Origin: Asparagopsis taxiformis
Lineage: Eukaryota; Rhodophyta; Florideophyceae; Bonnemaisoniales; Bonnemaisoniaceae
Length of the DNA: 64,000 nt
Assembly (NCBI GenBank): GCA_030407315.1
Contig: JALQPE010000610.1
Span: forward strand, 1 to 64,000
Direction of reading: 5' to 3'
Shown: one piece after another, positions 1 to 64,000 of the stretch
How the letters are laid out: each line of letters begins with the position of its first letter
How positions within the stretch are numbered: position 1 is the first letter of the stretch
Notes under the pieces: generated by a model
Seen by the model: the letters and a program-made list of their open reading frames with translations, nothing else
The model's database searches: none
Told to the model about the DNA's origin: nothing
Translations under genes and position numbers: made by a program

Positions 1-330
1 ACCGTAGCCGCCTCTCCGCCTCCGTTAATGGAAAGAATATCCAACCGCACCTCAAAACATGTTCTTCATGTTATCCATGGGTATGACATAACCTCACATG
101 CTCTCCAGGCTTCCACCGTAGCCGCCTCCTCCGCCTCCGTTAATGGCAACAATATTCAAACTGGACCTCTACATGTTTTTCTTGTGATCCCAGGGTACTG
201 ACATCTCTCACATGTTCTCCAGGCTTCCTCCAAAGCCGCCACCTCCACCTCCGTTAATGGAAAGAATACCCGAAACCGCAGGCTTCCTCCATAGCCGCCT
301 CCACCTCCGTTAATGGCAAAAAACATCTCA
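1..330. repeat. Tandem repeat of about 113 bp, glycine-rich on the minus strand
   Basis: Two near-full units (about 1-115 and 116-228) are followed by two shortened ones (about 229-287 and 288-330). Each begins with a conserved block reading GCCGCCTCC...CCGTTAATGG and the full units end with CTCCAGGCTTCC. Read on the minus strand the block would encode INGGGGGYGGSL. It may be a decayed repeated exon of a glycine-rich protein or a simple satellite. The repeat runs off the left edge of the window. Confidence 0.6.
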
Positions 331-792
331 CGGGCTGTAAAAGGGGACGGACGACATTGGGTTCGTTCCGCTGCGTAGACGTTTAGAATCTTGTTAGAAA
401 AAAAAGTAAACGAAAGAGAATGACATCTCATCTCTGTAGCAATATGTTCAATTTTCAAGTTCTCGGGTCCACACCCATCCAAGGCCTGGATCAAACTCTT
501 CGATGGATAGGACAAATAGTGGAAAGGCTTTTAAGCCTTGTGACCAAGCGGCTATTGATTGGTTGGAGGAAGGAAATTACAGAGGAAATTTAGCTGAGTA
601 CGGTGCTCGCGATAGCTGTTAGGTTAAAGTCAAATATGTGTTTCGATTATTTTCGTACGAAAAATGTCTTGCAAAAGACGATGCTTTGTCGTTCTCCTGG
701 AGGGAGTCCGTTGCATTGCACTCAATTCGAGAGCATCGTCATGAAGGAGAGGATTCTTTCTGCTTGTTAGAATCGGTTTAGAGCACATAGCT
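331..792. other. No gene recognised
   Basis: Short ORFs here have no recognisable family and no supported splice structure. The stretch separates the 113-bp repeats from the first copy of the 150-bp hairpin repeat. Confidence 0.4.
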
Positions 793-961
793 AATGCATA
801 CTGGCCAGCCCAGAAATTGTAGAATTTCGGGCAGCAAAAATATTGTAAAAAAACCTTGATTGGGCGGCCGATTGTGCCGTACGGCACACCCCCATTTCAA
901 AAAAACATGTTCACATGTGCATTGTTTTTGAGAAAGCCCAAAATTTTAATTCAAATCAGGG
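793..961. repeat. Hairpin-containing direct repeat, copy 1
   Basis: About 160 bp repeated at 1177-1343. Shared blocks are CTGGCCAGCCCAGAAATT, GATTGTGCCGTACGGCACAC and TTTTAATTCAAATCAGG. It contains an imperfect inverted repeat CAAAAAAACATG...CATTGTTTTTG. Probably a non-autonomous element; no target-site duplication was identified. Confidence 0.65.
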
Positions 962-1176
962 TGTCTAATTTGGCCACAACGGCCCCAGGCACGGCCACCG
1001 GCCCGATCGGGGGTATCACTGGCTTCTGAAGCACCAACTGTAAGGCTAAATGGCGTCTGACGAAGGGTCAATTCAGGCTCAATACGCCAGGGACAGGTCT
1101 GGTCCTGTTCCATCATGGTCCCGCCCCGCTCTCTCACGACCAACCTGAAATGGACGTCGTGTGGATGTCCAGCTCG

Positions 1177-1343
1177 TTGCATTGCTGGCCAGCCCAGAAA
1201 TTCTAATTTCGGGCACAAAAAAATATTGCAAAAAACATCGATTTGGGCGGTCGATTGTGCCGTACGGCACACCCCCATCTCAAAAACATGTTCACATGTG
1301 CATGTTTTTGAGAATAGCCCAATTTTAATTCAAATCAGGACGT
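1177..1343. repeat. Hairpin-containing direct repeat, copy 2
   Basis: Second copy of the 793-961 repeat. Here the hairpin is perfect: the 12-bp arms CTCAAAAACATG (1279-1290) and CATGTTTTTGAG (1301-1312) enclose a 10-nt loop. The palindromic GTGCCGTACGGCAC core is also kept. Confidence 0.7.
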
Positions 1344-1571
1344 CTTCCGGACATAGGGTGCTCGCGGCCTAGCTCGACAGCTGTAATTGTACCTCATTAA
1401 ATACTGTTGATGACTGCCTACCGTATACAATCTGGACTGTTGGCGTATTCTCCGGTACTTGACCTGACCTGAACGTTCATCGCAGACCGTTGTGGTTACC
1501 GACACTATACAGCAATCCTTTTTGTATCTCGTGCAACTCAATCCTTCCATCGCTTCCGGGAAAGCTTCATT

Positions 1572-2296
1572 ATGCCGCCGCGTATTGCGAAGAAAGCTCC
1601 AAAGCCTCCGGGCCTCCAGAAAACCCGGTCAGCAGCTGCTGTATCGAGTGCCCGACAATCCCGTGCGAAGAAGCGGTTTGGGCCTACCGGCAGCATTGAA
1701 CCGCGGTCCGGTAGTCGCAAGACGGACCGGCGCAGAACTGGGGATCCGCAGCGAGAAAGTGAGGAAGGAGGAAAGGCGCGGAGAGAGATGGGGCTTGACC
1801 GAGCCAAGCGTGCTCGCAGGGACAGTGAACATCATGATGATGACATGATAGTGGCTCAAAACATGTTGGAATTGCGGCAGAGTGCTATGGCAAAGGTAGT
1901 TCTCCCGGGTTGGCAGATGCGGAGGTGCTGCAGACGGAGTCCCAGCCGGGGGTTCCCGAGACACTGGAGGCTGTGACCCCCACTGCGCCAACTATGCCGA
2001 GTACATCAGCCCCAGCAGGTAATGCAGTCAGGGACCCGAGGATAGCGGCAAGGGATGTTGTTTCTGAGCAACGTTCACAGGATGCCAACTATCATCGGCG
2101 GTCAGGTGGTACTGAGGGGAGAGAGCAGCCGGAGTGCGGGCCTCGTCACAACAGACTGTCATTGGTGCCAAATATGCGCGTAACGCCCCCGCGACGTCAG
2201 GCTATTGCCGATGGAGGACATCATATTCCCGATAGCGTGGGAGATGGGGGGACGGTGAGGGCAGAGAGTTGCATCCGCCGGAATCCATCGATTTAA
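1572..2296 (+). pseudogene. Frame-broken basic N-terminal part of a putative transposon accessory protein
   Basis: Reading starts at an ATG at 1572 with a lysine/arginine-rich, nuclear-protein-like segment that stays open to 1976. From about 1892 the plausible sequence continues in the -1 frame, open to 2296 and rich in proline, threonine and serine. From about 2269 it continues in a third frame with a coiled coil. No intron of reasonable size joins the first two frames, so a base deletion is the simplest explanation. No family was recognised. Its position head-on to a transposase gene suggests the second protein of a DNA transposon, but this is inference. Confidence 0.35.
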
Positions 2297-3248
2297 TGGC
2301 GAGTCGCATCAATGCGCAGAAGAAGAAGATCGCGGAGCTGGAAAAAAAAGTGTTTAGCCAGGACATAGCAAACAAGGCGCTCACCACGGAGATAGTTGCG
2401 TTGGAGGCTAAGGTGAAGACTCTGCAGGCGGAAAATGCCAGCCTTACTGCAATTGCGAGAACAGGTAGAATCAGTGATCACGGTGGCGGTAAGTCGAAAA
2501 TACAGAAAGCCATTCCTGTGAAATACCTTGGAGTTCTTAGGGCGGTTGAGGAAACCTGACAAAGTGGTGCAAGAACGAGACTATGGAGCTGGACCCTATA
2601 GCGGAACAAACGCAGAGACGTTGGACTGGACGTACCATCGAGGTAGAGCCGGTAGAAGGGACACTTTGGAGCGAAAACGGTGTAGGATATATTGCTACCC
2701 CTCCGGGCTATATCATCAAGAATCTGCAGTGGTATACACCTTCGTACAGGGACGAGAGTGATCTGCTGAATGACTTGGTGCGACACGTACTGCGTCAAAG
2801 TCCGTGGTGTGATGTGTTTTCCGATGAGGAGCAGCGTGTGTGCTGTCAAGAGGCTGTGGCGGGGAGCAAGGAATTGAAAGTGAAGGTGACGCAGAAACTG
2901 TCCGACGTGATGAGTGCACGGAAGCGTAATGCGAGGGACAGATTGTTCGGTTCGCTGGGGTACACGAAATTAATGTCTAGATGCACGATGCTGACGACGC
3001 GAGCTGAGATGGACGAGCGAGAGGATCAAAAGCGCGAAGCGTCTGAGAAGCTTTTGAAACGGGAAAGTAACGGTGATTTGGATATGGGGAGGTGGCGAAC
3101 GGCACCGTTCTCAGAGCTGCGATACAGCAAAGGCTTGGTTCCTGACAGCTTCGAAATGGAAGTGAATGGTGATGCATGGTTTAACAACCGAGTAGCTGTG
3201 AATGTGCTGGACATCTTCAGGGGTATTCGATACGACCAGAACAAGTAA
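2269..3248 (+). CDS. Coiled-coil protein of unknown function, possible transposon accessory ORF, one probable intron
   Basis: The first part (2269-2488) has leucine heptads consistent with a coiled coil of about 60 residues. A GTAAGT at 2489 and an AG at 2549-2550 define a possible 62-nt intron whose removal joins frame 1 to frame 0. The second part then reads through from 2551 to the TAA at 3246-3248 (about 230 residues). It contains charged helical stretches but no recognised domain. The region has no clear start of its own: its true N-terminus is probably the broken frames upstream. The 3' splice site lacks a pyrimidine tract, so a -1 frameshift mutation near 2553 is an equally good explanation. 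Function unknown. Confidence 0.35.
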
Positions 3249-3853
3249 TGGACATAGAGACGAGCATACTAACGCTGGCGCGCCTGGATGCTTGGCTAGT
3301 GACTACTGTGGAGTGTTTGGATGAACCGAAGGGGAAAGGAGGTGCACGGCAGAAGGAGTTTACAAGGCGGTACAGTCAATATGTGGGGGTAGCTTTTCAG
3401 CAATTAGTTGGTATGGTGGTGTACTGCATGTCTTGTCTCCAAGGCTCGCAAGCAAGGGAAGAAACGGACGTTGTCGAGAGCGAACAGCGGACTAGTGCAC
3501 AGTCACGGCATGTGTTTGCAAGCCGTACTGTGACGAGAGAGGCTGTTGAAGTGTGGCAAAGCGGAGAGGGGTCTGGAATTGTTCATGTCGTTGATGATGT
3601 AAACCGCTGCTCATCACTTGTTCTAGTGTCCGAGGATTGGATTCAATCGCATATTACGTCAAACCTCGGTGCTGTAATGGATTGTGTGATTGCGCAAGGA
3701 CTAATTGGCGCAGAACTTTTCGTCGTTGACCCATATGCTGGACACCTGAGTGCAAACCTGAATGTCGAAATCAATGCCCCACAGTATGGGGGCATGGAGC
3801 GGCGCCATGCAGCCACTGCTGATAACGGTTTTGGCGTAATGGAGGATGGTTGA
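3248..3853 (+). CDS. Hypothetical protein whose ATG overlaps the upstream stop (TAATG)
   Basis: A 201-codon ORF starts with the ATG at 3248-3250, whose A is the last base of the preceding TAA (TAATG, 3246-3250). The product has no recognised domain. It has hydrophobic and aromatic patches in its middle and C-terminal third, so it is protein-like in composition. It ends 288 bp before the 3' end of the convergent transposase gene. A stop-start overlap like this is used for translational coupling in some retroelements. Here it may simply mark another -1 shift, because all four frame changes between 1572 and 3248 go in the same direction. Confidence 0.35.
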   Translation: MDIETSILTLARLDAWLVTTVECLDEPKGKGGARQKEFTRRYSQYVGVAFQQLVGMVVYCMSCLQGSQAREETDVVESEQRTSAQSRHVFASRTVTREAVEVWQSGEGSGIVHVVDDVNRCSSLVLVSEDWIQSHITSNLGAVMDCVIAQGLIGAELFVVDPYAGHLSANLNVEINAPQYGGMERRHAATADNGFGVMEDG

Positions 3854-4141
3854 AATTAGTGCAGTAAATGTGACGTTGACTAGAAGGCTTATCATGTAGT
3901 ACATTATCAATAGAGTGCTGCGATTTAGATTTATTCTTCTTCATTATCATCTGTGAACTGGTAATCAGTGTTGGTGTAGAAGCGGTTGAGATAGAAACGG
4001 TGGTCCGACCAGTGCATTTGTTTCGTAAATGGCTTGACTGGAAAGTTACTTCGTACGATGTGCACGGTGCCAGATATAGTAGATGCAGGAATGAGGTCAA
4101 ACCAAGGACCACCTGCACTGTGGGATGCAGTGTCATTGCTG

Positions 4142-6973
4142 TCAACGGATCCGTTGTCCGGGTCCCATGTGGACCACTTTAAACAAATGCACCCAAGTGA
4201 TTTTTCCACAGCGGTTTTTTGGGGCAAAGCAGGTCATATACTGAACGAAAGCGAGTTCTACAGGTTGAAACAGGTTTGGAGACTGCAGGCGTACCAGTGC
4301 CAGGACGCGCCCTACCCATATGGTTCTGTAGTCATCGGCAGTTCCGGAGATGACGACAAAGGAGTACTGCGATCTCTTTGCGGGGCCGAACGATGAAGTT
4401 GCAAAGACGCGCTGCTGCTTGTGCCTCGACACGTTTGTGGGGCGAAGCATGCCACTGTGCGGGTCAAAGTCGTCGGCATCTGGGACGTACCCTCCCATGA
4501 CGTAGGCGGACTTTACCACGGTGACGGAAATGTCCATGTCATGTATTGGAGGGCCTTCTGCCGTGGCGCGCAGTCTAGCGAGGGTGAGGAACGCTTGTGC
4601 AGCTGTGTCACCGAGTTGCTGGAATAGCGTTATGGTGCCAGACGGGAACGAGGAGTTGTGCAGAGGCAAAAGAGTGGCAGGATCGGGCTGTCCGTCGATA
4701 TCTGCAACGAGGAGGGTTGCATCGGGCAGCAGGGAGGCAAAGTCGTGCAGTGCAACGGTGAATCCGTCGCGAACGAGTACTGCACCGTCTGTGGGCGATA
4801 TCATGCGTGGGTTTCCCAATGTGTTCGATGGGGTGTGACCAGTTGGAGTGGCCAAGGAGAATTCCATGTGGCGAATAGTCTCTTCCATGGCTGTGGAGCG
4901 CCTTCGAGAGGTTTTCCTATAACTCTGTTTGAACAGAAGATGCGAGTGTTCGTAGGGGCCTGCATCAATGTGTTCCAGGGCGCCATATCTCTGCAAGTCA
5001 CCGGGAAGATGGTCTAGAAGATGGAACTTGAAAGTTTTGAGACCTGTGGTGTGGAATGGGCCGAGGGTGGAGAGCATTGATTGTTTGAAATAGGAAATGG
5101 AGTTTTGGAGGCTTTCTAGTTCGGCGGCAGTCCAGTGCTTGATGCGACCGCGTTTCATGACCCATGCGACGAGGTCAGAGTATTGCGTGCAGATGGAAGT
5201 GAGGGGGGCTGTATCTACTTCGTCACAGCATGTGTCAATGAATGCTGCGATGAAAGGGAACACCATGTCGACATGGTGATAGTCTTTGGCTGCGAGCATG
5301 CCGCGTATGCCGTCCTCCGTGAAGAGGCCGTTCAAATTGGTGCCCTTCTCACCCTTGGAGAAGTCGACATGAAGACCGGTGATGTAGTAGTCGCGTTCGA
5401 TAGCGGACAGAATGCTGTTTGAGCCGGCGAGGATGGATTTTTTCACCTTCTTGAAGGTGCGAGGTGTCCCGGAATGGGAGGCAGTGGTGGTGGTGAGGTC
5501 TGGGGAGCTGAGGCGGTGGACAATGCACTGTTTGATGAGCTTTGAGATGCCGAGGTGGAGATTGTGCAGAGGCTCGAAGGAGAAAATGTTGTAGGGGTCT
5601 AGGGGACTGTTGGTGGGTAAAAGAGCGGTCGATTCGAGGACAGAGTGTTGTTCGAGGAGGGAGAGAGCTTCGAGCGGAGCAGTTGTATGCTCCTGAGCGC
5701 TCTCTTGGCGTGCAGAGCGTGTATCATCGAGGGAGCGGGGCTGGTGTGGCGCGCTGGATTCAAGTTGAGTGGCGGGGATGTAGCAGCGGTGGCAGGGATG
5801 TGTGGTGGTAGTGCTGTTGCGAGTGCATGACAGCTCTTTGGCCTCTGGAAAGTCGCAGCAATAATTGGCTAGGATGGGAAAGCATTGGCGGGCAGTTGCA
5901 GTGGAGTCTGTGCAGGGGAACCCGGAAGAGAACGCGGTGGATAGGGACGAAAACACTTTTTCGAGTGCTTTATGAAGAATATCAATTTTGCGAGCGCGAC
6001 TAGCAGAACTAGAGGTTGTCGGCATTTCATCACCGAACAAGGCGTTGGACGAAGGGTTAACAATGTACGGAAGATACCCGACGATGGTGAGGCCGGTACG
6101 GATGCAGTGGCGACGGAGGGGGGCGGAGAAGTTGAGCAGTGTGACGTGTATGGGGTATGCGACGATTGCGGAGCTCTTGAGGCTTGTGCTGCTCTTGTCG
6201 GAGTACACTTGGAGGAGGCCGGCAAAGGAGGAAGGTGTGGGATCAGTTTCCTCTGCCCATACGACCTGTGGATCTTCCGAGAGCTGCACGCGCTGTCTAG
6301 TAACCTGGTGCAGCGTTTTCGCGAATTCTGTGTGTAGGGGATGAGAAAATATTGCGGTGCCGTCTGGGGCGGTCTGTGGGGAGGGGTGGAAGAGAGTATT
6401 TTGGTCGTTAGCCAGTGCTAACTGCCTGCGGAGCATGTCGACTGGGTCGCGGAGGTACAGCTGTGCCGAGTACTTACCAGTTTTGTCTGGAATGATGTGG
6501 CTCTTGTAACCTTCGGTGCGGAAATGTGTTTCGACCATGGAAGCGGTAACGTGGCGACATTCTTCTACGGTGCGAACGGCGCTGTTGAACTTTTCTAGGG
6601 AGAATGCGGGGTCTTGTAGGATGGTGATGACTTCGCTCACGCGGCCAGCGCCGGCCTTGTACTCGATGGTTGTGAGACTGGCGGCGAGGGATTGCACGAG
6701 GAGGTCTGCGCGGGAGGGGTTTGAGGTTGGTGGCAGTGGAGCGTCACAGGGTGAGTCGCTGGAGGAAGCACGACCAGATTCTGGGTCTGGGGAGCTGGGT
6801 TGCGGGGAATCATGGTCGCCGTTTCGAGCAGGCTCATGGGTGACGGCAGGGACACGAGCGTTGTTGAAATGTTGGGGAGAGGGGTTGAAACGGTAGCGAC
6901 ACGTTCGCTCATGCAGCGCGAGCGCATAAGCATCTACGCAGTAGTAGAAGCACCCTTCATACTTGCATTCCAT
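4142..6973 (-). CDS. Transposase-like protein with N-terminal zinc finger (CACTA/Plavaka-like)
   Basis: One uninterrupted 943-codon frame starts at the ATG at 6971-6973. Residues about 3-23 form a C-x4-C-x12-H-x3-C zinc-finger-like motif. A disordered proline/serine-rich linker follows. The middle contains segments reminiscent of Plavaka/CACTA transposases: a stretch ending in VGYLPYIV, a CHRC pair, an acidic DPYNIFSFEPLHNLHLG segment, and towards the C-terminus an EHIDAGPYEHSHLLFKQSYR segment followed by basic residues. These resemblances come from memory of the family, not from an alignment, and the catalytic acids are not assigned. The intact frame contrasts with the broken plus-strand partner. 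It could instead be a domesticated host protein. The gene ends at the TGA at 4142-4144. Confidence 0.55.
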   Translation of the reverse strand: MECKYEGCFYYCVDAYALALHERTCRYRFNPSPQHFNNARVPAVTHEPARNGDHDSPQPSSPDPESGRASSSDSPCDAPLPPTSNPSRADLLVQSLAASLTTIEYKAGAGRVSEVITILQDPAFSLEKFNSAVRTVEECRHVTASMVETHFRTEGYKSHIIPDKTGKYSAQLYLRDPVDMLRRQLALANDQNTLFHPSPQTAPDGTAIFSHPLHTEFAKTLHQVTRQRVQLSEDPQVVWAEETDPTPSSFAGLLQVYSDKSSTSLKSSAIVAYPIHVTLLNFSAPLRRHCIRTGLTIVGYLPYIVNPSSNALFGDEMPTTSSSASRARKIDILHKALEKVFSSLSTAFSSGFPCTDSTATARQCFPILANYCCDFPEAKELSCTRNSTTTTHPCHRCYIPATQLESSAPHQPRSLDDTRSARQESAQEHTTAPLEALSLLEQHSVLESTALLPTNSPLDPYNIFSFEPLHNLHLGISKLIKQCIVHRLSSPDLTTTTASHSGTPRTFKKVKKSILAGSNSILSAIERDYYITGLHVDFSKGEKGTNLNGLFTEDGIRGMLAAKDYHHVDMVFPFIAAFIDTCCDEVDTAPLTSICTQYSDLVAWVMKRGRIKHWTAAELESLQNSISYFKQSMLSTLGPFHTTGLKTFKFHLLDHLPGDLQRYGALEHIDAGPYEHSHLLFKQSYRKTSRRRSTAMEETIRHMEFSLATPTGHTPSNTLGNPRMISPTDGAVLVRDGFTVALHDFASLLPDATLLVADIDGQPDPATLLPLHNSSFPSGTITLFQQLGDTAAQAFLTLARLRATAEGPPIHDMDISVTVVKSAYVMGGYVPDADDFDPHSGMLRPTNVSRHKQQRVFATSSFGPAKRSQYSFVVISGTADDYRTIWVGRVLALVRLQSPNLFQPVELAFVQYMTCFAPKNRCGKITWVHLFKVVHMGPGQRIR

Positions 6974-7578
6974 GTCGAGTTTTGACGCAAAAGGGAGGAT
7001 TGCGAGCTGAACAGGGGAGACTGTGCCGTCCAGATGCGACCAATTTTATTTTTGTGGTGCTTTCGAGACTTGGAATGTAACGTGTTCGTTCGTAGTTTTG
7101 TGGGTAGTAGTTTTGTGCTCACTCCAGCTGACATCCCAACGGTGGAATTTAACCGAGAGTTCAATCATTTCCAACTGTTACATCACATTGCGTGCTGGCA
7201 ACGTGTGCATGGAAGGACGAACGACTGCCCTGGGAGATGAATTTTCAATTAATTCATTTGTAATAATAAACTTTTTTATTTCCGAACTTCGTGGAATCTG
7301 AATGTGCTTTACAGCGGATATGCCACGGATCATGTAAGGAAAGCAAATGGATTCTCATATATATGATTATATGTTTATATTCGTTGTTCTCGATCCGGAT
7401 CTCATTGTTCGGGGAATCAGAGACCATGGCTTGGGCCATACTCAATCTCACTGCCGGCGATGATTTCGAGTATGCACAGCAAGACTTAAGCGGACGCTGA
7501 AAGCTGTCCGGTCGACGCCGCAGGCTCCACTCCGCCCTCATCACCGACTGAGATTCTTTGACCGCCTTTGCTTTGTTT
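6974..7578. other. No gene recognised upstream of the transposase-like gene
   Basis: This stretch is the 5' flank of the minus-strand transposase gene and the left flank of the hairpin at 7579. Short ORFs are present but none resembles a known protein. An AT-rich patch lies near 7246-7280. Confidence 0.4.
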
Positions 7579-7616
7579 GTACGTGCGCGAATCTTGATGA
7601 AGATTCGCGCACGTAC
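7579..7616. repeat. Perfect 17-bp inverted repeat (hairpin, 4-nt loop)
   Basis: The arm GTACGTGCGCGAATCTT (7579-7595) is followed by the loop GATG and the exact reverse complement of the arm (7600-7616). It lies just left of the micro-exon-like array. It could be a transposon end, a recombination scar or a transcript hairpin. Confidence 0.85.
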
Positions 7617-7740
7617 CTTCGTTCCATCCTTACACTCGAGGCAATGCGTTGAGGGAAGCGTGGGTTTGAGTCTGACTATTTCCGTTGATGCGATATTTTT
7701 CCTTGGAAGCCTGTTGACTCATGGTGTGTATTGAGCGGAG

Positions 7741-8674
7741 GATGGAAGAGAGGTACGTGAAGTTTTGAAAGTATGCTGCGAGGGAAGGTTGGTTTTGAGT
7801 CTGACTGTTGTGGTTGATTCCAATGTTGTGTAGATGATGCAGGAATGTTGATGACGGAAGGTAAGTTTCACTGAGCACCAAGACTTGTTTTGCGAAGATA
7901 TGGACTGCTGACTTTGATTATTATTCATTGCAAGGTTTTTGGATCATGGTTTGTATTGTGTGTAGGATGGATGAGAGGTACATTTGCGAGTTCTCAGGGT
8001 ATGTAGCGAGGGAAACGTTGGTTTTCAATCTGACTGTTGCGATTGATTCCGATGTTGCGTAGGTGATGGAGGAATAGTGATGACGGAAGGTAAGTCACAT
8101 TGGGCGCCCAGACCGGTTGTGCGAAGATGCGGAATGCTGACTACTTTTCTTGGCTACACGATTACGTGATTTATGGTTTTTATTGTGTGCAGGATGGAAC
8201 AGGTAAGGTAAGTGTGCGAGTTTTGAAAGTAAGCAGCGAGGGAAGGTTGGTTTTGAGTCTGACTATTTCCGTTGATGCGATATTTTTCATTGGAAGCCTA
8301 TTGAGTCATGGTGTGTATTGTGTGGAGCGAAGGTAAGTGTGCGAGTTTTGAAAGTAAGCAGCGAGGGAAGGTTGGTTTTGAGTCTGACTGTTGTGGTTGA
8401 TTCCGATGTTGTGTAGATGATGCAGGAATGTTGATGACAGAAGGTAAGTTTCACTTAGCACCAAGACTTGTTTTGCGAAGATATGGACTGCTGACTTTGA
8501 TTATTCATTGCAAGGTTTTTGGATCATGGTTTGTATTGTGTGTGGGATGGATGAGAAGTAAGTAAGGGAGTTTCTAGGATATCTGTCGTGGTAAGCGTTG
8601 CTTTTGAATCTGACTGTTGGGGTTGATGTTTTGTATGTGATGCAGGAGTGGTGAAGCAGGAACGGCAGGACTGA
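7741..8674 (+). repeat. Tandem array of 12-nt and 27-nt micro-exon-like units in phase 1
   Basis: Short conserved blocks alternate with intron-like blocks that begin GTAAGT, GTAC or GTAAGG and mostly end TAG or CAG. Exon-like blocks are 7741-7752 (12 nt), 7834-7860 (27), 7966-7977 (12), 8063-8089 (27), 8193-8202 (10, damaged), 8417-8443 (27) and 8546-8557 (12), then a last block from 8646. Spacers are 81, 105, 85, 103, 214, 102 and 88 nt. Joined, the first four blocks give an open frame with all junctions in phase 1, encoding two 13-residue repeats: GWKRDDAGMLMTE and GWMRGDGGIVMTE. The last block would stop at TGA 8672-8674. The block at 8193 has lost 2 nt and the acceptor before 8546 reads GG instead of AG, so part of the array is decayed. 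Start exon and gene identity are unknown. Confidence 0.55.
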
Positions 8675-8985
8675 AGGAGAGTGAAGAAGGGATGTAGGAA
8701 GATGGGGAATGAAGCTGTGAGGTGTTTCTGGTATGTGTATATTTTGGGGCATACGATAGAAGTGAGAGTGGGTTTCAAGTGGTGTAAGATTTTGCTGACC
8801 ATGTTCGTGTTTGATGTCTTGATGATTTAATGGGCTGGGGTGGTGTCGAGGAAAGCGGGATGGTATTGGGAAGGAGCGGATTTTTTGTAATCAAGGTCGT
8901 GAGGGTTCTTGAAGTATGTGCGGATGGTGGTGCATGGCGTTCGGATGGTAGGGAGAACGCGATAGTGAGGGAGATGGGTGATCGA

Positions 8986-9177
8986 CGATATGCTGACAGG
9001 TATTTTGTATTCCGGCTGGATACGTATTTCATATTCTGGCTGGATACATATTCCGTATTCTGGCTGGATACGTATTTCGTATTCTGGCTGGATACGTATT
9101 CCGTATTCTGGCTGGATACGTATTTCCTATTCTAACCGGGTATTTATTTCCTATTCTGACCAGATATGTATTTCCTA
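8986..9177 (+). repeat. 24-bp minisatellite, about eight units
   Basis: The units are TTCTGGCTGGATACGTATTC plus CGTA, with few changes. Copies start at 9010, 9034, 9058, 9082, 9106, 9130 and 9154, with a degenerate copy at 8986. Because 24 is a multiple of three, long ORFs with an 8-residue repeat cross the array on both strands. I treat these as by-products of the repeat. Confidence 0.9.
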
Positions 9178-9306
9178 TTCTAGAGAGACGTATTGTATAC
9201 GAGCAGTTTCGTAAATGAGAGAATAAAATACGGTCCGATATGGGCCCTGAATTTACCATCCGCTGTAATTTCTTCCCTCCCGGTTTTCGCTGATATATTG
9301 TATACT

Positions 9307-9606
9307 GGATGTCGGGTCCTAGTATTCCGCCAATGTACTAGAGAAAGTGGATGTCGGGTCCTAGTATTCCGCCAAACGTACTAGAGAAAGTGGATGTCGG
9401 GTCCTAGTATTCCGCGAACGTACTAGAGAAAGTGGATGTCGGGTCCTAGTATTCCGCCAAACGTACTAGAGAAAGTGGATGTCGGGTCCTAGTATTCCGC
9501 CATATGTACTAGAGAAAGTGGATGTCGGGTCCTAGTATTCCGCCATATGTACTAGAGAAAGTGGATGTCGGGCCCTAGTATTCCGCCATATGTACTAGAG
9601 AAAGTG
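9307..9606 (+). repeat. 42-43-bp minisatellite, seven units
   Basis: Seven direct copies begin GGATGTCGGGTCCTAGTATT and end GTACTAGAGAAAGT. They differ mainly in the 8-11 bp before GTACTAG. Partial relatives continue to about 9715 (GTACTAGAGA...TGGACGTCCGC). The units are contiguous with no unique spacers. Confidence 0.9.
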
Positions 9607-9819
9607 GACGTCCGCATCCAAAAAATTTTTATTTTTTTTCGGACGCGGACGTTCATTTGTTCTAGTAAATCTCGGGGCCGACTAGGACCCGTACTAGAGA
9701 GACTGGACGTCCGCGTCCACTTCCGAAAACACAGACGTCATTACAGGCTGGAAACGATTCATTCTAGGTACTTTCCCAGAACACAGCTCAGAAGTTTCAG
9801 TACAGAGAATGAGAATAGG
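9607..9819. other. Minisatellite tail and unassigned sequence
   Basis: Contains two degenerate GGACGTCCGC-type relatives of the 43-bp repeat. No gene is seen before the Ty1/copia remnant begins. Confidence 0.4.
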
Positions 9820-10148
9820 ACAACACAAACTTCCTAGGAGAACAAATCGATACGAAATATCCTGAATTCCGAATTCATCAGTTCAAATATATTCAAAAAC
9901 TGAATCTTCTCCCTATAGAGTCTGAATTCCAGAATTTCTGATCATTCCAAGGTAAGTTAGCATGGATAACCCGGACCCGTCCTGATATATCATGTTCAGT
10001 AGCCCAATCTACTTAAGTCACTGAGGCTTTATTCAACGCGAACTCCAAAAGTATAATCAAGTCCCTAAACTCTGTACTGAAACATTTACAAAAAAATCCT
10101 TCCTTACCTCTAAGATATCCAAAACTTCACTTCAATTCTATGGAAATC
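9820..10148 (+). pseudogene. Ty1/copia Pol remnant, left part (end of reverse transcriptase region)
   Basis: Read on the plus strand, with stop codons, this segment resembles the end of a Ty1/copia reverse transcriptase region. It includes the motifs KLAWITRTRPD and LNLLPIES, which are typical just upstream of the copia RNase H. The frame resumes exactly at 23622 across the gypsy insertion, where the copia RNase H begins. In-frame stops show it was already dead or is decayed. Its left limit is approximate because similarity fades before about 9820. Confidence 0.7.
10144..10148. repeat. Target-site duplication AAATC, left copy
   Basis: AAATC immediately precedes the 5' LTR and is repeated directly after the 3' LTR (23617-23621). 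Removing the element and one copy restores the copia reading frame across the junction. Confidence 0.9.
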
Positions 10149-10804
10149 TGTAGTATACGTGGCAATTCCGAAATTGCAAATATTTACGTTTTTCCGCGGA
10201 ATTCGAATTTCGCCGGATACGACATGCGACAGCAATGAACGAACATTGCTGGCGCATGCGCGCGCGCAACCTGCACACGTGTGCAACGAACGTACTGGCA
10301 ACGGCCAACGGACCAACGGGTCCCTACGTGTGACCCACAAGGTCCTTTCCCATTCGGGGACGTTACGAACAGTGTTTACACTGTAAAGCGATGCCATCGT
10401 GGCCATATAGGTATTGGCATCGTGCCGGGAGGGAAAGGGGACAAGACAACGATCGAGCAACGGCTCTAGTCTACGACTGACTTCTACGTTTACGTTTACG
10501 TTTTGCCTAACGAGGCTTCGTCTCCGTCGAGCTGCGTACTCCCTACCCATCGCCGCACGTAAGGCTGATTGCGTGTAGTGCCTCCGGGCTTGGTTGAGAG
10601 CGCCTCCGGTGACGTACCACCTCGTTTGCTAACGTAATCCTCGCGTGGATTGTTGCGTCGTGACGCTCGTGTCTACTCGCTAACCACTCTACCTTCTACC
10701 TAACAATACAGTCAAAACACCAGCGGGTGGACTGCTCGTTTCGTTTCGTAAGGACAGCGTGTCCGTGGCTCGTACCAGCTATCTAGAACTAACGTGGTTC
10801 CACA
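10149..10804 (+). repeat. 5' LTR
   Basis: 656 bp, begins TGTAGTATACG and ends GTGGTTCCACA. It matches 22958-23616 with about ten differences, including indels in a (TACGTT)n stretch and near CTAACC...CTACC. Confidence 0.95.
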
Positions 10805-10805
10805 C

Positions 10806-10823
10806 TGGTCTCTCGACCTAGAA
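10806..10823 (+). other. Candidate primer-binding site
   Basis: TGGTCTCTCGACC starts one base after the 5' LTR. The leading TGG is as expected for pairing with a tRNA 3'-CCA end. The matching tRNA was not identified. Confidence 0.45.
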
Positions 10824-10903
10824 GTTGCTACGAGCATAACGACAACCAACGAGGTTGAGCTCTTTTACGTTAACGAAAAGCTACGTGCTACAGACGACGG
10901 TCT

Positions 10904-13306
10904 ATGAATTACGCTGTGTCGAATTCCAGCGCGTCGCCCAGGCAACCGTTGCCAACGTCAGCGGACGCCGAAGCCGACGTGGCCTTGTCAGCAGAAGCGA
11001 TCTTCGCGACTGATCGATCTATCCCGCCGGATATCGAGGCGATCGGCCAGCTACCACGTACGGTAAGCCCGTTTGAGTCCGTGAGTATGGACCCCGCAAC
11101 GCGCGGTCAGCTCAACGAAGGGAACGTGACTCCCACGGCACTACGTGTAGTGTACGAAGACCTTCGAGGTCACATCGAAAGGGCGAGCGACGCGGCCGTC
11201 GACGAAGCCGTAAGGCAGAGACTCGGAGTCTCGGAGCGCGAAGCTCGTGCGTTACGTGAACGCTCAGCGACCCTCGAACGGGAAAACGAAGATTTACGAA
11301 ACCGCCTCTCCGCCGTGGAGGGAAGACTCGACTCGTTTGTCGTAGTATTCAACGAAATCGTCGCCGGACGTTCCGCTCCGCCGAGCGGAAGCGATCCGAA
11401 TTACGAAGGCTCGCGCGCCTATAACTCGCAATCCTCCCCGGCCGTTCCGGGAGGATACCCACCAACACCCGGTCCGACGACCCCGACAACGTACGGAAGG
11501 GGGGCGACAGTGCAACGAGCCATCGCCCACCCCGACGAGACGCCACGAAGGCAATTACGTTTTAACGATACGCCAGACCACGCGCGGTCGGCGGACGCAG
11601 CACGTGCTGCGCAATTCGATACGAGAGCTCCCCCGCCACGTGAGACGTACATTCCGTGGCTGGGTACGTTCGGCACGACGGACACGCGAGTCCACGAAAA
11701 CGAACGTGCCGACGCGGTACGCTTACCAGGGAACGCCCTCGGACCCGTTTGCCACGCGTTGGCAGAGCACACGACAATGCTCGACGCATTTGCGAACGTG
11801 GTGTCGTACCGCATGTACCGACTTAACGATGTACGTGAACATCTCTACGTGAACGAGAGTCAAAGCGTACATAAGCTCAAACGTGAGCTGGAGGGACTTT
11901 TCCCTACGTTAAAGCCGTTCTCCGGCCGGAATCCGATTACGTTACTCGGATTCCTCGCCCAAATACGTGATGGGTTCAGCACACTCGGAGTGTGCGAGGG
12001 AGTGGCAGTACGTGCGCTGCACTTCTTCCTCGAAGGGGACGCCCGACGGTTCTACGATTCCCAGTGTACGACTGGTGTGATCACGACTGATCCGACGAAG
12101 AGGTTCTCGTGGCCTCACGTAATCAACGCGTTGATCAAACGATACCTGCAAGACGACGTGCTGCAGGAGGCCTACGAAAAGGTCACGATGATCACGCAGA
12201 GTCCTAACGAGGACGAGAATCAGTACGCTGATAGACTCGACACCGCCACGCGGGCGTGTAACTACGTGTTTACGGATCGACTCCTCGTTCACCACTACGT
12301 ACGTGGTTTGCTGCCCTCGACGCGGGCAGCAGTGACGGAACGACTCCGGTCACTCCCCGAACGAGAGAGGAACGACCTCACCGTTGTGAGACGATTGGCG
12401 ACGGCCGAAGGAACGACCTTCCGTGCACGTACGGCAGCTGTCGCGTCAGCCGCGAAACCGAAAGTGCGGTTTCCGGTGAAGCCTACGTTGGCTATTTCCG
12501 ACCACGAGTCGAGGAAGTTCGCGGACTACGATGAGTCCGCGTACTTACGTAATGAACGGGCTAACGAGCCCAGTTACCACGATGGTAACCTGAACATCCC
12601 CGCGAGGGACGACGACGACGTGTCGCTCGCTGCGGTTCACGTTGCCGAGAATTTGGAGGCGATCCTCTTCACGAACGGGCCGCCGCCCAACGATACGAAA
12701 ACGGCAAACGAAAAGCCGGACGAGCTCGAAGCTCGATTGAACCGTCCATGCGAGGACGTGCCGAAGCTCACGAGCGAGCAGACGCAATTGGCGCACTCCG
12801 TAATCCCGAATGATTACTGGACGCTGTCGTGTTGGTCATGCCGCGAAGATGGCCACTCGACGTTTACGTGTCCGCGTCTGACGCCAGATCAACGGATCTT
12901 TTTCGCGTACAAGTACTACCTCTTCCACGTGAAGAGCAACCCACGTCAGGCTGAGTACTTCCGCCAACGAATGGCTAAACGTAACCAGGAACGACCTGGC
13001 GAGCGAGGGAACGTGACCCCGCGGAGGTACGGCACGCCGCCTACGATACTCCGAAACCCCAATCGTGACGGGGGAAGGCCCTTCGACAGGCGCCGCGGCG
13101 ATTTTCGTAATGACCGACGTGACCCCCGCCCGTGGGCGAACGAACGAAATGGCCAGCGTAATGGCCGCAGCGGAGTCTACGTGACGACCTCCGCTGACGA
13201 AACGCCACTCGAGGTGGAAACGAGTCACGATGACGAACGAGCTTCGTGGGCTCACGACGACAACGTGTCGAACGGCCCCGCGCCGGGAAACGACCAGGCG
13301 ATGTAG
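10904..13306 (+). CDS. gag: Gag polyprotein
   Basis: 800 codons from the ATG at 10904, about 100 bp after the 5' LTR. Residues about 77-148 are predicted coiled coil. Residues about 330-490 match the retrotransposon Gag core, with a LKPFSGRNPITLLGFL-type start and a YADRLDTA segment. A CCHC zinc knuckle C-x2-C-x4-H-x4-C (CWSCREDGHSTFTC) lies near residues 642-655, and an arginine-rich nucleic-acid-binding tail follows. The TAG at 13304-13306 ends Gag. The last codons overlap pol, which is read in the -1 frame. The product should form the virus-like particle and package the RNA. The long N-terminal region before the core is rich in alanine, serine and glutamate and has no assigned role. Confidence 0.9.
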   Translation: MNYAVSNSSASPRQPLPTSADAEADVALSAEAIFATDRSIPPDIEAIGQLPRTVSPFESVSMDPATRGQLNEGNVTPTALRVVYEDLRGHIERASDAAVDEAVRQRLGVSEREARALRERSATLERENEDLRNRLSAVEGRLDSFVVVFNEIVAGRSAPPSGSDPNYEGSRAYNSQSSPAVPGGYPPTPGPTTPTTYGRGATVQRAIAHPDETPRRQLRFNDTPDHARSADAARAAQFDTRAPPPRETYIPWLGTFGTTDTRVHENERADAVRLPGNALGPVCHALAEHTTMLDAFANVVSYRMYRLNDVREHLYVNESQSVHKLKRELEGLFPTLKPFSGRNPITLLGFLAQIRDGFSTLGVCEGVAVRALHFFLEGDARRFYDSQCTTGVITTDPTKRFSWPHVINALIKRYLQDDVLQEAYEKVTMITQSPNEDENQYADRLDTATRACNYVFTDRLLVHHYVRGLLPSTRAAVTERLRSLPERERNDLTVVRRLATAEGTTFRARTAAVASAAKPKVRFPVKPTLAISDHESRKFADYDESAYLRNERANEPSYHDGNLNIPARDDDDVSLAAVHVAENLEAILFTNGPPPNDTKTANEKPDELEARLNRPCEDVPKLTSEQTQLAHSVIPNDYWTLSCWSCREDGHSTFTCPRLTPDQRIFFAYKYYLFHVKSNPRQAEYFRQRMAKRNQERPGERGNVTPRRYGTPPTILRNPNRDGGRPFDRRRGDFRNDRRDPRPWANERNGQRNGRSGVYVTTSADETPLEVETSHDDERASWAHDDNVSNGPAPGNDQAM

Positions 13307-13330
13307 GTCACGAGCCACCCACATCGCCTG
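13285..13330 (+). promoter_or_regulatory. -1 programmed ribosomal frameshift signal between gag and pol
   Basis: The slippery heptamer G GGA AAC (13285-13291) sits in the correct phase of the gag frame, and a -1 shift enters the pol frame exactly. Three bases later a perfect 10-bp stem forms: CAGGCGATGT (13295-13304) with ACATCGCCTG (13321-13330) around a 16-nt loop. The gag stop codon lies at the top of the stem. A possible pseudoknot partner was not resolved. The 3-nt spacer is shorter than the usual 5-9 nt. Confidence 0.85.
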
Positions 13331-16300
13331 AACCCTTACGTAAAAGGGGGACGACCGACGTCGATGATTGGTCCTCCGCAGGCTCACCGATGAACGAGAG
13401 CTACGTAAAGCTCACGGCCGCGAAGGCCAACTCGAGTCACACGACACCCGACGTGGGGGAAGAAACGAAGTCCGACGGGACGAACGAACCTCACACGAAG
13501 AGGAAGCCTCGCAGACGAGCGAGACGCGCTACCCGGAAGCACGACGCTTCCGAGCGCGAGAAAGCCAAACACGCGGCTTATACGAAGCGTGTCGACGCAA
13601 AAGAAGCCATACGGGCTCACACGATGAAGCGACGAACCGCTAGCGAAGACGTAGACCGCGCGCCGGTCAGGACCGAACCGTTGGTCCTCGACGGGCATAC
13701 GTGCCTACTTGCGTCGAAGCATTATATCGTATCCGGAACGATCGGACTAGACCTCAACGTGATGAGGGCGATTACCATCGCGATGGATACGTGCAGCGGC
13801 TACAACTTGATACGAACAAGTTTACTACCCTACGACTGGGTCGACCGCTGTCTACGTGACGAAGAGCTGCCGAAGCTCGGAGACGCCAACGGGCGACGTT
13901 TGCCTATCGAAGGCGCCATCCTGCTTCGTGTCAGGCTGGGGAACTCGCTGTTCCGCGTAAAATTCTTCGTAGCCAACACGCTGGCTGTCCCCGTTATAAT
14001 GGGCACGTCGTTCATGTCGAAGCATGTCGATGCTATACGCTGTCGAGCGCAGACAATCGACCTCCATCGGGGGGATACGATACCCATTATCGCGGAGGGC
14101 GATACGACGACTCCGTACGAGGAGGGGGAGGAGACGAATCCAAACGTGGAGCCCCCGAAACGCCGCGAGCGTAACGCGGCCTCGAATAGGCCGAGCCGAA
14201 CGTTCTCGGTTCGCCTGACGAAGTACACGCGTGTACCGGCGATGTCGCAACGGACCGTCAACGTGACGACGGATGCGACCGGACTCGTGTTCCTCGAACC
14301 GAAAGCGTCGGTGCAATTCCGGCATGGGCTGCGCATAGCCAACGGAGTGGTCGACGTAGGACCGAGAGAGACGTTCTCTATCATCGTGTCGAACTTCACG
14401 AAGAAGGACCGCGAATTGCCGAAAGGCGCAACGATTGCGTACGCGGTACGCTCCCCGTTGGGAATCGTCCCACTCAAGCGTGAGGGCGGCGAAGCCCTCG
14501 CGAAGGTTTTGAACCTACCGCTAGTCGACGCGACGACGCGGACGAATACGAACGGGTTGGGCGACGAAACGCCAGACCCGTTGGTCAACGAAAAGGGGAA
14601 CGACCCCGCCACGGATTGGCAGTCGACAATCGATTTGTCGCACCTCGACGACGAGGATTTACGAAAGCGCATCAACGAGATGCTAGCTACACATTCGTCA
14701 ATGTGGACGAGCGGACGCCTCGGCGAAATCAATGCTACGGAGCATCGAATCGAACTCGAACCGGGCACGCGGCCCATACGTTCAATGCCCTATCGTCAGG
14801 GTCCGGCTTTACGTACGATAGCCGAGGAGCAGATCACGAAGATGCTCAACGAAGGGGTTATCGAACCCGCGTCCAGCGAATGGGCGTCACCAATCGTGTT
14901 GGTGCCGAAGAAGGACGGATCCTTACGTTTCTGTGTCGATTACAGGCGTTTGAACGCGAAAACGATCGCTGATTCGTACCCGCTTCCTCGTATGGAAGAC
15001 TGCCTTGATTCGTTGGGCGACGCCGCCATCTTCACGACACTCGATTGTAACGCCGGTTACTGGCAAGTGCCCGTCTCCGCCGAGGACCGTGATAAGACAA
15101 CGTTTACGTCTTTCATGGGAACGTATCGCTACGTGCGAATGCCATTCGGGCTACGAAATGCCCCCGCTACGTTTCAGCGGACGTTGGACATCATCCTCTC
15201 CGGAGTACGTTGGCAATCGTGCCTGGTCTACTTAGACGACGTAATCGTCTTTTCGAAAGACCTCGAGTCTCACCTGGGTCACGTTGACCAGGTGCTTTCC
15301 CTGCTACGCGCAGCGGGAGTAACGTTAAAGCTCACGAAGTGCTCGTTCTTTCAACCACGAGTTGACTACCTGGGGCACGTGATTACCCCAGGGAAGCTGC
15401 ACGTCGCAGCTCGGAACAAGGAAGCCTTTCGTACGGCTACGTTCCCACGCGACAAGACGCAATGTCGATCGTTTTTGGGCGCGGCCAACGTTTACCGCCG
15501 TTTCGTAAAGGCGTATGCCGAGATCGCTCGGCCACTCAACACGATGTTGAAGAAGGACGCTTCCCCCGATTGGACGAACCCAACAAACGCGCAAACGAAT
15601 GCGTTCGAAACGTTGAAGACAATACTGGTGTCGCCACCAGTATTGCACCTTCCGAAGGCGGGACGTCCGTTCATGATCGATACCGACGCGTCGGCGTATC
15701 AGCTGGGAGCTACGTTGCTCCAGCAGCAAAACGAAGACAAGCCCAACGAATGGGTGCCGATTGGGTACTGGTCGAAGACCCTTAACGAAACCGAACGCGG
15801 TTACTCGGCAACGGAGCGCGAGTGTTACTCCGTCGTGTGGGCGATAACGTCGCTCCGACCCTACGTAGAGGGTCAACGATTTACCGTACGTACGGATCAC
15901 GAAGCCTTACGTTGGCTGATGACGTTAACGGACGCGTCCGGACGACTACTACGATGGAGGCTACGCGTTGCCGAATTCGATTTCGAAGTCACGTACAGGC
16001 CTGGGCGCGTGCACCAGGTACCTGACGCTTTATCACGTGTGATATCTACGTATGACGACGGTCGACCCGTCGACGATGACGTACCATCGTACGGGGACGC
16101 GGTCCTCGTGACGACTCGCAGTCGGCGACAACCCACACGAAATGGGCAAGGACGAACGACGTCCGTACGTAAAAAGGCAACGAATGCCAGGGGTCACGAC
16201 GACCCGTCGAACGAGACTCGTGATGAACGAACATCAGCCACGACGGCTGGCCACGATGGCCTCGAGTTCAACCGCGACGCGTCGCTCGATGACGTTCTTG

Positions 16301-17835
16301 ACGAGGAACCGGATTTCCTCGACGAACAGCGCGCTGCTGAAGACGATTCGGCACGCGTGCCACCAGCTGACGTTCAGCTTCCCATTACGAGGGACGAGCT
16401 TATCGAAGCTCAACGCGAGGACGCGTTCTGTCAAACGATACTGACACGACAGTCCGAGACGCAGGACGCTGCATTCTTCGAAGGCCACGATGGCCTACTC
16501 CGACGCCGGAACCCTCACGATGAGGAACGTACACAAATCGTTGTGCCGGCTTCGTTACGGCCGCGGCTGCTGGAGTTAACGCACCACCACGTCCTCGCTG
16601 GACATCCCGGGCAAACGCGTATGTACTATACCCTACGGAGGACGTACTACTGGCCCGCGATGGCCGCCGACATCCACGCAACGGTACGAAACTGCGTTGG
16701 ATGTGCGAAGAACCGCGTGAAGCTTCGCAAACGGACGAACCCGTTACGTTTATTCCCGGCCACGGAGCCGCTGCGAGACCTATGTATCGACATACTAGGT
16801 CCGCTGACGAAGACCACGCGTGGCAACCGATTTATTCTCGTGATAACGGACCGCTTCACGAAGCTAACCAGAGTCGTACCTCTACGTAATATCGATTCCG
16901 CCAACGTGGCGAGCGCGTTCGTCAACGCGTGGGTCTTCTCGTATGGACCCCCACGGACGCTCATAAGCGATAACGGAAAGCAGTTCGCTGCTAAGTTTTT
17001 CCAGCGCGTCTGCAACGAGATTGGCGTAACGAACGTCTTCACGTCGACGTACCACCCCCAAACGAACGGGCAGGTGGAGCGCTACAACAGGACGATCCTG
17101 GCGATGCTGCGCAATTACGTGAACGAAAACCAGAACGACTGGGATCGATACGCATCGGCGTTAACGTTTGCGTACAACACGCATGTGCATTCGAGCACGG
17201 GCACGACGCCCTTCGATTTGATTCTCACGAATCCACCGCCACCGTTGGCGCTACACACGTCGGTAACGAACCGCGAACTACCCGACGGGGGAGGGCGAGC
17301 CACTTACGTTCGTGAGCTCGCCACAACGATGGATAACGCGTATCGAACGCTGAAGGCCGCGCAGGCACGTTATAAACGAAATTTCGACAAGCGAGTCCGT
17401 GTCTCGAATCGAAACATCCGCGCGGGAGAATACGTATTCATCGACCCGACGGACGGGACCACGAAGGGCACGAAGCTCGGCAACCACGCGTTGGGACCGT
17501 TCCGCGTACTACGTAACGACGTACGAACGTTCGTCATCCAACGAGGAGACGTAGTTGAACGTGTCAACTCGGACCGCGTTGCGTACGCGCCAACGCCGGC
17601 GAACGCGCCCCCGCCGGAGCCATACGATGCCACCGAGGCAGACCTCGACAAGAACCGCGACGGTCCGGCGTATGTAGTAGACGACCTACTCAACCACCGC
17701 GTGAACGAGGACGGAACGTTAGACTTCCTCGTGAAGTGGGTCGGGTATCGTAACCCTACGTGGGAACCCCGCCGGAACGTATCTGAAGAGAGCGTCTCTC
17801 GATACTTCGCACGCGTGCGACGAGCAACAACGTGA
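13291..17835 (+). CDS. pol: Pol polyprotein (protease, RT, RNase H, integrase, chromodomain), made as Gag-Pol by -1 frameshift
   Basis: Pol is open from 13246 (GTG) but lacks an early ATG, so entry by frameshift at 13285-13291 is most likely, giving a Gag-Pol of about 2310 residues. Positions here count from 13246. The retropepsin-type protease has DTCSG near residue 181 (usual DTGA or DSGA) and a later VIMGTSF. The reverse transcriptase has YLDD near 662. RNase H begins at DTDAS near 812. The integrase has an HHCC zinc domain near 1109-1150, and a core with aspartates near 1181 and 1241 and glutamate in NGQVERYN near 1277. A chromodomain occupies about 1474-1525 (ending YRNPTWEPRRN...), which in relatives targets insertion to modified chromatin. 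No break is seen. The cysteine in place of glycine at the protease active site is unusual but sits next to the intact aspartate. Confidence 0.93.
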   Translation, partial: RPGDVGHEPPTSPEPLRKRGTTDVDDWSSAGSPMNESYVKLTAAKANSSHTTPDVGEETKSDGTNEPHTKRKPRRRARRATRKHDASEREKAKHAAYTKRVDAKEAIRAHTMKRRTASEDVDRAPVRTEPLVLDGHTCLLASKHYIVSGTIGLDLNVMRAITIAMDTCSGYNLIRTSLLPYDWVDRCLRDEELPKLGDANGRRLPIEGAILLRVRLGNSLFRVKFFVANTLAVPVIMGTSFMSKHVDAIRCRAQTIDLHRGDTIPIIAEGDTTTPYEEGEETNPNVEPPKRRERNAASNRPSRTFSVRLTKYTRVPAMSQRTVNVTTDATGLVFLEPKASVQFRHGLRIANGVVDVGPRETFSIIVSNFTKKDRELPKGATIAYAVRSPLGIVPLKREGGEALAKVLNLPLVDATTRTNTNGLGDETPDPLVNEKGNDPATDWQSTIDLSHLDDEDLRKRINEMLATHSSMWTSGRLGEINATEHRIELEPGTRPIRSMPYRQGPALRTIAEEQITKMLNEGVIEPASSEWASPIVLVPKKDGSLRFCVDYRRLNAKTIADSYPLPRMEDCLDSLGDAAIFTTLDCNAGYWQVPVSAEDRDKTTFTSFMGTYRYVRMPFGLRNAPATFQRTLDIILSGVRWQSCLVYLDDVIVFSKDLESHLGHVDQVLSLLRAAGVTLKLTKCSFFQPRVDYLGHVITPGKLHVAARNKEAFRTATFPRDKTQCRSFLGAANVYRRFVKAYAEIARPLNTMLKKDASPDWTNPTNAQTNAFETLKTILVSPPVLHLPKAGRPFMIDTDASAYQLGATLLQQQNEDKPNEWVPIGYWSKTLNETERGYSATERECYSVVWAITSLRPYVEGQRFTVRTDHEALRWLMTLTDASGRLLRWRLRVAEFDFEVTYRPGRVHQVPDALSRVISTYDDGRPVDDDVPSYGDAVLVTTRSRRQPTRNGQGRTTSVRKKATNARGHDDPSNETRDERTSATTAGHDGLEFNRDASLDDVLDEEPDFLDEQRAAEDDSARVPPADVQLPITRDELIEAQREDAFCQTILTRQSETQDAAFFEGHDGLLRRRNPHDEERTQIVVPASLRPRLLELTHHHVLAGHPGQTRMYYTLRRTYYWPAMAADIHATVRNCVGCAKNRVKLRKRTNPLRLFPATEPLRDLCIDILGPLTKTTRGNRFILVITDRFTKLTRVVPLRNIDSANVASAFVNAWVFSYGPPRTLISDNGKQFAAKFFQRVCNEIGVTNVFTSTYHPQTNGQVERYNRTILAMLRNYVNENQNDWDRYASALTFAYNTHVHSSTGTTPFDLILTNPPPPLALHTSVTNRELPDGGGRATYVRELATTMDNAYRTLKAAQARYKRNFDKRVRVSNRNIRAGEYVFIDPTDGTTKGTKLGNHALGPFRVLRNDVRTFVIQRGDVVERVNSDRVAYAPTPANAPPPEPYDATEADLDKNRDGPAYVVDDLLNHRVNEDGTLDFLVKWVGYRNPTWEPRRNVSEESVSRYFARVRRATT

Positions 17836-19079
17836 AAGGCCACGACGGCCCCCGAAAACGCACACGAGCGTCGGGTTAAGCGCACGCGTGCGCGACGTTG
17901 CACGATGCAACAAACGAAGGCGACGAGCCGCACGAACGAGAAGCGAAGGCACAACGAGTGGCCGGGACGTCCACCCTTGCGTTGGGGGGGGCGCGATGCG
18001 TGCTAGAGCCGTCGCTCTTTTCGTTTTCGACACCATACGTTGGTGGAGGCACGAGCGCCAACGAAAGATTGGACGACGAGTCCACGCGCGGACGATTCAC
18101 ACGATGTGAAGAGCCACGACTGGCTCGACAGTGTTGACCGTCCCACGGGCAAAGGTGACGACACCACGGGCCACGGACGGACAACACGTCAGATTTTTCG
18201 CGCGAAAAAATTATACGTGGGCCAGCGGGCCATGGACGCACGGTACGAAAAATCGGGCCGATTACAGTGCGCTAATCCGGCCAAATCTCGGGACACGCGT
18301 GCCCCGAAAATTTCGTAATTTCGGCATGTCACGTGAGCCATCGTACGTCCCCGTGGACAACCGCTGACAACGAGTCGCATCGACCAACGAGGTCAACGCC
18401 AAACAGCTCGCGAGCTAACGGCAACGTGACGCCGGAAGGCGGAGAAACGACGTAGGACGGACGCGTCCCTGGCGAAGATGGCAACGGCCTCATTACGAAA
18501 CATCCCGCACGAAGCGGAACGAAGCTATACGTTAGCTGACGAATTAGACCAACGGGTCTCAGCGCACGAAGCGCGCGAGTAAAGCGTGCGAACGACGAGC
18601 CAACGAGGCCGCGACGAAGGACGGCGAACCGTATCGCCATCGTGAGGCACGACGCCGAACGCGGTAGCCACGTACGGCAACCACGGAATGACACAACGGT
18701 GTCCTGCCACGCGGGCATAACGAACGACGCGCGGAAGCGAAAAGCCCGCCGGCCAGTCGAACGCACGTAACGAAACACGAATACGCAACGGCGTACAAGC
18801 TGGTAGCCAACGTAAACGGCACAGCTGAAGGCAACAAGCCGACGAAAAGTTGGCTCACGTAACAGCCTCAAACGCCCGCGGGCATGCGAAACGACTTCGT
18901 CAATCGCGTCCCCGTCGGGTTCGCAAGTCGAATGAACGAATACGCAACGGCGTAAAGGTCGAGCATTACGTATGCCCAGGTGCACGTCGCACCACATAAC
19001 GAACGAGCTAACGAAACGCTCCTCGGACGCCGCGGCGAACGACGCCGCCACGCGAAACGGACTAGCGCAGCGATTGCGC
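17836..19079. other. Non-coding part of the gypsy 3' region
   Basis: ACG-rich sequence after pol. Several ORFs exist on the minus strand but they look like consequences of the base composition. Short repeated phrases occur, such as ACGAATACGCAACGGCGTA at about 18777 and 18936. No protein-coding gene is supported. Confidence 0.5.
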
Positions 19080-19780
19080 CACCGGCTAACGTGAAGCCGC
19101 GGGAACGTGAAGCGCGACGGCGCTAACGGTGTTAAAGGCTATACGAAAAGCCAAGCCCGCCGGCAAAAACGTTGTCTACGGAACTGCGACGCACCACGAC
19201 GCACTGCCGCGTACACGCAACGGCGTGAAACGTCAAGCCAACTCACGCGCGAGTCAGCCTGACGCTTAGCGAATTTTCCGTCCAGCTCTTCGGAGCAAAT
19301 TAAAATTGGCACCGACGTGCTACGTGCCAGAGAGCTCGAATGCTCAACGAAATTCGACACCCGACGGGGTTATCCGCACGAGGAACGACGGCGGAAACGA
19401 ATTCCGAGATAGTTACAAAATGATAACGCCACTGGCCAACGTGAAGCCGCGGCAACGCGAAGCGCGACGGCGCTAATGACGTCAACGGCTATACGAAAAG
19501 CCAAGCCCGCCGGCCACCACGTCGTCAACGAAACCGCAACGTACTGCGACGAATTACTGCGTACACGCCGCGGCGTAGAACGTCAAACCGACTCACGCGC
19601 ACGTCGGTCTGACGTTCGACGAATTTTCCGCCAAGCTCATCGGAGCAAAATTAAAATCGGCACCGATGTGCTACGCGCTTAGGAGCTCGAATGCTCAACG
19701 AAATGCGACACCCGACGGGGTTATTCGAACGAGAAACGACGGCGAAAACGATTCCTGAGTTAGTTACTAAATGATACGCG
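19080..19780 (+). repeat. Two tandem copies of a 350-bp block inside the retrotransposon
   Basis: GTGAAGCCGCGG starts at 19091 and again at 19441. The two copies remain alignable for about 350 bp, including GGCTATACGAAAAGCCAAGC and CGACACCCGACGGGGTTA. A further CGACACCCGACGGGGTA copy near 19935 suggests an older third unit. Confidence 0.85.
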
Positions 19781-20133
19781 CGCCAACGGGCTCTAAGACC
19801 GAGGTTAACGTACCACTCGCAGTGAAAAGCCGCCGCTACGCGCCGCCGCTTTGCCGAATAATTGCGTGTGATACGAACCTGCCAACGGGCACGCGCCGCC
19901 GCGAACTCGAACCACGGGCTACGTAAGCCATACGACACCCGACGGGGTAGACGCCACAACAAAAAAATTGTGGGGAGGGGCTTAACGCTAACCCCTCCTC
20001 TGCTGCAGACGACCTGCCAAACGCAAATTACGAAGCTCAACGGAGCCATGCGATTACGCAAAGAAACAAGACGAAGTTTACGAAGCATACGATGCTAGAG
20101 CCGACGTGGCCTACGAACTAACCTAGGAACGAC

Positions 20134-22362
20134 CTAGTAGCGACGAGAACGCTTGCCCGCAGGGTCATACGGACCAGGGCCTTCGCCGCGGCTATCGTGG
20201 CTGCGGCTGCGACTGGGCTGAACGAAGCCCGGCGCGTACGGATCGACGGTCTGCGTGACCACGGGGGCTCGCTCGCGACGAGACGCGGGATCCCTAGCGT
20301 AAGGATCCGCAGTCCCGTGACTGCGCGTATCCGAAGGGCGCGCCGGAGCGGGGTCGCGTGGCAGGTACGCCGCTGCGTGACCATACCCGACGGGGTCGCC
20401 GAAGCCGCCGCCACTCGCGTAACCGTACGGTTCATTACGAACGCCAACGGGCGGCGCGTAACTACGAGTCGCCGCGGCGAGACGCTCGGAAATCGCGCGT
20501 TCCGTTGCCAAGCGGGCAGTCAGGTCCAACGTCTGGGCCCTGAACTCTTCGGCTGCGCGAGCCACGGACGAGATGAGGGAACGGATAACCCAGCCGTCCG
20601 CACGAGGCGGAGCGGACATCGACGTACCGAGAAGCCGGCGGGCATCCTCATCGGAGACGCGGTCGTCCAGGCTCACGAAGCGTGGCGCGCGTTCGGCCGG
20701 CGTGGCCACATTCGGACGACCGACCTGGGCAACGTTGCCCTGTTCCGTAGCCTCGCGTGGCACGACCTCTCGAGGTTCCGGCGCACGCGGCGCTTCGTTT
20801 TGACGGCCACGACGGCCAGAACGTGTCCCTCGGGGGCGCTCGTTGCCCCCGAGGCCGCCGAAATAACCGGCACGATTGCCACGACGGCGTTCGGAACGGG
20901 AAGCGACCCGCGGCACGTAAGCCCCATCGCTACGAACGGAGACGAACTCCTGGTTATCGCCGCTTGCGTAATCGGGACGTATAACCCGATACTCCGGCCC
21001 CAACGCAAGGGCGCCGCGAACCTCAGCCAACGCGCTGGTAACGGAGACGAACGTGTCGGAACCGTCCACCGGGATTGCACGAAGCATCTCGTAATCGGCC
21101 AGGAAGTCCAACGTGGACTCCGGCAGCAGGCACGCGCGCCCGAACACACGACGTTCCACGAACAGCGAGCACGCGAGCATCGCTGCGTGTTCGATGTCCA
21201 CGGCCATGAGGAAACGTTCCTTCACGGGGGCAGGCGCGTCCTTCACGGCATCGGTGAAATAATGTACCACGCGTGGTAATAACGTGGACGACCCACGGGG
21301 GTACGGAAACTCCTCTACTACATCCGGCAACGGCGGGAAGTAGAGCTCGCTCGGGACGACCCACGGAGCTGACGCGTGCGACACACGATAGTCGTCCGCG
21401 TTCACGTGGCGGAGAGCGAAGTGGTCATCGTACGACACGACGCTTTTGGAGATGACGCTCAACGAGAGAGCAGTCTTCCATTCGGCACGTTGCCTTTCGG
21501 AAAGTGTCCGCGGACATACGAATACGGACGACACCGAGATGAACGGCGGTTCCTCGGGCGTCCCCTTCCATAAGTATGCGTCCATACGGTCGACGTAGAT
21601 CGCGTCGTTGACGTCACGCAACCACGAGCGGTCGCAACGTATCGACGCTGGGATCTGGTAACGTTCCGATCCCGGCGGCCCGTTGGCGAAACGACGCCCG
21701 GCTGCTCGCCCCCACGTATCTTCGGCGGAACGCATATAGTCGACGACCGCGCGGGCGTCCAGACGATCTCTAGCCAACGTGGCGAGATCGTCATCCGTGA
21801 TACCCACGCGGGGCAACGCAGCCCACGCGTGGGTCAGGACGCCTACGTTTAGCGCCGCACCGCCACGTGAGGCGGTGCCGACTGTCCCAACGGGGTCACC
21901 ACCCTCCGGCGAGGGGTCCTGGCGAGGAGAACGCGGCGAGCCATCACGACGAGGCACGCCCGTGCGGGCCGCCGCCACAGCACGACGCGAACGAGCGGCC
22001 GCTGCCATCGCGGCTACACCCATCGAAGGGGCCGCGGCATCCGGAATGATGGGTGACGAATTCCCCGAGTCGGACGCCGTTGCGTCATCATCACGTGGGG
22101 CGACGGCCCTAGCAGCCTCGGCAGGCGTCACGGAAGCCACTAGGCGAGACGGAGCCATCGGGCGAGACGAAGAGGCGACGGCCTGCGAAGCAACGGCTTC
22201 TCCCGCCCTAACGGATGGGGCGGGCGCGACGGACGCTTCCGTCGCTGGCGGCGCACCGGCCCCGACGAGGGAGGGAGCGCCCTGCGAAGGGTTTCTCGCT
22301 CCACCTCCAGCAGAGCCGGCGGGCCGCGGGGTGTTAGCATCGGTACTGCGAGTCGTAACCAT
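20134..22362 (-). CDS. Antisense ORF of the retrotransposon, unknown function
   Basis: A 742-codon frame runs against gag-pol, between pol and the 3' LTR, from the ATG at 22360-22362 to the TAG at 20134-20136. Residues about 1-190 are alanine/proline/serine-rich and probably disordered. Residues about 190-450 look globular, with many aromatic and aliphatic residues and segments such as YVDRMDAYLWKGTPEEPPF. An RG-rich segment (about 500-560), a helical segment near 620-670 and an arginine/tyrosine-rich tail follow. No family was recognised. Antisense ORFs in this position are known from some plant Ty3/gypsy elements (Retand/Ogre type). The frame stays open 48 codons upstream of the ATG and would add a hydrophobic stretch, but only from a TTG. 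Stop-poor composition could inflate such an ORF, so protein evidence is needed. Confidence 0.55.
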   Translation of the reverse strand: MVTTRSTDANTPRPAGSAGGGARNPSQGAPSLVGAGAPPATEASVAPAPSVRAGEAVASQAVASSSRPMAPSRLVASVTPAEAARAVAPRDDDATASDSGNSSPIIPDAAAPSMGVAAMAAAARSRRAVAAARTGVPRRDGSPRSPRQDPSPEGGDPVGTVGTASRGGAALNVGVLTHAWAALPRVGITDDDLATLARDRLDARAVVDYMRSAEDTWGRAAGRRFANGPPGSERYQIPASIRCDRSWLRDVNDAIYVDRMDAYLWKGTPEEPPFISVSSVFVCPRTLSERQRAEWKTALSLSVISKSVVSYDDHFALRHVNADDYRVSHASAPWVVPSELYFPPLPDVVEEFPYPRGSSTLLPRVVHYFTDAVKDAPAPVKERFLMAVDIEHAAMLACSLFVERRVFGRACLLPESTLDFLADYEMLRAIPVDGSDTFVSVTSALAEVRGALALGPEYRVIRPDYASGDNQEFVSVRSDGAYVPRVASRSERRRGNRAGYFGGLGGNERPRGTRSGRRGRQNEAPRAPEPREVVPREATEQGNVAQVGRPNVATPAERAPRFVSLDDRVSDEDARRLLGTSMSAPPRADGWVIRSLISSVARAAEEFRAQTLDLTARLATERAISERLAAATRSYAPPVGVRNEPYGYASGGGFGDPVGYGHAAAYLPRDPAPARPSDTRSHGTADPYARDPASRRERAPVVTQTVDPYAPGFVQPSRSRSHDSRGEGPGPYDPAGKRSRRY

Positions 22363-22943
22363 CGTGGTTACGCTGTACACGATAATTACGACGAGTGCAA
22401 CGAGCACGACGACGAGAGCCACGCGGGCTAAACGGAACAAGAGAACGAAAGGAACGGAGGTAGTAGTACCCAGCGGGGGAAAAGGGTAAGGGAGAACGAA
22501 AGGCAACGGCCTGGATGACGATGGTGAGAGGAAGGGTGAGCGACGATCGCTATCACGTTAAGCCGCGGCTTAAATAACCTTCGGACGACCGTTGTCGTAA
22601 TGCCCGCTGGCAGATTCACGAAAGGGCCGCGGCCTGCGCACGTATCGCGCTGAATTGAAGCACACCCGCGTGGTGGAATTGGACACTGCATCCGTTGCAG
22701 GAAAACGCCTAAGCGAGGCATTGACGTACGACGCCAACGGGCGGGCCGCGATGATTACGAAAGAGCCGGAGCGCACGCGCGCGCTCCGGCGCCGTGGCGA
22801 TTCGATCAGCCAACCGGGCCATGTACGTTTCAACGAGATTTTTCGGGACAACTGCCACGTCCGCAGTTGTACCCGAAAAGGCGCCACGGCCCCGTGTCTC
22901 AGGCGCGTCCTGACGGGCCTCGCGTGGCCGGGACGTCCACGTG

Positions 22944-22955
22944 TGGGGGTGGGGC
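22944..22955 (+). other. Polypurine-tract-like G-rich run before the 3' LTR
   Basis: GGGGGTGGGG with flanking bases lies just upstream of TGTAG at 22958, the place where the plus-strand primer tract is expected. It is interrupted by a T and two to three bases separate it from the LTR. Confidence 0.6.
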
Positions 22956-22957
22956 TG

Positions 22958-23616
22958 TGTAGTATACGTGGCAATTCCGAAATTGCAAATATTTACGTTT
23001 TTCCGCGGAATTCGAATTTCGCCGGATACGACATGCGACAGCAATGAACGAACATTGCTGGCGCATGCGCGCGCGCAACCTGCACACGTGTGCAACGAAC
23101 GTACTGGCAACGGCCAACGGACCAACGGGTCCCTACGTGTGACCCACAAGGTCCTTTCCCATTCGGGGACGTTACGAACAGTGTTTACACTGTAAAGCGA
23201 TGCCATCGTGGCCATATAGGTATTGGCATCGTGCCGGGAGGGAAAGGGGACAAGACAACGATCGAGCAACGGCTCTAGTCTACGACTGACTTCTACGTTT
23301 TACGTTTACGTTTTGCCTAGCGAGGCTTCGTCTCCGTCGAGCTGCGTACTCCCTACCCATCGCCGCACGTAAGGCTGATTGCGTGTAGTGCCTCCGGGCT
23401 TGGTTGAGAGCGCCTCCGGTGACGTGCCACCTCGTTTGCTAACGTAATCCTCGCGTGGATTGTTGCGTCGTGACGCTCGTGTCTACTCGCTAACCTATCT
23501 CTACCGTTCTACCTAACATACAGTCAAAACACCAGCGGGTGGACTGTTCGTTTCGTTTCGTAAGGACAGCGTGTCCGTAGCTCGTACCAGCTATCTAGAA
23601 CTAACGTGGTTCCACA
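22958..23616 (+). repeat. 3' LTR
   Basis: 659 bp with the same termini as the 5' LTR. It is followed by the AAATC duplication and then by copia sequence. Confidence 0.95.
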
Positions 23617-23621
23617 AAATC
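23617..23621. repeat. Target-site duplication AAATC, right copy
   Basis: Direct copy of 10144-10148 immediately after the 3' LTR. Confidence 0.9.
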
Positions 23622-24113
23622 CAAGTATATTCCGATGCATCATTTGCGAAGAACTGAGATCTGTCATCCCAACTCGGATACATCATTTTTCTGACAGATA
23701 ACTTTTTTCGATGCCAACCTATAATCTGCTCTTCTCATAAAGCCAAGAGAGTTACAATATCAGTCCCTGGAAGCGAGACCTTAGCATTTGCGGACGCATT
23801 TGATATACCAATTTCCTTACGCCATGACCATTACAAAATGACGGATACGGAATTTCCAATTTTCATGCTGACAGATAGTCTGTCTCTCTTCGATTCAATC
23901 ACCAAATCATCCGTGACTACTGAGAACCGCCTGATGATCGACTTATAAGTCGTAAAGGATACATACGCTTCCAGAACGCTAGAGAAAGTTGGATTCATCA
24001 AGTCCGAATACAACCCTGCCGACAATTTGACAAAGATCTCACGCGGAAACTTCCTAGAGTCAATCCTGAGCACTTCGAGCTTACAACACCTGGTTGAGCA
24101 ATGGTTGGATCGT
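23622..24113 (+). pseudogene. Ty1/copia Pol remnant, right part (RNase H)
   Basis: Translation in one frame, with a few stops, gives a Ty1/copia RNase H: VYSDASF, LSSQLGYIIFLTD, SHKAKR, AFADAFDI, MLTDSLSLFD and YNPADNLTK appear in the expected order. It continues the fragment at 9820-10148 once the gypsy element and one AAATC are removed. It predates the gypsy insertion and has at least two in-frame stops. No LTR for it was identified. Confidence 0.8.
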
Positions 24114-25755
24114 TCAATGTGACCGTAACCCAACCGATAGAATCTGGGAATGTCGGTCTGTCTGTGGGACACTGCGCTTCTGCAGGGGGCGCGCATGCAA
24201 ATTAATTGCATCAAAAACAGCTAAGGAGCTGGGGGTGGATCGCTGAGCGGTCGCGAGTGCGTACGAACATGGCTGAAGGGTCGGGAACAAAGGTAACGGG
24301 CGCTTCGTAACTTGAATTCACGGACACGTGTAGTAACGCGGGGTGACAGCAGGGACGCGAGCCTTTCCACACGTGTACGCCGGTGCGCGTACACGTCATT
24401 CTACACTAGTAGCGACACTGTTAGCTATAGTGTCAATATTAGTTTACTGTAGTAGAAGTACACGAAAAGTGTCAGTTTAGTGGGGAATTTGTAGGGACCA
24501 CAAGGTCCACCCCACTGGTTGGCCATGACCATCGGTCCTGGCCAACCGAGATCCGACTTTAACGTATTTAGTACGGTGACTTACCGCAACGGATAAAATA
24601 AAGTCAGCACTATTGTGGACCACATCCTATTCGCCTGGAAAGCGCCTTAAAACCGCTCTTCAGCGCGCAACCTCTCTCGCGAGAGTAGATCTACGATTCC
24701 TAATCGTGTTCCGTCAGGTGTGAACCGCACAACACACCGCGACACGCCGAGACGCCGAGTCACGGCTGTGCAGGAGACTCCTACCGCGAAGTATAAAGAC
24801 CAGATGCGGTGCTGGCAGTCGCGCACCCCATCCGGTCCGACTCGCACAAGGAGATACTCCGTTCGGAGGATTCGCGAGCCCAGCTAACCTTTAAGTAGGT
24901 TGGGGATGGCAGACCGAAATACTCCTGGTCGGAGGAATCTCGTGGAAGACCCGCTCTACCACTCTACCGACTTCTTAGTCAAAGTCCATTGCAGGACTCG
25001 ATCCTCTATTATTACTCATTTTACTCCCTTCGGAATCCGATTGGAGATCATTTCTACAGCGTACTCGCTGGATCGGGGCTTTCCTCGTTGTCGCTTGCGC
25101 TACTCCGTTTCCGGAGAATTCTATCGCTTCGCAGCGAGAAATAAATCCTAAACTGTCGACCGATCATACTTACTGGTATTAATTCCAGTCAAGCAAAGTG
25201 ATTGATTTTCTTCTTAATTCCACCTACTTCTAATTACTTTCTAGATATAATCCCAATGTCTATTCATCTAATTAGTGCTATAGTAGTCTAATTGTTCGAA
25301 TGCTAGCTCTATTCGTATGGTTCTACTCCGAATTAGTTCTAACCCTTCTTAATACTATGCTAGAGATAGACGCTAAGTAGTATAAGAAGAGCGTAAGATC
25401 GGGTAACTTTTACTATTCGTACACAGACAAAAACTCGTAAACTACATTAAAGTGTTCTGTCAACTAAAGCATCCCGACCCCATTCATCCAGAACTGGTGT
25501 GGCCTCGTCGGACCTCATTCCTGGACCAGCCGGTCCCAAAGCATTCAGCCTCAGAAAGGCCAAAACCAAGCGGAAATTTTGACTTTTACTTTTTGGAATT
25601 TTTTTTTGGAAATTTTCCCACACCAATCATCCTCTATACGCTTGGGTTTAGCCAATGGTTGGGCTTTATTTTTTCCACGTGGCATATGTGGTGGTTCAAG
25701 CACTGCTGGTGTCACTGTACAGTACGCCAGTGGTGTATTCACCACGCTTCCTTGC
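24114..25755. other. No gene recognised; contains inverted repeats
   Basis: Probably decayed transposon sequence. Short ORFs have no family resemblance, and I found no tRNA or rRNA. Small palindromes occur, for example CTCTCGCGAGAG near 24674. A stretch near 24440-24470 (GTAGTAGAAGTACACG) resembles part of the dispersed repeat at 25756. Confidence 0.4.
24517..24547. repeat. Inverted repeat GGTTGGCCA/TGGCCAACC
   Basis: Nine-base arms at 24517-24525 and 24539-24547 with inner GACC/GGTC pairing give a near-continuous hairpin. Confidence 0.7.
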
Positions 25756-26016
25756 ACTCGCTTTGGCGCGCCCTGTTGGCAAAAAATTTCGGCCACAGCT
25801 TCACGGTTCCGACCGTTCAACTGTGGCCGAAATTTCTGATGCCGGCGGGAACAACCACCGATTCCGGCGCAACGTAGATAGCTAGAACTCTAGGATAAGT
25901 TATAAAAGATTGTTTACTCAACTAGTTTCATGTAGAACTAGGAACGACCGGAAACGGACTACTAGAAGTACAATTATTTTTAAATCTCCAATGTCGTTCG
26001 TTAACTGTGTCGGACT
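25756..26016 (+). repeat. Dispersed TATA-bearing repeat, copy A
   Basis: About 260 bp alignable with 49394-49663 at roughly 80 to 85 percent by eye. It contains TATAAAAG at 25901 followed by a conserved block with GTAGAACTAGGAA and ACTACTAGAAGTACAATTAT. In this copy the 15-bp arms AAATTTCGGCCACAG (25784-25798) and their exact complement (25821-25835) form a hairpin. It may be an LTR or a small non-autonomous element with its own promoter. Confidence 0.65.
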
Positions 26017-28226
26017 TTGGAAGACTTCAACCTTCATCTCAACCATTCAGAAATTTCAAACGTCAGCTAACAGATAATCTACACGTGTCTGTACTGTCAA
26101 CCTAGGTGAACTGCTGACTATTTTGCTACTTTTACAACCCAGACTTCAATATCCAATCGCTCAACTCTTTTGGCCGGTTATTCAAGTTCTAGCGTTCGCT
26201 GCTGCACCTACTAGCCCCGTTTTCCGCGCTCCCCGGTTTAACTTGATGGCTTCATCTACGAGGATGAAGGCAATTCATCTACTGGGTGGCAATTAATTTA
26301 CCGCCAGTTAGGAAGGCAGGATTTCATCCAGTCATAGCACCTCCAACCGGTTTTTACGAATCACCAAAACCCGTACAGTAGATGATCCGGTACTCGGAAC
26401 AGCGTGCAGTAATTTGTTGGTGTGCTTGTACTAATTTCCACTATCGGTTTACACAGTTGGATAGAGGTGGAGCAAGCTCCTTTCCATCTCGGGAGTTTCT
26501 GGTGAGAACCGGATTCGACATCGAACAAAATCGCATCCTGGTATCATCCTGCAGACGCTTACAAGTGGCCCGTACTGGTATATTCTGCCGTTGCGACACG
26601 TGTTATGAAACACACGCAGTGCAATCATTCAAGTTACGTCTTCCAACTGGTTCTGAACCTATGACGGCATGATATAGCGAATGAAGCTTACAACATTGCG
26701 TGACGAAGATACGGAAAGCTATGGATTAATGCTGGGGAAATTGCTTCAATAGGAGACGCTGAGTAGATTCGTGTTGGTCGACATTGGTGAGATGACTTGT
26801 TCAGTTTCAAAACGTTTTCTTCCCTTGCTCATCAACGAGCTTTCAGAAGCACTATGGAATTGTTCGCTTTCGCAAGCGCATGAGCGAGAGGTTTGTAATT
26901 CGCTGTTGCGGAAGCGTGGCCGCAACTATGACGCGATTTTCTATTTGCTGCGCAAGGATTTAATTCGGATAACCGCATTGCGCAACATGATCTGGTTCTA
27001 GTGCAATAGAAATTGGAGACTGGCATGCAGATGTGTAGAATTCCAATCACATTACTGACAGTTGCCCAATGTCAGTGAGATACAGGAATACAGTCGAGAT
27101 CTCACTAGTCTTACGCAATACGTGGCAGTGACTTCGGACATCATACGAATGCAATCATGCACTTGATTGCCCGTGCCAGAGAACATTGTAGCATACATGT
27201 GTCGTATGACCGCCGAGTGCGATTTCATTATTCTTGAGCATCTGAGAAAATGACCCCCGCCTTCTCTCGTCTTTCCTTCCGGACTGGCAAGTGTTAACAG
27301 ATTATGCGTATGATACTGTAAAATAACTTCCGTCTGCTGCTGTACAACTTATTTTATGCAGCCGTCATTTTGCTCCTGAAATGTACAGTTTCTCCCTCCA
27401 ATACTCTTGTGCAAGAGACGTCTAAACAATTGAATCTGTACTGAGCAATAGCCTATATTCCCTTTTCGTATGTAACGGAGCGTGAGGCTTTCAAGTGTAC
27501 GTCTTGGTGTGATGGGAACCATATTTAACAGGGCCACTTCGAATCAACATTGACCCGTGAATTGTCCCTGCAGGGTCAATGGTCATGCCCCTCTGCAAAA
27601 TGAGCACAAGGTCGCTCAAATGTTCACGTGCTTCCAGTTTGAATGTTCATCTCTCACGGTATCCCGATTTGGCATAATTATCTGTCAACATTGGCTATGA
27701 TATCGTTGTTACAGAAAATACAGATATTGTTTGATCTATCTATTCTCATATATCTAGTAGGATCAACTCTATTCCCTTCGAGTTAGACACAACGAAATGA
27801 ACCAAACGTAAACGATGCAACCAATGCGCGTATTGCAGATCAAGTCGTAGATACCTAACGCCTCCTTCCCTTTTTAAATTCACAATTTCCAGCAGACTCG
27901 CCTGCCAGCCGTTACCGGATTGAAGCCGATACGTGGATCATGAATCCTGTAAGATATTGTTCGGTAGCAACCAATTTTCAGTTCAACGCAATTGTTTGGT
28001 TCCTGTTGGAGCGGTATTCTACAATTTCTCGCTGGCACAGCATCTTCATTTCCATTTCACGCATCCATTCAAGGGTTGTCCATCCATGACGTTATGACAT
28101 CAACCGATGTAGACCGCAGATGGCATGAAGCATGTACGAGATGAACGATTATGCTCTTGATCGCTTTACATCCCGTATATTCAACAATCCAAAACATGGC
28201 TCGCAAATCGACCAAGTCTATCGTGG
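26017..28226. other. Intergenic, no gene recognised
   Basis: 2.2 kb with only short ORFs and no domain resemblance or consistent splice structure. A 7-bp inverted repeat TTGACCC...GGGTCAA lies near 27550-27579. It ends at the 3' side of the myristoyltransferase gene. Confidence 0.45.
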
Positions 28227-29555
28227 CTACAGTAGAACCAGCGAATTCATTTCCTTGCTTATTGGGTGACATTTCCAGTTGTACAAGTAGTAATGAAGCT
28301 CACCATCGCCAACGTGGAACTTCAGTTCTTTGAAAAACGCCGCGTTGCAACCAAGCTCCAGGGCGTTGAACACATCAAAGCCGTTCTGACGAGCGAGCAC
28401 CAACGCATCCTGCATAAGAGCAGTGAGCGGCGTTTTCAACGCAGCCGTGCAGTACGCATATGCCGCGTGCAGCTTCTTATGAATGGGATGTTTGATAATG
28501 CTAGAGGGCAGGGAATAAAACGACACCATATCAGTTATTTCCCTTGTGGCAGGATCTTCGACAACATACGAGTAGATGACGTTCTTGCGGGGCAGTAACC
28601 AATGACAAAACTCTTCGACGGTCATATCGACGTGCATATCAAACTGATCTAGGTATTTCATGAGAAGGGCACAGGCAGCTGTGGTATCCTCTGTCTTCAT
28701 TTGGCGAATGCCCGGCACGGAGGTTTGTGGCTTTACCGCGTAGAGTTTCATGGTTCGAGTCATGGTCATGCGAGGCTGCAATCTAGAAAATCCTACCTCG
28801 ATAAGCTTCTTTGGATTCAACGATCTGTGATAATAGCGCGACGACGAGACGGGACGCGGGAGAACGGCACCAGCGGTGTACGCAGCTTGCCAGATTCCTT
28901 GCAAATTGACACGCCGAGTAATCTCTCGAATGAGGACAGGAGCCAATCTCTTTGATCGCAGCTTTTTGTGAACACAAAGAAAATTAATCTCCACCATTCT
29001 GATAATGTTATCGTAAACAGAAATGCTAGCCGGAACGGCAGTGATAAACGCGACTAGTTTTCGATTGGACTTGACGCGAACGCCAATGTGCCAGGAAGGA
29101 TGCCATCCGGGCGGTAGCAATGCCCATCTGAGAAATTCGCGTGAATAGTCAAATCGGAACATCGCATCGCCGTCTTCGACGTAGTTTTCGTTGAGCAGTT
29201 GGTATGCTTCTTCAAGCTGCGCGTCGTTGGTCACATCCACATCTGACCACTCGAAAGAATCGATGAGATTGTAGGGGTGTTTGGGAATCTGAGCGATGGA
29301 TTTGGCTTCGATTGCGGCACCCGAGCGAGGACCTTGGTCATCGACGACGGAATCCATCTGCGGAACGGGCTGGGTGCTCCAAAACTTGTACTCCTTCTTG
29401 GGCTTGTTGGAGGACGCAGGCGCCGAATCGATGTTCATGCCGGCCATCAACTCGGCCAGTTTTGCGCGGGCTTCACTCCCGGACAGTTCGACCTCTTTGA
29501 TGCTTTTCGGTGTGGGTTCATTTGGGTCCGGTTCGTCATTGCCGTTGGGATCCAT
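28227..29555 (-). CDS. NMT: Glycylpeptide N-tetradecanoyltransferase (N-myristoyltransferase)
   Basis: Transfers myristate from myristoyl-CoA to the N-terminal glycine of target proteins in the cytosol. The 442-residue intronless frame has the family pattern throughout: an N-terminal disordered acidic segment, then KFWSTQPVPQ, IDSFEWSDVD, the FRFDYSREFLRWALLPPGW block, AVPASISVY, VEINFLCVHKKLRSKRLAP (acyl-CoA-binding GNAT core), GIWQAAYTAG, a second GNAT half, and the C-terminal LYNWKC...SLVLL, whose end carboxylate serves as catalytic base in the family. Length is normal. The frame is open 28 codons further upstream, but only to a TTG, so the ATG at 29553-29555 is chosen. The gene is divergent from the EF-hand kinase gene, with 449 bp between the two ATGs. 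Confidence 0.95.
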   Translation of the reverse strand: MDPNGNDEPDPNEPTPKSIKEVELSGSEARAKLAELMAGMNIDSAPASSNKPKKEYKFWSTQPVPQMDSVVDDQGPRSGAAIEAKSIAQIPKHPYNLIDSFEWSDVDVTNDAQLEEAYQLLNENYVEDGDAMFRFDYSREFLRWALLPPGWHPSWHIGVRVKSNRKLVAFITAVPASISVYDNIIRMVEINFLCVHKKLRSKRLAPVLIREITRRVNLQGIWQAAYTAGAVLPRPVSSSRYYHRSLNPKKLIEVGFSRLQPRMTMTRTMKLYAVKPQTSVPGIRQMKTEDTTAACALLMKYLDQFDMHVDMTVEEFCHWLLPRKNVIYSYVVEDPATREITDMVSFYSLPSSIIKHPIHKKLHAAYAYCTAALKTPLTALMQDALVLARQNGFDVFNALELGCNAAFFKELKFHVGDGELHYYLYNWKCHPISKEMNSLVLL

Positions 29556-30004
29556 TTGGAGAGCAGGAGGTGAGCGACAAGTGGTTAGAGATTGAGTTGA
29601 CACTGCGTTGCAGTGCCAAGACTGGCGAAAGACGGTCAACGCGCGGAAGCTCCACGGTTGGGAATTGGAATTGAAAAGGGTGCGAAATAATTAGGTCCTA
29701 TGGGGGCAATTTCTGTAGTATGCAATAGTAGTTCCACGTGGCACGGCGCTCAAATCAAAGTAAGACAGGATTTTTAATGATTAAATAAAAAGTGAGTTCA
29801 TACTTGCTTCCGGCATCAAGCGTGGGATTTGCGTGCTAAATTAACTTTCCTCAACCCGTGTTTACGACCAATGTAGACTTGGTCCATAACTGCCCCGTTG
29901 CGACAACTCATTTAAAGGCAAACCCTGCTCTTCTGTACTTACGTTCGAAACTGCAAACATCGTGCAAACCTCCAAATCTACCCGCTCTGCTGAATTATTC
30001 GCTC
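29556..30004. promoter_or_regulatory. Shared 5' region of the divergent myristoyltransferase and kinase genes
   Basis: 449 bp between the two start codons. AT-rich near 29770-29800. No clear TATA box or operator is identified. Confidence 0.4.
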
Positions 30005-32771
30005 ATGGGCAGTGCCTTCGTCCGACCGGAAGCACGAAACGATGAGAAACGAGTCAGAGAACTCGGTTTGCAGAACAACCTCAAGCTCGCCGAAGTTAAC
30101 ACCCTTATCGATTACTACAAACGAAGCGACCCTGACAACGATGGACTCCTTCCGGAGCAATTTCAAGAAGCCGTCGGAAAATTTATAGCATCAGGCCTCA
30201 CAATAGACCCCAATCTCATATTCACCATCTTTGACTCCGGCGAAGGCGGCATTGACGGCCGTGTCACCATGCGAGAGTTTATACTCGGCTATGCCATCCT
30301 ATGTCGCGGTTCCACAGAAGGCCGTTTGCGCTACTTATTCGCAATTTATAGCAGCGTGGAAGGAGACGGCTTTCTTACCCGTGACCAGTTGAAAAGCTCC
30401 CTCATGCTCATGAGTAGAATTGCTGCCCAAATCACCGAACAGACAGATGACGACGAGCAAGATGCAGAGCAGCAGATTGAGACCGTTGCTGATGAAATGA
30501 TTTCCGCTTCTTCAGATCCCAATGCTAATGGAATTTCTTATGAAGATTTCCTCGATCAGGTAAAAGAGGTTGATGTCGTCACCCTATGGCTGGATGATCT
30601 TAGCTCAATTGCAGGCGAACACTTGAGGGACATTGAGCGAAAGGAGTTGGACATTGTCGAGCTCAATATGGAACGCGAGGGTATTCTCGGATCCGAACCA
30701 CAACTTCCTTGGAAAAACAATTCCAACTACTCCCCTCCAGCCACCATGCAAATTTCTGGTAAGACAAAGCGCGATGAGTCCAGCACTCCCTCCCATTCCG
30801 TCGACAAAAAGCAAAAGATTCCTCGCCCAAAGAAGCACAAACTCGTTAGAAGAGACATCAAAGCTAAACTATGTGCTAAGCAAGCTACTGCCGCTAAGCC
30901 TGGACTTGACGACGATGATGACGATGATCCTGGTCATTACGCCGCAAAACCCTTCATTATTAACTATGATCAAATTGTGTTCGGAAAAATATTGGGTCGT
31001 GGAGGATGTGCGACTGTATACCAATGCGAGTGGTTGCACGTGCCGGTTGCTGTCAAGGTCTTCAATGATGGATATGGTGAGGCAGCAAGTATAGAAAAGC
31101 TGGCCACTGCAGACGAAGAGGTTCGTAGGACCATTGTTGGTGATTATGTTGAGGAATTCTGGCTCTTGTTACAGATTCGTCATCCCAACTGCCTGTTGTA
31201 CATGGGCATCTGCTTCGAACCCGTCGTATGTATTGTGACCGAGCTTTACTCCGGTGGCTCTGTCGCCAACTTCCTGCACGGCCCAAATCCTCGGAAGTTT
31301 ACTCCAGAGCAAGCTTTGGAAATGATTTCCGGTGTCGCAAGAGGGATGTTCTACCTTCACGCATCTTCTCCACCCATTCTTCATCGTGATCTCAAAGCGA
31401 GTAACATTCTTATCAACCGTAGTATTACCCATTGTGTTATTTGCGATTTCGGCTTGAGCAGTCAGTTTGTGAACGAAGCGTCTGGGAGGTCACTCCATTC
31501 GCGCGGGCAACCAGCTCGTGTTGGTGGAATCGGAACACCTTATACAATGGCTCCGGAAGTAATGTCGCATCAACCTTACACACCGGCAGCGGATGTTTTT
31601 TCCTACGGCGTTGTCATGTACGAGATGTACACCGGGCGATCACCGTTCCCAAAGCTACAACCTATCCAGCTGATGTTTTCTGTCACTGAAGGGAAGCGAC
31701 CGGATTTCTTTCCTGAGGACAACGTGCCACCGACATTGCAAAATCTGATTGAGAGGTGCTGGGCGCACAATCCAGATGAGCGTCCAACGTTTGAAGAGAT
31801 TCTCACTGTGTTGACCTCACAGCAATTGGAAGCAGAAATCTCTGTTCGACAGCAAGCTACCAGATTCCAACCAAACGCTCAAGGGATTGAGGAAAAGGAT
31901 GGCTACGAAATATCGAAGCATCTGCTCGAAGCGGTGTACAGAGGAAAGATTGATCGGGTGACGGAATTGTTAGATAATGGGGCAGATGTGAATTATGCTG
32001 ATTACGACAAGCGCACGGCATTACATGTAGGTAAGTAACACACCTTCTTGATGACTCACGTCGATATTCACGATGTGTATCTAACTTTGATTGTTTGAGG
32101 TGGTTTTGAAATTGTACGTCTGAACTGTATTGTGTAGCTTCTGCAGAGGGTAAGACTGACTGCATCGAGCTACTGCTATCGAAGGGAGCGAAATTATCAG
32201 TTGACCGATGGGGAAATTCGCCATTGGCAGATGCGAGAAACTACGAAAGCCGTACTAGAGATAGTAGACCAATCAGCCTGTTGGAGGAGGTTGCTGGAAA
32301 ACCGACGGGAAATGTGCGTGACTGGCAAACTGCAAAAGTTCTTGATGCAGTAGACGAAGAGCGTTTGAATTATTCTGCGATGATTGCAGCAGCTGAAGGA
32401 GACACAACAACACTACGACAAATGTTGATGAGTGGAGTGGATGCCAATTGCACAGATTATGACCAAAGAACACCTCTGGCGGTACGTTGAGCAATGCAAC
32501 ATGCAATATAGTTTTTGGAATATCGACTTACACGCGCGCATGGCACTGACGGTTTTTATTTATCGATACCATAATGCGACGTTCATTCGTTTAGGTTGCC
32601 GCGTCAGAAGGTCGAAGTAACGTTGTCGAACTACTTATAGAGTGCGGTGCAGATATCGACAAGCGAGACCGCTGGGGTTCTACGGCGTTCCATGAAGCCG
32701 AACGTGGTGGTTATCACGATATAATTAGGTTACTGCATCAAGCCAGGATATCTAATCATCACCCATCATAG
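30005..32771 (+). CDS. EF-hand, TKL-type protein kinase with C-terminal ankyrin repeats (3 exons)
   Basis: Exons 30005-32030, 32138-32481 and 32595-32771 encode 848 residues. The introns are 107 and 113 nt with GTAAGT/TAG and GTACGT/TAG ends, and splicing restores the ankyrin frame both times. The first in-frame ATG gives MGSAFV. Residues about 15-200 hold calcineurin-B-like EF-hand sequence: one loop reads DPDNDGLLPEQF but lacks the usual acidic residue at position 12, and the others are degenerate. The kinase domain (about 325-590) has GRGGCATVY, VAVKVF, HRDLKASN, DFGLSS and APEV and resembles Raf-like/TKL kinases. Two to four ankyrin repeats follow (about 635 to the end; LHVA, GADVNYADYDKRT, GADIDKRDRWGST). 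It is likely an active Ser/Thr or dual-specificity kinase with calcium and scaffold inputs. Its substrate is unknown. Confidence 0.88.
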
Positions 32772-33948
32772 CTACAGTGTCCGTGTTTTGCTATGTACAT
32801 TTATCAGTCCTGTTGCTAGCTTGGCATCACAAAAAGATGGGCACTGTACAAACCCGCATGATATCACTCTCTTGCGCAAGAAACAGACGTAGGAAGGCTG
32901 AAGAATATAATCACTGCTTGTGGAGGGTCACCATGTCAGTATCGCAATTTGGATTCAAGGTGTAACACATAATGGCAGAGGTCTGTTGAAGGAGAATCTC
33001 GTATCAGACAATTCGAACTTCATGTCCTGGATTTCTAATCAGGGTTTGATTTTTCATATGTCCCTATCGATCCATCTGGTATGCATCATACACGAACTTT
33101 CCTAAAACTAGCCGCAGCACCCGATCAACGAGGCTGAAGAAATGCGATGTGGATATATGAACAGGTGCAGAAAACTTACATGTGCAACATTTCAACGCCC
33201 AACCGTCTGACAGCCGGTGCGGCCGATATGCTCAGGTCATATCCAACGCATGCACGGTGAGCAATTTGCCAATTCTTCCCCAACTTGCTGTTGCGTGGTA
33301 GTTTGGTGACCGCGGTAGAGCGCGATGCCCTCCACAGACGAATCACACCATAAATGTCTGTGAACTGCTATCCGCGGTTTTGAGAGAAGCTTAAATAGAT
33401 GTGGAGCGCATCGCCGTCGTCTCCAATGTGTAGTTCAATTTTTCACTTGAATGTTTTCGGAAATATTTTATTCTTAGCAGCGAACAAAATTTCCCCTTTG
33501 TTTGGAACGTGATGACGTGTCTTTTCGCAATATCGTTCCAAATTTTGGAGACATTAGTGTTTGCTCGATCTCCCTGCCGCCCATGTATCCGAACAATCTA
33601 CAGGCTATGTCACTATTCATTCGTTTTTTTCCTCACAGAGGCGGAGCGAGAGACTATCTGCATAAATTTCACATCTTCCCTACTCACGAGTGTTGATAGC
33701 GACATTTTACATCCTCTCTTGAACCCATGCAGAGAGATTTGCAGCAAGCAGACTGCGCCCGCAGGGCCTCTCTTTAAACATTAGACCTCAACAAAATTAA
33801 CATTCCACAACTAACAACCTATTTCATGTAACTTTGCTACACAAAACAATGCCAGCCACCACACCCTTCTCCATAAACACACTCAGCGAATCAGTCGGGA
33901 CACATCTTGTTCTCGTTCCGAGACACTGCCAGTCCCTCCATCCTCATC
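32772..33948. other. Intergenic between kinase and NADPH oxidase genes
   Basis: No further gene is recognised. It includes the leader of the NADPH oxidase gene. An out-of-frame upstream ATG at 33848 opens a 41-codon ORF that overlaps the start chosen for the oxidase. Confidence 0.45.
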
Positions 33949-36807
33949 ATGGAGAACGTCGTCATGTACACTGAAGATCCCAACAAACCCCTGGGAGACT
34001 TTGAAGATTCCCAAGTATCCAAACGGGACAAGTTGAGATTCTCACTCCACAGCCTTCATGCACGCGTCGAAAGTTATCTATCCAGTCATACATTTGTCTT
34101 TATCTTCCTCATAACGTACGTCAATGCAGTGGCGCTGATGTTCTTCTGGGGTGCTCGTGATGAATATGTACACACAACGACACCCACAATGCGCTGGTTT
34201 ATCACAGTCGCAAGAGGATGGGGCTACACTCTAAATCTTAATTGTGCTCTTGTAATTCTTCTTGCATCTCGTTTGACATTTACGCTGATTCGCGAAACTC
34301 CACTCAACTTGATTATACCCTTCGACAAGAGCTTTCCGGCTTTTCATATCATTGTGGGATACGTCATTCTGCTGGCGGCCATCTTGCACGGTATTTTCCA
34401 TCTCATCTGGATAATTGGGTGGAACAGATGGGGTGCAGGATTATGGGGAGTGAATATGTGTGTCTCAACTGGATTTATCCTTCTTTCAATCTTTATCCTG
34501 ATGGTATCAACATCGCAACCGAAGACGAGGAGCAACAAATTTGAACTGTTTTACTTTATTCATCTCACAGGTGCATTTCTGTTCTTCGTGCTCTTGCTGT
34601 TTCATGGTGTTTATAATGGAGTACCCTATACGTACAAGTGGATAACTGGGCCGCTCATCGTATATTCTATTGATCGCATCATTCGCCGATTGCGGGTGAT
34701 TAATTCATACATTCAACTCTCCAGAGACAACACTGTCCTAAAAGGAGCCAACGTCATTCAAGTGAAACTACCCAAGCAATTTAATTATCGCGCTGGGCAG
34801 TATGCCGGTAAGTGTGAAAATTTTCGAGTAGATCTCTTTCATGAGCGTTACTCCACTCTTGTTTTCTAACCTGCATAATGTTGACCAATCTCAGAGTTGA
34901 AGGTACCGACTATTAAGAAATTCGAATGGCATCGTATGTTAACATTATCTCTTCATGCGAGAACTGTCCTTCGTATCATTCTTTTGCAACTAACAAATGT
35001 TATTTCATTTGCGATCCTCTTCAAAAGCGCAGCTTTCACAATCGCTTCTTCACCACATGAAAAGGACATGATATTTTACATCAAAGCCTTAGGAGATTGG
35101 ACAAATGCCCTGCGAGACGAGTTTCAGAAAAGACTTGATGGTACCGTATCCGACCCAGTATTTGTCCATATTCGCGGACCATATGGCGCTCCAGCGCAAC
35201 ACGTAGCCGGATATCAACGAGTCGTGCTCATCTCAGGAGGCGTGGGATCAACACCGTTCTGCTCCATTGCCAAACATCTACACCAGAACATTGTGGATGA
35301 AGGACTTCCGAAAGAAACCATTGAAAAGATGGACGCGCTCGATAAATCACCAGGAGTGCAAAGAGCCGAGAGGGAAATCAGAAGATGTGTGGCACAGGCG
35401 TACACACAAAGTATACCGATCAACAGCACTGAATGGGACGATGTCGTCGAACAAAACGCACTATCAGTTGAGAAACTATTTGCATCCGCGAATGAATTCC
35501 AGGGAAACTTGCATGGCGCCCCTGTGGTTGTGAAGAAAATGTTTAACAGCGCCTCGCCAGTTGCAAATCGCGATCGGCCGCGGCCGTTTGAAAGTCCAAA
35601 GGCGAATCGTGATAGACCGCGCGCAAAAGCAGACGACCATCTCGGTAGACGAGGAAGGCCATCGAATCAGCTTGATCGTGTGGGGTTATCGTTTCATGAG
35701 CCATCGCCGCTTCATGGGATTGGCAAGCACCTGCATTCTGGTAGGTCTTTAGGGCGAACTGATACATTTGGATCAGTATTTGCCATGCAGACAAAGAAAG
35801 TTGATAGCATTGAACAGGCTAATGCTGTACGTGAAAAGGTCGGGCAGGGATTTCGAGAAAAGTGGCTTAGTTTCTTTCACTCGATTGGGATCAACTTGTT
35901 CCTATACTTGATCCTGCTTGTTCGTGCGGTCATGCTGGGATATGCGTCTATATTTCGGGCGGTGTCTATTAATATGTCCGGGGGAGCTTCGAGCATATTC
36001 AAGAAGAAATGGGTGGTAATAATTGATGTGAGTCTGGCCATAAGTTTGTCAACAATTTTGCTGGTCTCGCTGTGCCTGGAGCTGATTACGTACGATGGAG
36101 CATTTTTCAGAAATCGCGGTCGAATGATAGATCTGTTCATTCTGCTCCCATTGAGTGCTCTGTCGGCGTATGTCGGCATGATCACTCTTCTCGGCCATGG
36201 GGATAGAAACGTAATTCCAACTGGGGTATATTTCGGGGTGATACTGCCGTTGCTATTTTTGCTGATCATCTACCGTTTATATCGCGTCATCGGATCTCGT
36301 GTGTTAATAGCTGACTCAAGCAAGTCGTCTAAATTTGGGAAAATCAGAGCGGTGGACTTCATCTGGACGACTCCATACAGTCAGGATGACGACTGGCTTC
36401 GGGAGGAACTGGAACCTCTTGCGAACGGGAAGCAGCTTCGTCTGCACCGGTTTCTGACGCGTGAGAAGGAGGGAAGCGATGAGTCTGGAAGTAGCAAACA
36501 TGGGGGATTGAGCACGAATTACGGGAGACCAAAGTGGGACGAATTGTTCACAAGGATTGCTGAACGGACGCCTACGAACGGGAAAGTTGGAGTGTTCTTC
36601 TGCGGACCCAAGGCAATGTCTAAGGCGATCCGAATGGCGATGATGAAGGCGCAAGTGTTGAGCACTCTGCGGGGAAAATATCTCGGCACCAGCTGCGATA
36701 GCGATCTAAGCTCGCACTTGCGCCTCAAGGAGCGAGCGGAGCTGCAGCAGTTGCGTAGTCGTGGCAGCAACATTCGTTTCGTGTTCAGGGAAGAGAACTT
36801 TGGCTAA
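33949..36807 (+). CDS. NADPH oxidase (NOX/RBOH family), red-algal type, 3 exons
   Basis: Exons 33949-34807, 34895-34933 (39 nt) and 35033-36807 give 890 residues; introns of 87 and 99 nt (GTAAGT...CAG, GTATGT...CAG) join the FAD motif correctly. The enzyme moves electrons from NADPH through FAD and two haems to O2, producing superoxide outside the membrane. Haem histidines appear as pairs 13 residues apart in two helices (FHII...ILHG and IHLT...LFHG). The FAD site is HPFTIASSPHE near residue 300, the NADPH site GGVGSTPF near 367, and the C-terminus has FFCGP and a final FREENFG. About residues 578-725 insert roughly four extra hydrophobic helices between the two halves of the NADPH-binding region. 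No EF-hand is present, unlike plant RBOHs. Start choice: first in-frame ATG. Confidence 0.93.
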
Positions 36808-37082
36808 TTCAAAGTGTACTGTACGTTAGTGTAACGCGTAGGTTGAATTAGGATTACAGCCAATCAAATAAACTAGCCCTGAAATCACCAGAAAATCGAA
36901 GAAAAATGAATCAATCGTCATCTCTGATTGTTGTACATATTTTACTCCAGCAATGTCCTTGACGCAGGCAGCACATCGCCCATTCGCTTTGTGACATTTC
37001 ACGAGACGTTATCGTACCACATCACGCCTGCACCTCACAAGCAAGTGACCTTGCGCGGTGAGCCAGTCCAAACGCGACCGCC
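36808..37082. other. Short intergenic spacer
   Basis: 275 bp between the NADPH oxidase stop and the next ATG. No feature is assigned. Confidence 0.4.
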
Positions 37083-38078
37083 ATGTCGCTTTCAACCAAG
37101 AGCAAGCGGACGTGGACGGGACGCCGTGCAAAGTCGTCACTGACCCAGTTCACTAGCAGCGCAAACAAGCCGCCAGAACGCGAAGCAACGCCCGTGACGC
37201 GCGACGCCTCGCCCGACGCGCAGTTACTGGCCAACGCGCGCCGCCGCATGAATGAATTTGAAAATGTGCATCGCCTTCAAGGCAAGCCACTTACCGATGC
37301 CGCTGTCGTCGCCATTCGTGAACAACTGGAGCAATTATTGCCGCATCTCTATGCACTGGTGCAATCCACAACGACTGATAAAGCGTCGATTATTCGTGTC
37401 GTACAATTTGCAGAAAAGACACTCGCCAATTTCCCCGATTTCAAACTGGAATCGCTGCGACCGCAAGCGCTGCGAGAACACAAAACGAACACATCTGCTG
37501 CTAAATCGCGCCCACAGTGTACGTCGCACGCCGATTTGTCGCTTTCATTGCATAATGCACCGCCAGTGCCGGGCATGCCGCCTGCTGTTGGAATGATACC
37601 CGTGGATGCTGATGCGCCAACACACCTGAGGCATGCCATTGAGAACACGCTGCCGATTGAACAACAGCTGTTTTTCGCAGTGCAAGGTCTGTTATTCAAA
37701 GCGCCACCGCCGAAACGAAAAAATAGCCGATGGTATGAGCCGCCGGCTGCAATGTCGCCACATGAGTTTGATGCATTTGCAAACGGCATCGCGTCGAGCG
37801 AGCAACATGCCTACTTTCATGGCACTCATCATGTACAACACCAGTTTGCACATTCACTACCAACTCCGCCACCATCCATGTCGCATCCGCTACCAATGTC
37901 ACTTCTCCCGAATAGTATGCTGTCCATGCCGTACTTGCCTTCGATGCACGGTTCAGCTTCTAGACCGCCGGCGTCTTCTATGCAGGGTCCGCCTACGATG
38001 ACGCTGCCGCCTGCGTCCCATGCACATCTGTATCAGCAATTGGCAACGGAGCAGTCGACGCCCAATACGGAAATGTGA
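37083..38078 (+). CDS. Hypothetical protein with helical core and proline/methionine-rich tail
   Basis: 331-codon intronless frame from the ATG at 37083. Residues 1-45 are basic and serine/threonine-rich. Residues about 50-130 are helical (RRRMNEFENVHRLQGK, REQLEQLLPHLYALVQ) and look like a small folded domain. Residues about 235-331 are rich in proline, histidine, serine and methionine and probably disordered. The composition suggests a nuclear regulatory or Mediator-like protein, but I recognise no family and assign no function. It is convergent with the C2H2 gene, whose stop lies 71 bp away. Confidence 0.7.
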   Translation: MSLSTKSKRTWTGRRAKSSLTQFTSSANKPPEREATPVTRDASPDAQLLANARRRMNEFENVHRLQGKPLTDAAVVAIREQLEQLLPHLYALVQSTTTDKASIIRVVQFAEKTLANFPDFKLESLRPQALREHKTNTSAAKSRPQCTSHADLSLSLHNAPPVPGMPPAVGMIPVDADAPTHLRHAIENTLPIEQQLFFAVQGLLFKAPPPKRKNSRWYEPPAAMSPHEFDAFANGIASSEQHAYFHGTHHVQHQFAHSLPTPPPSMSHPLPMSLLPNSMLSMPYLPSMHGSASRPPASSMQGPPTMTLPPASHAHLYQQLATEQSTPNTEM

Positions 38079-38148
38079 GCTTTTTAGGGTGGGTGGCTGC
38101 ATTTGTAAAGGGGTACAATTTTTCAGTAAACAAGCTTCTTCGTCAGAT

Positions 38149-39190
38149 TTATTGTGGATTCGACTTGGAAGAGCTAGTACTGCGTACTGAGTTACGACAA
38201 TGACACGTCTGTTCGTGTCTCTGCAAATGTGCCCTCTTTTTGAATTTTGCCGAGCAACGGGTGCACGGAAACGGACGGATATCATCGTGAACGGCGCGAA
38301 CGTGGCGACTGCGAGGCGAATGTTAGATCGATGAAGTGGACGCACACAATTGCGATGCACGGGTAGGTTCACGTACGTCAAGGTGTCCCGGAATGCAAAC
38401 ATAAGACCACACTGCGGACATGCCCATGGCTTTTCCTTCTTGCTGTAATTCGCAAAATTTGAGCGCAAATTGTCATCGTTAGTTCCGAGCTAAATGCAAT
38501 GAGAGTGAATGCAACAAACATGACGCGCAACGCACTGTACAGATTTGACATGTCGACTAATGTAGGATGCAAATTTGAACAAGGAAAAATACTGGGACGG
38601 TCAGTGCACGAGAATATGAGGCGTAACGCATCGAATTGCATCGCATATGAAAATGCAGTGCACGCACTTTAAGTTTCCCTTTTCTCCAAAGGAGGCACCG
38701 CATGTTTGACATAAGAAGGATCGTGGTCTGTGGTTGTGTGAAACGCTACAATGATGGCAATCAATCAACGATAAGGATGGTTAGTAGAGTGATGGAGCGA
38801 CCAATCGCAAGGTGTACGAATGAATGCATACTGTTCGTCGAGCTGTCGCCTGGTGTCAAACTGTGACCGACACTGGGAGCACTTGTAGTGTCGGTCGACG
38901 GTTCGAGCTCTCTGGAGAGATATTTGATGTGCATTTTGGTTGGTATGTTTTCTGGATGAGCTGGAGGGTTGCTTTGGGCGGGAGAAGTGGAGGTCACGGG
39001 AGGAGGGATCGTCGCGCATGAGGTCATCGGGATTGTCGTTGAGTAGATAAGAAATATCGAGCTTGTCAGAGCCGGTGGACTTGTTGGCAGTGGTGGCACT
39101 ACTGGAGGATTTGCGTGCTCTGTCGGAATCGCGATCCATGGGTAGGGGATGGGGCGTGTGCCAACCGGGCGGTGCTATTTGACGGGGCAT
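38149..39190 (-). CDS. Four-finger C2H2 zinc-finger protein, 5 exons including a 21-nt micro-exon
   Basis: Minus-strand exons, in transcript order: 39190-38832, 38745-38668, 38556-38536, 38442-38377 and 38308-38149 (684 nt, 227 residues). Every junction is GT-AG and every intron (86, 111, 93 and 68 nt) is in phase 2. Spliced, the protein has a serine/proline-rich N-terminal half and four fingers: CSQC...H, CQTCGASFGEKGNLNRHVKS-VH, CPQCGLMFAFRDTLTRHVRA-VH, and CTRCSAKFKKRAHLQRHEQTC, the last a C2HC type. A canonical HKKEKP linker appears after finger two only if the proposed splice is used. It is probably a nuclear DNA-binding regulator; target unknown. The ATG at 39190 is the first in frame, but an additional 5' exon cannot be excluded. 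Confidence 0.8.
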
Positions 39191-42000
39191 TGACGGGAGT
39201 GGGTGTAGGATGGTTGAGGTGACGAGAATATTGTTGTGTGCGTTGTCGGCAAGTGTAGGGTTTGGCGGGTGGTTGCTTAATAGTGCAGGGAAATGGATTG
39301 CTGCGGAGCGGATGTACCTTGGCTAGTAATCTGCGTTGCACTACACAGCACAGAGTGCCGGTAGCGGCAGTGGTTGTGGTAGTGATGTGCTCGTACAAGG
39401 GTACGCTGTACCGTGGAGTGCCGTGCCGTGCCGTAGCGTGATGTGCTGTGCTGTGCTGCGCTACGCGCGCGTATATGGGCGGATCTCGTGGAAAGGGAAA
39501 CTATGAAACGGACAGTGGATGGATAGTCTACTGGGAATGAGTGTAGTCAGCTGTCTGTGTGCGTTTGCGCATTGACGCGTTGCACGGCAAACTGTGACAA
39601 AGCACGGGACGGTACAGCGGGGGTGACTGTTGCGCACGCAGGTGACTGAAGACTGGTTGGACAAACCTATCGTGCGCGCATGTTGATGAGTCGGCACCAA
39701 CGGGCGTCATTATTTTTATGCCTCTTCCTCTTCGATGCATGCATCTGGCGAGCGGCCGCTGCACTTGGCTTCGCTGCGCCGCGCCGCGCCGCACCCAAAC
39801 GCAGCTGCGGCAGTGTGGTGTGGTGTCGTGTCGAGTGCGCCTTGGTTGGTGGCTCCTGAGCGGTGCGCTGGCAGCTGCAGTCGTGCAAGAATGAGGTAAT
39901 GGACAAGGGGAAGGATAATCAGTTGTACAATTATGCCTTGTTGTACGGCACGGCGCGTACAGCTGGCGTCACTGACGCTGTCAGTTTTGAAAAAAGCCAA
40001 CAAGCGCTGTGCTGGTGAACATCGGGCCAAGCGAGTGCAGCGCGTCGTATATACTAGCGGGCTGAAACCTGGCAGCTCGTTCGCTCGCTGCAGTTGGCGC
40101 TGTTGATTGGTCATGTGTAATTTTTTTCTTGTGGACTGTACGCACAACCCATTTTTGTGATTAACGTATCGATACACCGCTCCTGCAAAGGTTGAGTTAC
40201 TAGCGATACACTAGCCGAGTCAACTGTAATGTGCGTGAGCGCGTGCGCGCCGGCGCTCGTGGTGCTGTGCCGTGCCGCCGCGGCCATAAACGCATCGGCC
40301 GGCTGCACCACAGCAGAGCGGTGACGGCGGCGTCGCGTTCCGTAGCGTCGTCTGGAATTGGAAACTCACCCAACCCCTGGTCGATCAAGCGCGACGACGG
40401 TGGTTGACAGTCCAATGGCGGGCGCGCAACGCGTGCGCCGTACACGCAACAACGAAACGATCTCAACATTATTCCGCCACCGCCCACCACAGTTGATTTG
40501 CACCACACATAGACCCATCATACCGACAAATCGTCGATCAGGGGATGAGTGCAAAATCGGGATGCCAACTGCGGTACACTTTTCTGACGTGTGCGACACG
40601 CACTCAGATACGGCCAGCTTTCCTGACACTCTTATCCGCTCTCTGCGCTCCGTACAGCCGCTGTATCCTACGACGCTGCGCCGCGCTCCGTGCGCTGTCT
40701 GTCGACCGCTGCGGTGGCGTGGCTCTCACGACCACACGACCAATCAATCCGTCGCTCGATACTTGAGACACTAGCGACAGGAGCATGCGCACCGAAAACT
40801 GCGTTGCGGTTTCTCTTCGTTTCAACGCAAACTGCATCCATTCGCGCCCCCCCCCCCTCCCACCTTGAGCGACGAGTATGTGTCGTCGTCGCCACTGATC
40901 CGACTCGCTTAGACGCTACGGGCGTCGATTCTTTCCCCACCGATCGACAACATGTTGTACCGTGTGGTGGTGCAAGTTGTGTCTGCGCCAAACGGTTTGA
41001 AACGGCGCTACAGAATGGCCTCGCCATTAGCGTGATAAACAAGGACCGAACCGATTCGAGCCTCCTCCTTGCAAACACATTCACAAACGAGCGCTTGACA
41101 CTCTAGCGATAAGATATGGTGCCCAGCGCTGTCATTGGAGCAGCACACAACTTTGTCTACCAAACTTACCTGCTGTCATTTTCAGATACAACATTACGTA
41201 TATATACGCCAGCGCGCTCGTGACATCATCATGGCCGACATGTTGAACGGGCCAAGATGAGCGGTCCTCGCTTGTCCAATTTGGCCACTCTAACTATTAA
41301 AATTTAGGCTGCAACCCATATTGTTGTTGTGAAACTGTCGCTGCGCCAACGCGTGAGAGTGACCGACGCCGCTCATCTGCTTGTCGTAACTGTTTCTACT
41401 ATGCCGCCCGCCCTCATGACCACGGATCGTGCACTCTGCGTCCAGCACTCGCAATTTCTACATATCGATACAACGGAATGACCGGTCTCCAAACATCACA
41501 CGACGCGCTTGCTTTGAGCGCAATGCAGTGTTGAGAGCGCAACCGTCCGCACAGCGGTGAGCGGGGCGGGGCAAGGCAGGGCGGGGCGCCGCGATAGATA
41601 ACTACACTCTTCCCGCCCCGCCTTTTTCAACGCTTGTAAAATGCTGACAGAGGAGCTGCATTGTTCATGAAGCCCCGTTGGCATCGGCCTGCTGTTTCAA
41701 CTCGCCTCGGCTCGGCTCGCCGCTGTATTCCGCATGTTCTCCGACATAATGTAGCTCGCGCGTCGCAAACGCCCTCCTCGAGACAGCTAAAAATATTTGT
41801 CATAATACTGTATTCCCAATGTATGGTATATGCAACACTTTCCCGCCGCCCTTTTTGCACCCATCCGCCCACAGATCCCTGTACCGTTTCTGTCAAACCC
41901 AAGTCGCAATTTGCTTTCTAGACCGCCGCCCAAAACAGTAACACTATAACGACAAAGTGCGCTCGCAAACCCCCAAGCCACGCCGCCCCGCCCCACCGTT
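39191..42000. other. Long intergenic region, GC-rich, no gene recognised
   Basis: 2.8 kb between the C2H2 and agmatine deiminase genes. Only overlapping short ORFs in GC-rich sequence are present. TATA-like runs lie near 40050 (TATATAC) and 41198 (GTATATATACG). A C-rich run is at about 40848. Part may be leader or upstream exons of the C2H2 gene. Confidence 0.45.
41563..41586 (+). promoter_or_regulatory. G-quadruplex-like G-rich tract
   Basis: Four G runs, GGGG, GGGG, GGG and GGGG, separated by loops of 1, 7 and 1 nt about 415 bp upstream of the agmatine deiminase ATG. Function is not shown. Confidence 0.5.
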
Positions 42001-43137
42001 ATGTCCCAGTCTATCACTGCCAACTGTAATGCGATTCCTGCCCACACTTGGCCACTCGCACTACCAGACTGGTTTAAACATGACAAACTCTTCATCGGTT
42101 GGCCACATCGCCAAGATACGTGGCGCGACAACGCATATCCGGCCCGTCGAACCATCTCTCAAATCGTAACCACCATTCTACACAACACTACCAATCTGCA
42201 CGTCGTCATCCTCTCGCATCCGCACGCCGCCGCCACCGCAGATGAATTGGTTCAATCCGCCATCGCTCAACAGTACAAACCGCGCGTCAGCGTATTAAAA
42301 CTACTCGTGGACGACTGTTGGTTGCGGGACACGGCGCCCATATTTGCCATTTTGTCCGACGCGCACATATGCGCCATTTGCTACCAGTTCAACGCCTGGG
42401 GCGCTTCCAATGGCGGCTGTTACACCGACTTTTCCAACGACCGCACCCTCAAACAACGCCTCTGCAACATGTACAACTTTGCAGCCGTTACCGTGGACAT
42501 GATTCTCGAAGGCGGCTCCGTGTCGGTGGACGGCCGCGGCACATTGCTCACCACCAAACAGTGTCTACTGCACCACAACCGCAATCCACATCTATCTATT
42601 GCCGATATCGAGCAAAGTTTGCAGCGTCATCTCGGTGCGCGTAAAATCATCTGGCTGCCATTTGGCGCCGCTTACGATACCGATACCGACGGTCATGTAG
42701 ATAATATTGCATGTTTTACACGTCCGGGACATGTGGCACTGTTGTGGGCCGATGCGGGCGAGCAGCACGAGTGCAGTGTCGCTGCCGCGCACGTATTGCA
42801 CCGTTGTACCGATGCGGACGGACGACAGTTGGTCGTGCATAGGATTAGCGCACCGCCAGTTATGTCGCGCAGCGATATGGAGGCGCTGCCGGTCGACGCT
42901 ACGATACAGGCTAAGCAACGACTGGCTGGCGAAAAATTGTGTGCGAGCTATATCAATTTTCTAATTGTCGAGGATTGCGTGCTCGTGCCCGCGTTTGGTG
43001 ACGCCGAGGCTGATGAGCGAGCGTTGGCGCAACTGTCGACCGCTTTCGGACACGAGAAAAGAATGGTGTCGGTGGATTGTCGGGAACTGGTTCTGGCTGG
43101 CGGTGGCGTCCATTGTATGACCGTTGGCGTACCGTGA
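42001..43137 (+). CDS. Agmatine deiminase (agmatine iminohydrolase)
   Basis: Converts agmatine to N-carbamoylputrescine and ammonia in the plant-type route to putrescine. The 378-residue intronless frame has the peptidyl-arginine-deiminase-fold signatures: FIGWPHRQDTW near the N-terminus, DDCWLRDTAP (substrate guanidinium binding), LEGGSVSVDGRGT, TDGHVDNIACF (catalytic His-Asp) and, near the C-terminus, GGGVHCMTVGVP containing the nucleophilic cysteine. Length is typical (about 370). The ATG at 42001 follows a C-rich leader. Agmatine itself needs arginine decarboxylase, which is not in the window. A bacterial origin is possible for this family but nothing here tests it. Confidence 0.92.
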   Translation: MSQSITANCNAIPAHTWPLALPDWFKHDKLFIGWPHRQDTWRDNAYPARRTISQIVTTILHNTTNLHVVILSHPHAAATADELVQSAIAQQYKPRVSVLKLLVDDCWLRDTAPIFAILSDAHICAICYQFNAWGASNGGCYTDFSNDRTLKQRLCNMYNFAAVTVDMILEGGSVSVDGRGTLLTTKQCLLHHNRNPHLSIADIEQSLQRHLGARKIIWLPFGAAYDTDTDGHVDNIACFTRPGHVALLWADAGEQHECSVAAAHVLHRCTDADGRQLVVHRISAPPVMSRSDMEALPVDATIQAKQRLAGEKLCASYINFLIVEDCVLVPAFGDAEADERALAQLSTAFGHEKRMVSVDCRELVLAGGGVHCMTVGVP

Positions 43138-43906
43138 GGGGTGTTGGAGGTAATCGGGATTAAGATTAGCTGGAAGCAGCTGGCGGTGCATGGATGTTTG
43201 TTTGGTGGAATTTGGAAATGTTGGGTTGGAATAGTGTGTGTGTATGTTCTTGTGAACAAGTTGCCGGTGTAGGTGTGAGGTATTACAAGTTTTCTTTGAT
43301 GTTGAGAATATGTGTGTTTTTGCTCGCTTGTGGCCATCCAATCATGACGGGACATGCTAAAGCAATGCAGTTGGCTACTGTTTTTCGGGCCAGCTCTTGC
43401 GGCACAAGTTCTCCGTGTCCAGGAAACAAGCAAAATGGTTGGCGCAGAAAATATCATGCCACTTGGCACATTTTATGGCGTGGAGAAATGAAGTGGATGC
43501 TCCGTGATGAAATCAGAAACGTGAATCGTCTGCGCCACGATCGCATCATCCAATGGCGATGCGCATTATGCTTCGCATGAGTTTGTGACCACAAGTCTTG
43601 CTAAATTTATTTTGGTACCGTCCACTAGAACGAGCTTTGATCTATGAGGTGTAACAAATGCTGCGCACCTGCCGCACGCGGACCTAACGTTTGCACATTG
43701 CCTCGCTTCTGTTGTCAACTCTATGCTCATACATGTCTCTTTCCTCATCAAATTTCAATAATATCCACCCGCTGAGATATGTAACCTATTCGTAATCCTC
43801 ACCAACTACCTAGACATTCTTAATTCTCTTCTTATACATTAAACTCAGCAGTACCCTCTCTCACTCGCTCTCTCGTCGTCTGCTCCAATATCCACCTCAA
43901 CAAACC
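43138..43906. other. Intergenic between agmatine deiminase and glutamate-cysteine ligase genes
   Basis: 769 bp with no recognised gene. A CT-rich stretch at about 43855-43885 precedes the ligase ATG and may be core promoter or leader. Confidence 0.45.
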
Positions 43907-46138
43907 ATGGGACTTCTCTCAGAAGGTACTCCACTCTCTTGGCATCCCTCCCAGCCTCACCGTGCCCGCGTCAAGTCAGACGGCGTACTGCAGTTTCTCA
44001 ACGTCTTCAAAGCAGCGAAAAACTTTCGAGACCACGACCTCAAATGGGGTGACGAAGTAGAGTACCTCCTCATTCACGTCGACGACGAAACAGAGACTGC
44101 AACGCTTTCCCTCCGAGCACCCCAGCTCCTGGATGTACTTCAACAGGCCGAGCATTCCCAACCGAAGGGTTCATCTGTGCCTGTCCTCTGGCGTCCAGAA
44201 TATCCCAAATGGATGATTGAGGGAACCCCCGGCGTCCCCTATCGATGCTATGCTTCTGACCTTGTCAACGTGGAGCGCAACATGGTGTTGCGTCGCCACG
44301 AAATAGCCAAGCTTCTCGCTCCAGGTGAAGTAGTGCTCAGTCTCACAAATTTCCCGAGAACAGGCTGTGGTGTCTTCACAACACCTCCGACAATTCCTTT
44401 CGGCCCTGCAAGTCGCTCATTCTTCCTCAGTGATGACATTATCAATCCGCATCCGCGTTTCAAAACGCTCACCAGAAATATTCGACAGAGACGTGGAAAA
44501 AAGGTCAACATATCTCTCCCGCTTTTCATTGACGAACGTACCAATATCAACCAGCCGTTCATCCCCGATGATGATGATCATTTGGCTCTGCTCGGCCAGG
44601 CCAGTGAGAACTTTGTTCGAGAAGAGCCGCAGAAGGACAATGCTTTCATGTCCATGGAAGAAGGACTGAGAAAGTCGATGGGTGATAATATTGTCATGGA
44701 CGCTTCTGGGTTTGGTATGGGATGCAGTTGTTTGCAGGTTACTATTCAGGGGCGTGACCTGGAGGAGAGTCGCTATTTATATGATCAACTAGCGGTAATG
44801 GCTCCTCTGATGCTCGCTCTTACAGCTGCAAGCCCCATCTTCCGCGGACTTCTCGCAGATACTGACGCTCGCTGGGATACCATATCTGCCGCCATGGACG
44901 ATAGGAGTGAAGAAGAATCTGAGTCAATGAGGGTGCCAAAGTCACGGTATAGCTCTATTGACTGTTATATATCTTCCAGAGAAAAATGCAAGCCTGAGAC
45001 GTATAATGATATTCCGATTCCGATTGACAAAAGTGTCTACGACAGACTTATTGAAGGCGGTGTTGATCACATGTTGGCGCAACATATTGCGCATTTGTAT
45101 ATTCGTGAACCGCTCGTTATTTACAAAGAGAAACTGGACCAAGATAACCAGGTTTCTACAGACCATTTTGAGAACATTCAGAGCACAAATTGGAATACGG
45201 TGAGATTCAAGCCGCCACCTCCAAACACGGATATTGGATGGCGAACAGAGTTCCGGTCCATGGAAGTTGGGCTGACAGATTTCGAAAACGCCGCATACTC
45301 GGTGTTCACGGTAATTCTTTCCCGTGTGATTCTTGCATTCAATCTCAATTTCTACATCCCCATGTCAAAAGTAGACGTGAACATGAATACAGCTCATCTA
45401 CGAGGTGCGGCCAAGTCGCAGTCATTTTATTTCCGCAAGAATGTATTCAGGACATCTGGAGGTTCTGGATTCTTGTGCGACTGTGGACATATTCACAATG
45501 CTTCGCTGGTAGGAGGTCAGTCGGAATGTATTGATATTGACAATTTTTCCTCGAGGCCTGATGGGGAGAGCAGCGGCTCTGATTCCGACTCTGAACCGTT
45601 TGAACTGATGACGCTGGATGAAATCTTCAACGGAAAGCCGTTCTGCACAAATGGTCAGGTGGCGGGATTCGCTTTCCCGGGGTTGATTCCATTGATGCGC
45701 GGTTATCTCAACGCGTTGAAAATCGACAACTTGACGAGGACACGGTTGTGTACATATTTGGACTTTGTGTCAGAGAGAGCATCGGGCGCTCTGTGCACAA
45801 ACGCAGAGTTCATTCGCAATTTCGTCCGGCAACATGCAAGTTATGAGATGGACTCAATCGTGGACGAACAAATCTGCTATGACCTCGTCAAAACACTGGA
45901 AGGCATTACGACTGGGGAGATTCCAGCGCCTGAATTGCTCGGGCGCTTCCAAGCAGAGCACATGAGAGGGGAGGTTGAAACACCGCATACGATGTTGGCA
46001 CGAATGCAAAGAAAGCTGGAAGGTCTAGAGGCGGGTCTTCTGCATGGGTCTTCCCTTCCTCGCTCGGCGCTTCTGGAGACGATTGAAACGATTGCTCGCG
46101 AAAAATTCTACCACAGACGATGTTGCGAAAGCTCATAG
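43907..46138 (+). CDS. Glutamate-cysteine ligase catalytic subunit (gamma-glutamylcysteine synthetase)
   Basis: ATP-dependent joining of glutamate and cysteine, the first and limiting step of glutathione synthesis. The 743-residue intronless frame matches the animal/fungal GCLC/GSH1 type (PF03074), not the plant plastid type. It starts MGLLSEGTPL, followed by the KWGDEVEYLL glutamate-binding block, PKWMIEGTPG, then ISLPLFIDE, MDASGFGMGCSCLQVT, LMLALTAASP and WRTEFRSMEVGLTDFENAAY. Length is within the 640-750 usual for the family. The C-terminus contains a weakly conserved helical region. The ATG at 43907 has a good context (ACCATGG). Confidence 0.95.
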   Translation: MGLLSEGTPLSWHPSQPHRARVKSDGVLQFLNVFKAAKNFRDHDLKWGDEVEYLLIHVDDETETATLSLRAPQLLDVLQQAEHSQPKGSSVPVLWRPEYPKWMIEGTPGVPYRCYASDLVNVERNMVLRRHEIAKLLAPGEVVLSLTNFPRTGCGVFTTPPTIPFGPASRSFFLSDDIINPHPRFKTLTRNIRQRRGKKVNISLPLFIDERTNINQPFIPDDDDHLALLGQASENFVREEPQKDNAFMSMEEGLRKSMGDNIVMDASGFGMGCSCLQVTIQGRDLEESRYLYDQLAVMAPLMLALTAASPIFRGLLADTDARWDTISAAMDDRSEEESESMRVPKSRYSSIDCYISSREKCKPETYNDIPIPIDKSVYDRLIEGGVDHMLAQHIAHLYIREPLVIYKEKLDQDNQVSTDHFENIQSTNWNTVRFKPPPPNTDIGWRTEFRSMEVGLTDFENAAYSVFTVILSRVILAFNLNFYIPMSKVDVNMNTAHLRGAAKSQSFYFRKNVFRTSGGSGFLCDCGHIHNASLVGGQSECIDIDNFSSRPDGESSGSDSDSEPFELMTLDEIFNGKPFCTNGQVAGFAFPGLIPLMRGYLNALKIDNLTRTRLCTYLDFVSERASGALCTNAEFIRNFVRQHASYEMDSIVDEQICYDLVKTLEGITTGEIPAPELLGRFQAEHMRGEVETPHTMLARMQRKLEGLEAGLLHGSSLPRSALLETIETIAREKFYHRRCCESS

Positions 46139-46377
46139 TGCAGCGACATGATTCCTCAGCTTAATTTACAGACGATGTTTGTAGGCAGACGTGCAGTAGA
46201 AATCACCGAAAATCTGCAGACTACCATGGACTAGTAATAATCTTTCAGGGGCGTTGTAAAGCAGTATAGAATTGCAATAGCTCGCGACGCGAGTATTGCT
46301 CTGCTCAGGGGAGGGGAAATTTTGGAAGTTGGTTGGACGGGCAAGGCAGTTTGGAAGTATCGAAAGGACAGGGAACA

Positions 46378-46560
46378 TCAACTGTTTCGTCGCTCAGGAT
46401 GATTTGACAACGCAGATCTTCGAGTTTGCTCGCGTGCGGCATCGACAAAAACGCCTTCTCGCATACGGGTTAGTTCTCTCTTCTGGTCCCAGTGCACATA
46501 TGATACCACAGTAATTGTTGTAGCACACGTCAAAGCTAGGGCAATATAGGCTCGGGGCAT
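46378..46560 (-). CDS. PET117-like cytochrome c oxidase assembly protein
   Basis: A 60-codon frame with a hydrophobic N-terminal helix (AYIALALTCATTITVVSYV) followed by WDQKRELTRMREGV and basic residues. This matches the PET117 layout: a short membrane anchor, then a WDQ/QR..L..GV.RD helix. PET117 is a small mitochondrial inner-membrane protein needed for assembly of complex IV with COX15. The family assignment rests on pattern recall, and such short proteins score weakly. The frame is open further upstream, but the ATG at 46558-46560 gives the expected N-terminus. It is convergent with the glutamate-cysteine ligase gene. Confidence 0.6.
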   Translation of the reverse strand: MPRAYIALALTCATTITVVSYVHWDQKRELTRMREGVFVDAAREQTRRSALSNHPERRNS

Positions 46561-47025
46561 TGTTGAGACGGAAGCAGTGTGTAAACGGACTGATCCCGAC
46601 CAGATCGGTGCGGTCGTTGCTATGACGGAATCAACGTCACATGTGCACGTGCGTGCAAATTTGTTGCACCATCCGCGGATACACGTGTAGTATATTTGGG
46701 GGCGGAAAGAGACCGTTACGAAGGGCAACTGGGCAGCATTCTGAATTTTCAAACGCAACACACAGTGGATCAAACAATTTGATCTATTAGATCCTCAGCG
46801 GATCACGTGTCTTTTCAGATCGACCTTGGTTGAATTTTTTGGCCGTCATCATCTAGGATGGTACCCGGGATTTTATTACAATTCATGATTCACAAAGTGG
46901 CATGATCGGAAATCTGAACAAATGTTTTAAAAATTTTCGAAATCCCTCGCGTCGCTAGCAGCGACGATGAAAAGCAAACTGTCCTCTGATCACCGAAATT
47001 CACTACGTTACCGTGTTTGCAGGGG
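46561..47025. other. Intergenic, upstream of the snoRNA host gene
   Basis: Divergent promoter region between the PET117-like gene and the snoRNA host gene. No coding feature is seen. Confidence 0.4.
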
Positions 47026-47032
47026 TATAAAT
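47026..47032 (+). promoter_or_regulatory. TATA box of the snoRNA host gene (candidate)
   Basis: TATAAAT lies about 125 bp before the first GTAAGT donor (47153). Transcription would start near 47055. Confidence 0.5.
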
Positions 47033-47189
47033 CCGCCTGGTATCTTCCGCATCAATGCTCTTCCTCCATGCAGAGTCATCAACTGCAATGACCTGAATCA
47101 ATTGATAACAACTGCACTGCAGGAGCGATGCGATCAATCGGATGGATATTGGGTAAGTGCTTTCGGAATGTATTCGTTCCGCATTGAAG

Positions 47190-47283
47190 ACGACAATGAT
47201 GACGACAAATTCGCACTGGCTGTTGCCAATACCCGTTGGCAATTGATGAGAATTAGTTGGACGTTCAACCTGTCTGAGTCTAG
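47190..47283 (+). ncRNA. Box C/D snoRNA candidate 1
   Basis: C box ATGATGA 47196-47202, D box CTGA 47274-47277, flanking AGAC/GTCT can pair. The internal hairpin TTGCCAA...TTGGCAA precedes a GATGA C'-like box. The guide region differs from the other members. Confidence 0.75.
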
Positions 47284-47418
47284 ATGTTTCTACGTGAGAT
47301 CAGATTGATGTACTAACCAGCAATTGGATTCTGGCAGGCTCGTACCCAAACCTATGGTGATTGAGCGAATATCAACGGCGGGGTATGTTGAAGTGTATTC
47401 CATTTTCAGCTCTCTTGT

Positions 47419-47508
47419 TGGCGATGATGATGGAGATTCGCACCGACTTAGTCACTGTCCTCGACAGATGAAGACTTCGCCTGCATATGTTTACCCGTCT
47501 GAGGTTAG
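47419..47508 (+). ncRNA. Box C/D snoRNA candidate 2
   Basis: C box ATGATGA 47424-47430, C'-like ATGAAGA 47468-47474, D box CTGA 47499-47502. It carries the family core CTTAGTCACTGTCCTCGACA with its CTGTC-CTC-GACAG hairpin. The terminal stem is weak. Confidence 0.8.
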
Positions 47509-47649
47509 CCCGCGTTGACTATGGTTCATTCATCAACTGACAAGAGTTCATTCTGGCGCCTTAGGACGCTATTACATCCCAAGACCAATTGCTGTAGCGC
47601 ATTGATGGGTACGTTCGAGTTTATCCTGTCGGCTATGTCGCAATAATAG

Positions 47650-47739
47650 CAAGGATGATCGAGGTTCGCATCGACTTAGTCACTGTCCTCGACAGATGAA
47701 GATTTCGCTTGCAGATGTTTGTTTACCCGTCTGAGCAAA
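47650..47739 (+). ncRNA. Box C/D snoRNA candidate 3
   Basis: C box ATGATCG (variant) at 47655, D box CTGA 47731-47734. Same core and hairpin as candidate 2, and the same TTTACCCGT before the D box. Confidence 0.75.
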
Positions 47740-47858
47740 GTCCGATCGTTCAGCCATTCAGCCGCGCTAACAGTGGCTTATTTTATCCCCAGGTATTCCT
47801 TCTGTTCGAACGACTCGAAGACTTCGGAATTGTAAGTGTGCTGTGATCGACATTTATT

Positions 47859-47947
47859 GAGAGATGATGATGGAGACCCGCATCGACTTAGTCACTGTCC
47901 TCGACAGATGATGATTTCGTCTGCATTTTATGCCCGTCTGATACCTG
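47859..47947 (+). ncRNA. Box C/D snoRNA candidate 4
   Basis: C box ATGATGA 47864-47870, C'-like ATGATGA, D box CTGA 47938-47941. Family core intact. The sequence before the D box is changed to ATGCCCGT. Confidence 0.8.
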
Positions 47948-48056
47948 GCCCATCACCGTGTCTCGTCAATGCGCTAACATTTATGTATTCGTTCGGCGTT
48001 ATAGAGTACAATACTCTTTCATGGAAGCAGTAAGTTGACTCATTGCGATCGTACAT

Positions 48057-48145
48057 ACACAATGATGATGGAGGTTCGCACCGACTTAGTCACTGTCCTC
48101 GACAAATGATGATTTCGTCTGCATTCAATGCCCGTCTGAGGAATG
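48057..48145 (+). ncRNA. Box C/D snoRNA candidate 5
   Basis: C box ATGATGA 48062-48068, C'-like ATGATGA, D box CTGA 48136-48139. Nearly the same as candidate 4, including ATGCCCGT before the D box. Confidence 0.8.
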
Positions 48146-48252
48146 TTCAAGACTATCGCCCATATCTGTCTACTAACTGGTTAAGTTCCTGATTAGACCC
48201 GGATTCACTGGAGAAGATCCACATCAACCGGTAAGTGGTAACATGTCAAACC

Positions 48253-48340
48253 CTACTGTGATGATTAGGGTTCGCACGGTCTTAGTCAATGTCCTCGACA
48301 CATGAAGACTTCGTCTGCGACTAAGCCTGTCTGAGTGGTA
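48253..48340 (+). ncRNA. Box C/D snoRNA candidate 6
   Basis: C box GTGATGA 48258-48264, C'-like ATGAAGA, D box CTGA 48331-48334. Core slightly diverged (CTTAGTCAATGTCCTCGACA) with hairpin pairing kept as TGTC/GACA. Confidence 0.78.
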
Positions 48341-48448
48341 TGCGCTGGTTTTCACGCCATGGAGTTCTAACACAATCTTTAGACAATGGAATCTGAAGTG
48401 TCGGCAAAGAGAAGGTAAGGATGGTTGATATGCTCGCGAATATTCGAA

Positions 48449-48535
48449 GCATGCTCTGATGTACAGAAATGTACTTAGTCGGTGTCCTCGACAGAAGATG
48501 ATACTGTCTGCGTTCTATGCCCTTCTGATGCATGC
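48449..48535 (+). ncRNA. Box C/D snoRNA candidate 7
   Basis: C-box-like CTGATGT 48456-48462, D box CTGA 48525-48528. The terminal stem GCATGC (48449-48454) with GCATGC (48530-48535) is strong. Core TGTCCTCGACA kept. Confidence 0.75.
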
Positions 48536-48647
48536 GGGCGATGATTTTGGGTACTGATATCTAACCTCAGAATCGCTTGTAATAACTGAATGGACGTGCA
48601 GGAAATGTTGATGAACTGCAAGGTACGTCGTTCTTCTACTGGATTAC

Positions 48648-48736
48648 GTCACTATGATGACGATGATCCGCACTATCTTAGGCCGAGTCCCGGTCAGAGG
48701 ATGAGATTAGGTCGGAACAGTTGGTCGCTGAGTGAC
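48648..48736 (+). ncRNA. Box C/D snoRNA candidate 8
   Basis: C box TGATGA 48655-48660, D box CTGA 48728-48731, terminal stem GTCAC (48648-48652) with GTGAC (48732-48736). It keeps CTTAG, but the rest of the core differs, so its guide is distinct. Confidence 0.8.
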
Positions 48737-48831
48737 AGCCCTGTTGTATGGAGGATGGAATCTAACATTGTATTCGGCATGTCTTCCGCGTAGATCTTGG
48801 AGAGAATGGTAAGGTATAGATGTCCTATGGG

Positions 48832-48911
48832 ATGTGATGATGACGTGAGCAACTTCTGCAGTCGATGCCTCGACCATTGATGATATGCATCTGTTTACCC
48901 GTCTGAGCATC
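48832..48911 (+). ncRNA. Box C/D snoRNA candidate 9
   Basis: C box TGATGA 48836-48841, C'-like TGATGAT, D box CTGA 48903-48906, stem GATG/CATC (48832-48835, 48908-48911). Internal hairpin GTCGA...TCGAC. It shares TTTACCCGT before the D box with candidates 2 and 3. Confidence 0.8.
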
Positions 48912-49070
48912 ACTTTTGGGGGAAACGAGGCTGGAATTCTAACATTACATCGTCATGGTTGTTACAGTGGATACATCTGCGAAAGGTATACGATACGTTG
49001 GTGCAGTATCGAATCCTCTCCCGTCCAGGATTCTCGAGAAGAATTGTTGGAAGTTCTGACGGTGTAAATA

Positions 49071-49393
49071 CATGTCGAGACTCATTTGTTACATTGTAAA
49101 TATAATTCGTCTGAGGTCAACGTAGTGCGAAACGTTTTGAAGGATGAGAATGGCGTAAGCGGAAATGGTCCGAACGGGATTGCGCGAAATTGAATACGCT
49201 ATTTCGTCTGTTTGGCATTCTTCTGTAGAGAAAGGGACCCGTGTACCTAGCGGAAATTCCTCAAGGGTGAAATTGGTGTTGTTTGTCCTGCTAGATCCGG
49301 TTTCGTCGCGGCGAAGCTCTTTGACTCTCAGGTGGGGAATCGATGGTGTAGGACGGGGGTAATACTATGTATTATGGCAGCGGTGAAATCACT
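49071..49393. other. Spacer after the snoRNA host gene
   Basis: No gene recognised. A CTGA at about 49110 lacks a matching C box at snoRNA distance. Confidence 0.4.
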
Positions 49394-49663
49394 ACTCGCC
49401 TTGGCGCGCCTTGTTGGCGAAAAATGTTGGCTATAGCGGCACGGTTTCCACTGTTTATTCGTCGCTGAAATCTCTTATGCCTGCGGGACGAACTGTCGAC
49501 TGGGGAGGGGCAAGGAGGAAAGTTAGCGCTCTAGGTTAGGGTATAAAAAGTTGTCTACTGAACTAGCTCGATGTAGAACTAGGAATGACTGGAAACGGAC
49601 TACTAGAAGTACAATTATTTTGAAATGTCCAATGTCGTTCGTTAACTGTGTTAGATTTTCGTG
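49394..49663 (+). repeat. Dispersed TATA-bearing repeat, copy B
   Basis: Second copy of 25756-26016, with TATAAAA at 49542-49548 and the conserved ACTACTAGAAGTACAATTAT block. The long hairpin of copy A has decayed here. It lies about 48 bp beyond the stop codon of the NhaD gene and opposite to it, so it may contribute to the NhaD 3' UTR. Confidence 0.65.
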
Positions 49664-49710
49664 TAGCTGGAAAACGCCGAGTGGAGCAGAATTTAGTCGA
49701 AGTATAGTGG

Positions 49711-51514
49711 TTACAGGCCTATTGATGCAGTTAGGGACGGAAGATGTATAGAATGAATGGCGATGTAGGTAGCGATGCCTGCGAAGAAGCCAGCTAGGGT
49801 TGGTAGGCTGGCTTTTTTCGCATACCAACCGAAGTCGACCTTCTCCATCCCCCTGGAAAGATGCACATGAATAGGGAGATGTTAGAGTAAGTTGAGAAAG
49901 CTAGAGAAATGAGTAGGAAATGAGAGAGGGAAAACGGAGAGGAACCATCGAAACTTACATAAATGCCACACCTGCTGCACTTCCGATAATTAGGATACTA
50001 CCTCCTGTCCCGGCACAAAACGCAATCAATTGCCATAACTGAGCATCCTGTGGAATTTGGTCAAGGGAATACATACCCATTGTTGCCGCAACGAGGGGAA
50101 CATTATCAACAATGGAGCTAAGAATACCGATAGCGGTTGCGATCAAATCTCGGTTCGGTACATGGACATCTAGATATTGTGCGAGTTCGCGAAGGAGGCC
50201 AGCAGATTCCAGTCCACCAACGGCGAGTAAGATGCCGAGGAAGAAGAGTACGCCTGAGGTATCAATTCGTTTGACAGCAGCAAGGCCTCTTAAAGAATCG
50301 CGATCTTCGCCTGCGTGTAGCACGTCGGTCATTACCCACAGTGTGCCGAGCCCGGAGAGCATGCCGAGATAGGGCGGTAGACCGGTGACTGCTTTGAAAA
50401 TTGGCACCGAGATGAGGGAAGCAAGGCCGGTCCAGAACACAAGTCGTGCGCGAGGTGCGAGTTGGCCCGTTCCGCCTGCTGGACGCTGAAAATCGCCGTC
50501 GCCAACCATTGGCGTGAAGAGTGCAAGAGTGGTTACGAGGGATACGATGGACGGGAGGAAGAGGTCAATCATAGTTTTGATGGCTGATATGTTGCCATGG
50601 ACCCACAACTGGGTCGTTGTGACGTCGCCGATCGGGGTCCATGCGCCGCCGGCATTGGCGGCGATGACGGTGACCGCTCCGAAGAGCCACCGCTCCTCTG
50701 GATCGGAGACGAGTTTGCGCAGTAGTGAAACGACAACTATGGTCGAGGTGAGATTGTCGAGTACGGCGCTTACGAAGAATGTGAGTATGCCGACAGTCCA
50801 GAGCAAAACTTTACGCTTATTAGTCTTGATAACATCGGTGACAACTTTGAAGCCACTGTGAGCGTCGATGATTTCGACAATGGTCATGGCGCCGATTAGA
50901 AAGAAGAGGATCTGAGAAATATCTGCCACCTGCTCGGAGAGGAGCTCCTTCACGTGATGGGCGGCCTCTCCACCGCCGGAGTCGGTCATGAGAACGGTCC
51001 AGACGCCGACACCCATGAGAAGCGCGACGCCTGTCTTATCAAAGGCGAGTGCTTCCTCGAGGATGATGCCGAGATAGCCGAGAACGAAGATGCCACACAT
51101 AGCGAGATCTCGATTATCCTGAATCCAATCATGCTGCAACAAGGCACCGACAACGGCAACCAGGACGCCAACAGCTCCGATACGAACGATATCCGGCGGG
51201 CCGGAGGTGTCGGCGCGGGTGTCAATCTCCTCCTTGGAAGCGGTCGGGAGGATCATGTCGGAAGTAGCATCGGGATGCTGGGGAGATTTATCGCCGACGC
51301 CATTGGCGGCCGAGTTGGAATCGGGATCGACGTCTGGGAGGGAGGATTGGTGTCGATTGAGCGGGGCTTGCTCGGCGCGAATTGTGGGCACGCGTGCACG
51401 ACGTGTGCGTGGTGCAGAGTTTTGACGGAGCGGAATTGGGGGCTGGGTGCGGAAAATTGCGGGGTAGACGGCGAGGGATGGGGATGTCGGGGAAGCGGTG
51501 CTGATGAATGCCAT
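49711..51514 (-). CDS. NhaD-type Na+/H+ antiporter, probably plastid envelope (2 exons)
   Basis: Exons 51514-49959 and 49852-49711 (minus strand) give 565 residues; the 106-nt intron is GTAAGT...CCAG and splicing adds 47 residues that continue the family C-terminus (MEKVDFGWYAKKAS). The protein exchanges Na+ for H+ across a membrane. It has about 12-13 hydrophobic segments, with NhaD signatures DNLTSTIVVVSLLRKLV and ANAGGAWTPIGDVTTTQLW holding the conserved Asp, Asn and Thr residues, and GSAAGVAFM near the end. The first 90 or so residues are serine/proline/arginine-rich without acidic residues at the start, like a plastid transit peptide, and NhaD homologues of plants and algae are chloroplast envelope proteins. 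The ATG at 51512-51514 is used. The gene is divergent from the mitochondrial carrier gene. Confidence 0.92.
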
Positions 51515-52017
51515 GGCGGATGGCGGTGAATGGGGGCTGGTGGAGGCGACGGTTTGGTAGACTGAAAGGTGGTGGGGGTTGGGGATGGAGAGCGGTTAAG
51601 AGGGTTTGCTGGGAGGGGATTGAGGTGGCGTCGTGTTGACATGCGAGGTGGAGAAACATGGCGATGATTGTCAAGTGTTGCGGACAGAGATTTTGGTGTG
51701 TGATCATACGGTGTCGTTTGGAACGATTGGACGGATTTGTTGGGACATGGAAACGTTTCGACACGGAACACTTGTACCGCTCCAAATGTCCAAGTTGATA
51801 TCCATCCATACCAGCCAAGTGTCCCCATTCCATTGGCCCACGCCGCTCGACGCATCTTGTCCGAAACGACATGCCTTTCCGCTACCGTCCCGCGCCGCAT
51901 CATATCGGCACGTTGAATCCACCGAGCTCGCAGATAGAACGGCGTCTGCGAATGCTTGCCAAACCATCCAGTCAATCCCGCTCCATCTCGCCTACCCGCA
52001 CGCCCGATTAATCGGCC
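51515..52017. promoter_or_regulatory. Shared 5' region of divergent NhaD and mitochondrial carrier genes
   Basis: 503 bp between start codons. No TATA box or operator is assigned with confidence. Confidence 0.4.
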
Positions 52018-53070
52018 ATGCGCCACGAGCGTGGCGCGCAATTAGCGCGTCGCAATCTCACGCCTCGCCGCCGATCCGAACAACGCTCCGTCTCCGCCGA
52101 GATCCAACTCGCGTCAGCGCTCGCCGGCGTCGCCAGTCGCGTCGTGCTGCATCCGATCGACAGCGTGAAAACCCGTCTCCAACGTCTGCGCGGGCGTCCA
52201 AACTCGGTCGATTCCGCCGCCACCGTGCTCGATTTTCTCGCTCGCGAAGGCCTGTCCGGGCTGTATCGCGGCATTTTCAGCGCCCTTGTCGGCGTCATTC
52301 CCTACTCATTGCTCTACATGCCCAGCTATGAGCTCGCTCAGGCGCAGATGGGCCGCACACTCGGCGAGAAGAAATTGCTCGGTTTGCGACATGTGCTTGC
52401 TGGTTCCATCGCGGGACTCTGCGGTTCCCTGGTTAAGGTGCCCATGGATGTCGTGAAAAAGCGCCTCCAGGCTGGGTTGTATCCGAATTTTGTGGTTGCA
52501 GTCTCGTCGATTGCCAGGGAGGGCCCTGGACGGAGCTTGTTGAGCGCGCCGGCGCAGTTTTATTCGGGTTGGCCTAGTTCGATTATTTATGATATTCCGT
52601 ATAATGCCGTGCAGTTTACGGTGTTGGAGTATGTGAAACAGCTCATGTTGAGGAAGAGACGGCAGAGCAAATTGAGCAAGTTGGATAATGTGCTTGTTGG
52701 AGCCTTTACGGGTATGATTACGTCGGTCGTCACTGAACCTGTAGGTTGATTGCGTTTGGTTTATTGCGCTTTTGATGTGCTTGTGTTCTAATTTTGTCTT
52801 CTTCTTGTTCGTTTTGCATAGTTGGACGTCGTCAAGACGAGAATGATGACGCAGAGGCTGCGGGCTGTGCCGAACGGCGAAACGTTGTATCGTGGATGGC
52901 TTCATTGTGTGAGAACAATTGTCAAGGAAGAAGGCGTTGCCGCTTTATGGAAGGGTACGCTTCCGCGTTTGTTGTGGGTGGGCGCTAGTAGCGCAATCTG
53001 GTATGGCACTTATCAGGCTGCTCGCCAGATTATCTCGGAGAGAGAACACAAATTGTCAAAGCGCAAGTGA
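52018..53070 (+). CDS. Mitochondrial carrier family protein, S-adenosylmethionine carrier-like (2 exons)
   Basis: Exons 52018-52740 and 52822-53070 encode 323 residues; the 81-nt intron (GTAGGT...CATAG) falls inside the third carrier signature and its removal gives EPLDVVKTRM. Three repeats of about 100 residues each carry the Px[DE]xx[KR] motif: HPIDSVKTRLQ, VPMDVVKKRLQ and EPLDVVKTRMM. Between them are RGIFSALVGVIPYSLLYMP and FYSGWPSSIIYDIPYNAVQF, which resemble SAM carriers (SLC25A26/SAMC) of mitochondria and plastids. The substrate assignment is tentative. The ATG at 52018 leads a basic N-terminus. Confidence 0.88.
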
Positions 53071-53245
53071 GCTGCACCTATTTGCTTTCATCTTTGACTC
53101 GGCTTTTAATTTCAAAATCATTCGGAAATATGTAGTATTATAATATTTGCCACCGCCCGACACTTCGATCATCCAGACTTGTAAATCATGTCTCCGAAGG
53201 CGGCGGCGTAACTCAACTCCTCCATCTCCACCAACACGAACCATC

Positions 53246-54370
53246 ATGAGCTGGCCATGGATAGGCCCCAATTCCGTCCCATATCCCATACCACCCAGCA
53301 ACCTCGCCCCGCCTCTCATGCCTCCGCCGCCAGGTCAGCAAATCCCTCTGTCTGCAACACCTGCCAACATACCCCGTCCACCGATCCAATTCAACCCATC
53401 TCTCAATCCTCCTCCGCCATTCTCCAGTGCGCCCCCGCCACCGCCCAATTTCGATGCATTCTTCCCGCCCAACCAGTCGTTCCGGCCCTGGGGTCCGGGC
53501 GCCGCATACCCGCCCAATGCCTACCAGCCACAAGCCCCCCAGCCAGGCGTCTCGTTCCAATACCCATCCATGCCTCCCGCCCCGTTTCCGCCGCACCGCG
53601 GCTTCGCGCCAGCAATCCTTGCAAACGCACGCAGCGACGCCGCCCATCACCACCCCAAAAAAGCGAGGACTGACGGTCCCCCCGTTGCCGGCGTATCTGC
53701 GAGAGACGTGTCAGAGGTCGCTCGCAAAGCGCAGAAGAAAAGGGATGTTAACCCGAGAGACGCCGCCATGTGTGAACAGGTGTTGAAGAAACTCGGAGCA
53801 AAGTTACCCGGGGAATCCAAGGATGATATAGATCGCTGGGTTGCGGAGCGTCGGAAGAACTGGCCGTCCCGTGCGAATGTGGCCAGGAAATTGGAGGAAA
53901 AAGCGCAGAAGGAGGCGAAAGGCCACATTTCTCGTAAGGACAAGGGTGGAAGCGGCGGTTTTGACTCCCAGTCCGTTTCTAGGAAGAGGTCGCGTCAAAT
54001 GACAGACGATTTGCAGTGTCAGAATTCGCTGCAGAGGCTTGCGACGGAGTATTGCAGTAGCAGTGAGGGCGAGGAGGGGGAGATCAAGGCTTCAGCCGGG
54101 GATACGGTTGAGGGCAAGGAGGCTGAGCCGAGTGATGGCAAACATGCAGGTCAGGGGCGCGGTAATGGGGTGAGGAATAAGAAGCGAAATGGTAGGAATA
54201 GTAGAACTCGAGCTCGGAAAGGAAAACCTCAGCAAGTACACGCGCCTTCACGCCCGAGTCTGCTACGAAACTTGCTCGAAGATGAAATTCGGAAGGAGCA
54301 TTCGGCGTTGCTGCAGGCGTTCCGGTATATTGTCTCAAAGGAGAAAGCAGCGTCTAGTGAGGAACATTAA
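53246..54370 (+). CDS. NUFIP1/Rsa1-like box C/D snoRNP assembly factor
   Basis: 374-codon intronless frame from the ATG at 53246; the frame is open upstream only to a TTG. Residues 1-130 are proline-rich and disordered. A central segment (about 190-230) containing DDIDRWVAERRKNWPSRANV matches the NUFIP1 core, where a W-x-A/E-R-x-K-N-x-P motif binds the 15.5K/SNU13 protein of C/D snoRNPs. A lysine/arginine-rich, glutamate-patched region and a helical C-terminus follow. The family bridges the R2TP chaperone complex and nascent snoRNPs. The gene lies 4.3 kb from the snoRNA cluster. That closeness may be chance. Confidence 0.8.
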   Translation: MSWPWIGPNSVPYPIPPSNLAPPLMPPPPGQQIPLSATPANIPRPPIQFNPSLNPPPPFSSAPPPPPNFDAFFPPNQSFRPWGPGAAYPPNAYQPQAPQPGVSFQYPSMPPAPFPPHRGFAPAILANARSDAAHHHPKKARTDGPPVAGVSARDVSEVARKAQKKRDVNPRDAAMCEQVLKKLGAKLPGESKDDIDRWVAERRKNWPSRANVARKLEEKAQKEAKGHISRKDKGGSGGFDSQSVSRKRSRQMTDDLQCQNSLQRLATEYCSSSEGEEGEIKASAGDTVEGKEAEPSDGKHAGQGRGNGVRNKKRNGRNSRTRARKGKPQQVHAPSRPSLLRNLLEDEIRKEHSALLQAFRYIVSKEKAASSEEH

Positions 54371-54894
54371 CTATCAATTTTGGTCGAGGTGTATCGAAAT
54401 GAAGCAGTGTGTAGTGCAACTTGCTTGTATTTGTAACTGAAGGATATCTCCCAACTCTGTTTCACACTCAGTTTTGAAGGTGGTAAACGGAGTTATATAA
54501 CTCTTCGAAGACGCTTGCGCAGTTCGAGCGACTAATGAAAATACTTCTCTGCAACGTCGACATGGACGTGAAATTTCTGGTTCGTACTCGTAAATTTCCA
54601 TCGAAATATCGACACGCATAAAAACGGTTTCGGTAGCAACAAAATTGCTTTAGCGACACAACATGTACAGTATTCGTCATTGAAGCCCCCCAGAGTCGTT
54701 CAACCTGACACTGGTCTCCAATCGCACCGCTCTCCTCCGAGTCAACAGCTGTAGGCACCAAACCACCAACAATTCGCATCGCGTAACGCATGGTACGGAA
54801 CTGAAAGGAAGATCGAAACTCCGCCTAACCCTTTCCCTCCGCCCGGGTGGCTGGAAGCGAAGCGTGTATATTGCTCTGAAACTACTCGATAGCA
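54371..54894. other. Intergenic, no gene recognised
   Basis: 524 bp holding the 3' region of the NUFIP1-like gene and the promoter of AP-1 mu. No TATA box is assigned. Confidence 0.4.
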
Positions 54895-56471
54895 ATGGTT
54901 GTGAGTTTTATCAACCGCACTCATTTCCTTCCTGGCGTCTCCCATTTTTTTGCTTGCTAACCCCTGCATCTTCATCGTTCCAGGCTTCTGCTATTTTCAT
55001 CCTCGATTCAAGAGGTAAGGTACGTAGTTCAAATGCGAATGTGTGAAAGGGCACCGAGTATTATTGTCATCTAACCAGCAGTTCGAAGAATTTCGCGTCT
55101 AGATTCTTATATCGAGAAACTATAGAGGAGATGTTCCTATGGATGTTGTGTCAGAGTTTAAATCCAAGGTGATTGAGGCTGAAGACGTACGTAGCAAACA
55201 TTTCACCTTTCCTTTTCATCGGTGTCTTCTTGGGTTCTAACTCTCAACGGAGCATTGGTTCTACTTTACGAACACACTGCTACTGTTCTCTGTTACTGCA
55301 GGACTCCCAAATCACCCCCTTTCTTCGCGTTGAAGAGAAAGGTATCACTTTCATTCACATTAGACATGCAAATATCTTTTTGATTGCGGTAACACGAAAG
55401 AATTCCAATGCTACAATGATTCTAGCATTCTTGTACAAACTGGTGCAAGTATTTACAGAGTACTTCAAGGATGTACAAGAGGAATCAGTTCGCGACAACT
55501 TTGTGGTAATATACGAACTCCTCGATGAAATGATGGACTTTGGCTTTCCACAAATTTCAGAGTCTAAAGTGCTACGAGAATATATCACTCAGGACTACCG
55601 CGTCTCGGATCGACCTACATCGCTGCCAGTTGCAGCCACGAATGCGGTGTCGTGGCGCAGTGAGGGGATTAAGCATTCAAGAAATGAGGTGTTCCTAGAC
55701 GTAATTGAAAAAGTGAACATCCTTGTTTCAGCTACTGGCAACCTGTTACGATCCGAAATCATCGGCAAGTTAATAATGAAATCCTATCTGAGCGGCATGC
55801 CCAATTTGAAGCTGGGCCTCAACGACAGGCTACAATTTGAAGCGGCAGCCTCTTCTGGTGGGCGAGAGCCTCGCGGAAAAGCAATCGATCTGGAGGATAT
55901 CAAGTTCCATCAATGCGTGCGTCTCGCCAAATTCGAAAACGACCGCACGATTTCGTTCATTCCTCCCGACGGCTCGTTTGAACTGATGAGCTACCGATTG
56001 AACACACAAGTGAAGCCGCCAATATGGGTGGATGCGCTCATTGAACAACGACCTACTCGAGTGGACTATGTCGTCAAGGCTCGTACACAGCTCAAGCCGC
56101 GTGCAGTAGCAAACAATGTGAAAATATATATTCCAGTTCTACCCGATGTGGATACGCCCAGTTTCAAGTGTACGTCTGGCAAGACAAAATATGCGCCGGA
56201 CAAGGATGTTGTCGTTTGGTCGATAAAGCAATTCAAAGCAGGGCGCGATGCGGTGATGCGTGGACATTTTTCACTGCCTAGTATCGGAAAGAACGAGGAG
56301 CGGGAGAACGCTACCAAACGCCCGATCACTTTGGAGTTTGAAGTTCCGTACTTCACTATTTCCGGTCTCCAGGTTCGCTTTCTCAAAGTTGTTGAAAAGT
56401 CGGGCTATGTGGCTGCACCTTGGGTACGATATAAGCTTAATGCAGGCGACTATCAAATTCGAATGAAATAA
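54895..56471 (+). CDS. AP-1 adaptor complex mu subunit (4 exons)
   Basis: Exons 54895-54900 (6 nt, Met-Val), 54984-55019, 55103-55186 and 55302-56471 encode 431 residues. Introns of 83, 83 and 115 nt are all in phase 0 with GTGAGT, GTACGT and GTACGT donors. The N-terminus reads MVASAIFILDSRGK then ILISRNYRGDVPMD, matching AP-1 mu. Residues about 1-140 form the longin domain, and about 170-431 the mu homology domain that binds YxxPhi sorting signals. VRDNFVVIYELLDEMMDFG and VLREYITQ are strongly AP-1-like. The complex sorts cargo at the trans-Golgi and endosomes with clathrin. A prediction starting at the first long frame (55173) would miss the first 42 residues. Confidence 0.93.
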
Positions 56472-56941
56472 ACGTCGTGTACTGATTGAATTGCATATGC
56501 CAACATAACTATACCATCATCAAGCTGACGGCCGAGCTTCTACGATCGTCAGCGTGAATGCTTTAGTAGCAACTTGTGTCCTCTTTGAACGACAGTTGGT
56601 TATTGAATGGCTATAAAACGCTTGGTGATGTCCCATTTCCGATTACGAATATTTTTTCTACAAATATTTATGTGAAGCATGCAATTTCGTTGGGGACCAG
56701 TTGGCCTTTTGTGGGGTTGCCTCACTCTACGCCGGCGTCTACAATCTCTGCGCTAATCGAATAGCCAGCGTTGCTCCAACTTTCTTGCGACAATTGCCAG
56801 ACCAGACTGCCCCCAACTCTCGAAGGGTCTAAGGCCGCCAAACTACAGTACCAGACGCGTCGCCGAAGAGACGACCACAACTTATATCCAATCAGAACGA
56901 GTTCACAAAGAGGGAAATTTGTCAACTAACCATCAAGAAAA
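56472..56941. other. Intergenic, no gene recognised
   Basis: 470 bp between AP-1 mu and the small two-exon gene. No supported feature. Confidence 0.4.
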
Positions 56942-57372
56942 ATGGGACATGGAAGCATGTTCGGGCGTGTTATCCAATGGTTGGCTAACGAGATTATCGT
57001 AAAAGGGCTCTCCGAGAACCCAGCATTCCAGCGTTTTGCCGTGCGGTCATCTCAGCAAATGCAAGACTTGACGAAATCGGCAGCGGAAGCAGCCAAGTCT
57101 TTGAGTGCTAGTGAAAATGTTGTGCAGCTGAGAAAGGTTCGTATACTAGCCCATCTTTTCACTGACTATTCGCTTGACGTAGTAGCGCGCTTTTGAAGTC
57201 TTGACCTAACTTGCGTGTGAATGCTGTCAAATTGGTTTGTTCCGTTTGTGACCGACAGGAGTCTCAAGCACTTAAGAAACAGGCAAGTGACTTTGCAAGT
57301 GCTCTACGGGAAGAAATACAAGAAACGGTGAAGAAAGCAAGCGAAGAAGGGCGCAGAGGAAGAAATATGTAG
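56942..57372 (+). CDS. Small protein of unknown function (2 exons)
   Basis: Exons 56942-57136 and 57259-57372 give 102 residues; the 122-nt intron (GTTCGT...ACAG) is in phase 0. The N-terminus has a short amphipathic or hydrophobic stretch (FGRVIQWLANEIIVKGL) then PAFQRFAVRSSQQMQDL. The rest is alanine/lysine/glutamate-rich helix, probably coiled coil, ending in a basic GRRGRNM. The intron acceptor leads directly into more of the same helix, which supports the splice. The layout could suit a small mitochondrial or membrane-associated protein, but I recognise no family. Confidence 0.65.
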
Positions 57373-59301
57373 ATAAGAATAGGAGTTGTTCGTTGTGTCA
57401 TTCTCTTTCTAGTTTAATTATTCGTTCGTTGAGCATCGCACAATGATAGTGATGAGCGCGAAATTGCCGAGTTGAGATTTGTAAGATTACCTGTTCCGTT
57501 TCGCATTTATCCACATCCAAATTTCGTTGTTCTCGTTCCATTATTTCAAGGTAACCCTTCGTCCCATAATGGTCCATGCGGTTTTTTAGCTGATTTTCAC
57601 TTATACTAAATATAGTCCAGGCCAGAGACCGCATTTGCTCGCGAAGATGATTGAGAATGGTGGACGAATACAAACTAGACTACTAGCGTTATATGTATAT
57701 AGAAAATTGGTTCTGAAACGATGTTTAGATTCGAGAAAATGGAATTGAATCTGATGAGGGATTCACAAAGTCAAGCAGAAAACGATGGACAAATCGTTGC
57801 TGTGGTTAACGTGAACTGGAATGTGGAGATGTGCACATGCGTTTTCGGACAGTCTGTACGCCCAAATTGATTAGAAGACAAAGAGGAAATGTAAGCAACA
57901 TACAGTTGAAGCGTAGGTAACTTTGGTCCAAAGATGGTGCACAATGGTTGTTATGTCTCAACACGAGTGAAAGGCGCGCATAGAGGAAGGAGTTATTCAA
58001 CTATAGAGTGAAGTGATAGTTCGTCATGATTCCACTATGGCATACGGAGGCCAAGGTCATGTCGTCTACGTGAGAGAAATTGATGGTTGCGATCATGTAC
58101 AGCAATGGAAATGGAAAAACACGCATTGAAAGGGATGATGCAATGTCTAGGGTTGCATACAAGAGTAGAACTCGAGGGAAAATCACAAGTGGACAAGCGG
58201 CAAATGCAAATTATAGATGGTCGTTTGGTTTCCAGAACAGACAGCGGCGAGGTGGTTGCCGTTCATCGAGGATGGGACATAGAAACAACAACGATTGGTT
58301 GCGCATCCACAACTCGATATGAAGATGGTTACTATTTATACGTCATATACCGCATAAACAGCGTAGCATTCCAGAGATCAAGCTGCCACCAAGACGACGG
58401 TAAACCCCTACCAAACAGGCTGGGAATGTAAAAAAACAATAAAACCGTGTATGAAATGTCGAAACGTGTCGTTTGGACGCGGAAGAGCCCGTCCGGACTC
58501 TTTGCAGCCCGTCCTCAACGTGCCACACTCAGACTCGGCACATCCCATGGAGTAACAGTCCATCATCGTTTCATGTCAGCAGATTACCGCGCCACTTTAT
58601 GACAACGCCGCAGCCTGTGGAGAAGGAATCACTTCGAATGTTATCTCTGCGCGTAAAAAACCTCGTGAGACAGCATGTGCATCCAATACAATCTGAAACT
58701 ACCGTCTCGACCAACCACAATAATGCACTCCCATGACACATTCACCTCGTTTCATGAAGACACACTCATTGTGCTCCCCGGTGGCGTGCATATTCCGACG
58801 ACTAGTATAGATTGCGCAGTTGTCCGTACCTGTCAACGAACAAACAATGCACACACTGGCTATCTTCACGGATGGATGCGTTGCGCGAGTTTTCCACAAC
58901 TTGAACTGATTGGTGCTCCTATTACAGGACGATGCACGTACGTTTCGTGATGCACCCTAGGACGAACTATTGGTTATACTTGATGACGCAGCCACCGCCA
59001 AGTGAACGGTATATGATCACATGATTCACGATTGCTCATTTTGTCGAATCGTTATCCTTTGCCTTCCATCATCTATGGATATTTGCCTATTTTTCAGCTC
59101 CTCGCATATGCACAACTATCCAATGGCGCTGTTCAGCTTTTCACACAACAGAAGCCAGCCATGTCGGCAAGGAGCCCCCGTCTTCTATAAAGTCCTATTG
59201 CCATTTTAACATGATACCTTTCGTTCTACACTCCGATACAAACCGCTAAACGACACAGCAACCAGCACGCAGACTCCATTCCATCCGCCGCCCAATTCGA
59301 A
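57373..59301. other. Intergenic, several weak ORFs, no gene supported
   Basis: 1.9 kb. A minus-strand ORF at 57398-57673 has protein-like composition (MDHYGTKGYLEIMEREQR) and might be an exon of an unrecognised gene. Plus-strand ORFs at about 58080-58430 and 58675-58950 show nothing familiar. The last 300 bp are the EgtD promoter and leader. Confidence 0.4.
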
Positions 59302-60473
59302 ATGTCAACTAATCCAAAATCCACAATATCCTCTTGTACAGCAAAACTTTCCCCCAAACTCACCATTCTCCGCGAAGAAGATGCACAGGCATCCAGAAAT
59401 CAATTTCGGAAAGACGTCATTCGCTGCTTCTCATCCGAAATCAAGTCAATTTCCTCCAAGTACTTTTACGATGATACCGGTAGTGGTACGTACAAGCACA
59501 TCAATTCCACCACATCCCGTCCATCCTACCGTCTAACCCACCCCCAATTCCATCCGCAGAACTCTACGCCAATATCACAGACCTGGACGAGTACTATCTC
59601 ACACGCACCGAGCAGGAGATATTCGACACGTACGCGCATCAATTTGTCGAACAACACTTTCGTCCCGCCTCGGCAGATGGCCCCGTGAACATCGTCGAAC
59701 TCGGAGCTGGCGACGGCCGAAAGACAAAGGCAATTTTGCGAGCCCTGCTCGACAGCGGTATCGAATTCGAGTACATCCCAGTGGACATATCACTCAAAGC
59801 TATGTCTAGTCTGTTCGAAGCAATTCAGGCTGCTTTTGTCGGAGAGTCGTTGAAGGTGCATGGGGTAGTAGGCGAATATCTAGAGTGTGTTGAGCACGTT
59901 GTGTCAACACGACCCGGTCAGCGTACCGCTGTGTTGTTCATTGGCTCTTCGATTGGCAATTTTAAATTTGCGGAAGCAGTTGAATTTCTTTCCGCTATAA
60001 AAGCCAAGCTCACGCCGAGAGATTTCATCTTTCTTGGCTGTGATCTCGTGAAAGATTTTGAGACGATGAGGAGAGCATACTCAGATTCGAAGGGTGTCAC
60101 AAAGAATTTCAACTTGAATCTTCTGACCCGGATGAATCGAGAGCTTGGGACCAGCTTTAATGAAGAGCAATTTGAACATCTTGCTTTCTATAATCCCAGA
60201 AGTGGGTCGATGGAAAGTTATCTGATTCCGACTGTTCCACAACGTGTGTCAATTTGTGCACAGAGTTGTTCACAGAAAAGTGGTGATGGGGCGGATGAGT
60301 TGAGTTTTGAGGTCAAGGCATTTGAAGCAATCCAGACAGAATGGTCGCACAAGTTTACCATGGACAGTATCAGTGATCTTTTCAGAATTTCTGGATTCGA
60401 CTTGACCGCCAAGTACATAGACAAGCGGGACTGGTTTGTAGACGCGGTTGGTTACGTTCCTGCAGACGAGTAG
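59302..60473 (+). CDS. EgtD-like histidine N-alpha-methyltransferase (2 exons)
   Basis: Exons 59302-59485 and 59560-60473 give 365 residues. The 74-nt intron (GTACGT...GCAG) interrupts the hallmark YDDTGSELYANIT segment, and splicing restores it together with LDEYYLTRTEQEIF. The family (PF10017) trimethylates histidine to hercynine with SAM, the first step of ergothioneine synthesis. Visible SAM-site sequence is VELGAGDGRKT, then YIPVDIS, FIGSSIGNF and LGCDLVKD; the C-terminal half carries AFYNPRSGSMESYLI. It lacks the EgtB-type sulfoxide synthase half fused in fungal Egt1, and no EgtB gene lies in the window. The role as EgtD is inferred from sequence; other substrates are possible in eukaryotic stand-alone members. 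Confidence 0.9.
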
Positions 60474-60638
60474 AGAAAGTGGGCAGTGGCATGCTTCTGC
60501 CAGTTCAGAGCTACGGAAAGATGAGATTCAAAGGTATATGGTCATCCAAAGATGTTAGACGATCAGTTTAATCACATTCACATTATAGACTGGTGTGAGG
60601 ATGGAAAACTAGATGAACAGATAAACTAGACAGTGTCC

Positions 60639-62030
60639 TCAGTCACTGTCATCATTGAAAGTTGTTTTCTTGCCAGACCCAGGAGTGCCTCCATTCATAC
60701 CGAAGCTATCACGACCGCCACCGAAACCGCCGCCGCGACCACGACCGCGGCCTCCACCGCGACCACCTCCAAATCCACCACCGAATCCACCTCCGCGTCC
60801 ACCACGTCCACGGCCACCACGTCCACCGTCATTAAATCCTCCACGGCCACCGCGTCCGCCGCGGCCACCGCCATCATTAAATCCTCCGCGTCCACCGCGC
60901 CCTCTTCCACCTCGGCCACCACGACCGCCGCCACTCGGCTTCGATCCGGCTGGGTTGATGTTCAGATCACGGCCCTGACACAAAACGCCATTCATTTCAC
61001 AGGCGGCCTTAGCTGCTTCAGGAGTACTGAAGGAAACAAATGCAAAACCTCGTAGTCTATCTGTTTCTCGATCCCTTGGAAGGTAGACATCAGTAATTTC
61101 ACCACATTCTTGCAGAGTTTCTGAGAGATCTTGCTCTGTAATTGTCCACGGAATGTTACCAACAAATACACGTAGCTCTTCGGAATCACCTGAGGCTGGT
61201 TGATGTCTCTTTGCTGACTGAGGCGTACTTTCCGAGGCTGGTCCCTGCCTCTTTTGACCGACTTCTGTATCGATCATTTTATCATTATGAAGTTTTTTCT
61301 TTTCAACACTCATCGGGGTCTTGGGCTTTTCATCCTCATCTTCATCACTGGAACTTGACTCGTCCGAGTCATCGTCTTTGGCGGCAGCGCCATTCTGGGA
61401 CTTTGCGGCACCGTTGCCAGCTTTTGTTTTAGGTTCATCATCATCAGAGTCACTTGATGAATCGCTGTCCTCCTCCTCGACCTTTTTATCCGCGGGCTTT
61501 TGATCATCACTATCATCACTGTCTGAGCTCTCTTCCTCATCAATCTTTTCGGCAGCCTTTGCAGGTGCCTTTTTTTCAGCCGGTTCGTCATCGGAGGAGG
61601 AATCACTATCTGAGTCATCATCTTTCGGAGGCTTAGCAGGGGCGTTTTTGCTGGGCTTGGCGCCTGCAGCAGGTTTGTCCTCGGAACTACTGTCATCGTC
61701 GGAGGAATCCTCAACTGGGGCAGCGGGCTTCTCTGCAGGCTTAGCTGCAGGCTTTTCATCTTCACTGGAACTGGAGTCATCACTCGATGATTCCGGAGGC
61801 GGGGGTGCAGCCTTCTTCTTCTTATCCTTACCCTTCTTGGACTTGGGTTCAACATCTTTCGGTTTAGCAGCATCGGACTTTTTCTTATCCTTCTTTTTGG
61901 ACTTGACAGGCTGTTGGACTTCAACCACTTCGGGCTCGGGTTCAACAACAGTTTCGTCCTTCTTGTGGGACTTTTTCGCAGAGCCAGGCTCGCTAGACTT
62001 CTTTTTCTTGGTATGCTTGATGGAACCCAT
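60639..62030 (-). CDS. Nucleolin-like protein: acidic/lysine N-terminus, one RRM, RGG tail
   Basis: 463-codon intronless frame from the ATG at 62028-62030. Residues 1-270 alternate lysine-rich blocks with acidic serine runs (such as SSSDDEPAEK), typical of nucleolin or Nopp140-like N-termini and likely CK2 targets. Residues about 284-360 form an RRM with RNP2 VFVGNIPW and RNP1 RGFAFVSF. About 365-445 is a glycine/arginine RGG region. Vertebrate and yeast nucleolins have two to four RRMs, so a single RRM is fewer than usual. It probably acts in rRNA transcription or processing in the nucleolus. The gene is convergent with the EgtD-like gene (165 bp between stops). Confidence 0.88.
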   Translation of the reverse strand: MGSIKHTKKKKSSEPGSAKKSHKKDETVVEPEPEVVEVQQPVKSKKKDKKKSDAAKPKDVEPKSKKGKDKKKKAAPPPPESSSDDSSSSEDEKPAAKPAEKPAAPVEDSSDDDSSSEDKPAAGAKPSKNAPAKPPKDDDSDSDSSSDDEPAEKKAPAKAAEKIDEEESSDSDDSDDQKPADKKVEEEDSDSSSDSDDDEPKTKAGNGAAKSQNGAAAKDDDSDESSSSDEDEDEKPKTPMSVEKKKLHNDKMIDTEVGQKRQGPASESTPQSAKRHQPASGDSEELRVFVGNIPWTITEQDLSETLQECGEITDVYLPRDRETDRLRGFAFVSFSTPEAAKAACEMNGVLCQGRDLNINPAGSKPSGGGRGGRGGRGRGGRGGFNDGGGRGGRGGRGGFNDGGRGGRGRGGRGGGFGGGFGGGRGGGRGRGRGGGFGGGRDSFGMNGGTPGSGKKTTFNDDSD

Positions 62031-62636
62031 TTTAGGAAGAAGTGGCGATGGGTAGCAGAAGAGTGGGAGGGCAGATTAATTTGGCTAGAGAACGGGTCGG
62101 TTGCTTGATTTTATAAGTGGGTATGTGTTGCAGGAATGGGAATTGTCCACTGCAGCTGCAGCCGTTGAGGTATGATGCGGTACCGCCGCCGCCGTCACAT
62201 CGGGCCATTCGCTAGTGCACAAAAGTTGTTTTTCCTGCGCACCATTGGACCGCTTATCATCAACGTCAGGCGATGGTCCGCACAAGGCCACGGCTGACAA
62301 GGCGCAGATTCGACGCACGTTGGTTGGCCACATCTCAACGCAATAATATCTTTCGAAATTTCCAAATATTTCCATATTTAAAACCTAACAAAGCGAAATT
62401 CACCACTTGGCACATCGCCATCCGCTCATAACTGCGATGTTTCACGCGCTTGCATATCTTGGACATCTTGGATTTCCAATGATGCGGCATCAGTACGCCA
62501 CCACGGCGCAGCACTCATTGTCCTCACAGCCAATCGTCAACGACAGGTAGCAACGGATATATGCGACGTTAGTAGCATCCCCAATTGCGCAGCACACTCC
62601 ATCCATTGCGACCATCTTTCATCAACGCCACCCACA
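62031..62636. promoter_or_regulatory. Shared 5' region of divergent nucleolin-like and CRAL-TRIO genes
   Basis: 606 bp between the start codons. A CTGCAGCTGCAG palindrome lies near 62152. No TATA box is assigned. Confidence 0.4.
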
Positions 62637-63683
62637 ATGCGTCGCTACAATCCCTTTGTCTCCCACGCCCTCGAACAATCCCCGTCCGCCTCTCCATCCC
62701 AAGCGCCGCAATGTGACCCGACTGCCTCGCCCCCTCGCAGCCCCGCCCCGCGTGTCATGCGCAAGTATTTATTCCCGGGTACATCAGACGAAAAGCGTGT
62801 CCAGCACACACATTGCAATGAAATGAGGCGGCGACATAGCTCCAGTGCTGCCCCATCCTCCCCGTCTGCTGACGCCCCGCTCAAGCAGCTCATCAAAATG
62901 GTGGACGCCGCCCTAGGGCCGGTGGATGCCCCCCTTGCCGATTCACCCACTTCTGATAGACTTTATGCCCTCTTGTTCGACGGCAAGCAGCAGAGACAAA
63001 GGGTACTCTCGCAGTTTTTACGCGCTAGACATGCAGATCCCTCCGAGGCACTCGCAATGATCCTTGACACTTTGCGCTGGAGAAACACTATGCCGATGGA
63101 CAACTATCTGCTCAATAGCACTGCCAACATGCAGAACACTGACGCTTGTTTCCCAATGCATATTATCTCCACTCCCCACCTCTGTAAACAGCCCGTGGTG
63201 TACGGTCTTATCCGATTGCTGGATAAGCGCCATGCAGACAAAACAGCCTTTCAAAACGCTCTGTTCTCCTTGCTCGAGTCCATCTATTATGCGCATACGT
63301 ACGTTTTAGATGAAATGGTCGTTATACTCGACTTCCGTGACTGGTCCATTCGCCGCAACGCACCGTACAGACTGGTGAAAGACGGCATACAAACGTTGCA
63401 GGACTATTATCCTGAGCGACTCGGACGAGTCTTTCTGGTAAATTATCCGACATCGATTCGAGCAGCCTACACTGCAATCAGTCCCATAATCGACGCAGGA
63501 GCAAAGGAGAAAATCGTCTGGGTTCCCGACGACCCATCAACCGTTCTTCACAAATTCATTGCACCAAAGTCAATTCCTACTTTCCTTGGAGGTCACCTCA
63601 ACGCCACCTTCCCGCCTTCCTGGCCCGATATCGCAGCAGAATTTCAGACGTCCGGTTCCGCCGCGCACAGCTTTTTTGGATAA
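62637..63683 (+). CDS. CRAL-TRIO (Sec14-like) lipid-binding protein
   Basis: 348-codon intronless frame from the ATG at 62637. Residues about 1-80 are basic and proline/serine-rich. About 95-150 contain the CRAL-TRIO N-terminal helical part (LSQFLRARHADPSEALAMI, LRWRN). About 165-330 form the lipid-binding domain, with VYGLIRLLDKRHADK, MVVILDFRDWSI, and the diagnostic LQDYYPERLGRVFLVNYP and final PTFLGGHL. Such proteins carry phosphatidylinositol, phosphatidylcholine or tocopherol-like lipids between membranes. The ligand cannot be predicted. No GOLD or other C-terminal domain is present. Confidence 0.9.
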   Translation: MRRYNPFVSHALEQSPSASPSQAPQCDPTASPPRSPAPRVMRKYLFPGTSDEKRVQHTHCNEMRRRHSSSAAPSSPSADAPLKQLIKMVDAALGPVDAPLADSPTSDRLYALLFDGKQQRQRVLSQFLRARHADPSEALAMILDTLRWRNTMPMDNYLLNSTANMQNTDACFPMHIISTPHLCKQPVVYGLIRLLDKRHADKTAFQNALFSLLESIYYAHTYVLDEMVVILDFRDWSIRRNAPYRLVKDGIQTLQDYYPERLGRVFLVNYPTSIRAAYTAISPIIDAGAKEKIVWVPDDPSTVLHKFIAPKSIPTFLGGHLNATFPPSWPDIAAEFQTSGSAAHSFFG

Positions 63684-64000
63684 CCCCCTCTATCGCACAG
63701 CATCGCTGGACAAGCCTACCATTTCATTTCGACGAAACATGATCCTTTCGTTGCCATCACAATTATTCAACCTTGTGTACATAGAATACGTCCTGTTCGT
63801 CTATGGCCCATTCGCAAACCTAACGAGATTAAATAAACTCCTACGGCTCGCCGTCATATCGACTTGCTATCCCAGTCTGCCCCATCTCCGCCTTGGTTGA
63901 CAATTCACTAATATCCGTCTCATCCGCTCCACCCGTGTTGTATACCAGACCACGCCAAAGTCGCGACTGTAAAAACTCCGCCGCGCCACCTGGACCAGCA
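63684..64000. other. 3' flank of the CRAL-TRIO gene to window end
   Basis: 317 bp with no further gene recognised. Confidence 0.4.

Follow-up and report, generated by a model that had tools for sequence, protein, structure and literature searches.

A candidate host gene with nine intronic C/D snoRNAs

The window (the whole stretch of DNA analysed, 64 kb) carries a candidate non-coding gene on the plus strand, in which each of nine predicted introns holds one box C/D snoRNA. The features, as read from the sequence, are as follows.

47026-47032 (+): candidate TATA box, TATAAAT
47055-49070 (+): snoRNA host gene, non-coding, 10 exons and 9 introns (candidate extent)
47058-47067 (+): CTCTTCCTCC, 10-nt oligopyrimidine, putative 5′TOP-like transcription start
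47153-47337 (+): intron 1, branch CTAAC at 47313
47192-47282 (+): C/D snoRNA 1, C 47197, D 47274, 7-bp internal hairpin, 3-bp terminal stem
47383-47564 (+): intron 2, branch CTGAC at 47537
47420-47507 (+): C/D snoRNA 2, C 47425, D 47499, 6-bp terminal stem
47609-47792 (+): intron 3, branch CTAAC at 47767
47648-47739 (+): C/D snoRNA 3, C-like GGATGA 47653, D 47731, weak terminal stem (2 bp)
47832-48004 (+): intron 4, branch CTAAC at 47974
47860-47946 (+): C/D snoRNA 4, C 47865, D 47938, terminal stem not clear
48030-48196 (+): intron 5, branch CTAAC at 48173
48058-48144 (+): C/D snoRNA 5, C 48063, D 48136, terminal stem not clear
48231-48382 (+): intron 6, branch CTAAC at 48367
48254-48339 (+): C/D snoRNA 6, C 48259, D 48331, 5-bp terminal stem
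48415-48601 (+): intron 7, branch CTAAC at 48561
48451-48533 (+): C/D snoRNA 7, C-like TGATGT 48457, D 48525, 6-bp terminal stem
48623-48793 (+): intron 8, branch CTAAC at 48762
48650-48736 (+): C/D snoRNA 8, C 48655, D 48728, 5-bp terminal stem
48809-48967 (+): intron 9, branch CTAAC at 48939
48830-48911 (+): C/D snoRNA 9, C 48835, D 48903, 4-bp terminal stem

The oligopyrimidine, the putative start, lies 32 nt downstream of the TATA start. The nine introns, between 47153 and 48967, are 152-187 nt long and all have GTANG donors, with eight internal exons of 15-45 nt between them. The sequence-only reading had placed a C box, a C′-like box, a D box and a hairpin in each of nine introns, and the re-derived anatomy confirmed this. 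The C box RTGATGA was exact in seven of the nine units, with one mismatch in unit 3 and two in unit 7, and all nine had a CTGA D box near the 3′ end of a 72-82-nt unit. A C′-like box was assigned by eye in every unit, as was a degenerate D′ box (CTTA in seven units, CTGT or CTGG in unit 1, CTGC in unit 9). Contiguous terminal-stem pairs numbered 3, 6, 2, 1, 1, 5, 6, 5 and 4 in units 1-9; six units thus have a 3-6-bp stem and units 3, 4 and 5 are weak. Taken as a whole set, terminal flanks paired better with their own partners than with swapped ones (0/20,000 permutations at both 6- and 8-nt flanks). Single-strand folding of the units gave z from -2.0 to +0.3.

The C box lies 26-44 nt after the donor. 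The D box ends 48-63 nt before the acceptor in eight introns and 73 nt before it in intron 7, which bears out the earlier description of intron 7 as exceptional; its nearer acceptor AG (ending at 48570) is unlikely, being 6 nt past the branch A. The exception vanishes when the distance is taken to the branch site and not the acceptor: from the D-box end to the branch C it is 35, 34, 32, 32, 33, 32, 32, 30 and 32 nt in introns 1-9 (32.4 ± 1.4 nt), compared with standard deviations of 6.5-7.1 for the donor-C, branch-acceptor and D-acceptor distances. A scan with five branch motifs gave precisely one match per intron, so the branch sites were not hand-picked. The D-to-branch spacer sequences were as unlike one another as shuffles (similarity 0.67 for all pairs, 0.64 for units 2-7 and 0.68 for shuffled spacers), and a near-constant distance across unrelated spacers is compatible with splicing-coupled snoRNP assembly. 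As the nine introns conserve distance and not sequence, the locus amounts to a clean test, set up by nature, of the snoRNA-to-branch-point rule.

The longest ATG ORF in the spliced host exons, 54 aa, was not significant (shuffle p = 0.17), and a protein-coding reading of the exons is not supported; one frame was open for 86 codons from stop to stop (shuffle p = 0.09). Consensus splice and branch sites with one snoRNA per intron, as expected of a UHG/GAS5-type gene, were predicted in 9/9 introns. The proposal that each intron of a UHG/GAS5-like non-coding host carries one C/D snoRNA is therefore well supported at the level of predicted structure, by the anatomy, the branch spacing, the stem pairing, the ORF test and the chance controls described below.

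A pattern of C box (RTGATGA, ≤ 1 mismatch), CTGA and CT[AG]AC 25-40 nt downstream was searched on both strands of the 64-kb window and found at eight distinct D boxes in the locus and one elsewhere; with an exact C box the counts were seven and zero, and with two mismatches nine and five. Shuffles of the locus (one mismatch, n = 500) gave a mean of 0.066 matches and a maximum of 1. As the units are paralogous, these matches are not nine independent events. Genome-wide, the exact-C-box pattern gave 13 matches, seven at the locus (6/9 introns) and six scattered singletons, and its reversed control gave 19. Rfam returned nothing at gathering score in the 64-kb window, the U3 family included; at E up to 10 the locus had four chance-level matches (E 0.08-5) and the rest of the window one, every one of them to a C/D snoRNA family. 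The U3 model RF00012 had no match in the assembly, a null that does not show absence there.

All nine units can be aligned and are paralogues, and neighbouring units are more similar (Mantel p = 0.007). Within units 2-7 the D′ and hairpin block is 95% identical and the C-to-D′ and C′-to-D stretches 69%, which fits the local duplication followed by guide change that had been suggested. The sequence said to be shared by units 2-7, a 20-mer, is exact in units 2-5, but one base is changed in unit 6 and two in unit 7. An 86-base query from unit 4 retrieved units 2, 3, 4, 5 and 7 of the locus and nothing else from the 141-Mb assembly; this search missed units 1, 6, 8 and 9 and ignores very common words, so distant copies may exist elsewhere. 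With close copies at this one locus only, the unit 4 search speaks against an ordinary genome-wide satellite, the outcome that the sequence-only reading had named as damaging to it.

In support of the remark that the DNA looked red algal, the assembly has 13 matches to phycobilisome proteins, 11 of which share one contig, and eukaryotic rDNA. As glaucophytes also possess phycobilisomes, a red alga is the likely, not proven, source.

Complementarity to the spacer upstream of SSU rRNA

Spacer positions are counted relative to the SSU start, and the core is taken as -1800..-900, an A-rich domain ahead of SSU rRNA whose limits were set after the matches had been seen. Across the 1925 nt preceding SSU, 48 8-mers are complementary to the snoRNAs, and 46 of them fall within the core, where about 6-9 were expected; the matches are to the sense strand and involve non-box parts. 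Genomic windows of 1925 nt (n = 122) gave a mean of 15.6 and a maximum of 36. Column-permuted snoRNAs, which preserve the paralogy and the ETS repeats, gave p = 5e-4 for the 1925 nt and p = 1e-4 for the core (k = 8, 10,000 permutations), and none of 604 genomic query segments reached the snoRNA count in the core. At k = 9 the snoRNAs scored 23 in the core, and intron flanks, exons and reverse-complemented snoRNAs each scored 0. The paired spacer motifs are CGGGTAAACA (three sites), GCAGGCGAA (five), GAGGACA (five), AAGGGCAT (two) and CAGTGCGAATT (one). All five GCAGGCGAA sites pair with the post-C′ elements of units 2-6, whose differences only swap C-G for U.G. The matching elements are the following.

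47208-47218 (+): unit 1 D′ guide (nt 12-22), spacer -966, 11 Watson-Crick pairs
47433-47441, 47455-47462, 47476-47484 and 47488-47497 (+): unit 2 D′ guide, hairpin, post-C′ element and D guide, four blocks ordered as in spacer -1487..-1352
47719-47729 (+): unit 3 D guide, spacer -1487, 11 pairs
47925-47935 (+): unit 4 D guide, spacer -1063, 10 Watson-Crick pairs and one G.U
48114-48122 (+): unit 5 post-C′ element, predicted pairing to GCAGGCGAA sites
48310-48318 (+): unit 6 post-C′ element, predicted pairing to GCAGGCGAA sites
48516-48524 (+): unit 7 D guide, spacer -1065, 9 pairs
48718-48726 (+): unit 8 D guide, spacer -1445, 9 pairs
48890-48901 (+): unit 9 element, spacer -1712, 12 pairs

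Unit 4 also has ordered sites, GGGCATAAGAT at -1063, GCAGGCGAA at -1043 and GAGGACA at -1023. Among seven rDNA copies, 1/155 target positions varied vs 27/745 others (p = 0.07). The motif GGGCAT[AT]A also occurs near -4.1 kb, and GTGCGAAT near -4.5 kb and, in two copies, -7.2 kb.

Other tests were mixed. Per-guide best hits gave p = 0.005-0.09 depending on the statistic, with eight regions tried, and are only suggestive. With the guides grouped and the whole 1925 nt scanned, 5/200 shuffles reached the D guides and 45/200 the D′ guides, the latter not significant. Full-length duplex energies carried no signal (sum -452 vs a null of -447 in 30 windows), and a gap-tolerant alignment scored above permuted snoRNAs (p = 0.001), though not above genomic windows (p = 0.58). 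Units 4, 5, 6, 7 and 8 were not significant singly in the core (p = 0.34, 0.52, 0.05, 0.17 and 0.09), and units 1 and 6 lack a good spacer site for their D guides. The summed best-run score of the spacer was reached by 0/240 genomic windows, a control set aside because composition-matched spacer shuffles gave weaker values. Divergent rDNA copies were uninformative for co-variation: C3152 holds half of SSU and lacks a matching ETS, the spacer of C2568 is 99% identical, C1320 carries foreign eukaryotic rDNA, and C1142 has only a distant match to SSU (63%). By the k-mer tests, sense-strand complementarity to the spacer appears to exceed chance, and it offers a reason for the guide change among the paralogues. 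This complementarity, like the constant D-to-branch distance and the candidate TATA and oligopyrimidine start, had escaped the sequence-only reading.

Proposed function and alternatives

The explanation we favour, with a little more confidence than doubt, is a TATA-driven, probably 5′TOP-like host whose tandem paralogous snoRNAs pair with the 5′ ETS as chaperones. It builds on the gene anatomy, paralogy, fixed spacing, stem pairing and the complementarity with its location, all seen in the DNA itself, and presumes expression, splicing, transcription of the spacer at -1800..-900, binding and function. RNA polymerase II would transcribe the gene into a short non-coding RNA of ten small exons. 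With each snoRNA held at a constant 30-35 nt from the downstream branch site, the snoRNP would assemble on the intron during splicing, and debranching and trimming would free it. The variable elements (D guide, post-C′ stretch, D′-C′ hairpin and some D′ guides) would then pair with the spacer repeats, several copies probably binding the nascent 5′ ETS side by side as pairing chaperones like U3. Such pairing may shape the SSU processome or ETS cleavage, with 2′-O-methylation of the spacer as a by-product, and guides would change among the copies as the ETS repeats diverged. The nine snoRNAs, on this evidence, suggest a dedicated set of ribosome-assembly helper RNAs. A bolder version, which we hold tentatively, is a multivalent antisense set whose guides co-evolve with degenerate 5′ ETS repeats. 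Several of the snoRNAs would dock on adjacent repeats of the same nascent pre-rRNA, each by two to four short duplexes, and together they would form an RNA scaffold for the SSU processome that complements or partly replaces the U3 ETS contacts.

Ordinary C/D guides usually target mature rRNA, where a 2′-O-methylation site is usual, not universal. The locus could accordingly be an ordinary UHG-type host guiding mature-rRNA 2′-O-methylation, mainly in LSU beyond its first 935 nt, with the spacer match incidental; we consider this unlikely, though the strongest of the competing accounts. The sequence-only reading had proposed a search for rRNA and U6 targets; a scan of SSU (overall p = 0.12-0.24), 5.8S, U6 and LSU up to nt 935 found none that was convincing. 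Near SSU position 644 lies a site that suits the D′ guide of unit 3 (shuffle p = 0.01) and that of unit 4 (p = 0.15) but not the family; it was rejected. As a proxy for the rest of LSU we used a conserved core, GCGGGTAAACGGCGGG, with which guide 9D can form 12 pairs and guide 2D 11, G.U included (shuffle p = 0.05 and 0.21, respectively). A 2111-nt stretch of yeast 25S, a weak proxy that serves as a lead only, had 4-6 complementary 8-mers per 900 nt vs 46 in the spacer core, and the sense-only, non-box and localised character of the spacer match also argues against this account.

It is improbable that the match is a relic, in which snoRNA bodies and ETS repeats descend from a shared inverted-duplication ancestor with no present pairing. 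The common order of the four unit 2 blocks and their spacer sites would fit such an origin, as would the GCAGGCGAA-to-GAGGACA spacing, which is alike in spacer and snoRNA. However, complementarity covers 162/497 non-box but 4/195 box positions, and a relic should include the boxes unless they were restored; moreover, the differences among post-C′ elements preserve pairing via G.U. Least credible by far is that the locus is a short protein-coding gene, or a repeat or satellite that makes no functional snoRNAs. Units 2-7 do plainly repeat one another in sequence and one frame stays open for 86 codons, but close copies at a single locus, matched terminal stems, fixed branch spacing despite unrelated spacers and the short ATG ORF all speak against it.

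If the favoured ETS pairing is true, it would represent a fast-evolving snoRNA family following a spacer, and the origin of new processing snoRNAs and the organisation of spacers without sequence conservation would become testable.

Comparison with known systems

In the literature searched, no paper was found on snoRNA families pairing with ETS repeats, the narrow search phrases making this weak proof of novelty, nor on red-algal snoRNA host genes, which seem little described; in what was consulted of a plant snoRNA family survey that covers C. merolae, no such host is described. The UHG/GAS5-like organisation itself is an already known kind. Animal UHG/GAS5 host genes start with a 5′TOP, which the candidate oligopyrimidine start resembles. 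UHG-like clusters I-V of Neurospora crassa are described as non-coding snoRNA host genes (PMC2780460), and the present gene is like these and animal UHG/GAS5 in having an intron-containing host, short ORFs only and intronic C/D snoRNAs. It differs from both, as far as described, in that all nine snoRNAs form one paralogous family, the host is probably a red alga and the branch spacing is near-constant.

Position-dependent assembly of intronic C/D snoRNPs is reported for AQR/IBP160; a few human snoRNAs lie 40-50 nt from the branch point, whereas most expressed human snoRNAs are at least 100 nt from it (PMC10234308, PMC8162545). The snoRNAs described here likewise sit at a fixed short distance upstream of the predicted branch point, but with 34-39 nt from the D-box end to the branch A. 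U3 and other C/D snoRNAs pair with the 5′ ETS, for example T. brucei TB10Cs4C3, which does so directly upstream of box D (PMC6411936, PMC7277114). The predicted 5′ ETS pairing makes the present snoRNAs like U3 and TB10Cs4C3. Unlike U3, however, which is described as a large snoRNA with extra boxes (PMC6315972) that is independently transcribed (PMC7277114), they are nine small C/D RNAs that belong to one tandem family and match repeated spacer motifs.

Nine box C/D snoRNA-like units and their introns

Each of the nine introns between 47153 and 48967 (+) opens with a GTANG donor, carries a CTAAC or CTGAC branch site, ends in an AG acceptor and encloses a single C-to-D unit of 72-82 nt (units 1-9, in intron order); the intron measurements of the sequence-only reading were reproduced within a few bases. 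That reading had treated units 2-7 as paralogues, which was borne out but proved too narrow, as the alignment relates all nine units. Within units 2-7, identity was 95% in the D′ box and hairpin block, 81% in C′ and 69% in the C-to-D′ and C′-to-D stretches. The D′ box reads CTTA in units 2 to 8, CTGT (or CTGG) in unit 1 and CTGC in unit 9. The hairpin after it has distinct sequences in unit 1, units 2-7, unit 8 and unit 9; it folded better than shuffles with p of at most 0.05 in units 1, 2, 3, 4 and 9 and p of 0.06-0.16 in units 5-8. The terminal flanks, 6-12 nt outside the C and D boxes, paired better within their own unit than across units (permutation test, 0/20,000 at 6 and 8 nt, 0.0005 at 10 nt and 0.0017 at 12 nt), and the stems were weak in units 3, 4 and 5.

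No Rfam family at gathering score and no tRNA was found in the window. When E values of up to 10 were admitted, the region 46800-49300 gave five chance-level matches, each to a C/D snoRNA family and four of them inside the locus. A profile built from the nine units found these nine, by construction, and, with E again up to 10, had no further match in the window.

The distance from the end of the D box to the branch C was 30-35 nt (mean 32.4, sd 1.4, nine introns), whereas the donor-to-C, branch-to-acceptor and D-to-acceptor distances had sd of 6.5-7.1. Similarity among the D-to-branch sequences was not above shuffles; the distance is preserved and the sequence is not. In human cells (PMC10234308 and PMC8162545), dependence on a 40-50-nt distance between snoRNA and branch point is demonstrated for a few snoRNAs, AQR/IBP160 binds 33-40 nt upstream of the branch point, and most expressed snoRNAs lie at least 100 nt from it. 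The snoRNAs in the nine introns are probably coupled to the branch point as in the AQR/IBP160 case.

The C-D-branch module with at most one C-box mismatch occurred 8 times in the locus versus once elsewhere on both strands of the 64-kb window, and never more than once per shuffle in 500 locus shuffles; with two mismatches permitted, the counts were 9 and 5. Across the assembly (141,494,207 bases, 3156 contigs), the exact pattern RTGATGA-N52..80-CTGA-N29..36-CTAAC had 13 matches, seven in the locus (six introns) and six singletons, versus 19 for the reversed control, so the module outside the locus is at chance level. The remaining snoRNAs of the organism may have a different arrangement or different branch signals. 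A repeat spread through the genome as an ordinary satellite, the alternative named earlier, was not seen: an 86-base unit-4 query matched units 2, 3, 4, 5 and 7 only and nothing else in the assembly, though it overlooks units 1, 6, 8 and 9 and distant relatives elsewhere would escape likewise. On these sequence features, the snoRNA host gene is very probably real.

Host gene, neighbourhood and source organism

Two elements suggest a transcription start at 47058-47067; they are listed with the other features of the window.

47026-47032, TATAAAT, candidate TATA box
47058-47067, CTCTTCCTCC, candidate transcription start
4142-6973 (-), Plavaka transposase ORF
10904-17835 (+), Gypsy-type element with chromodomain
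33907-36807 (+), two adjacent ORFs sharing split ferric reductase/NADPH-oxidase-like domains
53147-54370 (+), 407-aa ORF with NUFIP1 domain (PF10453, E 1.7e-11)

The predicted spliced host RNA had no significant ORF (longest 54 aa, p 0.17; longest stop-to-stop stretch 86 codons, p 0.09). Several of the surrounding genes with Pfam matches each consist of one long ORF, which makes introns appear rare around the host gene and frequent within it. NUFIP1 is an assembly factor for the C/D snoRNP; the NUFIP1-domain ORF shares the strand of the host gene and lies some 4 kb downstream, and this nearness may be chance.

The earlier assignment to a red alga was backed by 13 phycobilisome-protein matches in the assembly, 11 of them on one contig (C469), and by eukaryotic rDNA; the source organism is probably a red alga. 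Two further contigs carry unusual rDNA, one foreign eukaryotic (C1320, stretch L035; SSU pieces 78-86% identical) and one divergent and truncated (C3152, stretch L033; SSU only from position 893, 96% identical; ITS1 90%). UHG-like non-coding hosts are already documented outside animals, in Neurospora (PMC2780460). The present gene is in all likelihood a further host of this type, in a probable red alga.

Complementarity to the spacer before SSU rRNA

The rDNA was found via 5.8S, and one unit was partly read, with LSU covered for its first 935 nt; spacer coordinates are relative to base 1926 of the rDNA stretch L012, which lies 4 nt downstream of where the Rfam match places the beginning of SSU. 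No convincing guide site was found in SSU, 5.8S, U6 or the first 935 nt of LSU (overall p for guide matches, 0.12-0.24 for SSU and 0.74-0.90 for the LSU start). Per-guide best matches in the 1925 nt before SSU gave p of 0.018, 0.030, 0.088 and 0.005 (four statistics; eight regions tried), and the grouped D guides were equalled by 5/200 shuffles and D′ guides by 45/200, a modest result. The D guides of units 1 and 6 had no good site in the spacer, and those of units 2 and 9 also fit a presumed conserved LSU core.

A k-mer test using the whole C-to-D sequence of all nine RNAs gave a clearer signal than these best-match tests. The 1925 nt contained 48 complementary 8-mers, 46 of them in a core between -1800 and -900 whose limits were chosen after the matches had been seen; 122 genomic windows of 1925 nt averaged 15.6 with a maximum of 36, the spacer's reverse complement contained 13, and regions farther upstream gave 5-16. 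Permutation of alignment columns, which preserves paralogy and spacer repeats, gave p 5e-4 for the 1925 nt (about 0.004 after allowing for eight regions) and 1e-4 for the core (k = 8, 10,000 permutations). None of 604 random genomic query segments attained the core count, and 1218 window-derived 900-nt targets reached at most 30. Three controls fell below the 46: intron flanks of the same gene (12), its exons (2) and the snoRNAs in reverse complement (4). With k = 9, all three gave 0 and the snoRNAs 23. Counts in 300-nt bins were 10, 15 and 19 from -1800 to -900 and 0-5 in eleven other bins back to -4200, and matches covered 162/497 non-box versus 4/195 box positions. Units 4, 5, 6, 7 and 8 were individually not significant in this test, and full-length duplex energies of snoRNAs against the spacer gave no signal. 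Gap-tolerant alignment outscored permuted snoRNAs (p 0.001) and gave no signal against genomic windows (p 0.58).

Spacer motifs matched by the units (motif; positions; matching part)
CGGGTAAACA; -1712, -1653, -1487; D guides of units 2, 3, 9 (up to 12 pairs)
GCAGGCGAA; -1507, -1420, -1164, -1113, -1043; post-C′ stretch of unit 2, and units 3-6 with one G.U
GAGGACA; -1393, -1347, -1145, -1093, -1023; conserved hairpin TGTCCTC
AAGGGCAT; -1197, -1065; D guide of unit 7
GGGCATAA; -1063; D guide of unit 4
CAGTGCGAATT; -966; D′ guide of unit 1
GCGAATCTC; -1360; D′ guide of unit 2
GACCAACTG; -1445; D guide of unit 8

Four blocks of unit 2 are collinear with spacer -1487 to -1352. The motifs CGGGTAAAC, GGGCAT[AT]A and GTGCGAAT were present in 6/6 rDNA copies checked, the latter two recurring once or twice further upstream. 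Over seven rDNA copies, 1/155 target positions varied versus 27/745 others (p 0.07). The spacer is A-rich from -2000 to -750 (A 0.32-0.44) and flanked by G/T-rich sequence. Directly upstream of this domain, a stretch of some 70 nt containing CCGTATCGAGTGTGTAGACA is, by eye, present twice (roughly -2350 to -2150, stretch L027) and could be a duplicated promoter element.

Judged from complementarity, it is moderately likely that the snoRNA family works through pairing with this spacer as a putative 5′ ETS. U3 pairs with multiple 5′-ETS sites (PMC6411936 and PMC7277114), and T. brucei TB10Cs4C3 (PMC6411936) likewise pairs with the ETS, so the proposed mechanism varies on a kind already known. What would be new, if true, is a nine-fold tandem snoRNA family acting on repeated spacer motifs.
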